Of a stretch of DNA of 36,082 nucleotides, positions 1-36,082 are shown piece by piece. The notes under the pieces were generated by a model. The model had not been told where the DNA came from. It saw nothing but the letters and a program-made list of their open reading frames with translations, and did not search any database. Both the position numbers and the translations under genes were made by a program. The stretch is from positions 1-36,082 of IMG/VR virus record IMGVR_UViG_3300032061_000004. One strand, 5' to 3'. This stretch comes from a virus. How positions within the stretch are numbered: position 1 is the first letter of the stretch; each line of letters begins with the position of its first letter.

Positions 1-1
1 T

Positions 2-229
2 TTAGAAAAATGGAAAAATGAACATGGTCTTATAGACTCAGATGATTATTATATTGGTGCGGAAGAATTATATAATTACTTGAAAAAATTCATAACTGAT
101 ACTATAAAGCAAGAAAGCGAATTGCATATTTACGAATGCAAAATATGCGGGAAAATTTTTTACAATAACGAAGATTATTATTATCATTATAATGAAGAAC
201 GCAATCAGATAAGAAAATATGATGACTGA
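2..229 (+). CDS. 3' end of an unknown gene with a C-x2-C motif (5' end outside the window)
   Basis: An open frame enters from the left edge and stops at TGA 227-229, overlapping the start of the MuF gene. About 75 residues are visible. They are acidic and rich in Tyr and Asn, and end with a C-x2-C-x12-H arrangement (ECKICGKIF...H) like half of a C2H2 zinc finger; the second histidine is missing. In most siphoviruses the gene just before the MuF protein is the portal, so this could be a portal C-terminus, but a portal does not normally end in a zinc-finger-like tail. It could also be a small separate gene. The function is not determined. Confidence 0.55.
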   Translation, partial: LEKWKNEHGLIDSDDYYIGAEELYNYLKKFITDTIKQESELHIYECKICGKIFYNNEDYYYHYNEERNQIRKYDD

Positions 230-1208
230 ATCAATATCTTTATCCGAACTAACAACAAAGAAAATAAACTCATTGCTTTTGAAACGTGATGAGTTAGCGG
301 ATAAAGATTATCTAAAATTCGAGAATGAGCTTTTATCGACATACAAAAGAAGCCTGATAGAGATTAAATCGCAAATAAGCGGAATGTATGAAAAATATGG
401 TGATAAGGTTACGCTTGCTGAAATGTACTCTTATAATCGATTAAAGAACTTAGAAAAACAGATTGCAAAAGAGATTAATAAACTAAATGCCAATGTTACA
501 ATAAAAACCAGAGGTGCGCTAAAGACATTCTTTGCAGAAAACTATTACCTGACCGGCTATGCAATAGAGAAATCAGTAGAGTTAAAATTAGGCTTCGGAT
601 TGCTCAATCCCAAAGTTATTGAATCGGCTGTTCAGAATCCCTACAATTGGGAAGGAAGATTAAAGCTCTGGAATGAAAAATTATTAATTGACATTAAGCA
701 AAATGTTGTTGACGGATTGACACAAGGCAAAGGATTTGCTAAGACTACTAAAGCTATACAAACAACCTTTGAAAAGAATCTCGGTAAACGTGCAGCGGGC
801 GAAATTAAACGAAGCAATATATTAAGGGTAGTAAGAACCGAATCCACAAGGGCACAGGAAACCGGTAATGTTGCGGGCTATTCACAAGCTGACAAAGATG
901 CTGAAGATTTAGGCATTGATATGCAGAAAGTTTGGGATGCTACACTTGACGGAAGGACGAGACCGAATCACGGAGCAATGGACGGAGTGGCGGTTGGTGT
1001 TAATGAATTATTTAATTTTGTTACTATGGATGGAATATCTGTTAAAGTTGAAGCTCCGCATAAGACAAATACAACGGACGATATAAATTGTAGATGCACG
1101 TCTCGTTTACAAATTGCAGGATTTGAACCGAAGATGAGAAAAGATAACATAATAAAACAACTTATCCCGAACATAAGTTATAACGAATGGAAAGCGGGTC
1201 TAAAATGA
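219..1208 (+). CDS. Minor head protein, SPP1 gp7 / Mu F-like head morphogenesis family
   Basis: 329 residues. The C-terminal half carries the MuF fold signature: an R-TE-x2-R-AQE-x-GN segment near residues 207-218, then a W-D-A-x-LDGRTRPNHGAMDG stretch near 240-255, and a closing NCRC near 290. The family attaches to the portal and enters the procapsid in few copies, helping head assembly or DNA entry. The N-terminal half is charged and helical. ATG codons at 219 and 222 are both possible; neither has a clear Shine-Dalgarno, and both overlap the stop of the preceding gene. The stop forms an ATGA overlap with the next gene. The position before scaffold and major capsid fits the family. Confidence 0.88.
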   Translation: MMTESISLSELTTKKINSLLLKRDELADKDYLKFENELLSTYKRSLIEIKSQISGMYEKYGDKVTLAEMYSYNRLKNLEKQIAKEINKLNANVTIKTRGALKTFFAENYYLTGYAIEKSVELKLGFGLLNPKVIESAVQNPYNWEGRLKLWNEKLLIDIKQNVVDGLTQGKGFAKTTKAIQTTFEKNLGKRAAGEIKRSNILRVVRTESTRAQETGNVAGYSQADKDAEDLGIDMQKVWDATLDGRTRPNHGAMDGVAVGVNELFNFVTMDGISVKVEAPHKTNTTDDINCRCTSRLQIAGFEPKMRKDNIIKQLIPNISYNEWKAGLK

Positions 1209-1414
1209 GATTAGAAGACCTGACATATCCACAACTCAAAGAACTTGGCTTGATTAATGAGACTAAGGAAAGAGACTTGCTTATCAAAGAACGATTTGAG
1301 ATGTTAAGAAAACAAGGCTACACAGTTACGCTTGCAATAGTAACAATATCAGAAGATTACTCAAGGGCTTTTGATACAATCCGCAAAATAGTTTATCCAT
1401 CATCCGCAAAATAG
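1205..1414 (+). CDS. Small helical protein of unknown function
   Basis: 69 residues from the ATG of an ATGA overlap with the MuF gene; an in-frame codon 18 bases upstream would start inside MuF and is less likely. The sequence is helical and charged (ERDLLIKERFEMLRKQGYTV, then AIVTISEDYSRAFDTIRKIVY), resembling a compact helix-turn-helix or three-helix protein of the kind often found near head genes in phages of Bacteroidota-like hosts. The last codons come from a 13-bp direct repeat (1379-1391 and 1402-1414), so the C-terminus PSSAK seems to be a recent local duplication. The function is not known. Confidence 0.7.
   Translation: MRLEDLTYPQLKELGLINETKERDLLIKERFEMLRKQGYTVTLAIVTISEDYSRAFDTIRKIVYPSSAK
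1379..1414 (+). repeat. 13-bp direct repeat at the end of the small gene
   Basis: ATCCGCAAAATAG occurs at 1379-1391 and again at 1402-1414. The second copy supplies the stop codon; the first copy is read in another frame and does not stop. This is a short tandem duplication that lengthened the C-terminus. Confidence 0.8.
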
Positions 1415-1416
1415 CT

Positions 1417-1521
1417 TTGCCATAAAAATGGCAATGACTTATATACCTATTTGTATTATTATAAAGTTGTCGCTTAGAAATTTCCCGACAAACAGGAAAC
1501 CATGATCGCAGAGTGAACTGC
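1417..1521 (+). promoter_or_regulatory. Structured leader with serial stem-loops before the scaffold gene
   Basis: The 141-base gap before the scaffold and capsid genes holds no ORF but several stem-loops. TTGCCAT/ATGGCAA closes an AAAA loop at 1417-1434. TTGTCG/CGACAA pairs 1467-1472 with 1486-1491, and this competes with TTTCC/GGAAA pairing 1481-1485 with 1495-1499. GCAG/CTGC pairs 1508-1511 with 1518-1521. None is followed by a U tract, so a simple terminator is unlikely. Being just before the most highly expressed genes, it may be an mRNA-stabilising or processing leader, or a control region with two alternative folds. This is inference. Confidence 0.4.
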
Positions 1522-1555
1522 AAAAAACCCATCATAAAAACATAAGGATACCACT

Positions 1556-2164
1556 ATGGAAAAATTAACAACTTTACCAACACAGGAAGAATTAGAAACA
1601 ACGTACAAAGATCAAGTTCTTTACATTGCGAAACCTGACGAAAATGTAATAGTTACAAACAACGGTGAATGGATGCCGGTAACAAAACATACTTCAGAAC
1701 TTGCAGGGAAGACAGCAGAAATAGAAGCCCTGAAAACGCAAATAGAAAGCACATCAACTGAACTGAAGACCCTGAAAAAGGAATTTAAGGACATTGACGG
1801 GTTCAAAGAGAAAGTTGAAAAACTGGAAGCTGAAAAAACAGAAACATTGAAAAAACTGGAAGATGCACAAAAGTTATTCACGATTAAAGAAGCTGTAAAG
1901 GACTCTTACAGGGAATTAGGCGTACAACCTAAGTATATCGATTTTGTTGTTTCTAAAGAACATCCTGAACTTGATAAAGTAGAGTTGAAAGATGGTAAAT
2001 TTGTTATTGACGAAGAAAAAACAAAAACCTTAAAAGAAACATATAAGGAAGTAATCGGCGAAATAAAAACCGCCGGCTGGACACCTGCTAAAGGTGACTC
2101 AGATGATAAGGACAAAGATAAACCGAAAGGTTTTCTTGACGAGTTCAAAGACTCATTTCATTAA
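1556..2164 (+). CDS. Head scaffolding protein (gp20-like)
   Basis: 202 residues, highly charged, with a predicted long coiled coil from about residue 50 to 105 (repeated Glu/Lys/Leu heptads such as LKTLKKEF and VEKLEAEKTETLKKLEDA). A lysine/aspartate-rich linker (DSDDKDKDKPK) leads to a C-terminal helix, FLDEFKDSF. Scaffolds of this type (phage minor structural protein GP20 family) line the procapsid interior, bind the capsid protein through the C-terminal helix, and are lost before packaging. A leading GGATACC before the ATG is a weak ribosome site. Position directly before the major capsid gene supports the call; no protease gene is seen nearby. Confidence 0.8.
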   Translation: MEKLTTLPTQEELETTYKDQVLYIAKPDENVIVTNNGEWMPVTKHTSELAGKTAEIEALKTQIESTSTELKTLKKEFKDIDGFKEKVEKLEAEKTETLKKLEDAQKLFTIKEAVKDSYRELGVQPKYIDFVVSKEHPELDKVELKDGKFVIDEEKTKTLKETYKEVIGEIKTAGWTPAKGDSDDKDKDKPKGFLDEFKDSFH

Positions 2165-2180
2165 AATAGGAAATTAAAAG

Positions 2181-3110
2181 ATGCCAACATTAAAAGAAAT
2201 TGTAATTAAAGAGACATTGAAACAGCCTGAACAAGTTGATAATTTGACGGAAGAAACTCCGATTTTATCAATGCTTGATTTCAGAAAAGCTACACATACA
2301 ATGTCAAATAATTTTGAAAAATTAAAAGCAGTTACCGGCGGGAGCTTTGTTGATTTGGACGCTCCATTAGGTCTTGTAAGCAGCTCTACTGAACTTGATA
2401 CAACAAAATTGATCAAAATGGGCGGTCGTATGATAGTTGGTAAAGACAAAGCGGCTCAATACGGCGGTGCAACGCAATATTTCAATGACCAAATGCCTGC
2501 CGTTTTATCAAAGACCGGTATGGCTGTTGAGTATGACATACTTTACAATAACTTCCGCAAGGTTGCTATTGCTAATAGCAGAGTAACAGATGCAGGCGGT
2601 ACAACAAACGCCTATTCAATTATTGCAGTAAGATTCAAACCGGGCGAAAATAACGGACTTTATCCTAATAATGCTTTCCCTTCTGGTTATTTATTAAAAC
2701 CTACACCTTTGCAGGGCGGTTCACTGCATAATATCGGTAATAATAATTATCCGGGTTCCGGTTATACAAACGGTACAATGGGTTATGCTATGGATTTAGA
2801 ATCTTATTTCGGATGGCAAATAGCCAACGTTGAAACTGTTTGGGCAATCGTGAACGTAAAAGAAGGAAAGATACCGACCGCGAAACAGATTGATACTGCA
2901 TTGAGAAAAATAAGAAAATCTTCAAACACTTATTTATTCATGCACCCGGAAGTAAAGGCATTATTGGTAGATGCCTACAGAGATTACATTCTACCTGCTG
3001 AAGTATCAGTTAACAATATCAATCGTCAATTAAATTCATGGGATGGTACTCCAATTATGGAATCTTATAATTTCCTTGACGGAACAGAATCAAAAGTAAC
3101 CGTATCTTAA
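2181..3110 (+). CDS. Major capsid protein (HK97-fold, GP7/Bbp17-like)
   Basis: 309 residues, the usual size for a capsid subunit without a cleaved delta domain. The ATG follows an AGGA site. The N-terminus (MPTLKEIVIKETLKQ, then ILSMLDFRKATH) and the body (GGSFVDLDAPLG, NDQMPAVLSKTG) look like the capsid protein family of Bordetella phage BPP-1 and relatives. The C-terminal part has the FMHPEVKALLVDAYRD segment typical of the capsid A domain. Both neighbours agree: scaffold upstream and a Bbp16-like cement protein 13 bases downstream. The family identity is from pattern memory only; the capsid role is very likely. Confidence 0.88.
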   Translation: MPTLKEIVIKETLKQPEQVDNLTEETPILSMLDFRKATHTMSNNFEKLKAVTGGSFVDLDAPLGLVSSSTELDTTKLIKMGGRMIVGKDKAAQYGGATQYFNDQMPAVLSKTGMAVEYDILYNNFRKVAIANSRVTDAGGTTNAYSIIAVRFKPGENNGLYPNNAFPSGYLLKPTPLQGGSLHNIGNNNYPGSGYTNGTMGYAMDLESYFGWQIANVETVWAIVNVKEGKIPTAKQIDTALRKIRKSSNTYLFMHPEVKALLVDAYRDYILPAEVSVNNINRQLNSWDGTPIMESYNFLDGTESKVTVS

Positions 3111-3123
3111 ATAGGAGATAAAA

Positions 3124-3525
3124 ATGTATAACAAATTCACAAAATACAAAAATGATTATTTGGCAGAGGCCCAGACAGTCCCTGCATCCGATACTAATGC
3201 AGACGGAAACGGCGGTGCTTTTGATTTGGGTGGTGCTCTTGGTGGTATTGAGATTGTTGCGCAAGTTAATACAGACATCGTTGTTCCAGATACAAAAATA
3301 TTCTCAGTCCTATTGTTACATTCAGATGATGGGGATAGCTACACAACGCTCGAAACGCTTTACACAATTACTTCAAGCGGCGGTGATACATTACTAGCCG
3401 ATACTGTATTAGGTCGTTACATCGTACCCAATGATGCTAAACCATACATTAAAGCAAACATTGTTTGTAATGATACTGGATTCACAGGAAAGATTGACGT
3501 TTTCCAAAACTACCTACAAAGATAA
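3124..3525 (+). CDS. Capsid cement protein, Bbp16-like
   Basis: 133 residues with a good AGGAG site. After a short N-terminal arm (MYNKFTKYKNDYLAEAQTV) the chain is a beta-rich jelly-roll-like domain: a small-residue run (GGAFDLGGALGG), then alternating strands (VLLLHSDDGDSYTTLETL, ADTVLGRYIVP, PYIKANIVC). In BPP-1-type heads the gene next to the major capsid protein makes a trimeric cement that locks capsomers from outside, and this length and position match. It may also help anchor the beta-helix protein encoded next, which is inference. Confidence 0.75.
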   Translation: MYNKFTKYKNDYLAEAQTVPASDTNADGNGGAFDLGGALGGIEIVAQVNTDIVVPDTKIFSVLLLHSDDGDSYTTLETLYTITSSGGDTLLADTVLGRYIVPNDAKPYIKANIVCNDTGFTGKIDVFQNYLQR

Positions 3526-3537
3526 GGAGAAAACATA

Positions 3538-4485
3538 ATGAAAATATCAGCTCCTAATAATCTTCGAAATAGTTTAGAAAATATTGGTTCAGGTGTACTC
3601 CCAATAGCTGGAAATATTTGGTTTGTTGATGGATGGAAATCAGCTTCCGGCGATGGCAGTTCTTGGGATACTGCATTTAATACAATGGCAGAAGCTTTCG
3701 AGAATATTACAAGCAATGATGTTATCTACCTTACCGGTAGAGTAACAGAGCAGATCGTTGCTCCTCTTGGAGTATTTGATGTTAGTATAATCGGTGCAAC
3801 CGGCGGGAATCCAAGACAAAGCACAAACAACGGTGCACAAGCCGGATATAGTGCTTATTGGACTTATGAAACAGATAATACAGTTGCTTTGCTTACATTA
3901 AGAGAACAAGGGTGGAACATAGATAATATTTGCTTTGCTCCGCCTGCTTCTACGGCAACAACAGCAGCTGCAATATTAATGGTTCGTGCCGAAACAGCAA
4001 CCTATCCAGACCCTTCACATGCAGTTATACAGAATTGTTATTTTGCAGGTGGTGGGAATGCAATAATTGATTCAGGTGGTGTTGGATTTGTCCATTTGCT
4101 TAATAATAAATTCTACGCTCAAACTGGTTTCTCTCATCAAAACATTGCAGGCGCAGGAATAGCGGCTCCGTTAATGTGGAAAATTGAAGGTAACAGATTC
4201 TTGAATATGGCAAATGGAATAAAAGCAGCTTTTTCACATGCCGTAATAACTAAGAATTTCTTTACAGACGGCGGAACACCGAATACTACTGTTGTATTGG
4301 ATACAGCGGCTGCCGGTGGCGGTGGTAACAACTTTATTATAGACAATTATTTCCAGACAGCAACAGCTAATTTTAACACGCCCGATATAGTTGGAAATGC
4401 TACTGACGTTTGGAATAACATTTCTATTGATGGTTCTGACTTATCCAGCGCAAGCGTTGGACGTGAAGTCGGACAGCCTGCATAA
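3538..4485 (+). CDS. Right-handed beta-helix head-module protein, possible capsid decoration
   Basis: 315 residues with an AAGGAG site. The chain starts with a short helical segment and then a WFVDGWKSASGDGSSWDTAF motif typical of the first turns of pectate-lyase-like parallel beta-helices. Repeating turns follow with Asn ladders (IQNCYFAGGGN, HLLNNKFYA, WKIEGNRFLN, AVITKNFFTDG, NFIIDNYFQ). No signal peptide or catalytic residues are recognised. It is encoded between the cement protein and the head-tail connector, and a terminator follows it. This makes a decoration or fibre on the head more likely than a tailspike; a carbohydrate-binding or host-adhesion role is plausible. The function is inferred from position and fold only. 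Confidence 0.6.
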   Translation: MKISAPNNLRNSLENIGSGVLPIAGNIWFVDGWKSASGDGSSWDTAFNTMAEAFENITSNDVIYLTGRVTEQIVAPLGVFDVSIIGATGGNPRQSTNNGAQAGYSAYWTYETDNTVALLTLREQGWNIDNICFAPPASTATTAAAILMVRAETATYPDPSHAVIQNCYFAGGGNAIIDSGGVGFVHLLNNKFYAQTGFSHQNIAGAGIAAPLMWKIEGNRFLNMANGIKAAFSHAVITKNFFTDGGTPNTTVVLDTAAAGGGGNNFIIDNYFQTATANFNTPDIVGNATDVWNNISIDGSDLSSASVGREVGQPA

Positions 4486-4491
4486 TCTTAA

Positions 4492-4515
4492 AGCCGTCTA
4501 ATTGGCGGCTATTTT
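4492..4515 (+). terminator. Rho-independent terminator after the head genes
   Basis: Stem 4492-4498 (AGCCGTC) pairs with 4504-4510 (GGCGGCT), with one G-U pair and a five-base loop, followed by ATTTTTCTAT. It follows the capsid, cement and beta-helix genes. It probably limits read-through so that capsid proteins are made in excess over connector and tail proteins. Confidence 0.82.
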
Positions 4516-4537
4516 TCTATAATAAAGGATATGAGAA

Positions 4538-4957
4538 ATGAAAAGAATCATATTAATAATTATGCTGTTTTCTAGTGTTTTGTTTGCACAAGATATTACC
4601 ATATACCCAGAAGTTCCGTATTATCATAATACCTTGACAGCTTCGAACGATACGATAGACGTTAGTTTTTCGCATCTTGCTGCACTTGATAAGAATTCAA
4701 TCACAGATTATACTATTTCCATTTATACAAGTGCCGGTGCTGATACTGTAAAAGTTTATTCGTTAAGTGCCGATGACCTTATCTGGTGCCAACAGTCAAC
4801 TTGGGATTTATTAGCTGATACGACAAGTCAATTTATAATTGTTTCTACTACGCCGAAAGAATATTTGATTTCTGATTCAGCCCCTAACATAGTTAGGATA
4901 ATAAGTACAAGTAACGATGCTTCGACTACTATTTTTACAATACAAGGGAAAAAGTGA
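4538..4957 (+). CDS. Small secreted protein with a Sec signal peptide, unknown function
   Basis: 139 residues with a textbook signal peptide: MKR, a hydrophobic core IILIIMLFSSVLF, then AQ with cleavage expected after residue 17 or 18. The mature part is about 120 residues, beta-rich, full of Ser, Thr and Asp (LTASNDTIDVSFSHL, YTISIYTSAGADTV), resembling a single beta-sandwich. It lies alone between the head terminator and the connector genes. Virion proteins do not normally carry signal peptides. It could therefore be a moron acting in the host envelope, or part of the same secreted set as the genes at 5828 and 14,696. The AAAGGATATG context is a good start site. Confidence 0.75.
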   Translation: MKRIILIIMLFSSVLFAQDITIYPEVPYYHNTLTASNDTIDVSFSHLAALDKNSITDYTISIYTSAGADTVKVYSLSADDLIWCQQSTWDLLADTTSQFIIVSTTPKEYLISDSAPNIVRIISTSNDASTTIFTIQGKK

Positions 4958-5508
4958 GCAAATATATCCTAATAAAAGACGAAGTTAAAACACTTCTGAA
5001 GATTACGAATACTGATAGTGATAACGCTATTGATGCGCTATTGCCTATTATGACAGCTCAAATAACTACTTATTGTAAAGATAATTTTACATCCGGTAAG
5101 GTCTGCTTAACTTCTAGCGAAATTGTTTTCGATATGGATAAAACAATAACTGGCAGTACTGATGATAATTTTGAAGATGTTTATTTTTATGAGGAAGATG
5201 TAATTTTAATTCAAGGCTCTATATTAAATGAAGGTCTGAAAACAATACAAAGTATTTCCGATAATGTAATTACAGTTACTGAATCTCTGAAAAGTGAAAA
5301 TAGCGGAGAGACAATTACTATTTCAAGAGTTGATTATCCAGATGATCTAAAACTTGTAATGTCTGAAATGGTAAAAGGTGGAATAAATACACAAACAGGC
5401 GGAAACATTTCTTCATTTTCGCTTGCGGATTATTCTGTTTCTTATTTCGATTCAGGACTTTCGATGTCTTCAAGGTCAATCTTGAATTTGCACAGGAAAT
5501 TATTCTGA
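4954..5508 (+). CDS. Head-tail connector adaptor (gp6/gp15-like)
   Basis: 184 residues, starting at GTG in a GTGA overlap with the secreted protein, so coupled translation is likely. The N-terminus is the helical adaptor motif (ILIKDEVKTLLKITNTDSDN, then IDALLPIMTAQITTYC), typical of connector proteins that stack on the portal ring. A small beta insertion occupies the middle (about residues 60-110), and the C-terminus returns to helices (DDLKLVMSEMVKGGIN). The last segment, ILNLHRKLF, is the usual end of the family. The next gene overlaps by one base and encodes the head closure partner. Confidence 0.8.
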   Translation: MSKYILIKDEVKTLLKITNTDSDNAIDALLPIMTAQITTYCKDNFTSGKVCLTSSEIVFDMDKTITGSTDDNFEDVYFYEEDVILIQGSILNEGLKTIQSISDNVITVTESLKSENSGETITISRVDYPDDLKLVMSEMVKGGINTQTGGNISSFSLADYSVSYFDSGLSMSSRSILNLHRKLF

Positions 5509-5828
5509 TGTTGCCTTATAATAACACAATGACTATACAAGCTAAAGTTAGCACTTCTGACGGCTTAGGCGGTTTTACTGATGTATGGACTACTGTTTCG
5601 GGTTTAAGTGCGGTAACATGCAGACATAGAGAGTTAAACGGTACTGAAATACAGGCGAATGAAAAGAAAGGATTCTCGGCTTATGATAGGTTTTATTGTG
5701 ATTATACAAGCTCAATAACAAATGCAAATCAGATTTTATTTGATGGTTCAGTTTACAAGATACAGAAGGTAAATGACCCACACGATATGCACTTATTTTT
5801 AGAAATCGACACATTGAAGAATAGCTAA
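5508..5828 (+). CDS. Head closure (stopper) protein, SPP1 gp16-like
   Basis: 106 residues in the usual order after the adaptor. The sequence has the small beta-barrel pattern of the head-tail joining family: MTIQAKVSTSDGLGGFTDVW, a VTCRHRELNGTEIQ strand pair, and closing IQKVNDPHDMHLFLEIDT. The protein closes the connector after packaging and binds the tail. One-base overlaps with genes on both sides show tight packing. Confidence 0.82.
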   Translation: MLPYNNTMTIQAKVSTSDGLGGFTDVWTTVSGLSAVTCRHRELNGTEIQANEKKGFSAYDRFYCDYTSSITNANQILFDGSVYKIQKVNDPHDMHLFLEIDTLKNS

Positions 5829-7174
5829 TGAAAAAATTATTATTAATATTATTGCTTTCTAATATCATATTCTCTCAGGTAAAGAAATATGATTTTGATA
5901 TTGTACGAGGGGATAAAACAAATCTCTCTGCAATAGTGCAAGGTGACTATTCAACCTATAAATTAATATTTGTCGTAAAGGCTGACAAAGAATTAACTTC
6001 TGATAGACTTATTGAAAAGAAAAATACATTGGCTGGCGGAACAGGTATAACCGCAACATATAATGGCAAAGTTACTTCTTTTGTAATATCTATTGATAAA
6101 GAAGATACACAAGACTTTACGAATTTAGTTTATTATTATGACCTAACAGCCACATCGATAAGTGATACATCCAATATAAAAACAATATTAACAGGCACTT
6201 TGAATTTGACTTTCGATGTGCAAACGCCATATGATGGAACAGATTTACCGAATAATGCGACACGTTACCTGCCTATTTTACCAGATTCATTTCATGCCGG
6301 AGAATTTATTAAATCTGATGGCACTAATTTTACTGGCGATTCACTTAACGACAAACAGGATGTAATTCCTAATATTCAAGATACGAGCAAGTATGTTGAG
6401 CAAACAGACATTCCAAATATCCATTTAACTGATTTTGATACAAGTGGAGTATCATCATCATTAAAGGTATTGTCTGCATCAAAGTTGACAACTGCAAGAA
6501 CAATCGGCGGAAATAGTTTTGATGGTTCTGCAAATATCCCTTTGTCAAATATTACTCCCGGAAGTGATTTTACACTAACACAAAATGGAATACAACCATT
6601 TACGAGTGTAGCATCTGGCGCAGTTGCTAATACAATTTATATTAAAGATGGCAACGTCGGCATCGGAACGATAAGTCCGAGTGAAGAATTACATATTAGT
6701 AAAAGTCAAAATGCAAACACGAATATTTTAATAGAAAATGCGAATACGGGTAGTGCGGCTTGGGCAAGATTAGAGACAAAAAATGACGCAGGAAAAATTG
6801 GAGGATTTGGTATAGCTGGAAGTGGGACAACAGTTGCTAATACTACATTTATTTATGGAAATGGTAGTCTTAGGTTTTTATCTAACAATGCAGTTGCAAG
6901 TGGTGGAACAGACCCAATTACATTTTATGTAGGTGGCTACAATCAGGAAATAATGCGAATAACAAGCACAGGAAACGTCGGCATCGGAACGAAGAGTCCC
7001 GATTCAACAGCGACAGTGAATGGCAGTGGACATTTTACAACAAATGTTCTCGTAGATGGTAAATTCAAAGCAAGTGATTATGATTTCTCAGCTTGCCCAA
7101 CCGACTCAACAGCAGTTGAACCGGGTCATATTTGGATTGATGGTGCAACGGGTATTCCACATAGGAAATGGTAA
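5828..7174 (+). CDS. Secreted fibre-like protein with NVGIGT repeats, encoded in the neck module
   Basis: 448 residues. It begins with a clear signal peptide (MKKLLLILLLSNIIFSQ). Residues about 20-135 look like the beta-sandwich N-terminal domain found in BppU-type baseplate or fibre proteins (DFDIVRGDKTNLSAIVQGDY). The C-terminal half has two copies of the fibre motif GNVGIGT-x-SP near residues 276 and 383, as in many long tail fibres of Bacteroidota phages. The final DSTAVEPGHIWIDGATGIPH is a typical fibre end. Position between head closure and the gp10-like neck protein suggests a neck fibre or whisker. The signal peptide is unexpected for a virion component; secretion into the host envelope is the alternative. 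Confidence 0.65.
   Translation: MKKLLLILLLSNIIFSQVKKYDFDIVRGDKTNLSAIVQGDYSTYKLIFVVKADKELTSDRLIEKKNTLAGGTGITATYNGKVTSFVISIDKEDTQDFTNLVYYYDLTATSISDTSNIKTILTGTLNLTFDVQTPYDGTDLPNNATRYLPILPDSFHAGEFIKSDGTNFTGDSLNDKQDVIPNIQDTSKYVEQTDIPNIHLTDFDTSGVSSSLKVLSASKLTTARTIGGNSFDGSANIPLSNITPGSDFTLTQNGIQPFTSVASGAVANTIYIKDGNVGIGTISPSEELHISKSQNANTNILIENANTGSAAWARLETKNDAGKIGGFGIAGSGTTVANTTFIYGNGSLRFLSNNAVASGGTDPITFYVGGYNQEIMRITSTGNVGIGTKSPDSTATVNGSGHFTTNVLVDGKFKASDYDFSACPTDSTAVEPGHIWIDGATGIPHRKW
6653..6992 (+). repeat. 19-bp direct repeat encoding the NVGIGT fibre motif
   Basis: AACGTCGGCATCGGAACGA is present at 6653-6671 and again at 6974-6992, 321 bases apart and in the same frame. It encodes the core of the NVGIGT-SP motif. 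The synonymous positions are identical too, which points to recent duplication or gene conversion rather than protein selection alone. Confidence 0.85.
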
Positions 7175-7614
7175 TGAAATTTGAAAAGTGGGACGACAAT
7201 ACATTTATAAGCAATCTCAAGGCAGAGCAAATCCCAAAGGCTTTGAATCTTGCGGGTGAAGTTATAAAGGGAGAAGCTAAATTAAATTGTCCTACTGATA
7301 CATCTAATACTAAAAATTCAATAAACCATAAATTGACTGAAGATTATCAAGCGGTGCAGGTTGGAGTTCCCAGCGATGGTGATTTAGCTTTTTGGTTAGA
7401 ATTCGGAACGGGTATATATGCCGAAAATGGGCAAGGTAGGAAAGATGGTTGGTGGTTTGTAACAGACCATAAAATTAAAAAAATGACACCTGTATATACT
7501 ACCAAAGATGGGAAATTTGTTTATTTCACTCATGGAATGAGACCGCAACCATTTTTAAGACCCGGATTATATAACAGCAAAGAAGCTATAAAAAAAATAT
7601 TTAAGGTAGCCTGA
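7174..7614 (+). CDS. Neck / tail-completion protein, HK97 gp10-like
   Basis: 146 residues from the ATG in the TAATG overlap; an upstream in-frame ATG at 7168 lies inside the fibre gene and is less likely. The family signature is clear: helical N-terminus (IPKALNLAGEVIKGEAKLNC), conserved PTDTSNTKNSI, then VGVPSDGDLAFWLEFGTG, and the near-terminal GMRPQPFLRPG. Members connect the closed head to the tail terminator. The gene is followed with a one-base overlap by the tail terminator gene, the standard order. Confidence 0.86.
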   Translation: MKFEKWDDNTFISNLKAEQIPKALNLAGEVIKGEAKLNCPTDTSNTKNSINHKLTEDYQAVQVGVPSDGDLAFWLEFGTGIYAENGQGRKDGWWFVTDHKIKKMTPVYTTKDGKFVYFTHGMRPQPFLRPGLYNSKEAIKKIFKVA

Positions 7615-8036
7615 TGATTCCTGAATTACAAACGGCAATAGTTAGTCGAGTACTGACGGGAACAAATGATTTCAAGACCGCAATCAGTTCTAAATTTTAT
7701 TTTGCGATTGCTCCAATAGGAACGTCCGGCAAATATGCGATACTTTCAGACGTAACGAACCCTAATTTTATTGATACAGTAAGCTTGCATGAAGAATGTT
7801 ATTTCCAGATTGCTATTTATGAGACTTCGACAAGTGATGTTATGAGCACAAGCGGAGTATACGATGCCGTGACTAAATTGAAAGCTTTATTTCATGAAAA
7901 AAGTTCATTTACAATAACTGGATACAATCTAATTACCTTGAGAAGATTAAATACGATCGGCCCAAGACGAACGGAATTAAATAACGGTTATATGATAATT
8001 CTAAATTATTATGCAATGTTAGAAAAAGGAAGATAA
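7614..8036 (+). CDS. Tail terminator protein, DUF3168-like
   Basis: 140 residues. The N-terminus (IPELQTAIVSRVLTG) and the strand pattern YAILSDVTNP, ECYFQIAIYE, DAVTKLKALF, then LRRLNTIGPRRTELNNGYM match the fold of tail terminators (lambda U-like, DUF3168). The protein caps the tail tube and joins it to the neck. Placement directly before the tail tube gene supports this. Confidence 0.72.
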   Translation: MIPELQTAIVSRVLTGTNDFKTAISSKFYFAIAPIGTSGKYAILSDVTNPNFIDTVSLHEECYFQIAIYETSTSDVMSTSGVYDAVTKLKALFHEKSSFTITGYNLITLRRLNTIGPRRTELNNGYMIILNYYAMLEKGR

Positions 8037-8038
8037 AA

Positions 8039-8959
8039 ATGGCACAACAGAACGCTTTAGAAACTCATTTCTGGTTTGATGGGGTTGAAAGACCGATAAC
8101 AAACGTTACCTACGATTTGGACTATCAACCGGAAGATGCAAGCTCCACAGCAACAAGCGGAGACGGAACAGATACAACAACAAAGAGACCTAAGTCAACA
8201 AGTTCAATTACTTATGATCTTAGAGACGCTTTAGGCGCAGAAATATCAAGCGGCACACTTACAGCCGGTCAAGTTTATCAGGTTACGGCTGTAGATACCG
8301 AATTGGCAGCTTATGCAGTTGGTGAACTATTCACTGCTGACGGTACTGAAACAATGTCTGCCGATGACAAAGTAAAACCTTTGGGTGCTAAGTTACATGC
8401 TGAAAATATGTCTATCTCGATAGCAAGTTCAACATCTTACCCGGTTACTGACTTAACTTTTAACGAGACATACGGAGAAGATGATGCAAGCTCAACTTCT
8501 ACCGGTGCAGATGCATATGAGAGTACATACAAGAGAGCAGCTCGTACTTGCGATATAACCATCATAATGGATAGTGCGGCTGCTGATATACTCGTTAATT
8601 CAGCACCTGCAAATAAAGCAATAGTGATAACGCTTGCAAGTGGCAATACAATTACCGGTAATGGTATCTTTGTCAAAAAGTCAAATGATCTAAACGCTAG
8701 AGACGGCGGACTTATCAAAACACAGTATACTATCAATTGGCAGGGAACTCCGGTAAGTACGCTTAACTTACTTACACCTAAACTTAGCAAGGCTGTTAAG
8801 AGAATAGCTAAAATAGGTTCGAGCACAAACAAAGAACAAACTGGAAACGGAATTATATTTACAACATCATTCACAGCAAGTCCAATGTCCGGCGGTTTAA
8901 TTCCTGTTACTCAGACAATGACATGGCAAGGCTCTGTCACTGATGCGGTGGCTAATTAA
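8039..8959 (+). CDS. Major tail tube protein with an internal duplication
   Basis: 306 residues. Two halves align by eye: PEDASSTATSGDGTDTTTKR near residue 30 and EDDASSTSTGADAYESTYKR near residue 150, each preceded by VTYDLDY or LTFNETY. The chain is rich in Ser, Thr, Ala and beta strands as expected for a tube protein, and the C-terminus (MSGGLIPVTQTMTWQG) matches tail tube proteins. Single-domain tail tubes are about 150 residues, so this is a fused pair that may form trimeric rings from double subunits. It is followed immediately by the tail chaperone pair. Confidence 0.78.
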   Translation: MAQQNALETHFWFDGVERPITNVTYDLDYQPEDASSTATSGDGTDTTTKRPKSTSSITYDLRDALGAEISSGTLTAGQVYQVTAVDTELAAYAVGELFTADGTETMSADDKVKPLGAKLHAENMSISIASSTSYPVTDLTFNETYGEDDASSTSTGADAYESTYKRAARTCDITIIMDSAAADILVNSAPANKAIVITLASGNTITGNGIFVKKSNDLNARDGGLIKTQYTINWQGTPVSTLNLLTPKLSKAVKRIAKIGSSTNKEQTGNGIIFTTSFTASPMSGGLIPVTQTMTWQGSVTDAVAN

Positions 8960-9339
8960 TGGACTTAATTCTAGGTAAGAGAAAATATAAACTTTCAGCT
9001 TGTAAGGTCTTTGATAGTTATCAACTTGAGACTTTACAGGCTGGTCTTGAATTACCGCAGAAAGATGTTCCGGTCACAGTAGAACAAAGTGAAAATATGA
9101 TGCTGGTCTTTATCAAGACTATAAATATTAGTCTAAAAGCTACATGGATAGACATTCCTTTATGGAAGAAATTATTTTATTTGAAGTACAAGAAATTTAC
9201 GAAAGATCAATCTGTGTTTTTGTTAAAGAACATTGCATCAAAAGATTTACCTGTTATATACGATTATGTTTCATATGATTTGAACGGATATAAAAAAAAA
9301 GTAGTGGAAAGTCCGGGAAGCCAATTGGACGAGAAGTAA
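8959..9339 (+). CDS. Tail assembly chaperone, G protein
   Basis: 126 residues, the unshifted product of the chaperone pair. It lies between the tube and tape measure genes, where nearly all siphoviruses have this gene. The N-terminal region contains a short YKLSACKVFDSYQLETLQ segment and helices to residue 105. At 9292-9300 nine As (codons 112-114) form the slip site; the unshifted ribosome continues for 12 more codons to TAA 9337. G and the frameshifted GT product bind the tape measure protein and recruit tube subunits. Confidence 0.83.
   Translation: MDLILGKRKYKLSACKVFDSYQLETLQAGLELPQKDVPVTVEQSENMMLVFIKTINISLKATWIDIPLWKKLFYLKYKKFTKDQSVFLLKNIASKDLPVIYDYVSYDLNGYKKKVVESPGSQLDEK
9294..9300 (+). 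promoter_or_regulatory. Programmed -1 ribosomal frameshift site A_AAA_AAA
   Basis: In the G frame the codons are TAT AAA AAA AAA GTA, giving the slippery heptamer A AAA AAA followed by G. A slip back by one base puts the ribosome into an open frame from 9300 to TAA 9588-9590 with no stop. The extension has normal amino-acid content. This is the conserved arrangement of tail chaperone genes. I did not find a clear downstream stem-loop; a long A run may be sufficient. Confidence 0.85.
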
Positions 9340-9590
9340 CCAAACAGTTAATCTGTTTACATTATTCAAATGAAGTAACTTTTAGCACATATGAAGATTG
9401 GTTAAAAAAGATTTCTGTAAAAGATTTTTACTCAATGAGATTCGCAATATTTAACAATGCTTACCTAAACGGTGAGTGTTCAGGGATGGTTAAAGATGCC
9501 TTTCAATATCAAACAGACGAAGAACAACAAGACGAATTTGAATCTCAAATCCAACACTATAAAAAACTTGGTTATTTTAAGGAAAACTAA
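9300..9590 (+). CDS. Tail assembly chaperone, T extension made by -1 frameshift
   Basis: This frame has no start of its own and is reached by the slip at 9294-9300. It adds about 96 residues (beginning SSGKSGKPIGREVTKQLICL) to the first 114 residues of G, giving a GT protein of about 210 residues. The extension is helical (TYEDWLKKISVKDFYSMRF) and acidic near its end (QTDEEQQDEFESQIQ). It stops in a TAATG overlap with the tape measure gene. Standard gene callers would leave 9340-9589 unannotated. Confidence 0.83.
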   Translation, partial: SSGKSGKPIGREVTKQLICLHYSNEVTFSTYEDWLKKISVKDFYSMRFAIFNNAYLNGECSGMVKDAFQYQTDEEQQDEFESQIQHYKKLGYFKEN

Positions 9591-12187
9591 TGCCTGACAC
9601 TGGACAAAATTTCGGTACTGCTTATGTAGAATTGCGACTTTCTACTGATAAGATGAAGTCTGACTTTGATAAGGCCAAGACAGATGTTAAAAAATCTGCA
9701 ATTACTATTGAAGATACTTTTAAGAAAGCGAAATTAAAGTTTGACACCGACTTTGCAAAAATGAAATTAAAAGATTTGCAAGGAGAAGCAAAAAAACTTC
9801 GTGCCGAATTTGAGAGAAAGAAAATCAACCCTAATATTTCAGTAGCTTCTTTAGATTTAACGAAACAAAAACTTGAAAAGGTAGTAGGCGCATTAAGAAC
9901 CGCAGGTATGGCAAGCGAAGACGTAGGGCAAAAAGTAAATTGGCTCGGTCGTTCTATGGAAAGAATGTTTGCCAGAATCGGTGTTTTATACGCACTTAAA
10001 AAAGCTTTTGATTTTGGTAAAGCGATAATAAACGCTGCTGCTGATTTTGAAGCATTAAGAACCAGGTTAACTTCTTTATATGGTTCAGCGGAGAAAGCAA
10101 GTGATGTATTTAACCAATTCAAACAGATAGCCGCTACTACTCCTTATTCATTAAAAGGTGTCGTGGAAGCCGGAGCCACAATAAAAGCTTTTGGCATGGA
10201 TGCAGAGAAGACATTAAAGCCGGTAACTGATTTAGCCGCATTTATGGGTGTTGATGTTGTAGAAGCTGCTTCTGCTGTCGGTCGTGCATTCGCGGGTGGT
10301 GTTGGTGCTGCGGACGTATTAAGAGAAAGGGGCGTTCTTAATCTTATCAAATCTTTCAAAGGGGTAACTGATTTAACCAAGTTAACACTACCGGAATTTA
10401 GAAAAGCTTTAATTGAAGCAATGCAAGACCCTGCTGCCGGAATAGCCGGATCAACTACAAGACTAAGTAAAACATTTAGCGGTGCAGTTTCAAATATGGG
10501 CGATGCGATAGAGAATTTTGCAGCAACCATTGGCACAAAGATGTTGCCGTTTCTAAATGGGTTAGTACATGGGATTACGAGTCTAACGACAGCAATCACA
10601 CCGACTAACTCTGCACTTGAAGAAACAAAACGAAAAGCATCAGAGCAAGCGGCTAAATTTGATTTGTTGACTTCTCGTTATATTACTTTACGTGAAAATA
10701 CCAACAAAACAAAAGCTGAACAGAAATTATATATAGGCACAATAAACGATTTACAGAGACTATACCCTAATTATCTAAAAAACATAAACTTGCAAGCTGA
10801 CAGTTTAGATAAAGTAAGAATAGCTTTCATGGATGCAAGAACCGAGCTTAATAATTATTTGCAAGATTTAATTAAGTTGGCAATAATTGATAAGAATAAA
10901 GATCAATTTGTGAATTTGGGTGTTTCTATTGCCGAAGCTACAACAAGATTAACCGACTTAAAATCTGAAAGTGATAGATTATCAAAGGGTATTCCGGGAA
11001 CTGGTAGGCAGCTTGTTCTTAGGTTGACAGGTGAATCGGATAAAGAATATGCCAAACGTTTGAAAGACTTCACTGATAATGCTATAAAAGTACAACAGGA
11101 AAAAATAAAAAAATTATCAGAGCAACAGAAACAAATAGAAGATGTAATAAACAAGACTACCGATACTTTAACTGGTGGTAGTGCTCCGACAAATTCATCT
11201 TCCGGTACTGATAATAATACCGTGACTGATAATAAACCTATATTAGATGCTCAAAAGAAATATTATGATCAAGTAAAATTCTTAGATTCAAATTATTCTA
11301 AATTTTTAACAGAACAAAATCAAAAAGAAGTTGCTGACTTAAAAAAAGTTTTAGGCGATAAGTTTAACGAGAAATTGTTCTGGACACAAAAAGAAAAACA
11401 ATTAGCTAAAGATTATGCTGATTGGTTAAGATCATATTTGAAAGATAAAACAGGCGGACAAGATTTATTAAATTCCGGTGGCGGGTTAACTGCAAACGCT
11501 CCATTACCGGAATCAATGAAAAGTAGTGGAATACCCAAAACATTAAAGGGCGTTCAGCAACCTGATAAACCGCCCTTGTACACACAAAAACAATTAGATC
11601 AACAACAGCGGGAATGGGAAGATAACAATCATTTTTTAGTATCAAGTTTACAAGACAGTATGAACATAATTCAGGGAAACTTTCATTCACTTTGGCAAGG
11701 TGTATTTGGTGAAGCCAACTCAGTATTTGAACAAATAGCGGAAATGATAGCTACTAAATTAGCAATGAGCGGGATATCTTCATTAATTGGTCTCATATTT
11801 GGTGGTGCTGCAACTGTCGCAACCGGTGGAGCTGCTGCGCCCGCTGTTGCGGCTGGCGGACTTGTTTCTTTCGCTGCTATGGGAGGTTCCGTTATGGCTG
11901 GTACTCCGTATATAGTTGGGGAAAAAGGTCAAGAACTATTTATCCCAAATACAAGCGGATATATCATTCCGAACAATCAATTAAACAATGCAACTGGTAA
12001 TAATTCAGGCATTGAAAAAAGGCTTGATAATCTAACACAAAATTTTAGGATGTTCAGAATGAACATGTTAGAAAATAGCCTTAATGGTAAAAATAAAATT
12101 AATGTTTCTGTAAATGGTAATATAGATAATAACGTGATACGACTCGCTAACGATAAATCAAACAAACAATATAGGAGAACAAGTTGA
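9590..12187 (+). CDS. Tail tape measure protein
   Basis: 865 residues, the second largest protein in the window and directly after the tail chaperones. The N-terminus (TAYVELRLSTDKMKSDFDKA) and coiled regions to residue 130 are typical. Residues about 140-330 hold the tape measure domain (AADFEALRTRLTSLYGSAEK; AFGMDAEKTLKPVTDLAAFM). Residues 350-560 are helical coiled coil, with a Gly/Ser/Asn linker near 530. A hydrophobic stretch at about 715-770 leads to the motif TPYIVGEKGQELFIPNTSGY near 772, common at tape measure ends. By the usual relation of about 0.15 nm per residue, the tail would be near 130 nm long. Confidence 0.92.
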   Translation: MPDTGQNFGTAYVELRLSTDKMKSDFDKAKTDVKKSAITIEDTFKKAKLKFDTDFAKMKLKDLQGEAKKLRAEFERKKINPNISVASLDLTKQKLEKVVGALRTAGMASEDVGQKVNWLGRSMERMFARIGVLYALKKAFDFGKAIINAAADFEALRTRLTSLYGSAEKASDVFNQFKQIAATTPYSLKGVVEAGATIKAFGMDAEKTLKPVTDLAAFMGVDVVEAASAVGRAFAGGVGAADVLRERGVLNLIKSFKGVTDLTKLTLPEFRKALIEAMQDPAAGIAGSTTRLSKTFSGAVSNMGDAIENFAATIGTKMLPFLNGLVHGITSLTTAITPTNSALEETKRKASEQAAKFDLLTSRYITLRENTNKTKAEQKLYIGTINDLQRLYPNYLKNINLQADSLDKVRIAFMDARTELNNYLQDLIKLAIIDKNKDQFVNLGVSIAEATTRLTDLKSESDRLSKGIPGTGRQLVLRLTGESDKEYAKRLKDFTDNAIKVQQEKIKKLSEQQKQIEDVINKTTDTLTGGSAPTNSSSGTDNNTVTDNKPILDAQKKYYDQVKFLDSNYSKFLTEQNQKEVADLKKVLGDKFNEKLFWTQKEKQLAKDYADWLRSYLKDKTGGQDLLNSGGGLTANAPLPESMKSSGIPKTLKGVQQPDKPPLYTQKQLDQQQREWEDNNHFLVSSLQDSMNIIQGNFHSLWQGVFGEANSVFEQIAEMIATKLAMSGISSLIGLIFGGAATVATGGAAAPAVAAGGLVSFAAMGGSVMAGTPYIVGEKGQELFIPNTSGYIIPNNQLNNATGNNSGIEKRLDNLTQNFRMFRMNMLENSLNGKNKINVSVNGNIDNNVIRLANDKSNKQYRRTS

Positions 12188-13953
12188 GTTATACAACTAC
12201 GATAACGTTCTCGGAAGAAAAATTAAATAACGAACCCGATTTAATACAAGTTATTTTGATTTTTACTCATGATTTAGCAGGTAGTAATCGTTCATGGAAT
12301 GCGGAAGATTATGGATTAAGAATCACAAACTACGGTGAGTTAGAAATCAAATATGAACTAGAAGATGCTTTCATGGCTCCCGGAATTTATGAATTAGCAA
12401 TTGGCGATTCAAATGGCATACTCGATAATTTATTTTTTGGGACTGATGCAATAGCACTGGCAACTGATAAGAGAGCAACAATAACCTTAAAAATAAATGG
12501 AGTAATAAAATATCAAGGGACTATCTTAGAAGATTCTATAATTTTTGATGAAGCACTATATAATTTTAATCTGAAATTTTCGCCTCAAACTGAAATACTC
12601 AATAATACTATGGTTTTTAATGATGCCGGGAGCCATACTTTTTATATAGCTTCATTCACCGATTTACCACAATTAAATTCAGTATATTCTAATAATAGTA
12701 GCCATTTTCAGGTATTGAGGACTATGCAAGTGGGAAGTACCGGAAGATTTGTAACTAACAGAATATCGGGTACAAATGAACCATTGTCGGCAGACTATCT
12801 TACAAAAGTTTCTGGCAATGGAGATTCATCTTATCCTTATAACAGGTGGTGGTATGGGAATGGGTTCAATCAATTCGATTTAGAGTCTACGTCTAAATAT
12901 GCAATTACTGAAATTCTTGAATTAGTTTTTCAAGTATTGAACTCATCAATCTCATATTCAGGCGGTGATATACAAATAATACACGACTGGGAGATGAAAG
13001 CAAGCAGAGATTCAGACGAATGCTATTTGAATAACATTATATTTGAAGAAATTTATCAAAGTGCAAACGAATTATTTTTTGATGATACATTTGGAGTTAA
13101 AAATTTAGGCGATGTTCTTAGAAAATTAGCAATTGATTGGGGCTCATTCACAGGATTAATAAGTTATAACAAGGCATTTTTCAAAAAATTATTTCATTAT
13201 AATAGTTCCAATTTACAAGATGTTATTGTAGATAACAGACAGAAAGGTTATAAGTATGAATTAATTAGATATATCAAAATAGATACTGGCATTTCTTCTC
13301 CTAATGAGCCTTACCAGTTTGGAGATTATACGGATTCACAAAACCAAACAATAGAAAGAAAAACAATACCCGGCTTTTTTGTTGTTAGTGGGTCAAGTGG
13401 AACAAATATACAAGCAGTCATTTCAAGAAGTGATACGTTCACATTCGATCATAATTCAGTTATCAGTTCTCCACCATCAGAAAATGATATTTATTCAAAT
13501 AATGGTTCTGAATTTAAAGTAATTGGGACTACATTCGGATATGGTGATACAGAACGAAGAATAACAGCTATAAGAGTAACGGGGGCTAATGATCCAGATG
13601 CTTCCGGTACGCTTACAAAAGTTTCTGGAGATGGTGATGCAACCTACACCTATGCAAGTTATGGTGATGCAGATGGTACTTATTCAATTTTTCAAATTAG
13701 AGACCCATATTTATATTTAAGTGGCTATGAAAATGAATTCAAAGATAGTGGCGATTTATTAGGCGCATTTTGGTATTATTGGAGAGGTAATTTACAAAGT
13801 TGTCGAGTAGATAAATTGACATTACGTGGGATAAATTATGATTTTTTGAAAGATTTTAATTATAATGGTAGTAAATATCAACCAATTGGTATGAAATTTA
13901 ATTTTGCTGAAAATAGAACAGAGTGCAATGCTATCTATCTTGGTGAGTTATGA
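12184..13953 (+). CDS. Baseplate / tail-tip protein with a duplicated Y-x-NN domain
   Basis: 589 residues starting at TTG, chosen because a strong AGGAG lies eight bases upstream and the stop of the tape measure overlaps it. The N-terminal 150 residues are beta-rich, like a distal tail or hub domain. Two copies of a small domain found widely in phage tail proteins follow: near 165-215 (YSNNSSHFQVLR ... TKVSGNGDSSYPY) and near 430-490 (YSNNGSEFKVIG ... TKVSGDGDATYTY). In between is a helical and mixed region (about 235-350). Its place after the tape measure suggests the tail hub or adhesion device; the exact role is unknown. Confidence 0.62.
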   Translation: MSYTTTITFSEEKLNNEPDLIQVILIFTHDLAGSNRSWNAEDYGLRITNYGELEIKYELEDAFMAPGIYELAIGDSNGILDNLFFGTDAIALATDKRATITLKINGVIKYQGTILEDSIIFDEALYNFNLKFSPQTEILNNTMVFNDAGSHTFYIASFTDLPQLNSVYSNNSSHFQVLRTMQVGSTGRFVTNRISGTNEPLSADYLTKVSGNGDSSYPYNRWWYGNGFNQFDLESTSKYAITEILELVFQVLNSSISYSGGDIQIIHDWEMKASRDSDECYLNNIIFEEIYQSANELFFDDTFGVKNLGDVLRKLAIDWGSFTGLISYNKAFFKKLFHYNSSNLQDVIVDNRQKGYKYELIRYIKIDTGISSPNEPYQFGDYTDSQNQTIERKTIPGFFVVSGSSGTNIQAVISRSDTFTFDHNSVISSPPSENDIYSNNGSEFKVIGTTFGYGDTERRITAIRVTGANDPDASGTLTKVSGDGDATYTYASYGDADGTYSIFQIRDPYLYLSGYENEFKDSGDLLGAFWYYWRGNLQSCRVDKLTLRGINYDFLKDFNYNGSKYQPIGMKFNFAENRTECNAIYLGEL

Positions 13954-14699
13954 TACAAATGAATGAAAGTATATTCGGAAGCGAAGGGCCAAAATTCACT
14001 TATAATTTAGGTGTGGCAGATATAGAGTTCACAGTGAACGCAACTACAAATATTTGCAGTACATCATCGGCTCATGGTCTGTTTAATAAAGAAATAATAA
14101 TGCTTTCTTCTACCGATACTTTACCTGACCCCTTAGAAACTACTACTTATTATTATGTGCTTTATTTAAGTACGACAACATTTAAGATTTCTGAAACACC
14201 GAACGGTGCAGAAATAGATATTACTGATATCGGAACAGGAACACATAGTCTTAAATCGGAATACACGGTTTCCCTAAATAATTGGGTAGATATGCAATCT
14301 GAACCTGATGGAGATACTACCTTGACAATAGAGTCTCAATTACAAGTCGATAGGGATTTCATTGACAGGGGCGGGGATTTTTTAATTTACAGCGGACGAG
14401 TTTTATTATTCAACTATGATAATGTAACTCTGGCAAGAAGTAAGTTCGAAGAAATTTATATGTTCAATAAAAAAAAAGTATATCTTTATAAACATAGAGA
14501 TGGATCGGTATATAAAGATTATGATGGTAATAACGTTCAATTTTATATGACAGTTATTGCAAAAAATTTTGATACATTGGATTATAGAGATTTATTATTT
14601 GTTACATTTAGAAGTCTGAAGGCAGTTAATCTTTCTAATGACTCAGCAATATTAATACAACCTGATGAAATATTCATGGGTGGAGGAATGATAATATGA
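13950..14699 (+). CDS. Tail-tip protein with an FCCH-like beta domain
   Basis: 249 residues, starting in an ATGA overlap. Residues about 25-100 form a domain common in phage tail proteins, recognisable by the S-AHGLFNKEIIMLSSTDTL stretch, the YYYVLYLSTTTFKIS pair and the closing DITDIGTGTHSL. The rest is beta-rich with an LQVDRDFIDRGGDFLIY segment. It lies between the tail-tip protein and the tailspike, so it may link the spike to the tip. There is no signal peptide. Confidence 0.6.
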   Translation: MIQMNESIFGSEGPKFTYNLGVADIEFTVNATTNICSTSSAHGLFNKEIIMLSSTDTLPDPLETTTYYYVLYLSTTTFKISETPNGAEIDITDIGTGTHSLKSEYTVSLNNWVDMQSEPDGDTTLTIESQLQVDRDFIDRGGDFLIYSGRVLLFNYDNVTLARSKFEEIYMFNKKKVYLYKHRDGSVYKDYDGNNVQFYMTVIAKNFDTLDYRDLLFVTFRSLKAVNLSNDSAILIQPDEIFMGGGMII

Positions 14700-17380
14700 A
14701 GAAATTAATTTTCTTATTTTTCTTGTTTACTACAATATGTTTTGCACAAACGAGTGAATGGTATAATACATTTTATACAGACGCTGGCGCAGCAATAACA
14801 ACTGGTACTTTTGAAGTAGTACCATATTTGAATACCTATCCGGCAGGAGCTATAAAAATGACTCATCTCAAAGGAGCTTCATGGAAAGTTTTGGCTCCCG
14901 TAGGAACTTATAAATTATACTACAATGGAGTCGCAGTCCCTTCATATTCTAAAATATTTGTAGGTGAAGAAATACTCGCACAGATAGCACATAATTTTAC
15001 ATCAGATCATAAGTTGCCTTATTCAGGACTTACATTAGATGCTCAGGAAATGATATCAAGTGGCGGCAAAGTTACAAACAGACCAGATTATGCAACTACT
15101 ACGCTTAATGGAGATTCTACTATTTCAAGCAAATATTCAATTTACTCATTTTACAAAAGCGATCTATTGCCAAATGTCCCGACTGTAACCGCCGCAGAAA
15201 ACGAAGCTGCGGTTGATTCTTTTTATAGCATTTATGGTAAGAATGCAACATTGTCAATGAGTCCTGGAACATATAATTTCACTCCCGGATATACTATAAA
15301 CGCAAATGTCTATCTTGAAGATGGAGCTGTGATCAATGATTCAGTTGTCTTTAAGGGAGTGGTTGATGGAACACTCAGTAAGCATTTTGCTACAGCTGTT
15401 AATTTGGATAGTGCTAGTATAAATATTTGTTATCCTGAATATTGGGATGCTGTCGGCGATGGTGTGACTAATGATTCTTTAGCAATCCACAAAAGCATAG
15501 TCTCAAGCACAAATAAAATTTTGAATTTTACTAATGGAACTTATTATTTCGGAACACAGAATGTTACAAACAAAGTATCTATCAATGTAGAAGGAAACGC
15601 AATTTTGAAGCAAGCAACAATAGCAGATAGCGGAGGTTATTTTTTCAAGTTTACAGCTAACGGAAGTTCACTAAGGGGTAATGGTGTAATTGATCTCAAT
15701 AAATCAGCATTTACGTCTGTAACCGGCTATATGAATGGAATATTAATTCAAGCTGATAGCTGCGAAGTTGAAGGAATAACAATAAAAAATCTACCGAATA
15801 AAGGAATAACTATTTATGAGGGCAATGCAAACAAAATAAGTAATGTAAAGATAAAAGATGGTATTTATTACGGTATTTATCTTGATAAAAATAGCAGTGG
15901 TAATACTATTGAAAGTTGCAATATTTCCGCTGATTTTTCAGCAAGGGCTACAATGTTGTTCGCGGGAACTTCTGCTTATTATACGGGTATTTATACAAAT
16001 GGAGATACGGGAACGCCAAATGAAGCAACAAACAAGAATAATAAAATTATTAATAATACCATAAGAATGATTTCTTATTCTCAGTTGCAAAGATTGTCTT
16101 CAAGTTCTGCCGATAGTGCAAAAACTGTCAAAGAGCATGGAATTGAAGTTAGATTATCCCCTAATACTATTATAACAGGCAACCATATTTTTGGTGGAGA
16201 AATGAGTATATCTGCCGGTATTGGTTCAAACCATAGCACTATATCTTATAATGATTGTCTTTATGCTTATGAATGCGGAATTGAGCTTCCAGACGTAGCA
16301 TATACAAGTGTTTCCACGAATACGATTGTCGGAGATTCAACAGGATTAGTATTGAGAGGAGTCTCTGATGATGGTGCCCCTATTGCTTTATATACTCAGT
16401 TTAACGGAGATAATGTATTAACGGGCAACACTATTAAACGAGCGAAATATGCGATTTATAATTATCAGCAAGATGGATTACTTGCAACGGGAAATATAAT
16501 TGATAGTCTTTTAAATTCATCCGGAGGAATTGGGATTTATTGCCGCAGTTCGGATAACCTAAATTTAAGTATCAACACAATAAATTTAGACGGCGGATAT
16601 TCTGGAATGAGAATTCAGGACGTAAATAGATTTAATGTTATTGGAAATATAGTAAGTGGAACTAATGTAACTGGGATTGGTATCCATATTTATAATTCAT
16701 CTGATACTTGTAGCAATGGCAGAATTATAGGCAATAATATAGCCTCAACAATCGGAAACGCCTTTCCGATTCCGGCTTCATATAATACGAACATTTTATT
16801 TGCGGGTAATTATCCGAATACAGCGGATGTTTATAAAAATAATGGCAGCCTTGCTCAAATTGATTCAATTGCTATCGCAGGTATTTTAAGGGCGGCATTA
16901 ATTTCTACAACAGGAAATTTCTCAATAACTAAATCACAGCCTGAAATTGATTTGTTTAACTCATTAGCGGGGGGGCAGACTACATATTTGCAAAATATAT
17001 ACACTGCCGGAAGATCAGTATTCAGGATTTATCAAGGCGGTTATATCGCTTCATTCAGCACGGAAGGGCTGTCGGTCGGGAGCGGTTCGACTCTTATAAC
17101 TCCGCCTACAGGTGGAATTTTTACTGAAGGTGGATTAGCCGGGAATGGCACTTTAAGGGAGACAGTAACGTTTAGTGGCACAGACACAGTTGTTACTAAG
17201 GTTTTAAGTGGATCAGCAATAACTGATTATTATGTCGTCTCACCAGTTTATTCATCAGCTTCTGTTCCTTACAACGCAAATGATAATTTAAGAGTAGTAC
17301 CAACTGCTTCGGGAGTCACTATTAGAAGAAGTCCGGGCGGTACAAGTGATTTGGAAGTAATGATAATAAAAGTTAAATAA
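14696..17380 (+). CDS. Large tailspike with a pectate-lyase-like beta-helix and a Sec signal peptide
   Basis: 894 residues. The N-terminus is a clear signal peptide (MKKLIFLFFLFTTICFAQ). A particle-binding-like region follows (residues 20-110). Near residue 245 the motif EYWDAVGDGVTNDSLAIHKS is the usual entry of the pectate lyase 3 superfamily used by phage polysaccharide depolymerases. Repeated Asn-rich beta-helix turns cover about 250-700 (GNANKISNVKIKDG, GNTIESCNIS, NTIITGNHIFGG). The C-terminal 150 residues look like a trimerisation and receptor end. The catalytic residues cannot be assigned. It probably binds or cuts host surface glycans. The signal peptide is anomalous for a spike and suggests export or a membrane-anchored assembly step. 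Confidence 0.78.
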   Translation: MKKLIFLFFLFTTICFAQTSEWYNTFYTDAGAAITTGTFEVVPYLNTYPAGAIKMTHLKGASWKVLAPVGTYKLYYNGVAVPSYSKIFVGEEILAQIAHNFTSDHKLPYSGLTLDAQEMISSGGKVTNRPDYATTTLNGDSTISSKYSIYSFYKSDLLPNVPTVTAAENEAAVDSFYSIYGKNATLSMSPGTYNFTPGYTINANVYLEDGAVINDSVVFKGVVDGTLSKHFATAVNLDSASINICYPEYWDAVGDGVTNDSLAIHKSIVSSTNKILNFTNGTYYFGTQNVTNKVSINVEGNAILKQATIADSGGYFFKFTANGSSLRGNGVIDLNKSAFTSVTGYMNGILIQADSCEVEGITIKNLPNKGITIYEGNANKISNVKIKDGIYYGIYLDKNSSGNTIESCNISADFSARATMLFAGTSAYYTGIYTNGDTGTPNEATNKNNKIINNTIRMISYSQLQRLSSSSADSAKTVKEHGIEVRLSPNTIITGNHIFGGEMSISAGIGSNHSTISYNDCLYAYECGIELPDVAYTSVSTNTIVGDSTGLVLRGVSDDGAPIALYTQFNGDNVLTGNTIKRAKYAIYNYQQDGLLATGNIIDSLLNSSGGIGIYCRSSDNLNLSINTINLDGGYSGMRIQDVNRFNVIGNIVSGTNVTGIGIHIYNSSDTCSNGRIIGNNIASTIGNAFPIPASYNTNILFAGNYPNTADVYKNNGSLAQIDSIAIAGILRAALISTTGNFSITKSQPEIDLFNSLAGGQTTYLQNIYTAGRSVFRIYQGGYIASFSTEGLSVGSGSTLITPPTGGIFTEGGLAGNGTLRETVTFSGTDTVVTKVLSGSAITDYYVVSPVYSSASVPYNANDNLRVVPTASGVTIRRSPGGTSDLEVMIIKVK

Positions 17381-17418
17381 TAGTAGTCAAGGATAATAAA
17401 TTTATAATAGGACGCCTT

Positions 17419-17475
17419 ATGAGTGAAAATGAAATAAAAAATGTAATAAATTCCCTAAAGCTATGGACAAAATAA
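17419..17475 (+). CDS. Possible 18-residue leader peptide
   Basis: ATG at 17419 follows TAGGA by about six bases. It encodes a short charged peptide (MSENEIKNVINSLKLWTK) that overlaps the start of the next gene out of frame by 13 bases. It could tune translation of the lysis block. It is too short to support from sequence alone. Confidence 0.25.
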   Translation: MSENEIKNVINSLKLWTK

Positions 17476-17756
17476 ATACATTTCTAATTGATAATTTTGG
17501 TATAATAGGGATAGCGGTAATAATTCTATCGGCTGTCGTTACTACCCTTGCGGGTTATATTTATAAATTACACAAAGAATCAAGAAACGATTATAAGCAA
17601 GATAAACAAAATTGGCATGATGAAAGAAAAGAGTTCCGTGAAAGTTTAGATAAAAATTCAGATGCGATATTAAAGGTAAGTGAAGCACTTAATAGAAACT
17701 CAAATTTAGTAGAGGCAACTAAAATATTACTTGAAACTATTGTGAGAGAAAGATAA
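17463..17756 (+). CDS. Membrane protein with one N-terminal TM and a coiled coil (i-spanin or BhlA-like holin candidate)
   Basis: 97 residues. A single hydrophobic segment at about 11-32 (FGIIGIAVIILSAVVTTLAG) is followed by a highly charged coiled region to the end (KLHKESRNDYKQDKQNWHDE ... EALNRNSNLVEATKILLE). This is the layout of an inner-membrane spanin (Rz) and also of BhlA/UviB-like holin partners. A lipoprotein gene 900 bases downstream could be its outer partner if the host is double-membraned. It is the first gene of the lysis block after the spike. Role inferred. Confidence 0.55.
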   Translation: MDKINTFLIDNFGIIGIAVIILSAVVTTLAGYIYKLHKESRNDYKQDKQNWHDERKEFRESLDKNSDAILKVSEALNRNSNLVEATKILLETIVRER

Positions 17757-18031
17757 TGGGACTTGCGCATTTGCTTTATATTGTTTCGGCAGTATTCATA
17801 TTCTTAATAGGCAAATTATTCTTTGACTCAAAAGATGGGATAGAACGTAAAATAATGTATAGCCTATTCTGGTCTATTTCATTTGGTTTAATTCTACGTG
17901 GGTTCGCAATCATTATCCCGCCTAAATGGATTGATTATTATAAAGATTTAATCCCTATACTAATTGTTACACCTTTAACATGTACATCAATAATAGGTTA
18001 CTATGTACTGTCAAGAAAATACAAGAAATGA
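17756..18031 (+). CDS. Three-TM membrane protein, holin candidate
   Basis: 91 residues, one-base overlap with the previous gene. Three hydrophobic segments are visible: LAHLLYIVSAVFIFLIGKLF (near 3-22), SLFWSISFGLILRGFAIIIP (37-56), and IPILIVTPLTCTSIIGYYVL (66-86), with a basic C-terminus (SRKYKK). The size, three segments and basic tail match class I holins, which form holes that release the endolysin. No sequence family is recognised, so this rests on architecture and position. Confidence 0.5.
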   Translation: MGLAHLLYIVSAVFIFLIGKLFFDSKDGIERKIMYSLFWSISFGLILRGFAIIIPPKWIDYYKDLIPILIVTPLTCTSIIGYYVLSRKYKK

Positions 18032-18207
18032 TAGATATCGTGTGGTTAACATTTTTGTCAATATGGATTATCGGAACATCGTCTTTAACGATATTCTTTT
18101 TAATCAAAATAATAAAATATAAAATCGAGGATAAGTATGAAAAAAGAAGAGATGGTGAAGAAGATTTGCAAAGAATTATCAGAGCGTTTCAAGAAGAAGA
18201 CAAATAA
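18028..18207 (+). CDS. Small one-TM protein with charged C-terminus
   Basis: 59 residues from the ATG of an ATGA overlap; an upstream in-frame codon at 17980 would lie inside the previous gene. One hydrophobic segment (VWLTFLSIWIIGTSSLTIFF) precedes a strongly charged tail (KYKIEDKYEKRRDGEEDLQR). The last 71 bases overlap the next ORF in another frame. Layout resembles an inner-membrane spanin or a holin regulator. Function not known. Confidence 0.5.
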   Translation: MIDIVWLTFLSIWIIGTSSLTIFFLIKIIKYKIEDKYEKRRDGEEDLQRIIRAFQEEDK

Positions 18208-18286
18208 GCATCTTCAAGAATATATTCAGGCTCTCGCAAAAAGCACTGAACCACCGCCACCACCACCGCCCGGACATCCCGGTTAA
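18137..18286 (+). CDS. Small basic ORF with a poly-proline tail, nested out of frame
   Basis: 49 residues. GAGG lies six bases before ATG 18137, so it has a good ribosome site although it starts inside the previous gene. It is basic and helical (EEMVKKICKELSERFKKKTN) and ends in EPPPPPPPGHPG. It stops in a TAATG overlap with the next membrane gene, which supports real translation. Overlapping small genes with a proline-rich second member recall Rz/Rz1 pairs, but there is no lipobox or signal sequence, so it is not a normal o-spanin. Function unknown. Confidence 0.5.
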   Translation: MKKEEMVKKICKELSERFKKKTNKHLQEYIQALAKSTEPPPPPPPGHPG

Positions 18287-18672
18287 TGACTAAAATTTAT
18301 TACATATTAATAATAAATTTGTTGTTAATAGTCCCATCGTTCTTTTATTTTTATGATAGTGCGATGTTGCAATGGTCATTTCATTTAATGTCTTTGTGTG
18401 CATCAAGATTATTTTTGCCTTTATTGTTACTTTATTATTTACATATCAAAGGCATTAGATGGGAGTGGGAGTTTAAGTATTTTATAAAATACTATTCCGG
18501 TATTTTGTTATATTTGCTATTATCATTCATGTATTTCCCTACTTATCTTGGGGATTTACAATTTATTGATAAAAATGATTGGTTCACAGTACCGGCAAAA
18601 TTAGCTGTTTGGACAGTGTGTTTATGTGTAATATTTTTTAATTTAATTTGGTATAAGGATGAAAAAGATTAG
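18286..18672 (+). CDS. Multi-TM membrane protein, possible holin or antiholin
   Basis: 128 residues, mostly hydrophobic. About four segments can be drawn: YYILIINLLLIVPSFFYFY (4-22), the long hydrophobic stretch around LFLPLLLLYYLHI (42-54), YYSGILLYLLLSFMYFP (69-85), and LAVWTVCLCVIFFNLIWY (106-123). It lies in the lysis block and overlaps the lipoprotein gene by 14 bases. No family is recognised; a holin or antiholin role is inferred from company. Confidence 0.5.
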   Translation: MTKIYYILIINLLLIVPSFFYFYDSAMLQWSFHLMSLCASRLFLPLLLLYYLHIKGIRWEWEFKYFIKYYSGILLYLLLSFMYFPTYLGDLQFIDKNDWFTVPAKLAVWTVCLCVIFFNLIWYKDEKD

Positions 18673-18859
18673 TTACATTTTGCTTATTCTCCTTTCTACA
18701 TTATTCTTTTTAGGATGTACTACATATGTTCCGGTACGAGATAATTCACCGCATGAATACACACAAAAAGCGGACTCAATAACCGCAATGCAAAAACAGC
18801 TACAACATAAAATAGATTCAATACAAACAATAATTAAACAAATAAAAGGTGAAATGTAA
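18659..18859 (+). CDS. Small lipoprotein, o-spanin candidate
   Basis: 66 residues with a lipoprotein signal: MKK, hydrophobic core ISYILLILLSTLFF, then L-G-C with Cys near residue 20. The mature protein is about 46 residues and coiled-coil-like (KADSITAMQKQLQHKIDSIQ). A short lipoprotein encoded next to a coiled-coil membrane protein in a lysis block is the layout of outer-membrane spanins, which disrupt the outer membrane with the i-spanin. This implies a double-membraned host. No proline-rich stretch as in lambda Rz1. Confidence 0.65.
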   Translation: MKKISYILLILLSTLFFLGCTTYVPVRDNSPHEYTQKADSITAMQKQLQHKIDSIQTIIKQIKGEM

Positions 18860-19062
18860 TGGATTTATCAACTTTATTTAGCAGTGATTTATTGGCTAAG
18901 ATAGCAATGTATTATGCAGCTATCATAGCGATAGCAAATGTTATTACGATGCTATTCCCTTCAGTGAGTAATAATGCAATTTATAACGGGATAATGAAAG
19001 TTCTCAATTTCATTTCCCTAAATATTTTGAAAAACAAAAATGCAGACGATGTAAAGAAATGA
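18859..19062 (+). CDS. Small one-TM protein of unknown function
   Basis: 67 residues with one hydrophobic segment (IAMYYAAIIAIANVITMLFP) near 15-34 and a basic C-terminus (LKNKNADDVKK). TAATG overlap with the lipoprotein and ATGA overlap with the next gene place it inside the coupled lysis operon. Size and single TM fit small holins, but no family is recognised. Confidence 0.5.
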   Translation: MDLSTLFSSDLLAKIAMYYAAIIAIANVITMLFPSVSNNAIYNGIMKVLNFISLNILKNKNADDVKK

Positions 19063-19385
19063 ACGAATTTGAGAACATACCAAACAAGGGACTTGATAAT
19101 CTTCCAGTTAAAGAGAGTCCGGTCCCTTCTCACCTTGATAAGGTTGAACAGGGCAACCCGCCTAAGATAGTTATAACTGATGAAGAGAATTTCAAATTTG
19201 ATGTTTGGACTTTTTTAGAAAAAAGTTACAACGGTGTTAAATCTTTCTTTTCTACAGTTGCAAATATAGCATCTAAAGGCTACGAAGTGATAAAGTCCAT
19301 ACAAGACATCAAGACAACCGGTTATCTTGCCGTAGGCGTACTCATATTGATAATTATCGTTATAATTTTAGTTAAGGTACTTTGA
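19059..19385 (+). CDS. Tail-anchored membrane protein in the lysis block
   Basis: 108 residues. The N-terminal 45 residues are polar (proline and acidic), followed by an amphipathic helical part (FLEKSYNGVKSFFSTVANIA) and a very hydrophobic C-terminal anchor (YLAVGVLILIIIVIILVKVL). Anchored only at the C-terminus, it may face the cytoplasm and act as a regulator or pinholin-like protein. It is the last gene before the inverted-repeat unit. Function unknown. Confidence 0.5.
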   Translation: MNEFENIPNKGLDNLPVKESPVPSHLDKVEQGNPPKIVITDEENFKFDVWTFLEKSYNGVKSFFSTVANIASKGYEVIKSIQDIKTTGYLAVGVLILIIIVIILVKVL

Positions 19386-19392
19386 GAAAAAT

Positions 19393-19742
19393 AGAAAGAG
19401 CTAGTTAGACAGAAAAGGAGAAAGAAAGATGATACTAAAAATGGAAATAGTCTCAAAAACAACTGCATACCCCGATAAAAATGTTACTTCTGAAAGATGG
19501 GGGTATATTACATTACCTACTTTTTTTGAAATAATTCGAGAAGAGATAGAAGAAAAAGATAAACCTATATCTAATATTCTGCATGTTAAATTATATGATG
19601 ATAAGGAATGGAATGATCCTGTTGGTGAACACATTGATCCTCATAAAACTCTATCTGTGTTTGGTGAAGCGTACTTAATTAACGAATTAACTGGTAAAAC
19701 AATAGAACGAATTAACTAACTAAAAAGAAACTAGCTCTTTCT
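19393..19742. repeat. 14-bp inverted repeat flanking one orphan gene
   Basis: AGAAAGAGCTAGTT at 19393-19406 and its exact complement AACTAGCTCTTTCT at 19729-19742 bracket the gene at 19,429. Both arms lie outside the coding sequence. This may mark an inserted single-gene unit (moron), or form a long-range RNA stem around that mRNA segment. Confidence 0.75.
19429..19719 (+). CDS. Orphan protein within an inverted-repeat unit
   Basis: 96 residues, with a strong AGGAG eight bases before the ATG. A soluble, acidic, mixed alpha/beta protein without signal or TM (EIVSKTTAYPDKNVTSERWG; FFEIIREEIEEKDKPISNIL). No family is recognised. It sits between membrane lysis genes and the endolysin, has spaces on both sides unlike its coupled neighbours, and is bracketed by inverted repeats, so it may be a later insertion with a function unrelated to lysis. 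Confidence 0.6.
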   Translation: MILKMEIVSKTTAYPDKNVTSERWGYITLPTFFEIIREEIEEKDKPISNILHVKLYDDKEWNDPVGEHIDPHKTLSVFGEAYLINELTGKTIERIN

Positions 19743-19745
19743 TTT
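19723..19745 (+). terminator. Weak AT-rich hairpin after the orphan gene
   Basis: AAAAGAAA (19723-19730) pairs with TTTCTTTT (19738-19745) around a seven-base loop. The right arm of the inverted repeat is part of it. The stem has one G-C pair, so termination would be weak at best. Confidence 0.3.
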
Positions 19746-19758
19746 AATAAGAGAAATT

Positions 19759-20265
19759 ATGATAGACAAAAATCAATTACAAAATTTAATCGAATCTACG
19801 CTGAAAGAAGTTGACGAAAGAATATTAAAATACAACCCTTCATATAAAGGACTTAAATTTTATTCTCCAGAAGCTGTACAATTGTTAATGGGAACAGCGG
19901 CACAGGAAAGCAGATTAGGCACTTATATATTACAAATAGGTTCTGGAATAGCTAAAGGTATATTTCAAATGGAAGACGCAACTCACAACGATATTTTTGT
20001 TAATTATCTTAATTACAGGGAAAACATAATGATTGCGATTTGTAATATATCTGATGTAAGCCACGTAAAACCAGATAGGTTAATATTCAATCTGAAATAC
20101 GCAATATTGCTTGCCAGAATCAAATATATGAGAGTTCCTGAAAAGCTACCGGCACTAAATGATTTAACAGCACAAGCTAAGTATTGGAAAAAATGGTACA
20201 ATACTCCTTTAGGCGCGGGAACTGAAAATGAATTTATTGCTAATTATCATAAATATTTAGATTAG
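19759..20265 (+). CDS. Lysozyme-like endolysin / lytic transglycosylase
   Basis: 168 residues. The core motif MGTAAQESRLGTYILQIGSG places a likely catalytic Glu at residue 50, followed by AKGIFQMEDATHND, the pattern of lysozyme-like transglycosylases in phages. The remaining helical part ends with WKKWYNTPLGAGTENEF. It has no signal peptide, so a holin is expected to release it, which fits the preceding membrane genes. It ends 46 bases before the terminator that closes the + strand block. Confidence 0.78.
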   Translation: MIDKNQLQNLIESTLKEVDERILKYNPSYKGLKFYSPEAVQLLMGTAAQESRLGTYILQIGSGIAKGIFQMEDATHNDIFVNYLNYRENIMIAICNISDVSHVKPDRLIFNLKYAILLARIKYMRVPEKLPALNDLTAQAKYWKKWYNTPLGAGTENEFIANYHKYLD

Positions 20266-20305
20266 GATACCCGAATAGCCTAAACAGTTATTCGCAATTT
20301 GTATC
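20266..20305 (+). other. Imperfect stem-loop between endolysin and terminator
   Basis: CGAATA 20272-20277 pairs with TATTCG 20289-20294 around an 11-base loop, and GATAC 20266-20270 pairs with GTATC 20301-20305 outside it with an internal bulge. It lies directly before the terminator and may protect the 3' end of the late mRNA. Confidence 0.4.
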
Positions 20306-20310
20306 TAGTT

Positions 20311-20335
20311 AGCCGGATTAGTTTCCGGCTTTTTT
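20311..20335 (+). terminator. Rho-independent terminator of the late operon
   Basis: AGCCGGA 20311-20317 pairs with TCCGGCT 20324-20330 around a six-base loop, followed by six Ts. It separates the convergent blocks. The stop codon of the - strand gene (TAA at 20320-20318) lies in its loop, so the hairpin sequence is also coding on the other strand. Confidence 0.9.
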
Positions 20336-20680
20336 AATTCCAGGTGCTGAAAAATGTTGGCAAGATTGCTTGCTTTCTAATTCATCTATTTTAGTCCGTA
20401 GTAATTCACCATTTTGCCGTATAACTTCTGTGAAGTTGAAGACATTCCCATAAATAGTTTGTAATGATTTTAATATTCTAATTCCGCCTTTTATTTTCTC
20501 AATTTCTCTTTCTTCCGCAAGCAAGCACGGCTGAGAATCGCACTCAATTTTCTGATTGTCGCTGTATTCTATTTGGGCATTTGCCAAAGCATCTAAATCT
20601 CTTTTTGTTACTGGATTCCCGTGTCGGTGATTACTGGTAACTCTATTTACTTTGTTCAATAAATGTTGTAAAGCATCCAT
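20318..20680 (-). CDS. Unknown protein, last gene of the early block
   Basis: 120 residues; AGGA precedes ATG by a suitable distance. The sequence is helical and charged (LQHLLNKVNRVTSNHRHGNP; DALANAQIEYSDNQKIECDS), with Cys residues near 48 and 53 and a coiled segment (GELLRTKIDELESKQS). Its last codons (KKAGN, stop) are encoded by the T tract and right arm of the late terminator. Function not recognised. Confidence 0.6.
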   Translation of the reverse strand: MDALQHLLNKVNRVTSNHRHGNPVTKRDLDALANAQIEYSDNQKIECDSQPCLLAEEREIEKIKGGIRILKSLQTIYGNVFNFTEVIRQNGELLRTKIDELESKQSCQHFSAPGIKKAGN

Positions 20681-20729
20681 TTTATAATCCTAATTATATT
20701 TGTAAAATTTCAATCCGGTTAAACTATAG

Positions 20730-21077
20730 TTAGCAAGACAAATCGCCTACCTTTTCATTATGATTAATTATTATTTCGGCTGCATCATTTATACAATAAA
20801 CAGAAGCTATCCATTGCTGTTCTTGGTTAGGTTTACCGTCAACTGGCAATATTTTTTCTTTTGTTAATATTTTGTATTGCTCATTTTCATTGTCAATCTC
20901 CAATACCCATTGTCCGGCGGTTTGCACCGGTTGAGAGACGCCTTTGCTAACAAATTTTTCAAGCCGATTGCTAAACTCAGCTAATAAGTCAATCATTTCT
21001 TTTTCAGTATCGGGCGCCCAACCAATTTCAGTTTTGGCAATTATTTTACATGCAAATTCTTTTTTTAATTCTTCCAA
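20730..21077 (-). CDS. Unknown protein with probable TTG start
   Basis: 115 residues from TTG at 21,077, preferred because GGAG lies six bases before it; the longer ATG form (from 21,155) would overlap the upstream gene by 23 bases with no ribosome site. The N-terminus is helical (LEELKKEFACKIIAKTE) and the C-terminal half beta-rich (QWVLEIDNENEQYKILTKEK; WIASVYCINDAAEIIINHNE). The leader before the start resembles the leader of the next gene down (AATTTnATT-GGA-TATAAA). No family recognised. Confidence 0.55.
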   Translation of the reverse strand: MEELKKEFACKIIAKTEIGWAPDTEKEMIDLLAEFSNRLEKFVSKGVSQPVQTAGQWVLEIDNENEQYKILTKEKILPVDGKPNQEQQWIASVYCINDAAEIIINHNEKVGDLSC

Positions 21078-21132
21078 TTTATACTCCAAATTAAATTTAT
21101 AAAATGTCCGCAACGGCTTAAAAACCACTCCG

Positions 21133-21576
21133 TTATAAATCTTTTTGACTAACATCCTTAATTTTATATATTATTTGTTCTTCCCATTTGAATTGTTTTT
21201 TATGCTTCACCCCGCGCTTGCAAAGAGTAAAGGATAAATCATTTTGTATCGTTGAAGCATCTATCACATAGAATTTATTCACTCTATCCCAAACAGCTAC
21301 TCCATTTTTTTGTACTTCTATTTTGAACCTTTTCATGGTATTCCTGTTTTTATTAAACCTTACCTTGGAAACTGGGAATTCTAAGGGTGTTACGATTATT
21401 CTATTTGTGCTGGTTAATCTTTGCATTGCATTTGATACAAATTTATTATCAGTAGCCCAAAACACACTGAATTGGTTCCCGTTTTCTTTTATGTGGCTGA
21501 TACAATAAGATTCCCATCCCTTTCTTGTTCTATTCATTTTAGTTCTCACTCTGTTATTTGACAAAATTCCAATCAT
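21133..21576 (-). CDS. Unknown basic protein
   Basis: 147 residues, starting in an ATGA overlap with the upstream gene. It is basic, with alternating strands (FSVFWATDNKFVSNAMQRL; RFKIEVQKNGVAVWDRVNKF) and a C-terminal KKQFKWEEQIIYKIKDV. A later ATG at codon 14 is an alternative start. It might bind nucleic acid given its charge, but no motif is recognised. Confidence 0.58.
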   Translation of the reverse strand: MIGILSNNRVRTKMNRTRKGWESYCISHIKENGNQFSVFWATDNKFVSNAMQRLTSTNRIIVTPLEFPVSKVRFNKNRNTMKRFKIEVQKNGVAVWDRVNKFYVIDASTIQNDLSFTLCKRGVKHKKQFKWEEQIIYKIKDVSQKDL

Positions 21577-21887
21577 TCTACTTCTAAAGTTAGTTTTATA
21601 TAGTTACCAACTTGCACAAAATTATCTAAATCTGTTGGGTACATTATAACAATTTGATCATCACTTTCACCTATATATAAAACTGTTTCATCATGGGCAA
21701 CCGTCTTTCTTATTATTTCGCCTTCTCTTATATATTCACCGATGATTTCTAGTTCAATTGAATGAACTATCTCATTAAGTTTTTTATTTAATTCTTTTAT
21801 AGCACTTATAGTAAAACTTAATTCAGTGCCATTCCCAAAATCTATATTTATCGGCAATTCGTTATTATCGGTTTTTATGATTTTCAT
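21573..21887 (-). CDS. Unknown acidic protein
   Basis: 104 residues, with GGAAAATAAA before ATG. It seems a small beta-rich protein with one helix (AIKELNKKLNEIVHSIELEI) followed by strands (ETVLYIGESDDQIVIMYP; VQVGNYIKLTLEVE). It is coupled to the next gene by ATGA. The leader holds two stem-loops. No family recognised. Confidence 0.6.
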   Translation of the reverse strand: MKIIKTDNNELPINIDFGNGTELSFTISAIKELNKKLNEIVHSIELEIIGEYIREGEIIRKTVAHDETVLYIGESDDQIVIMYPTDLDNFVQVGNYIKLTLEVE

Positions 21888-21909
21888 TTTATTTTCCTTT
21901 TTTATAAAT

Positions 21910-21975
21910 CCCTAGCAAGGCTGGGGAGTCATCACTAGGGTTGTTCTACTAAGCGGAGAGGAGGTCATGCTCCGC
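21910..21975 (-). promoter_or_regulatory. Two stem-loops between early genes
   Basis: GCGGAG/CTCCGC pairs 21970-21975 with 21953-21958 and holds the stop codon of the upstream gene in its loop. CCCTAG/CTAGGG pairs 21910-21915 with 21935-21940. There is no U tract, so they may be processing sites or 3' protection elements rather than terminators. Confidence 0.45.
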
Positions 21976-22360
21976 ACTCTAAATCGTGAACTTTTTGTAT
22001 AAATTCTGCTACTTGCACCGCTTCGTAAAGTCCTGTATCGGGATTGATCTTGAATTTAAGAGTGTCTATGTAATTTAATTCTTGCCTTGCATATGTAACA
22101 AAATAAGCTACTGATTGATGAAAATATTTCACAAAATAATCGGCTTTCTGTTTTTCCGCCCAATTATGATCTTCTGCTGTGAGTGGTATAATCAAGGCAT
22201 CTGTGAATTTCTTTCCCTTTACGCTGCCAAGACAGTGATGGAGCTGCTCAAATCCCGTGTTGCTATTTATATATTTCTGTCCAATATATTTCAGGTATTT
22301 AGGAAACTTCTGGAATCCTAAATAGAATCGGTAGTGTGTGAAAATCTGTTTGTTTGTCAT
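21965..22360 (-). CDS. Possible HNH-like nuclease (DUF968/YbcO-like), low certainty
   Basis: 131 residues; GGGGACTT precedes ATG. The central stretch LHHCLGSVKGKKFTDALIIP, followed by LTAEDHNWAEK, has the His-His-Cys, Asp and later His spacing seen in small phage recombination nucleases that share an HNH core. The expected Cys pairs for zinc are not all present. The C-terminus is helical (EFIQKVHDLECGA). Placement beside a RusA-like resolvase fits a recombination role. The catalytic assignment is inference. Confidence 0.45.
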   Translation of the reverse strand: MTNKQIFTHYRFYLGFQKFPKYLKYIGQKYINSNTGFEQLHHCLGSVKGKKFTDALIIPLTAEDHNWAEKQKADYFVKYFHQSVAYFVTYARQELNYIDTLKFKINPDTGLYEAVQVAEFIQKVHDLECGA

Positions 22361-22370
22361 AAGTCCCCTT

Positions 22371-22718
22371 TTAAGCCGGAATAACTTTTATAAATACTAT
22401 ATTATCTTTTCTCTTTTCTACTGTTGTCTTGATTGAGCGTACCATTTTATACGAATCATCAACAAATAGACAATCTTCAATCATTTTTATCATTGCTGAA
22501 GTATTAGTACAATCAAGCGGTTGTTTACTAAACCAAAAAGTATATTCAACATCACACGGAAAATCTATTCTTACATTTGTAACCGACTTAATAATAAAAT
22601 GGTACATATCTTTGATTTTTTTACGTTTAGTCCAGTGCATACCGGCATAAAATTTATTCATAGATATTATAGGCAAATCAACGAATTTGAAATGTTTTAT
22701 ATCAGCCTTTGTTGACAT
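22371..22718 (-). CDS. RusA-like Holliday junction resolvase
   Basis: 115 residues, typical RusA length. The core reads PLDCTNTSAMIKMIEDCLFV then DDSYKMVRSIK, corresponding to the family pattern D-x-D-N-x(6-8)-D-x-L-x-DD-x2-V. Asp 69, Asp 82 and Asp 87/88 are present, but the second metal-binding Asp of the D-x-D-N motif is replaced by Thr 71, and the catalytic Lys is not obvious. The enzyme cuts four-way DNA junctions as a dimer. It belongs to the recombination set with ERF and the PD-(D/E)XK nuclease. Confidence 0.75.
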   Translation of the reverse strand: MSTKADIKHFKFVDLPIISMNKFYAGMHWTKRKKIKDMYHFIIKSVTNVRIDFPCDVEYTFWFSKQPLDCTNTSAMIKMIEDCLFVDDSYKMVRSIKTTVEKRKDNIVFIKVIPA

Positions 22719-22729
22719 TATATTCCTCT

Positions 22730-23107
22730 TTAATATTTTTTACCATGTAAATATGGTCTAAGTTTATTATATTTATGTTTTGCTTCAATATGTTTCATTA
22801 AATCAATATCGTAATTTTCTGCTAAATCTAAAATTCTAATTACTGCATCGGCTAACTCATCTTGGAAGGTGTCCTTTATATATGCTTCAAATATAGCTTT
22901 CCATAGATCATCTGGTGAATTATTATATTTTTCAAATTGTATCCAACGTTCATCATTACACCATCTATCTTCTCTATCCGCTTCAAGTGCTTCAGATATT
23001 TCAGAAACAATAAGCATAAGTTTTTCAGCAATATTTTCTTTATCATCCCAAAAACCTTTTTCTACTGCATTTTTATGAATCTCTTTTGATAATTTTTTTA
23101 TGTCCAT
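22730..23107 (-). CDS. MazG-like nucleotide pyrophosphohydrolase
   Basis: 125 residues. The alpha-helical MazG signature is visible: IVSEISEALEADRED (Glu 36, Glu 39) and FQDELADAVIRILDLAENYD (Glu 84, Asp 87), the two metal-binding helices, followed by IEAKHKYNKLRPYLHGKKY, typical of phage members. It hydrolyses NTPs or dNTPs to monophosphates, and in phages may adjust nucleotide pools or the stringent response. GGAG precedes ATG. A terminator-like hairpin lies directly upstream, so expression may depend on read-through. Confidence 0.85.
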   Translation of the reverse strand: MDIKKLSKEIHKNAVEKGFWDDKENIAEKLMLIVSEISEALEADREDRWCNDERWIQFEKYNNSPDDLWKAIFEAYIKDTFQDELADAVIRILDLAENYDIDLMKHIEAKHKYNKLRPYLHGKKY

Positions 23108-23126
23108 ATCTTCTCCAATTTGTTAT

Positions 23127-23178
23127 AAAAACCGGGACAGGGTGTATTGAGTGCTAATCAATGTTTGTTTTGTCCCGG
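23127..23178 (-). terminator. Terminator-like hairpin upstream of the MazG gene
   Basis: CCGGGACA (23178-23171) pairs with TGTCCCGG (23139-23132), with an inner ATTGA/TCAAT stem in the long loop and five Ts following. It is 20 bases before the MazG start with its ribosome site in between, so it could act as an attenuator. The 66 bases from 23,179 to 23,244 hold no ORF of note. Confidence 0.65.
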
Positions 23179-23244
23179 CTTAGGGTTTCAATCTCTTCTA
23201 CTCGTTTAGTCTCCTATATTGTTATTAAAATTATTTGTTATTTT

Positions 23245-23430
23245 CTAACTCGTTTTATATTTTTGATAAATATCCTGAAGAGTATTAAACTGTTTTTGAG
23301 AAAGTTCTTTGCCAGCATTTATTTGTCCGCGAAGATTTATCATGAACTCCTTTTCCCAATCGGTTAGTTTTGCCTGATTCTTCTCTATGCATCTATAAGC
23401 ATCATCGATTATTTTCCATCTGATATTCAT
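23245..23430 (-). CDS. Small conserved-looking helical phage protein
   Basis: 61 residues; AAGGAG precedes ATG. The pattern KLTDWEKEFMINLRGQINAG then LSQKQFNTLQDIYQKY (Trp-Glu, Gly, Leu-Ser-x-Lys-Gln) is one I recall in small phage proteins near replication and recombination genes, with no known function. The leader holds a stable stem-loop five bases from the ribosome site. Confidence 0.65.
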   Translation of the reverse strand: MNIRWKIIDDAYRCIEKNQAKLTDWEKEFMINLRGQINAGKELSQKQFNTLQDIYQKYKTS

Positions 23431-23448
23431 TTTAATTCTCCTTATTAT

Positions 23449-23509
23449 ACCGGCTTTAGGCTGTATTAGTTCATGGAGTGGGGGCGAACTCCACCAGCCC
23501 GCAGCCGGT
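23449..23509 (-). promoter_or_regulatory. Long nested stem-loop next to a ribosome site
   Basis: ACCGGCT (23509-23503) pairs with AGCCGGT (23455-23449), with inner pairing TGGAGT/ACTCCA. The structure fills nearly the whole 85-base gap and ends about five bases before the AAGGAG of the downstream gene. With no U tract, it may control translation or protect the transcript. Confidence 0.5.
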
Positions 23510-23515
23510 GATTAA

Positions 23516-23926
23516 TTACATAAAGTTTAATAAATTATTTTCTATATCTTCTTTTGTTGCCTGTGTGTCTAAGATTATAAAATCAAGAACTTTGCTATAA
23601 ACTTCTTCAAATTTCTCTTGCGACATATTAGCGAATGAGATTGAATCGGCTTCAATAAAACTACCCTTACTTGTAGCATAGACTGTATAAAATCCGCTTT
23701 TAATCAGTGCATATTTACGATATACTTCTAGCGGAGCATCAATACTTTTACTATTTTCACATCCTAACTTTAACAAAGCAAAGAATTTTTTTAAGAATAA
23801 GTAATTACGCTCCTTCTTTATGCTGCAAGAATATACCCCCCCTATTTTAAGGTGTTTTTTCTCATTAAAATCTGATGGATATAATGGTATGAGCCCATCA
23901 TTAGTATTCTTACAGTAAATAATCAT
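23516..23926 (-). CDS. DUF1367 family phage protein
   Basis: 136 residues. The family layout is seen: an N-terminal LIPLYPSDFNEKKHLKIGGV strand-turn, then IKKERNYLFLKKFFALLKLG, then PLEVYRKYALIKSGFYTVYA, and ADSISFANMSQEKFEEVYSK near the end. Members are common in phage recombination regions, often with NinB or RusA genes; their function is not established. It overlaps the upstream HNH gene by four bases. Confidence 0.8.
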   Translation of the reverse strand: MIIYCKNTNDGLIPLYPSDFNEKKHLKIGGVYSCSIKKERNYLFLKKFFALLKLGCENSKSIDAPLEVYRKYALIKSGFYTVYATSKGSFIEADSISFANMSQEKFEEVYSKVLDFIILDTQATKEDIENNLLNFM

Positions 23927-24426
23927 TTAATCGCCTCTAAGTAAGATAAATGAGCTTCTTCTGCGGTTTTGAATGTTCCTAAATGCGTTCGTTTTTCTCC
24001 ATCCCAATATTGCGCCCTAAATTTATCCTTTGATGGATAGACTCCAGTAGGCAAATTGTGTTTTCTCCCATTTTGGATAAAGCCCTTAGAAACATTTTTC
24101 CTATGTCTTAAAATTTGTAGATTGTTAATGTTATCGTTTGTCTTATTGCCGTCAATGTGGTCTATTACGAAACCTCTTTCGGGTAGTCTATTATTAAAAT
24201 AAAGCCAAACCAAATGACTACGCTTAATTGTCCATAATTTATGATTTTTGTAGAGACTATATCTATAATATCCTTGGTTTAAAACAGGCTTTAAAATTCT
24301 TTCAGTAAACTTAAATTCATTTTGAGTGTCTCTCGGGAGACTTTTTACCTGTCCCAATCCATTATATTGATAAATTCCTTCATAATTTGGGATTGGTTGC
24401 CATGTATTTCTGCAAAGTATTTTCAT
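23923..24426 (-). CDS. HNH homing endonuclease with NUMOD4 and AP2-like domains
   Basis: 167 residues. NUMOD4 at 8-32 (TWQPIPNYEGIYQYNGLGQV), HNH at about 70-112 with His 71, VIDHIDGNKTNDNINNLQIL, and an AP2-like DNA-binding domain at 126-165 (TGVYPSKDKFRAQYWDGEKR). Such genes are selfish elements that cut DNA at sites lacking them and spread by repair. It is not inside an intron here, so it is free-standing. The ATGA link with DUF1367 shows it has settled into the operon, and a stem-loop precedes it. Confidence 0.9.
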   Translation of the reverse strand: MKILCRNTWQPIPNYEGIYQYNGLGQVKSLPRDTQNEFKFTERILKPVLNQGYYRYSLYKNHKLWTIKRSHLVWLYFNNRLPERGFVIDHIDGNKTNDNINNLQILRHRKNVSKGFIQNGRKHNLPTGVYPSKDKFRAQYWDGEKRTHLGTFKTAEEAHLSYLEAIK

Positions 24427-24472
24427 AACTCTATTAATACCTGTTTAATCAAACGCTTTAATTAATAACGGA

Positions 24473-24509
24473 TGCTTAATCGAGAACCAAAAAACGGTCT
24501 CGATAAGCA
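24473..24509 (-). promoter_or_regulatory. Stem-loop between a zinc protein gene and the HNH gene
   Basis: TGCTTATCGAG (24509-24499) pairs with CTCGATTAAGCA (24484-24473) with one bulged T, extended by ACC/GGT around a T-rich loop. It begins five bases after a stop codon. The 5' arm repeats elsewhere (33,659-33,673). Confidence 0.55.
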
Positions 24510-24513
24510 GGTG

Positions 24514-24741
24514 TTATGTGAAACTTTGGCTATCATATCCACAATTCATACATATTTTACAAATAACGTGTATTGTTTTTCTTCCGCACTTAGGGCATAC
24601 TCCAGCTTCTTCACCCGCCTGTTCTTCTGGCGTACAATTTCTTTCTTTGATTAAATCACTATAATGCTCTGCCTGGCTTTTCATTGGGTTTGTATGCACT
24701 CTCATGTAAGCATCACCCCAACATTTCTCACAACTTGGCAT
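24514..24741 (-). CDS. Small zinc-binding phage protein
   Basis: 75 residues. It starts MPSCEKCWGDAYMR, a form familiar in phage proteins, and has further Cys pairs CPKCG near 49-53 and CKICMNCG near 62-69, enough for two zinc sites. The middle has SDLIKERNCTPEEQAGEEAG. Such proteins occur widely in early regions; no function is established. GGAAGGATGG precedes ATG. Confidence 0.75.
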   Translation of the reverse strand: MPSCEKCWGDAYMRVHTNPMKSQAEHYSDLIKERNCTPEEQAGEEAGVCPKCGRKTIHVICKICMNCGYDSQSFT

Positions 24742-24849
24742 ATTACCATCCTTCCGCCAAAGTCCACATAACTACTGACTCAACAAAGACGGCATATCTG
24801 GTTCGGCTTATTTTAGTTTATAATACATTTATTAAATTATACACCTATT
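24742..24849. other. 108-base gap without a gene
   Basis: AT-rich intergenic sequence with no ORF, strong hairpin or recognisable promoter. Confidence 0.5.
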
Positions 24850-25134
24850 CTAAAATGGCAAATCATCTTCATCTTGTGTACCTTCAATTTCCGGCTTACT
24901 ACTCGGTTGGCTATCCGGTTTCTGATGATCATTCAAATAAGCCGTATGAGTGTCTCCATATTTACCCGGCTTATGCATTCTCGTTATTTTAAGTTTAACT
25001 TTGCCGTCTTTATCTCTATTTTCTTGCAAGAATTCAATAAACTTATCTACGTTAATAGTTGATAAAAAGAAAGCTCCATATTGACCAATTATTTCCTTGT
25101 AATAAATCCCTTTTGTGTATGTTTTGTCTGCCAT
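24850..25134 (-). CDS. SSB-like protein with an acidic DDLPF tail
   Basis: 94 residues from ATG 25,134, chosen because AGGGG precedes it and it avoids overlap with the ERF gene; a longer form from 25,167 would overlap. The body (KGIYYKEIIGQYGAFFLSTI; VKLKITRMHKPGKYGDTHTA) resembles a small OB-like fold seen in phage ssDNA-binding proteins. A disordered linker with Ser and Pro leads to EDDLPF, like the SSB tip DDDIPF that recruits replication and repair proteins. It follows the ERF gene directly, so it likely coats single strands during annealing. Confidence 0.75.
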   Translation of the reverse strand: MADKTYTKGIYYKEIIGQYGAFFLSTINVDKFIEFLQENRDKDGKVKLKITRMHKPGKYGDTHTAYLNDHQKPDSQPSSKPEIEGTQDEDDLPF

Positions 25135-25135
25135 G

Positions 25136-25906
25136 TTATCCCCTATTCTTGTTTTTTTCAGCTTCAATATTACCCTTAATATCCGAGAATGTTTTTTTAT
25201 GTGTTTCTCTTTCTGATTGATTCATCTTATTCCATAATGATGTTAATGCTTTGGTAGTTTCACAAGACTTAATTAACTTTTCCCAATTGACATCGTTTAT
25301 AACTGCCGGTTTTTTCTCTTGCGGAGCCGGTATAGATTCTTTCTTACCGCTTGTTGATGATTCACCGTCGTTATCGTCTTCAGCGGTACTTAGTCCTAAT
25401 ACACCAATTAGAGTATAACGTTGTAAATAAGTCCGTGTGCTGCCAATTGATTGAATGTCGTTTTTACTTCCACTTGTGTCTTTACCTGCCTGCATTGTTG
25501 AAGATTCACTATGTCCATCAATATGGCTTAATATACAGGTACATTTTATTACTCCATTTTCTTCAAACTCCCAACGATATGATAAGCCATTTTTTTTAAG
25601 AATTGGTTTTATGATTTTTATAATGTAAGGAAGCGGAGCATAATTGTATCTAACATTACCACCCCTGCTTGATGGGAAATCTACTTTTTTTGGTTTTTTA
25701 ATTTCCGGCAGTTCATTCTGGAAATTAGTCATTGCAGAAAGAAAAGACTTTTTAGCTTGCGATTTTTCCCACCGTTCCTGCAAATTCATAAGTCTCTCCA
25801 GCGTATCTATTCCCGCACCCTGAGCAAGAGCTTGTGATATTAAACTATGTGGAGAGTTCCCGACTAGTTCTTGTGTATTTTCTTTTGTTGTTATTTCTTC
25901 GTTCAT
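25136..25906 (-). CDS. erf: ERF family single-strand annealing protein
   Basis: 256 residues. The ERF core is clear: LQERWEKSQAKKSFLSAMTN, then FQNELPEIKKPKKVDFPSS, then YNYAPLPYIIKIIKPILKKN, then GLSYRWEFEENG, and DIQSIGSTRTYLQRYTLIGV with the following LGLSTAEDDND. ERF proteins anneal complementary single strands and promote circularisation of phage DNA, as in P22. The C-terminal part is a charged linker and a small helical domain. Neighbours are an SSB-like protein and a nuclease two genes upstream, a complete annealing set. Confidence 0.92.
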   Translation of the reverse strand: MNEEITTKENTQELVGNSPHSLISQALAQGAGIDTLERLMNLQERWEKSQAKKSFLSAMTNFQNELPEIKKPKKVDFPSSRGGNVRYNYAPLPYIIKIIKPILKKNGLSYRWEFEENGVIKCTCILSHIDGHSESSTMQAGKDTSGSKNDIQSIGSTRTYLQRYTLIGVLGLSTAEDDNDGESSTSGKKESIPAPQEKKPAVINDVNWEKLIKSCETTKALTSLWNKMNQSERETHKKTFSDIKGNIEAEKNKNRG

Positions 25907-25907
25907 G

Positions 25908-26597
25908 TTAACTCCTGCTTACTGGTATTTTTTCAGAATGTAATTTTACACCCGGAATAGAGATAGTGCCTTTTGTAGCTTGAGCTATTTTATTTAATGC
26001 CGATTGATTCGGTAGTTTATATTCGTCTGGTAACTTCGCAAAGTCAATGACTTCCGCCGTCCACTGTTCTCTGAAAGACATTCCTTTAGGTGTTTCAATT
26101 GCAGGAGCTACTACTGGAACGTTTACCGGTTCAATGTTCTCTTTTTGTTCTTCAAGTGCTTCTGCTTTTTCGTCTTTACCGGAAGCCTTTGCACGTTCAA
26201 TACGAGCTTCTAATTTTTTACGTTCCTTTTCAGCTTCTAAATCCGCAAGTCTTTGTAATTCTGCCTGTTTTTCTCTTGCGATTCTTTCTTGCTCATTAAC
26301 ATAGCCTACCATTAAAGATTTTACCTTACTCTCAGCCGTTGACAATAAACCTAATGGAGTCCTGAACAATTCCTGTATTTTCTTTTTTGCATCGTCAAGC
26401 GGTTTTACAATATCCTTCCGCTGTGATTCAAGTTCTTTGTAACGTGTTTTAACATCTTTTAGAAAGTCCGTTGCGCTTGTATATTCCGCTTGGTTTGAGA
26501 TAACTAAAGATTTGCTTCTTTCAGATAAAGCAACAACATCTTTGCTATCTGATTCAACTTGTTCAACGTCAATTGGTTGTACTGATATTTGTGTCAT
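25908..26597 (-). CDS. Coiled-coil protein associated with the recombination set
   Basis: 229 residues, one base before the ERF gene. Residues about 30-160 are long helices with coiled-coil character (DFLKDVKTRYKELESQRKDI; EKERKKLEARIERAKASGKD). The C-terminal domain has FREQWTAEVIDFAKLPDEYK and ends PGVKLHSEKIPVSRS, a pattern I recall from phage proteins encoded beside ERF or RecT genes. The role is not established; it could hold the nuclease and annealase together or bind DNA. GGGG precedes ATG. Confidence 0.7.
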   Translation of the reverse strand: MTQISVQPIDVEQVESDSKDVVALSERSKSLVISNQAEYTSATDFLKDVKTRYKELESQRKDIVKPLDDAKKKIQELFRTPLGLLSTAESKVKSLMVGYVNEQERIAREKQAELQRLADLEAEKERKKLEARIERAKASGKDEKAEALEEQKENIEPVNVPVVAPAIETPKGMSFREQWTAEVIDFAKLPDEYKLPNQSALNKIAQATKGTISIPGVKLHSEKIPVSRS

Positions 26598-27178
26598 ATT
26601 AACCCCTTTTTATAATTATAGATTGTTAGTGCTGCTAAAAATATTTTATCGTCATAAAGACCGTTGTTCGGCTCTACTTTATACCCTGTTTCGGAAAGAT
26701 AAACTATTAATCTTTTCTTTATCATTTCCTTTTTAGGCCTTCCTAAATCATAGAGCAATTTATAAGCTGCTGTTTGAATCTCATGTACTTTCTGTTTTGT
26801 ACCGCTTTTAATATCAACTAATGTTTTTACTGATTGAGCAATCCCAACTCTGTCAAGTGTTCCCGCAAAGCTATATTTTGGATGATAGTATATTTGCTCA
26901 ATTTCTTTAATTTGGAAATCATAATCTTTCTTGAACTTAATCCAACCATTGAGATAATTTCTTAATACAGGGTGCAAATCGTCAATGTCAAGTATATTTT
27001 GATCATATAATTCAGTAGCTTTATGAACCTTAGTCCCCAAATCTCCCTTTTCTTCCAATAGTTCCTTTGACACCCATTCAAGGTCAACAAGTTTAGAATA
27101 TTCCATTATTTGAGTAACCGAAGGAATAACTTTGCCATCAAATTTATATTCGTGTTTCTCAGCATCAAAAGTTAACAT
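26594..27178 (-). CDS. PD-(D/E)XK exonuclease, RecB/Cas4-like
   Basis: 194 residues. Motifs in order: IPSVTQIMEYSK at 18-29, GTKVHKATEL with His 52, KYSFAGTLDRVGI with Asp 109, LVDIKSGTKQKVHEIQTAAY with Asp 122, Lys 124 and Gln 135. These are the active-site pattern of the RecB-type nuclease family, lacking the four Cys of the Cas4 Fe-S type. It likely resects DNA ends so that ERF can anneal. ATGA overlap with the coiled-coil gene. Confidence 0.88.
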   Translation of the reverse strand: MLTFDAEKHEYKFDGKVIPSVTQIMEYSKLVDLEWVSKELLEEKGDLGTKVHKATELYDQNILDIDDLHPVLRNYLNGWIKFKKDYDFQIKEIEQIYYHPKYSFAGTLDRVGIAQSVKTLVDIKSGTKQKVHEIQTAAYKLLYDLGRPKKEMIKKRLIVYLSETGYKVEPNNGLYDDKIFLAALTIYNYKKGLI

Positions 27179-27193
27179 CTTACCCCTTTTTAT

Positions 27194-27523
27194 TTATTGT
27201 ACTTCTTTAATGTGAACTGGAATGCTATCATCTTTAAAAATATTATCTATTTTCTTTTGGCAATCTTCTTTTGTAGGGCTGATAAAAACTGTTTTTATCC
27301 AAGGTGAATCAGTACCTTTCACTTTTAACGCAACCCATCCATCCAATGGCTGCCGGACTTCTTCAATCCACTCATCAAAGTTAAATTCAGGATCGTCAAT
27401 CTTACCTAAATATGAACCGCTTAAATAAATATTGCTGGTTGCTCTGTCTATGACTATTGGATATCCCTTTTTAAAAAAAGGGCAAAATGGATAATCTTTC
27501 TTCAATACATATTTCTTTTCCAT
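27194..27523 (-). CDS. Unknown early protein
   Basis: 109 residues, one-base overlap with the next upstream gene. Mixed alpha/beta protein with short strands (VIDRATSNIYLSGSYLGKID), a WVALKVKGTDSPWIKTVF segment and a C-terminal helix (KEDCQKKIDNIFKDD). No family recognised. It lies between nuclease and orphan genes and is transcribed with them. Confidence 0.58.
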   Translation of the reverse strand: MEKKYVLKKDYPFCPFFKKGYPIVIDRATSNIYLSGSYLGKIDDPEFNFDEWIEEVRQPLDGWVALKVKGTDSPWIKTVFISPTKEDCQKKIDNIFKDDSIPVHIKEVQ

Positions 27524-27741
27524 TACTTTATCTCCTTAATTTCTATTTCTACTCGCAATGGTTTTTTATCAGTCCATTTAACGTTTTTAAATGGAGAGTG
27601 TGGTAAATATATGTTATCGCTATTTGACCACCAACAACAGTATATCATATCTTTGTATGGTTTATTCAGATAGAAATGAATATAGTCATTTTTATCTCTT
27701 GCCACCCATCCTTTTAGTTTTATTGCTTTTGTATCAGCCAT
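27523..27741 (-). CDS. Small phage protein with GWVARDK motif
   Basis: 72 residues. Begins MADTKAIKLKGWVARDKND, then YIHFYLNKPYKD and CWWSNSDNIYLP, the pattern of a small beta-rich phage protein I recall in early regions (short strands around GWVARD, ending with a PLRVEIEIKE strand). No function is known. Confidence 0.65.
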   Translation of the reverse strand: MADTKAIKLKGWVARDKNDYIHFYLNKPYKDMIYCCWWSNSDNIYLPHSPFKNVKWTDKKPLRVEIEIKEIK

Positions 27742-27751
27742 TAGAATCCTC

Positions 27752-28057
27752 TTATTTACTATATTTATAAAAGTTATTTTTATTCAGAATTATGATTATT
27801 CTAAGCATTGGTAAAATGTGAATAGTAAAAGCAGATGCTATCTTGTTCCAATTAAATCCGACTACAAAATTAGTTGGCTTAAATACAAAATAAATTCTCG
27901 GCAAAGAACAAACAGGGCAATATGAACCAACCTTAGACTTGTTAGCGATTTCAGAATGTCCACATTTGTCGCACTTAATAATTATAGTGCCATCATGATA
28001 ATCACTTTCATACCCCATTATTTCTAATCTTGAACCAAGGAATTTATATATATTCAT
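27752..28057 (-). CDS. Zinc-ribbon protein with a hydrophobic C-terminus
   Basis: 101 residues, ATGA overlap with the regulator upstream. The zinc ribbon is C-DKC near 29-32 and C-PVC near 48-51 (IIIKCDKCGHSE; GSYCPVCS). The last 40 residues contain hydrophobic stretches (IASAFTIHILPMLRIIIILN) that could form a membrane segment. No family recognised. Confidence 0.6.
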   Translation of the reverse strand: MNIYKFLGSRLEIMGYESDYHDGTIIIKCDKCGHSEIANKSKVGSYCPVCSLPRIYFVFKPTNFVVGFNWNKIASAFTIHILPMLRIIIILNKNNFYKYSK

Positions 28058-28230
28058 TTACATCTCCTTTTGGGTTTGTCTTTTGAATAATCATCAATAA
28101 GTTCGATTATTTTTTCGCCTTTCGTTATTCTCTTACCTGTCTGACCTTTCTCAAGGTTAAGTTTATTGGTGAAACTATTCCATATTGATTCAGGTATTTT
28201 TTCTAAAAGGTATGTTATCATTTTTGGCAT
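28054..28230 (-). CDS. Small ribbon-helix-helix-like regulator
   Basis: 58 residues from the ATG at 28,230 with AGGA upstream; the longer ORF start falls before the promoter-proximal site and is not needed. MPKMITYLLEKIPESIWNSF, then RITKGEKIIELIDDYSK, fits a strand followed by two helices as in Arc/CopG repressors. Its own promoter lies just upstream with an inverted repeat TAAGT-TT-ACTTA between the two elements, suggesting autoregulation. The fold call is moderate. Confidence 0.6.
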   Translation of the reverse strand: MPKMITYLLEKIPESIWNSFTNKLNLEKGQTGKRITKGEKIIELIDDYSKDKPKRRCK

Positions 28231-28254
28231 GCTGTATTCCTTATTTGTTCTAAA

Positions 28255-28285
28255 CAAAGCTAAGTAAACTTAAGATAAAAGTCAA
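28255..28285 (-). promoter_or_regulatory. Bacteroidota-type promoter TTG-N20-TAnnTTTG with inverted repeat
   Basis: On the - strand TTGAC (28285-28281) is followed after TTG by 20 bases and then TAGCTTTG (28262-28255). TAAGTTTACTTA (28272-28261), an inverted repeat with a two-base centre, lies between the elements and touches the -7 element. It drives the small regulator 25 bases downstream. Confidence 0.75.
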
Positions 28286-28295
28286 GACAAATATA

Positions 28296-28601
28296 TTATT
28301 TCTCAAATAAACTTTTATTTTTCTTCGCTTCGTATCTACGTTTCATATCTCGTAGTAATTTAAGGCTACGTTTCAACTTTATTTCTTGTTCATCAAATTC
28401 TTTCGGGTCTTTGGCCATGATGTATCCTTTGTCCGTTCCCTTGATAAGATTACCTTCTTCTTTCAGCTGCCGGACATAGCGTCTAACCATGCGGGTATTT
28501 ATTTCTAAGGGAACTGAAATATCATATTGTAAAACTGGTTGGTATCTCTGAATAATCCAGAGTACTTTTTCTTTTACTGTTTTGTCAAGTTCAATTTTCA
28601 T
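28296..28601 (-). CDS. Winged-helix DNA-binding protein
   Basis: 101 residues. Helix-turn-helix pattern DISVPLEINTRMVRRYVRQL, then KEEGNLIKGTDKGYIMA as the wing, and a basic C-terminal helix (LKRSLKLLRDMKRRYEAKKN). The family resembles small phage wHTH proteins with regulatory or replication roles. It lies at the end of the operon before the second promoter and overlaps the upstream gene by 11 bases. Confidence 0.72.
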   Translation of the reverse strand: MKIELDKTVKEKVLWIIQRYQPVLQYDISVPLEINTRMVRRYVRQLKEEGNLIKGTDKGYIMAKDPKEFDEQEIKLKRSLKLLRDMKRRYEAKKNKSLFEK

Positions 28602-29004
28602 TATTAACCCCGCTTAAATAAAATATTATCCCTTCACAATAAGGCAAGCCATCTTCGTTAATAGTAAATTTTGTATGAGTAATATCAGTTTCGTAAATCC
28701 ACGAATATCCAGTATCATTCCAAATTGCTTCAATCTTTTTGGCTGATTCTAATTCTTTTTTGAAATATGGGCAATCTTCATCATCACATTCGTTTTGCAG
28801 CAATCCTTTGTCTGTTAAATATGCAGTACCCCCATTATAACATCCTATCTCATCGTTTATAGCCCCAGCGAATTCCATTAAATCATCAGAATAACCATAA
28901 ACAATTACTAAATTATTATCTTTCGCAATTTTTTCTATTTCTGGGGTAATCTCGTTCCCGCGTTCTCGCCCATTTAACTGATTCGCTAGTTCTTCTCTAG
29001 TCAT
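28591..29004 (-). CDS. Conserved-looking phage protein with ELANQLNGRE motif
   Basis: 137 residues. It begins MTREELANQLNGRERGNEIT, continues LVIVYGYSDDLMEFAGAIND, then a YNGGTAYLTDKGLL segment and a pair of Cys (ECDDEDCPYFKKELESAKKI). This pattern is one I recognise in many tailed phages, with no known function. It ends just inside the wHTH gene. A helper role in phage DNA metabolism is possible but not supported. Confidence 0.75.
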   Translation of the reverse strand: MTREELANQLNGRERGNEITPEIEKIAKDNNLVIVYGYSDDLMEFAGAINDEIGCYNGGTAYLTDKGLLQNECDDEDCPYFKKELESAKKIEAIWNDTGYSWIYETDITHTKFTINEDGLPYCEGIIFYLSGVNNEN

Positions 29005-29045
29005 TTTTTATTTCCCTAATATATGTTTATTAATATATGTAGTTT

Positions 29046-29306
29046 TCATTTTACACCCGTTCCGTTGCAATTAGTGCAAGGCACATCTTCAGGCGGGTTT
29101 ACTTGACGGCTTGATCTTACAGTACCGGCAACTACTTTTTCACCCCCGCAGCAAGGGCAAATAAGATTTTCTAATTCTTTTAATTCGGCTTCAAGGTCTT
29201 TTATCACTATTATACGATAAAATTCTGGTAATTTTGAATTTGAATCATAATAATTTATCAACATTTTTTTTATATTTATGCTTTCTCTGATCTTCTCGAT
29301 TGTCAT
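29046..29306 (-). CDS. DnaJ-type zinc-finger protein
   Basis: 86 residues. The C-terminal 40 residues hold CPCCGGEKVVAGTVRSSRQV and CTNCNGTG, two Cys pairs as in half of a DnaJ zinc domain. The N-terminal part is helical (ESINIKKMLINYYDS; IKDLEAELKELENLI). It overlaps the next upstream gene by four bases. Function unknown; zinc proteins of this shape are common in phage early regions. Confidence 0.65.
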   Translation of the reverse strand: MTIEKIRESINIKKMLINYYDSNSKLPEFYRIIVIKDLEAELKELENLICPCCGGEKVVAGTVRSSRQVNPPEDVPCTNCNGTGVK

Positions 29307-29524
29307 TTTATCCCCTTTTTTATATATATTTTATATATAGGTGCTTCACCATTACTATAATTATTTGCACTTTCAATATCTTTAAATACTGGTATAGCCC
29401 CTATCATCCCATCACACCATTTAAGAGCCAAATTATGTGGAATACCTAAGAAATCTATATCGATATCTTCTTTTACTACTCCTACTACATATTGTTCAAC
29501 TAAAGATACTTTATCATCTTTCAT
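29303..29524 (-). CDS. Unknown small protein
   Basis: 73 residues. Compact, acidic N-terminus (DKVSLVEQYVVGVVKEDIDI), a KWCDGMIGAIPVFKDIESAN segment and a C-terminal strand (IYKIYIKKGIK). It is linked by an ATGA overlap to the zinc-finger gene. No family recognised. Confidence 0.58.
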   Translation of the reverse strand: MKDDKVSLVEQYVVGVVKEDIDIDFLGIPHNLALKWCDGMIGAIPVFKDIESANNYSNGEAPIYKIYIKKGIK

Positions 29525-29570
29525 ACTTATCCCCTTTTTATTATTGGCTCACAATATGGTTGAATATATA

Positions 29571-30095
29571 TTAGGCGTGTTTGTTACCTATCTCACAGCC
29601 TAAGCAAAGTTGTTTATCACTATACCCTATATCATCAAATTCAAGTTGTGTATATTCGGTATTATAAGGGTATGGGTAGATTAAATTTTTAAGTTGTTCA
29701 TCTGTCAACCTTGTTCTAACTCTCATTTCTATTATAAAATCATCATCTAAATCAGCAATAATCTTTTTTAATTTACCCACATTTAATGGCTTTCCCCCAG
29801 CCGGATCACTTTCAAACGTTGCATTTTCAAAAATCTCTTTAATATCATTTAGTCTAACTACTTTTTCTTTGTTACTAATTTCTTCAGCTAATTCCAAGCA
29901 AAGTCTCTTATACTTTTCATCGGCAATTCTCCAGCCATTTGTATAACCTAATTTTTTCTCAATCATATTTGCTATTTCTGCAATTTCCGGCATAAAATGA
30001 TTCTCTAATTCACAGTAGGGACAATTTGTAATTGCATCCGTTATCATATTATGTTTTTCGCATTTCATTTTATTTATAACTCCAATGTTGTCCAT
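29571..30095 (-). CDS. Protein with an N-terminal Cys/His pair region, unknown function
   Basis: 174 residues. Near the N-terminus MKCEKHN and NCPYCELENHF give a C-x2-H plus C-x2-C zinc-like set. A helical middle (IANMIEKKLGYTNGWRIADE; LCLELAEEISNKEKVVRLND) and an acidic C-terminal domain (LDDDFIIEMRVRTRLTDEQL) follow. GGTG precedes the ATG at 30,095; a second ATG ten codons in has GGAG 11 bases before it and is an alternative start. It lies directly downstream of the tRNA-like element, so RNase P-type processing could free its mRNA. Confidence 0.58.
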   Translation of the reverse strand: MDNIGVINKMKCEKHNMITDAITNCPYCELENHFMPEIAEIANMIEKKLGYTNGWRIADEKYKRLCLELAEEISNKEKVVRLNDIKEIFENATFESDPAGGKPLNVGKLKKIIADLDDDFIIEMRVRTRLTDEQLKNLIYPYPYNTEYTQLEFDDIGYSDKQLCLGCEIGNKHA

Positions 30096-30115
30096 TTCAC
30101 ACCTATTTTTTATTT

Positions 30116-30228
30116 GGGAGCTAGCAGGATTCGAACCTGCATGTTTGTAGCTGAGCTCCGTGGGTTGTCATTCCTGACACTACAAACTTAAACCCCAGTT
30201 AGCGTCTAACCATTCCGCCATAGCTCCC
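30116..30228 (-). tRNA. tRNA-like element, Leu-like D arm, degenerate anticodon arm
   Basis: 113 bases. An 8-bp acceptor stem GGGAGCTA/TAGCTCCC encloses a Leu/Ser-like D arm (TGGCGGAATGGTTAGACGC) and a perfect T arm (GCAGG-TTCGAAT-CCTGC). The segment where the anticodon arm should be (TAACTGGGGTTTAAG) has the 5' half of a Leu-type arm with a possible TAA anticodon, but no matching 3' half follows. Instead an 8-bp stem GTTTGTAG/CTACAAAC encloses a TGTCA-GGAA-TGACA hairpin. At 113 bases it is long for a tRNA. It may be a tRNA with an insertion, a decayed tRNA, or a tRNA mimic used for RNA processing. No CCA is encoded. Confidence 0.6.
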
Positions 30229-30238
30229 ATGAATTAAT
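30220..30238. repeat. 19-bp direct repeat, left copy (tRNA 5' end)
   Basis: ATAGCTCCCATGAATTAAT, identical to 30624-30642. This copy covers the first nine bases of the tRNA-like element and the stop codon of the adjacent gene. Confidence 0.9.
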
Positions 30239-30620
30239 CTATTTGCTCAAAATTATCTTCAAAATATTTTCGAGCAACATACCATTGATCTTTATGATTC
30301 TTGGGATTTCTTGCAACCATCCCCATATCATTATTTGGATCATCTTCCTTACTTACAGATATGATTGATAAGTCTTCACCCTTTATATATGGGCGCATTT
30401 CGGCAATATTGGTACGACGGTATTTCTTGAACTCTGACATACATTCTCCTGTTTTTATTATATTAGTTATTTTGATGATTTCGCTATCAATGGGTACTCC
30501 ATTTTTAGCGCAACAATCTTCACACCACATTATAGCTGGCATTTCTCCTTTTGGGTTCATTCTGTGTAGAGTTACATTATCTTTAAAAATATCTTTACTG
30601 CAATTATTGCATTTAGTCAT
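30234..30620 (-). CDS. Fused zinc-ribbon and MSEFKKYRR-type phage protein
   Basis: 128 residues. Residues 1-60 are a zinc ribbon (CNNCSKDIF; LHRMNPKGEMPAIMWCEDCC). Residues 61-128 (MSEFKKYRRTNIAEMRPYIK, then MGMVARNPKNHKDQWYVARK) look like a small phage protein that I recall as a stand-alone gene. The junction retains AGGAG followed by ATG at 30,440, so the second part may also be made alone (68 residues). This looks like loss of a stop codon between two adjacent genes. The gene is enclosed by 19-bp direct repeats, and its ribosome site GGGAG is inside the right copy. Confidence 0.72.
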   Translation of the reverse strand: MTKCNNCSKDIFKDNVTLHRMNPKGEMPAIMWCEDCCAKNGVPIDSEIIKITNIIKTGECMSEFKKYRRTNIAEMRPYIKGEDLSIISVSKEDDPNNDMGMVARNPKNHKDQWYVARKYFEDNFEQID

Positions 30621-30623
30621 TTA

Positions 30624-30642
30624 ATAGCTCCCATGAATTAAT
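30624..30642. repeat. 19-bp direct repeat, right copy (ribosome site)
   Basis: Identical to 30220-30238. On the - strand it holds GGGAG seven bases before ATG 30,620 and the end of the small TM gene, including its stop codon. Confidence 0.9.
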
Positions 30643-30790
30643 TATCTTCTTTGTCCATTATTTCCAAATCAGGCTTGCCTTCATGATATCTGGCTTCATC
30701 TTCATAGCCTTCTGGGGCTGTCCAAAATGATATCAACGACACCAATAAAACTATGTTCACTATTGCAATTATTATTGTTTCTAAGCTCAT
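30638..30790 (-). CDS. Small one-TM protein
   Basis: 50 residues, starting in an ATGA overlap with the upstream zinc gene. N-terminal TM (TIIIAIVNIVLLVSLISFW) followed by an acidic tail (EGYEDEARYHEGKPDLEIMD). It is too short for most gene callers. Its stop codon lies in the 19-bp repeat. Function unknown; an N-terminally anchored protein with an acidic tail could act at the host inner membrane. Confidence 0.6.
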   Translation of the reverse strand: MSLETIIIAIVNIVLLVSLISFWTAPEGYEDEARYHEGKPDLEIMDKEDN

Positions 30791-31008
30791 TCCAATTCCC
30801 ACTTTGGTTTATTTTTCTCTTCCTTTTCGTAATCAGGGCAGTCTTTGTATGGCTCATAAAATGACGAAATAAGTAGTGAAAATTGATATTCTATTGAAGC
30901 TTCTGGGTTGCCAAACCAATGTCGTTTACCGCATTGTGCTTCTTCCTGTATGTCTGGATATTGCCCATAAGGGAATAATCTATTATGTTCGCAATCATCA
31001 CACTTCAT
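30787..31008 (-). CDS. Small Cys-rich zinc protein
   Basis: 73 residues from ATG 31,008 (GGGGTG eight bases upstream); a GTG at 31,017 is a less likely start. CDDCEHNRLFPYGQYPDIQE, AQCGKRHWFG and KDCPDYEKEE give four Cys and a His for one zinc site. The chain is acidic at the end. The start overlaps the preceding TM gene by 11 bases in another frame. Confidence 0.6.
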   Translation of the reverse strand: MKCDDCEHNRLFPYGQYPDIQEEAQCGKRHWFGNPEASIEYQFSLLISSFYEPYKDCPDYEKEEKNKPKWELE

Positions 31009-31159
31009 TATCTTCACCCCAAAAATCGTTTTTAATCTCTCTTGCCTTGTCTCTACAAAACCACCCTATAACACACAAAGCCGAGAAAAGCACCAATACT
31101 ATTTGCGCTAAATCTGAATGGCTTATAAAATATAATATGTCTGTTATCCAGTTAGGCAT
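30998..31159 (-). CDS. Small one-TM protein after the RHH regulator
   Basis: 53 residues, starting in a TAATG overlap with the regulator. Polar N-terminus (MPNWITDILYFISHSDLA), TM segment (QIVLVLFSALCVIGWFC) and charged tail (RDKAREIKNDFWGEDNEV). It is the second gene transcribed from the promoter at 31,332. Function unknown. Confidence 0.6.
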   Translation of the reverse strand: MPNWITDILYFISHSDLAQIVLVLFSALCVIGWFCRDKAREIKNDFWGEDNEV

Positions 31160-31299
31160 TATTTTAACCCCTTATCATGCTTAATACCGGTTTCAATCAT
31201 ACGATTAGCAACTACAGATTCTTTCCGTTTTTCTTTTTTTGCCATCTTTGAAATTATCTTTTTTAGTTTTGAGTCTATTCTTATAACTGCTGTTGACAT
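31159..31299 (-). CDS. Arc/CopG-type ribbon-helix-helix regulator
   Basis: 46 residues; GGATT before ATG is a weak ribosome site. It begins with the strand STAVIRIDSKL, then two helices, KKIISKMAKKEKRKE and VVANRMIETGIKHDKG, the layout of RHH repressors. Directly upstream is a Bacteroidota-type promoter whose -7 element lies inside a palindrome GTTAC-CTTT-GTAAC, a likely operator for this protein. It is the first gene of its operon and probably autoregulates the small membrane and zinc genes that follow. Confidence 0.72.
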   Translation of the reverse strand: MSTAVIRIDSKLKKIISKMAKKEKRKESVVANRMIETGIKHDKGLK

Positions 31300-31327
31300 T
31301 GGCTAATCCTTATATTATGTTATTCTT

Positions 31328-31362
31328 GTTACAAAGGTAACTGATAGGATAACGAATGTCAA
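31328..31362 (-). promoter_or_regulatory. Bacteroidota-type promoter with overlapping palindromic operator
   Basis: On the - strand TTGAC (31362-31358) is followed after TTG by exactly 20 bases, then TACCTTTG (31339-31332). The palindrome GTTAC-CTTT-GTAAC (31341-31328) covers the -7 element. The -33 element overlaps the stop codon of the upstream DUF3268 gene. Spacing is identical to the promoter at 28,255-28,285. Confidence 0.8.
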
Positions 31363-31748
31363 GTAAATAATAAATTATTTTTCAATAAGTATAATAATTC
31401 TTCGCATTGCTCTTTTGTAAACTCTCCAATATGTGGCTCAGGTATATTCATTTCTTTGCCAAGAATACGATATGCTTTGTTTCTGCTTATCTTTCCAAAC
31501 TTCCAAATATCATCAAATTCTAAATGGCAAGTATGGCGCAAAGTACGAAGCTCTTTATTTGCCGGTACGCCCAAAGGAATATTTGTGCCTTTATGACAAC
31601 CAACATAACTATCACATTCTGGATAATTTTTACATATCCAAATATTACCGTAACTTTTACGATAGACCGCAGAGCTATCCTTTAATTCTGTTTCTGCTCC
31701 GCAATAAGGGCAAACTGGTATTCCAAAGTCATAATTTAATTTGCTCAA
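31359..31748 (-). CDS. DUF3268 zinc-finger protein
   Basis: 129 residues. CPYCGAETELKDSSAVYRKS, then IWICKNYPECDSYVGCHKGT, then NIPLGVPANKELRTLRHTCH, match the family of phage proteins with a topoisomerase-like zinc ribbon. The C-terminal part (FDDIWKFGKISRNKAYRILG; HIGEFTKEQCEELLYLL) is helical. Function is not known; a DNA-binding or nuclease-partner role has been supposed for such proteins. The end overlaps the promoter of the next gene. Confidence 0.8.
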   Translation of the reverse strand: MSKLNYDFGIPVCPYCGAETELKDSSAVYRKSYGNIWICKNYPECDSYVGCHKGTNIPLGVPANKELRTLRHTCHLEFDDIWKFGKISRNKAYRILGKEMNIPEPHIGEFTKEQCEELLYLLKNNLLFT

Positions 31749-31784
31749 AGTCTTTCCCCATTTATGAATTATTTTCCACTTGAT

Positions 31785-32000
31785 TTATTTACTTCCCCTT
31801 GCTACTGGTACTAATGGCATTATTTCGTAATATTTACGACTTTCTTTTTTTATTAAAAGTTCAAGATATATTTTAGCATCTTTCTTCCGTTCAAATGCTA
31901 TATTGCACGGGATTTCTTTATCATCAATTTGCATTGTTAAATTTCTCAAAAGATTACCCCAATAAAAATTACCTTTATGTTTTATTATATATAATCTCAT
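31785..32000 (-). CDS. Unknown small basic protein
   Basis: 71 residues. Strand-rich start (MRLYIIKHKGNFYWGNLL), a middle helix (AFERKKDAKIYLELLIKKES) and a PLVPVARGSK tail. It lies four bases downstream of the radical SAM gene and is probably cotranscribed. No family recognised. Confidence 0.58.
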   Translation of the reverse strand: MRLYIIKHKGNFYWGNLLRNLTMQIDDKEIPCNIAFERKKDAKIYLELLIKKESRKYYEIMPLVPVARGSK

Positions 32001-32004
32001 TCCC

Positions 32005-32808
32005 TTAATTCTCCTTAAACTGATTTATATATTTTTCATTTTTATAACCATCAGGAAGATAAATTTGAAGGTCTTTTTTAATATAATGTTTAACACCAAG
32101 TTTATTAACAAGTTCAAGCATCCTATGAGTATAGGACTTCCAGTCTGTATCTTTAGTCATAAGAAGATAATTAGCCCTGCCAATTTTATAGAGATCAACA
32201 AATTCGTGAGTATGCTGAACTATTTCAAGACTGCTTTCAATATTCAAAGTAGGTTCAAGACTAACCCATGTAAATATTCCGGCTTCATGAAACTTTTTAA
32301 GAGTATCAATCCTGTCTTTAGGAAGTGCTGCGCCCCTTTCCCACTTCAGGCTAAAAGAATCGTCAAGACTTGTAAGTGTACTGGCGAAAGCATCCCTATC
32401 AGATCTAAACAAATCAATGTCTCTCAAAGCTCTTTGACCGCCTTTGGTAAGGGTACAAATTCCAAGTCCGTAATCTTGTAAAGTAATCAAGACTTTACGA
32501 GTAAGGGAATTATCGAAAGGATGGTAAGGGTCTGTCGTGAAAGAAAGCATAACTTGTTCTCTGATTCCATGTTGCTGATATTTTTTAGCATCCCTAATAA
32601 GCAAGTCAAGATAATTCTGTCTTTCTATAGCTCCATTGTCAAAATCAGACCGTGTAATTCTAAGAACCGCCGGTACATAGCAATAAGCGCACTTGTGACC
32701 GCATCCCCTATAAGGATTTGCAGCAAGTTTTGAATATTCACCCGCCTGCCCTTGCGGTGGATAAATTATTTTACATCCTTTTACACTAAATCCGTTTGCA
32801 TCTATCAT
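32005..32808 (-). CDS. SplB-like radical SAM protein
   Basis: 267 residues from ATG 32,808, chosen for AAGGAG seven bases before it; a longer form has no ribosome site. The radical SAM motif is C36-G-H-K-C40-A-Y-C43 (NPYRGCGHKCAYCYVPAVL), binding a 4Fe-4S cluster. The rest of the TIM-barrel shows VMLSFTTDPYHPFD, GICTLTKGGQRAL and FTWVSLEPTLNIESS, features of the COG1533/SplB group that includes spore photoproduct lyase. Its substrate is unknown; DNA repair or base modification is possible. It stands among orphan genes, probably as an accessory gene. Confidence 0.85.
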   Translation of the reverse strand: MIDANGFSVKGCKIIYPPQGQAGEYSKLAANPYRGCGHKCAYCYVPAVLRITRSDFDNGAIERQNYLDLLIRDAKKYQQHGIREQVMLSFTTDPYHPFDNSLTRKVLITLQDYGLGICTLTKGGQRALRDIDLFRSDRDAFASTLTSLDDSFSLKWERGAALPKDRIDTLKKFHEAGIFTWVSLEPTLNIESSLEIVQHTHEFVDLYKIGRANYLLMTKDTDWKSYTHRMLELVNKLGVKHYIKKDLQIYLPDGYKNEKYINQFKEN

Positions 32809-32908
32809 TCTTACTCTCCTTTTTAAGCTTGCCAAATATATTACCCTCAACTACCTTTTTGCCTACTTTTTAGCTCCTGCGTTATGCCTGTGCGAAATTC
32901 GGCTATCC
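32809..32908. other. 100-base gap with a possible weak promoter
   Basis: On the - strand TATATTTG lies before the radical SAM gene and resembles the -7 element, but no TTG is present 20 bases upstream. No ORF or strong hairpin is seen. Confidence 0.3.
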
Positions 32909-33358
32909 CTATGTTGCAATGAGTTCTGGATTCTGCCATTTATTGCCGATAACCGTAATCTCATAATCTTCATTATATTGCGTTTCATCAAAACTAAAAT
33001 AATATTCTTCATATTCCATTTCTGGATTCATTATCACACGGTATGGCACTATAAAGGCCATTAAATATCTAGCTTCACTTTGATTATATTCTACTATCGC
33101 ACGCGTTTCGCAATCTAGTTCAGTAATCCCAAGTTCAGCAAGCCAGCTTATTTTTATTATATCCCCTTCAAAAATCTTCACTCCTTGGCTATCGGTAATC
33201 CCGGTGTAAAATGATTTAACGTAATTATCCATTAAATATAGTTCTGGTCTGTTTATATCAACCAAATTACCATTGCACGAAAGAAATAGATTTTCAACTG
33301 ATATATCATATATTAACCGATTGCCTTTTTTATCAAAAACTCTAAATTCTAATTTCAT
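32909..33358 (-). CDS. YopX family protein
   Basis: 149 residues from ATG 33,358 (just after the upstream stop; the longer ORF form would overlap). YopX pattern: EFRVFDKKGNRLIYDIS, YTGITDSQGVKIFEGDIIKI, RAIVEYNQSEARYLMAFI, EITVIGNKWQNPEL. Members are widespread in phages and mobile elements, form small beta-rich oligomers, and have no firm function. It lies among other orphan early genes. Confidence 0.82.
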   Translation of the reverse strand: MKLEFRVFDKKGNRLIYDISVENLFLSCNGNLVDINRPELYLMDNYVKSFYTGITDSQGVKIFEGDIIKISWLAELGITELDCETRAIVEYNQSEARYLMAFIVPYRVIMNPEMEYEEYYFSFDETQYNEDYEITVIGNKWQNPELIAT

Positions 33359-33359
33359 T

Positions 33360-33617
33360 TTAATCATCCCAATTATCTTTTGTGAAAACACTATCTATAT
33401 CAATATCATAATGATTGCATATTGGTTCCATTTTGATAACCAAATAACCATCTTTAAAAATACATTCAATCCCATCATCGTCGAAGAGCGTGGGATCACA
33501 AATATCGTGAAAATCTTTTAATTCGTTCAGATTTGGCATAATATACATATCGTCTTCGATTTTATGCCATTCAACATTATTTTCAGTTATAAATTTGTAT
33601 AATTCTAATTCTGTCAT
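33360..33617 (-). CDS. Conserved-looking small acidic phage protein
   Basis: 85 residues; GGGAGTGAGTA precedes ATG. MTELELYKFITENNVEWHKI, then NELKDFHDICDPTLFDDDGI, then YLVIKMEPICNHYDIDIDSV, is a pattern I recognise from small phage proteins of unknown function found in early regions. It is very acidic, which could suggest DNA mimicry, but no evidence supports that beyond charge. One base separates it from YopX. Confidence 0.72.
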   Translation of the reverse strand: MTELELYKFITENNVEWHKIEDDMYIMPNLNELKDFHDICDPTLFDDDGIECIFKDGYLVIKMEPICNHYDIDIDSVFTKDNWDD

Positions 33618-33658
33618 TACTCACTCCCTTTTTATAATTATGCAAATATTTTATTCTG

Positions 33659-33694
33659 CTCGATAAGCCGGTGCTATTCCGAAAAATTGCTATC
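33659..33694 (-). repeat. Gene-end sequence shared with two other gaps
   Basis: CACCGGCTTATCGAG (33673-33659) directly follows a TAG stop; CACCTGCTTATCGAG (24513-24499) directly follows a TAA stop. In addition 33674-33694 matches 34069-34089 at 18 of 21 bases. Confidence 0.65.
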
Positions 33695-34006
33695 AGTTTC
33701 CCACCGCTGTAATTCTTCGTTATATATCATCATTTTATTTAATGATGTATCAAAATATCTACCGCTAATTTTCGGTATAATCAGCGACTCAATAGGAACA
33801 AAATTTACACTGTATGTCCCATCTTCATTTTCGGGCACTACTATTTTATATGTTTGTTCCAAGATTAATACCGATTCAATCTCTGGATGTATGCCTTCTG
33901 GTTCCTGAACAAAACAATCAAGAATCCATTCTTTTGCTTCATCTAAAGAATCAAATTTTATTATTTCACCATCCACTTGGTCTAACACTATTATTTTCTT
34001 TTTCAT
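33674..34006 (-). CDS. Unknown acidic protein
   Basis: 110 residues; AAGGAG precedes ATG. N-terminal strand and helix (KKKIIVLDQVDGEIIKFD; LDEAKEWILDCFVQEPEG), a central TYKIVVPENEDGTYSVNFVP and a C-terminal YNEELQRWETDSNFSE. The 3' end of the coding sequence is shared with the sequence after the next upstream gene. No family recognised. Confidence 0.58.
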   Translation of the reverse strand: MKKKIIVLDQVDGEIIKFDSLDEAKEWILDCFVQEPEGIHPEIESVLILEQTYKIVVPENEDGTYSVNFVPIESLIIPKISGRYFDTSLNKMMIYNEELQRWETDSNFSE

Positions 34007-34034
34007 GCTAATCTCCTTGATTATTTATAAAATC

Positions 34035-34053
34035 TCATTGATTAATGTCTATT
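34035..34053. repeat. 19-bp direct repeat, left copy
   Basis: TCATTGATTAATGTCTATT, identical to 34376-34394. It lies 28 bases upstream of the 33,674-34,006 gene start and downstream of the 34,085-34,360 gene. Confidence 0.88.
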
Positions 34054-34084
34054 GCTAAGGCTGTCTTTCTATCCCGGAAAATTG

Positions 34085-34360
34085 CTATTTAATTTTGAAT
34101 ACTCGCATATAACCATCATTATAATATACTCTAACTTCATCAATTGGTATTCCTTCGTTAACCCTAACATGTCGTTTTATAAATTCTTGGTAAAAATCAT
34201 TATTAACCTCGATACCTTTTATTCCTTCCGCAATTTTCGTCAGATTCCTAATTTCTGGAATATCATTTAAAATTCCATCGGCTATTATATTAGAATCTAA
34301 AAATTGATATTCATCTACTGTTTTACTAATAGTGTCTATTAATTTTTCTCTTATCCCCAT
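34085..34360 (-). CDS. Unknown protein enclosed by 19-bp direct repeats
   Basis: 91 residues; GGAG precedes ATG. Helical N-terminal part (REKLIDTISKTVDEYQFLDS), a middle with EIRNLTKIAEGIKGIEVNND and a C-terminal strand (VRVYYNDGYMRVFKIK). The gene is enclosed by exact 19-bp repeats, and the sequence after its stop resembles the end of the next gene downstream. No family recognised. Confidence 0.58.
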   Translation of the reverse strand: MGIREKLIDTISKTVDEYQFLDSNIIADGILNDIPEIRNLTKIAEGIKGIEVNNDFYQEFIKRHVRVNEGIPIDEVRVYYNDGYMRVFKIK

Positions 34361-34375
34361 TTATCACTCCATTTT

Positions 34376-34394
34376 TCATTGATTAATGTCTATT
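34376..34394. repeat. 19-bp direct repeat, right copy
   Basis: Identical to 34035-34053. It lies 15 bases upstream of the 34,085-34,360 gene. Confidence 0.88.
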
Positions 34395-34408
34395 TCAACA
34401 TAATTTGG

Positions 34409-34558
34409 TTAAGTTTCATCAGGTAAAGAGTTTGTTGAGCTTTCATCTTTAGGCAAACTCCACTTACCATTCCCATGTTGATGATAAAGTCTTTGATGTC
34501 TTAAAGTATATTCCGTAATTGTAATCCCATTTGCATTTTTAATTTCTCCTTTTAACAA
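34409..34558 (-). CDS. Small ORF without ATG, possible TTG start or broken gene
   Basis: About 49 residues if started at TTG 34,558, which overlaps the stop of the upstream gene. The reading frame GITITEYTLRHQRLYHQHGN, then GKWSLPKDES, looks like real protein. The strong AAGGAG at 34,548 is in position for the ATG at 34,536, but that ATG is in another frame and gives only 11 codons. A single-base deletion near 34,530 or a non-ATG start would explain this. Confidence 0.4.
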   Translation of the reverse strand: MLKGEIKNANGITITEYTLRHQRLYHQHGNGKWSLPKDESSTNSLPDET

Positions 34559-34842
34559 TCTTTGTTAGTTAGTGCGAACCTGCATTCATTACCCATTGCA
34601 TTATGTATATATTCCCAAGATGGACAGTTATTCCCTTTAATTTTATAAACCGTTTTACCGCGCTTCTTAACCTTGAAATCTAAATTATCCTGATTAAGCG
34701 GAATCATATATATTTTATTGCCCGATTTTGGATGTACCCCGAAGTACGCATCTTTTATCACACCTTTTTTTATGTACCTGATGATAAGGCAAGGTATTGT
34801 ATCTTTAAGATCTGCAAATTCTTTTACTGTTAAATGTTCCAT
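34552..34842 (-). CDS. Unknown protein
   Basis: 96 residues, starting in a TAATG overlap with the LexA-like gene. N-terminal helix (EHLTVKEFADLKDT), a strand-rich middle (LIIRYIKKGVIKDAYFGVHP; NKIYMIPLNQDNLDFKVKKR) and a Cys-containing end (NCPSWEYIHNAMGNECRFAL). Coupled to a DNA-binding protein, so it may share its control. No family recognised. Confidence 0.58.
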   Translation of the reverse strand: MEHLTVKEFADLKDTIPCLIIRYIKKGVIKDAYFGVHPKSGNKIYMIPLNQDNLDFKVKKRGKTVYKIKGNNCPSWEYIHNAMGNECRFALTNKDC

Positions 34843-35063
34843 TAGCCCACCTTGTAAATAAAAATTAAACTTCTTGATTTATTTTTCTCTTTTCTCAAAT
34901 AGCCTTTTTTAACTAATGCCGTAATATGCCGACTAACTCCGAATGTGCTTTTTATTCCAAATTCTTTCCCTATTTCCCGAAACGTAGGCGGATATTGATT
35001 ATAACAGGAAAAATCACGTATGAAATTTAATATTTCTCGCTGCCGGTCTGTTAAGTCTTTCAT
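34842..35063 (-). CDS. LexA-type winged-helix DNA-binding protein without protease domain
   Basis: 73 residues. [52 protein letters not shown] match the N-terminal DNA-binding domain of LexA in order and length. The autocleavage domain of LexA is absent, so it cannot be inactivated by RecA-driven self-cleavage. It may repress early genes or bind SOS-type sites of the host. No cognate operator was identified. Confidence 0.8.
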
Positions 35064-35483
35064 TTAGGTATTATTCTGAAAATTGTTAAGTTTATTTAAT
35101 AATTTTATAAATCCATCTTCCGATAAAGCTTGTTTATTTACATAACATTCACCAATATTATTTTCAGCTAAACTTACCTTTGTATAACAATCAGAATTAT
35201 TCTTGAATAATTGTCTTAGTACTACTTCCGTAATTTTAGGCATAAATGGCGGTTCAACCTGACCGGCTATTGCTCCTGTAGCTTCCATTGCCAATTTATA
35301 AACTATATGCATGTAATCACTTCCTTGATCTTTGAAATAGTCCGGGTTAATAGCTTCGCGTATCTTTACAAATTTACCGTTTAGTTTTTCTATAAAAATT
35401 ATCCATTTAATACCTTTGTCTTTATCTTCTATAATTACCGAGTCTGTTGTTTCTATTGTTTGTGCCATTTCTAATACTTGCAT
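35064..35483 (-). CDS. Unknown early protein
   Basis: 139 residues from ATG 35,483 (GGGAG upstream); the longer form begins inside the upstream gene. Beta-rich start (IIEDKDKGIKWIIFIEKLNG), a helical middle (DYMHIVYKLAMEATGAIAGQ), then EPPFMPKITEVVLRQLFKNN and a helical end. No family recognised. Its position after the replication genes suggests a role in early DNA metabolism, without direct evidence. Confidence 0.55.
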   Translation of the reverse strand: MQVLEMAQTIETTDSVIIEDKDKGIKWIIFIEKLNGKFVKIREAINPDYFKDQGSDYMHIVYKLAMEATGAIAGQVEPPFMPKITEVVLRQLFKNNSDCYTKVSLAENNIGECYVNKQALSEDGFIKLLNKLNNFQNNT

Positions 35484-35526
35484 TTTTAATTCTCCCAGCC
35501 AATATTGGCATATAAGTTTAATATTC

Positions 35527-36003
35527 TTATTTATTATCCCACTTCTCAAAACTTCCCTTTACAAAATCTTCCTTGAGTATCCATCGGGGTTTATCTAACC
35601 CGTCAACTCTGATACATTCGACATCTTGCCAGAGATTCCCGGCTGTTACCTGCGAATGAGTATAAATTTTTACTTTTTTGTCGAAGCTGATAAAGTTTGC
35701 AATGTTTGGTATTTTGTCGAATCCTTCATAAGAATCAATAACATTATTTACTGAATCTTTTAATCTTGCATCGGTAAATTTGTTATCCTTAAATCTTTCT
35801 TTCAGCAAATTAAACATTTGAACCGGCATTTTAGGAAAAGCTTGTAAAATCTTCGCTGTTTCTTTTACAAAGACTTCCTTTGTTAGTTCACCTTGATAAA
35901 TAGAAATTTCATTTAAGGTCTGTGTCGTTTGCAATTGATTCTGCAATTGCGGCTGCTCGTTCTCTGAACTCCATTGTTTCAAAGATTGTTCCAGATGCTC
36001 CAT
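35527..36003 (-). CDS. Unknown replication-region protein overlapping the upstream gene
   Basis: 158 residues; GGGAG precedes ATG 36,003, and the first 95 bases overlap the upstream coding sequence in another frame. The N-terminal 35 residues are rich in Gln and Glu. A helical middle (VFVKETAKILQAFPKMPVQM; LLKERFKDNKFTDARLKDSV) and PNIANFISFDKKVKIYTHSQ resemble proteins found next to replication initiators in mobile elements of Bacteroidota. The C-terminus is KPRWILKEDFVKG. A helicase-loading or replication accessory role is possible. Confidence 0.6.
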   Translation of the reverse strand: MEHLEQSLKQWSSENEQPQLQNQLQTTQTLNEISIYQGELTKEVFVKETAKILQAFPKMPVQMFNLLKERFKDNKFTDARLKDSVNNVIDSYEGFDKIPNIANFISFDKKVKIYTHSQVTAGNLWQDVECIRVDGLDKPRWILKEDFVKGSFEKWDNK

Positions 36004-36082
36004 TTGTTCTCCCTACTATTTCATCATTCCAAGATTTATTGTTTAAGTAAGTTTCCGGGTTCTTGCGGTATTGTTTATCCGG
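35909..36082 (-). CDS. C-terminus of a replication protein (5' end outside the window)
   Basis: 57 residues are visible to TGA 35,911-35,909. KQYRKNPETYLNNKSWNDEI near the start of the visible part matches the end of DnaD/DnaT-like or helix-turn-helix phage replication proteins, which usually have a HP-x-TWLN-x3-W-DE motif there. The rest (ETMEFRERAAAIAESIAN) is helical. It overlaps the next gene by 95 bases out of frame. The replication role rests on this one motif. Confidence 0.6.
   Translation of the reverse strand, partial: PDKQYRKNPETYLNNKSWNDEIVGRTNGASGTIFETMEFRERAAAIAESIANDTDLK

What the first reader, a model, noticed from the sequence alone, without database searches (positions are those of the whole stretch)
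4538..17380. Three structural-module proteins with Sec signal peptides
Genes at 4538, 5828 and 14,696 begin with strong signal peptides ending FAQ, FSQ and FAQ, including a neck-module fibre and the tailspike. Phage virion proteins assemble in the cytoplasm and normally lack these. Possibly the phage assembles or displays fibres at the envelope, uses the leader as a hydrophobic anchor in the virion, or the proteins are exported to modify the host surface.
Basis: partly seen in the sequence, partly recalled or inferred. Interest (0 to 1): 0.75.

Follow-up and report, generated by a model that had tools for sequence, protein, structure and literature searches.

The report
Phage receptor-binding proteins with export signals
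A tailed phage, probably of Ignavibacteria, gives three structural-module proteins, including its host-recognition spike, a genuine signal for export out of the cytoplasm; the same is true of tail proteins found by mass spectrometry in Cellulophaga phage particles, so some tailed phages may route their adhesion proteins through the periplasm, which textbook virion assembly does not include.

Summary
Observation confirmed. Genes 4538, 5828 and 14696 start with classic Sec/SPase I leaders, each followed directly by Gln (FA|Q, FS|Q, FA|Q): the Bacteroidetes/Ignavibacterium "Q-rule". Only these three and a spanin-like lipoprotein pass among 52 window genes; shuffled N-termini pass at 0.06%. Relatives in viral contigs and Ignavibacteria prophages often keep leaders despite low sequence identity, but some homologues are leaderless. 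The spike's residues 19-101 align with residues 3-89 of a leaderless prophage spike, so the leader is an add-on before an ordinary anchor domain. Most telling: in isolated Cellulophaga phages phi10:1, phi19:1 and phi18:3, 11 tail-tip, pectate-lyase and fibre proteins whose records cite MS/MS proteomics all carry leaders; 0 of 18 other MS-supported proteins in the first two do. Other phages, even of the same host, lack them. Best explanation: adhesion proteins are exported, trimmed, probably N-terminally cyclised, stored in the periplasm and dock onto virions at lysis. Leader identity is well supported; virion membership of the spike is likely; periplasmic storage and late docking are inferred. 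Uncleaved-anchor and internal-start readings are disfavoured. I found no report of this in the papers held.

The parts
4538..4957 (+). 139-aa leader-bearing protein of unknown fold in the head-neck module
   Evidence: 48% identical homologue with leader in G003; start of a homologue at the same place in L002 is again a leader
4538..4588 (+). Sec leader of the 4538 protein, MKRIILIIMLFSSVLFA, Gln at +1
5828..7174 (+). 448-aa leader-bearing fibre encoded between head-completion and HK97-gp10-like genes
   Evidence: Tail-fibre PHROGs; homologue with leader in G006, E 2e-37; leaderless homologues in G388 and G254
5828..5875 (+). Sec leader of the 5828 protein, MKKLLLILLLSNIIFS, Gln at +1
5882..6277 (+). 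N-terminal domain of the fibre, right behind the leader
   Evidence: Alignment A9; weak phrog_1084 match from residue 19
14696..17380 (+). 894-aa leader-bearing beta-helix tailspike, the gene after the tail-tip proteins
   Evidence: PF13229 1.2e-14; position after 13950
14696..14746 (+). Sec leader of the spike, MKKLIFLFFLFTTICFA, Gln at +1
14750..14998 (+). Anchor domain of the spike (residues 19-101), homologous to the N-terminus of a leaderless spike in prophage G151
   Evidence: 35% identity, E 3e-6
13950..14699 (+). Leaderless tail-tip protein preceding the spike; its homologues also precede the spike or fibre gene in G003 and G151
3538..4485 (+). Leaderless head-region protein (beta-helix-like pattern by eye), contrast to 4538; homologue in L002 also leaderless

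Best explanation
The three leaders are working export signals matched to a Q-rule host (Ignavibacteria). Step 1 (supported by sequence): the spike, the neck-encoded fibre and the small protein are made with a Sec leader and cut by host signal peptidase I just before Gln, which the host then probably cyclises to pyroglutamate. Step 2 (inferred): having no lipobox and no match to a type IX sorting domain, they collect in the periplasm, separated from heads and tails assembling in the cytoplasm. Step 3 (inferred; virion presence supported by analogy with Cellulophaga phages): when holin and spanins open the envelope, exported adhesins and virions meet and the spike docks through its anchor domain, so receptor-binding proteins are added last, at lysis. 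A likely gain is that sticky or glycan-degrading adhesins do not act in the host cytoplasm and carry a protease-resistant N-terminus outside.
For: Leaders specific to three genes. Gln at +1 in 21 of 23 structural-module leaders, fitting the host rule (I. album 77%, PMC5837995). Leaders kept in diverged relatives; rough neutral simulation keeps leader plus Gln in 0.25% (4538 pair) and 0.11% (5828 pair) of runs. Anchor domain of the spike is homologous to a leaderless spike and begins right after the leader. Nearest cellular relative is an Ignavibacteriales prophage. Eleven leader-bearing tail proteins in phi10:1, phi19:1 and phi18:3 are annotated from MS/MS, against 0 of 18 other MS-supported proteins in the first two; gp091 and gp094 of phi10:1 have no internal start in codons 2-70. 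In the window, G003, G006 and G388 the gene in the receptor-binding position has a leader, so no leaderless candidate is seen there.
Against: No direct evidence of export, cleavage or virion presence for the window proteins. MS annotations come from records; the paper behind them is not held and co-purification of secreted protein is possible. Docking at lysis is inferred only. Several related or same-host phages have leaderless receptor-binding proteins, so export is not required for such proteins in general.
Confidence: 0.5

Rival explanations
1. The exported proteins act mainly outside the virion: as periplasmic or surface adhesins and free depolymerases that block receptors, exclude other phages or clear glycans, as lambda Lom, a signal-peptide outer-membrane protein, is encoded among tail genes.
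For: Lom precedent (PMC12309495). 4538 has no virion-type family match. Q-rule phage proteins of unknown function were proposed to modify the host surface in Porphyromonas phages (PMC10367356). Repeats like those in 5828 occur in large ORFs of many Ignavibacteria genomes.
Against: It leaves the phage without a receptor-binding protein in the usual place; the spike's anchor domain is shared with a leaderless spike at the same locus in another prophage; leader-bearing Cellulophaga proteins are annotated as virion proteins from MS/MS.
Confidence: 0.25
2. Export is partial: most protein folds in the cytoplasm before Sec can take it and attaches to tails there, with the leader uncut, while a fraction is exported; the leader is a relic or gives a second role.
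For: Leaderless homologues work in related phages; multimeric fibres fold into structures that Sec cannot move (general knowledge).
Against: Leader, cleavage site and Gln are kept despite divergence; leaders occur on whole cassettes of unrelated proteins.
Confidence: 0.15
3. The leader is an uncleaved hydrophobic segment that anchors or trimerises the protein in the virion.
For: Hydrophobic N-termini on proteins of the structural module.
Against: Conserved small-x-small|Gln site in 21 of 23; leaderless homologues keep the anchor domain.
Confidence: 0.05
4. Artefact of start-codon choice: real translation starts behind the leader.
For: Some relatives start there.
Against: Overlapping stops and upstream stop fix the starts; no clean start codon close behind the leaders; none at all in codons 2-70 of phi10:1 gp091, gp094 and gp095.
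Confidence: 0.03

Closest known systems
Receptor-binding cassette of Cellulophaga phages phi10:1, phi19:1, phi18:3, phi13:2, phi19:3, phi46:3, Nekkels_1, Ingeline_1
   Same: Pectate-lyase and fibre proteins at the tail-tip end with Sec leaders, nearly all with Gln at +1; several annotated as structural from MS/MS
   Different: No sequence homology to the window spike; leaders there were seen only at the receptor-binding end, not in the head-neck module
Q-rule proteins of Porphyromonas gingivalis phages (Nixviridae; PMC10367356)
   Same: Phage genes with Sec leaders and Gln at +1
   Different: Described as genes of unknown function that may modify the outer membrane; not identified as receptor-binding virion proteins
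Lambda Lom (described in PMC12309495)
   Same: Signal-peptide protein encoded among tail genes
   Different: Outer-membrane barrel put into the host membrane, not a spike or fibre
Coat proteins of filamentous phages (pIII, pVIII; from general knowledge)
   Same: Virion proteins that use Sec or YidC leaders
   Different: Non-tailed phages assembled at the membrane during extrusion without lysis
Leaderless spikes and fibres: prophage G151, crAss001 gp22-gp26, Flavobacterium 11b, phi18:1 gp52 and gp59-gp61
   Same: Same role or genome position; G151 shares the window spike's anchor domain
   Different: No leader

Membership tests
Sec/SPase I substrate of Q-rule bacteria | positive n-region, hydrophobic h-region, small residues at -3 and -1 | tested here: met
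   Home-made scorer; -3/-1 residues L-x-A, I-x-S and C-x-A (Leu, Ile at -3 are less typical)
Sec/SPase I substrate of Q-rule bacteria | Gln at +1 | tested here: met
   All three window proteins
Sec/SPase I substrate of Q-rule bacteria | cleavage and pyroglutamate formation in the cell | not testable with these tools
   Needs mass spectrometry
Tailed-phage tailspike / receptor-binding protein (14696) | gene directly after tail-tip genes | tested here: met
   Follows 13950, whose homologues precede spike or fibre genes in G003 and G151
Tailed-phage tailspike / receptor-binding protein (14696) | beta-helix body and virion anchor domain | tested here: met
   PF13229; anchor domain shared with the G151 spike
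Tailed-phage tailspike / receptor-binding protein (14696) | present in virions and binds the receptor | not testable with these tools
   Only an analogy: MS/MS annotations in Cellulophaga phages
Lipoprotein | lipobox with Cys at +1 | tested here: not met
   +1 is Gln in all three; in contrast 18659-18859 has Cys
Type IX secretion cargo | C-terminal sorting domain | tested here: not met
   No such Pfam match in 4538, 5828 or 14696 at E 0.1

The most novel reading that the evidence does not exclude
Some tailed phages of Q-rule bacteria build virions in two compartments: heads and tails in the cytoplasm, receptor-binding proteins matured in the periplasm and attached only at lysis.
Probability: 0.4. 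Interest if true: 0.9.

Novelty: new variant of a known kind. Interest (0 to 1): 0.72.

Why it matters
If true, a step of tailed-phage assembly happens outside the cytoplasm and depends on the host Sec pathway, signal peptidase and possibly glutaminyl cyclase. That would change how receptor-binding proteins of Bacteroidota and Ignavibacteria phages should be expressed (mature form, starting at Gln), point to a new host dependency, and make an old assumption directly testable with virion mass spectrometry on isolated Cellulophaga phages.

Tried and rejected
Wrong start codon: rejected, starts fixed and no clean internal start. Periplasmic O-glycosylation as the reason for export: D[ST][AILVMT] motifs not enriched in leader-bearing proteins (54 seen, 53.8 expected). 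Disulphide bonds as the general reason: cysteines are few in most of these proteins. Close relatives by single-protein scans of viral contigs with 5828, 14696 and 4538: none; the two-sequence anchor alignment A8 also found none. INPHARED searches with window proteins: none; with L028:4941 only weak partial matches. Structure models: 4538 weak (pLDDT 63; no PDB match below E 0.001), 5828 N-terminal domain failed (pLDDT 50), so no fold claim is made. The neutral simulation uses rough per-site substitution and the home-made scorer, and gives order of magnitude only. One search printed a Fisher test with 17 other MS proteins; a recount from the tables gives 18, and since the cassette is partly defined by its leaders I rely on the counts, not on that p-value. 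The leaders of G006 L028:4941 (Glu at -4) and G003 L011:18865 (Glu at 6, Thr at +1) were not flagged by the scorer and were read by eye; in some other cases (for example L011:6497, phi10:1 gp092) the scorer put the cut 2-4 residues before the site I counted. The 23 leaders are not fully independent, because the Cellulophaga cassettes exchange modules.

Full report
What is there. The window is a 36,082-base virus record with a siphovirus-like module on the + strand: MuF protein 219, scaffold-like 1556, capsid 2181, a leaderless protein that looks beta-helical by its sequence pattern 3538, then 4538, gp6-like connector 4954, head-completion protein 5508, 5828, HK97-gp10-like protein 7168, tape measure 9590, tail-tip proteins 12184 and 13950, spike 14696, and lysis genes. 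I found no terminase or portal gene, so it is probably a fragment. The three genes named in the finding start with textbook Sec leaders, each with Gln right after the predicted cut. No other gene except a 66-aa lipoprotein (18659-18859) passes the same test, and shuffled or internal sequences almost never do.

Start sites. 5828 and 14696 overlap the stop of the gene before; 4538 has an upstream AAGGA and an in-frame stop at -6. No clean start codon lies close behind any leader.

Relatives. A viral contig with 62-67% identical capsid and MuF proteins (L002) ends just inside its 4538-type gene, and what remains is again a leader, MKKKIILILVLMSSVILL. A second virus (G003; L005, L011, L012) has a 48% identical 4538 homologue with leader, followed by two further leader-bearing genes in the head-neck module, and two more (a 355-aa fibre and, by eye, a beta-helix protein) right after its tail-tip gene. 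The only match of the MuF alignment in the genome collection is a prophage in an Ignavibacteriales groundwater MAG, which points to Ignavibacteria as host. That prophage (G006) has a leader on the fibre after its tail-tip genes and on a 5828 homologue (30% over 408 aa, E 2e-37). In G388 the spike has a leader but the 5828 homologue does not; in G254 the 5828 homologue has none. In G151 the gene after the tail-tip protein is leaderless, and its residues 3-89 match residues 19-101 of the window spike. So the same anchor domain exists with and without a leader, and the leader sits exactly in front of it.

Selection. The leader pairs have diverged (4538 pair: 33 of 54 bases identical; 5828 pair: 33 of 51) yet keep the hydrophobic core, cleavage site and Gln. 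A rough neutral simulation keeps leader plus Gln in 0.25% and 0.11% of runs. Of 23 leaders from structural modules, 21 have Gln at +1. This matches the Q-rule of Bacteroidetes, which Ignavibacterium album shows at 77% (PMC5837995); in P. gingivalis such proteins are cyclised to pyroglutamate, which stabilises them (PMC10653852).

Are such proteins in virions? The window cannot tell, but isolated Cellulophaga phages help. In phi10:1 genes gp091-gp095 and in phi19:1 gp101-gp104 all have leaders; gp091-094 and gp101-104 are annotated as structural on the basis of MS/MS proteomics, as are leader-bearing gp085-087 of phi18:3. None of the other 18 MS-supported proteins of phi10:1 and phi19:1 has a leader. 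In phi10:1 gp091 and gp094 no start codon occurs in codons 2-70, so these proteins were made with the leader. The N-terminal modules, leader included, recur at high identity in phages of three families (Assiduviridae, Pachyviridae, Duneviridae), so these are linked cases; the phi10:1 pectate lyase shares no detectable homology with the window spike.

Not universal. Flavobacterium 11b and FCL-2, Riemerella RAP44, Croceibacter P2559S, Persicivirga P12024S, Polaribacter P12002S, Bacteroides B40-8 and crAss001 show no Sec/SPase I leader on the tail or spike genes examined. phi18:1, on the same C. baltica strain as phi18:3, has none on its tail genes either; its neck-position fibre gp52 is leaderless and was detected in free virions (PMC13288928). 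Export is therefore an option some phages take, not a demand of the host.

Mechanism. Shown by sequence: leaders, Gln, relatives, anchor-domain homology. Supported by database notes: virion presence in Cellulophaga phages. Inferred: export and cleavage in infected cells, periplasmic storage, docking at lysis. The simplest scheme that fits a lytic phage with exported receptor-binding proteins is late docking when the envelope is opened. The main rival is a role outside the virion, strongest for 4538; lambda Lom is a precedent for a signal-peptide protein encoded among tail genes (PMC12309495). Ignavibacteria prophages of this kind also put the same leader type on lysozymes, showing that such phages use it for proteins that must leave the cytoplasm.

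Novelty. Q-rule leaders on phage genes of unknown function were noted for Porphyromonas phages (PMC10367356). In the held open-access library I found no paper reporting them on virion receptor-binding proteins; Holmfeldt 2013, which I believe to be the source of the MS annotations, is not held, so prior mention cannot be excluded.

Noticed in passing
window 18659-18859 (+): 66-aa lipoprotein (MKKISYILLILLSTLFFLG|CTTYVPVR) overlapping the end of 18286-18672, a candidate o-spanin.
   Followed up: no
window 32005-32850 (-): Radical SAM protein (PF04055, 9e-12) in the early-gene half of the phage.
   Followed up: no
L005:9989-12001 versus L011:112-1104: The two ends of one viral contig carry two versions of the MuF gene, one with an intein-like insertion (670 aa) and one without (330 aa).
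   Followed up: no
window 2181-3110, L002:6147-7079, L011:2707-3735: Major capsid proteins look swapped between related viruses: window and L002 share one type (63%), G003 has a Gp13-like type, while MuF stays 64-67% identical.
   Followed up: partly
L033:6325-6897, L071:10607-11086: Lysozymes of Ignavibacteria prophages carry Sec leaders with Gln at +1, so they look like exported endolysins.
   Followed up: no
L074, L076, L077, L079-L083: The Cellulophaga receptor-binding cassette recurs in three phage families at different genome positions; the first 53 residues of the fibre (leader plus short mature part) are often over 90% identical while the rest differs.
   Followed up: partly
L088:45363-45806: Flavobacterium phage FCL-2 has a small leader-bearing protein (MKTIVITLLLSISTYSQVGIATTTPTETL) outside its structural region, with a fibre-like motif.
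   Followed up: no

Follow-up and report, generated by a model that had tools for sequence, protein, structure and literature searches.

Exact short direct repeats around single genes in the early region of an SPP1-like phage: possible scars of insertion or duplication

The ways in which small accessory genes come to be part of phage genomes are understood only in part, since most of the junctions concerned carry no homology. The early region of the virus considered here raises this question in a particular form. Short sequences recur at several of its gene ends, and one may ask whether they make up one family of shared boundary (linker) words, letting single genes be exchanged by homologous recombination, as was proposed in a preliminary description of this DNA, or whether they are separate traces of separate events. 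The window (that is, the whole stretch of DNA analysed) is the complete virus record IMGVR_UViG_3300032061_000004, of 36,082 bases with a G+C content of 34%. It belongs to an SPP1-like siphophage, with late genes on the plus strand from 219 to 20265 (the first encoding an SPP1-type minor head protein) and about 40 early genes on the minus strand from 36003 down to 20318. As the portal and terminase genes are missing at its left end, the window is probably a fragment of a larger phage genome; the only phage relative found, L164 (IMGVR_UViG_3300046703_000056, 8.6 kb), extends leftward beyond the homologous head gene. Genes were picked by hand from the list of open reading frames, and certain start codons are uncertain.

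The two 19-bp repeats noted in the preliminary description are indeed present, as exact copies at 34035/34376 and at 30220/30624. The first belongs to locus 1 (33659-34394), which is made up as follows:

34376..34394, minus strand: repeat A copy 1, AATAGACATTAATCAATGA, an exact 19-bp repeat upstream of gene 34085-34360
34085..34360, minus strand: 91-aa gene bracketed by repeat A; weak match to phrog_26877 (unknown function)
34069..34089, minus strand: repeat B copy 1, lying across the stop codon of gene 34085-34360; 18/21 identical to copy 2
34035..34053, minus strand: repeat A copy 2, exact, upstream of gene 33674-34006
33674..34006, minus strand: 110-aa gene, unrelated to its neighbour, with identical 5' border (A) and similar 3' border (B)
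33674..33694, minus strand: repeat B copy 2, formed by the final codons of gene 33674-34006; 18/21 identical to copy 1
33659..33673, minus strand: CACCGGCTTATCGAG, immediately 3' of the stop of gene 33674-34006; no hairpin partner

Read in the minus sense the order is thus A, gene 34085-34360, B, 15 bases, A, gene 33674-34006, B and CACCGGCTTATCGAG. A scan of the window allowing up to three mismatches finds repeat A at these two sites only, 15 and 28 bases ahead of the start codons, and both copies contain CATT-N4-AATG. The match of 33674-33694 to 34069-34089 at 18 of 21 bases, reported earlier, was reproduced, with P about 1e-4 for a match of this level at two adjacent gene ends (calculated for that gene pair); the reading frames of the coding copy and the stop-straddling copy differ, so that the similarity exists at the level of DNA and does not reflect a common protein tail. 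Comparison of the two proteins gives a result at noise level, and alignment of the DNA between the borders of the two genes is no better than for shuffled sequence; a tandem duplication in which both genes are still related was rejected on the strength of these two comparisons. What recurs is the pair of borders, A and B, although the genes between them are unrelated, and this suggests that a slot was duplicated and that the gene in one of its copies was afterwards replaced; two inserts stacked one upon the other would likewise give recurring borders. It is a good deal less probable that 33674-34394 would be a true exchange slot, with conserved borders (A on the 5' side, B on the 3' side) between which unrelated genes replace one another singly and come to stand in tandem; the early genes of the lineage would then be cassette-like and moved by its own Erf system.

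The second exact repeat, C, lies in locus 2 (30115-30642):

30624..30642, minus strand: repeat C copy 1, ATTAATTCATGGGAGCTAT, containing the stop of ORF 30638-30802 and the motif GGGAG
30234..30620, minus strand: ORF of 128 aa with repeat C on both sides; may be two genes
30220..30238, minus strand: repeat C copy 2, in which ORF 30234-30620 has its stop and the tRNA-like gene its 5' end
30115..30228, minus strand: tRNA-like gene with a long insertion; Rfam RF00005, 36.3 bits; ARAGORN intron mode

In the minus sense ORF 30638-30802 ends in C and ORF 30234-30620 begins three bases past it, the GGGAG of copy 1 being a potential ribosome-binding site for the latter. Repeat C, too, occurs at two sites only when up to three mismatches are allowed across the window. 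Because deletion of the segment between the two copies would place the tRNA directly after the upstream ORF 30638-30802, this locus would fit an insertion or duplication beside the tRNA. As to the components themselves, ORF 30234-30620 has an in-frame internal ATG near 30440 with AGGAGA ahead of it (the second gene would be of 68 aa), while the tRNA-like gene has some 50 additional bases lying between its D and T arms, among them TGTCA-GGAA-TGACA and GTTTGTAG/CTACAAAC; its anticodon arm is unclear, and ARAGORN matches it in intron mode only, as Leu-GAG with a 35-base insert.

How far such bracketing departs from what a genome of this kind would show anyway was assessed gene by gene, by comparing the 60 bases upstream of each start with the bases around the corresponding stop (68 genes). 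An exact 19-bp direct repeat brackets just two of the 68, namely 34085-34360 (by A) and 30234-30620 (by C); for the remainder the match is of at most 9 bp, with a median of 7. A and C are unrelated words and form separate pairs. The mean number of exact 19-mer repeats in shuffled sequence is 0.00 for the early region and 0.04 for the whole window, as against two observed in the early region, and these two clearly exceed chance, although it should be remembered that the statistics were devised once the repeats had been seen. In 1.84 Mb of other viral loci four genes (three of them distinct) are bracketed by 16 bp or more, compared with two in this 36-kb window; that set was not selected for a survey of bracketing and differs from the window in composition, but two bracketed genes within 36 kb is nonetheless unusual.

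The reading that we favour, with some reservation, is that each repeat pair in the early operon is a scar of its own, left when short-homology recombination inserted or duplicated a single gene. Insertion of a gene through crossing-over in a short identical stretch would leave an exact direct repeat on both sides of it, while tandem duplication of a small segment would be an alternative route to a bracketing repeat; at these loci the two cannot be told apart. In the reverse reaction the two A copies, or the two C copies, would recombine with each other, so that the bracketed gene is lost and one repeat remains. Several genes relevant to such events are encoded in the early region:

26594..27178, minus strand: PD-(D/E)XK exonuclease, likely partner of Erf; phrog_298, E 1.7e-22; PF12705 just above cut-off
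25136..25906, minus strand: Erf-like single-strand annealing protein; phrog_155, E 2.9e-43
23923..24426, minus strand: HNH endonuclease with NUMOD4 motif, likely a homing endonuclease; PF13392, PF07463; PF00847 (AP2) below cut-off
23516..23926, minus strand: NinB/Orf recombination mediator (DUF1367); phrog_319, E 1.8e-25; PF07105

Since the phage encodes Erf, the exonuclease and NinB/Orf, and also a RusA-like resolvase, short-homology recombination by its own enzymes would be the likely route, with the Erf annealing protein a plausible agent. The obvious comparison is with the relaxed homologous recombination carried out by Rad52-like proteins, which include the Erf of phage D3. That protein recombines diverged sequences efficiently, and repeats that were 100% and 78% identical recombined well above the frequency of the RecA pathway (PMC3945230). 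The present phage resembles this system in encoding an Erf-like protein together with an exonuclease; it differs in that a recombination activity of its Erf is presumed, and in that its repeats are of 19 bp, the published assay having used far longer repeats of 800 bp (PMC3945230). The repeats, with their positions and significance, and the identities of the genes are established by the analysis; recombination as the origin of the repeats, its direction (gain rather than duplication) and the enzyme responsible we infer.

The closest parallel for the repeats themselves comes from the mycobacteriophage LRRHood, where a 1.35-kb segment (genes 43-46) is flanked by 29-bp direct repeats at gene ends that are single-copy in relatives, and where gain or loss of the segment by recombination within the repeat has been proposed as the cause (PMC3029335). 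Common to both cases is a small accessory segment with one and the same short direct repeat, free of mismatches, at the gene ends to either side of it, and in the window such a repeat, beyond chance, is found around two of the 68 genes. The window differs in that its repeats are of 19 bp and enclose single genes or ORFs, and in that the relatives of LRRHood display the single-copy empty site, no such relative being known here.

Some comparison is possible with L164, even though its overlap with the window is confined to head genes (55-67% amino acid identity). Between two of these it carries a minus-strand insert of three genes, which the window lacks at 1414-1470. One of the three encodes a YopX protein, another is an ORF of 74 aa, and the last, a short ORF, was read from the sequence. 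This insert is bracketed by a 12-bp direct repeat, TCTTAATTTAAT, at 4553 and 5415 (P = 0.002 against shuffled flanks), a different word from the repeats of the window; a single recognisable copy of it was not seen in the window, and loss on the side of the window, as opposed to gain by L164, may account for the difference. The window has a YopX gene of its own, in the early region at 32909-33391, that of L164 falling within the insert (4543-5415).

Insertion or duplication by short-homology recombination is thus supported by the bracketing of two genes in 68, the exactness of the 19-mers, the B match, the unrelated neighbours of locus 1, the insert in L164 and the rarity of such bracketing elsewhere. 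Against it, no relative without the bracketed genes was found among the collections searched, so that the empty site is unseen; B is imperfect, and coding in one copy; and A could be a shared regulatory sequence. No new mechanism is established by these observations, which add a new example to a known kind of scar; but two single genes with exact short bracketing repeats beside an Erf module do make a useful case for direct tests of insertion and deletion through short homology.

Of the other explanations, the one that survives best, though still unlikely, is that the repeats are boundary words in the lambdoid sense, conserved at junctions across related phages, by way of which single genes are exchanged by homologous recombination. 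All the repeats lie at gene junctions, recombination genes are present in the same genome, and the two unrelated adjacent genes of locus 1 have in common a 5' border (A, 19/19) and a similar 3' border (B, 18/21). However, the pairs are different words with two sites each, and the signal for a family anchored at stop codons is weak. That signal comes from a 15-base word, CTCGATAAGCMGGTG, one copy of which is listed here together with two hairpins and a third word:

24499..24513, minus strand: CACCTGCTTATCGAG, immediately 3' of the gene 24514-24741 stop codon; most of it forms a hairpin's 5' arm
24427..24513, minus strand: intergenic hairpin upstream of the HNH gene; z -3.2
23431..23515, minus strand: intergenic hairpin 3' of the NinB/Orf gene, including a third word, CACCGGCT; z -3.6

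The two copies of the 15-mer, at 24499-24513 and 33659-33673, are 14/15 identical and lie on the minus (coding) strand, each following a stop codon, as the preliminary description had it, with no base in between (the genes being 24514-24741 and 33674-34006, respectively); a scan of the window adds one match with three mismatches, on the opposite strand at 2455. A third word was said to follow the stop at 23,516, and CACCGGCT is certainly there, as 8 nt at 23503-23510, but it begins five bases past the stop and does not follow it directly; it lies within a hairpin, and as an 8-mer is at chance level.

Searches in other viruses give the linker reading little help. The 15-mer pattern matched at least 80 loci in viral_contigs; among the 80 matches listed, 68 lie within long ORFs and the mean G+C is 57%, which is what chance would lead one to expect, and on these figures the 15-mer was rejected as a phage-wide linker. 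Two near-identical contigs among the matches listed (L071 and L073, G+C 58%) encode a distant relative of the window protein 19759-20265, with the 15-mer in another context. The exact word A does not occur in viral_contigs, and word B is found there at three loci, always in the same antisense context inside one homologous coding gene; with A absent and B confined to this one unrelated coding context, both were set aside as linkers in other phages so far as this collection goes. Protein searches with the minor head, Erf, radical SAM and capsid proteins and with the products of 33674-34006 and 19759-20265 brought up only L164, through its head genes, and, for the radical SAM protein alone, 79 viral loci, with no relative covering the early region; phage records gave no DNA match to the window, near relatives being possibly missing from the collections searched.

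Lambdoid boundary or linker sequences, as summarised in PMC3029335 (refs 21 and 22 therein), are short junction sequences with a proposed role in single-gene exchange. The likeness lies in the presence of short sequences at gene junctions; the difference is that in lambdoid phages a given junction carries one word that recurs from phage to phage, whereas the repeats of the window lie within one genome. No sharing of the window's words across phages was found in viral_contigs, where close relatives may be missing, and within the window no one word marks several junctions, each 19-mer being confined to its own two sites. The earlier picture of a family of related sequences acting as shared linkers is accordingly not supported: each pair has a different word, none was found in a meaningful context in the other viruses searched, the 15-mer is near chance except for its position at stop codons, and two of the three CACC words are in hairpins. 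Its underlying idea, that junction repeats were left by recombination moving single genes, fares better, in that it fits the two genes bracketed by 19 bp and the insert in L164, even if a common family of linker words is unsupported. A weaker form of the linker idea is also kept alive by locus 1, because two unrelated genes there have both borders in common.

Somewhat less likely again is that these are shared regulatory sequences, A being a promoter, operator or leader used twice and the CACC words being parts of hairpins that end or process transcripts. In its favour, a start codon follows each copy of A, the motif CATT-N4-AATG occurs in both, the nearby gene 34842-35063 codes for a LexA-type DNA-binding protein, and the words at 24513 and 23510 fall within hairpins with z of -3.2 and -3.6; but A is found only twice, even with up to three mismatches allowed, and at different distances (15 and 28 bases) from the start codons, C spans a gene end and a tRNA start, unlike an operator, and a hairpin was looked for at the 33659-33673 copy and none found. 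The word at 33673 could be the remnant of one. The pair of 15-mers is probably not part of the gene-bracketing scars, and would then be due either to chance or to a hairpin arm shared after gene ends. Another system with which the repeats might be compared is that of the stoperators of cluster A mycobacteriophages, 13-bp sites present in about 23-36 copies per genome (PMC3029335); these, too, recur in a single orientation, both where genes end and between genes, but in the window there are two copies per word, as opposed to some 20 or more copies of one asymmetric, mostly intergenic site. With regard to the hairpins, those at 23431-23515 and 24427-24513 (minus strand) flank the pair of genes for the HNH endonuclease and NinB/Orf, and at 23121-23185 (minus strand) GCCGGGACA...TGTCCCGG followed by TTTTTA makes up a long terminator-like hairpin after gene 23245-23430.

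Chance, in a sequence as AT-rich as this, is very unlikely to account for the repeats as a whole, but it does serve for the 15-mer and the 21-mer as words, for the 8-mer, and for the matches to the 15-mer in other viruses. The early region has 54 pairs of 15-mers with at most one mismatch, as against 24-34 in shuffles, and 12 pairs of 21-mers with at most three mismatches, as against 2-11; as words both are barely above chance, and neither stands out alone. When pairs are scored from the stop codon, that of genes 24514 and 33674 reaches 14, while the maximum in shuffles has a mean of 12.7 (s.d. 1.15, largest 16); with random anchors in the early region, kept apart from one another, a score of 14 is reached in 0.6% of trials with no offset and in 2% with an offset of up to 2. 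The position at stop codons thus makes the 15-mer pair modestly surprising (P about 0.006-0.02), which is suggestive; the pair was picked after the fact. Positional as well as compositional controls are clearly needed before word sharing at gene ends within one genome is labelled a linker family. For A and C chance is already unlikely, there being two exact 19-mers, each bracketing one gene, against an expectation in shuffles of 0.00.

Least probable, if only by a little, is insertion of a mobile element with duplication of its target site, or homing by the HNH endonuclease: there are genes bracketed by exact direct repeats, and an HNH/NUMOD4 gene at 23923-24426, but that gene adjoins neither repeat, the two supposed target words differ and at 19 bp are long for a target duplication, and the bracketed genes have neither a transposase domain or family match nor the terminal inverted repeats of a transposon or IS element (the longest inverted word in the terminal 50 nt being of 6-7 bases).

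Three further observations may be added. The radical SAM gene at 32005-32850 (minus strand), whose closest annotated phage match is a "PA0069 family radical SAM protein", has relatives in 79 viral loci (L085-L163), mostly 59-77% identical; as these loci share almost no other genes with the window, and no other early genes, the gene moves on its own among viruses that are otherwise unrelated. A 32-bp direct repeat (TCCCTCCTAACGGAGGG..., terminator-like) at 10530 and 10942 brackets a single gene in L059, an unrelated viral contig. Lastly, the window contains a third exact 19-bp repeat, at 6653-6671 and 6974-6992 within gene 5828-7174, the source of which is a repeated coding motif of the type GNVGIGT.
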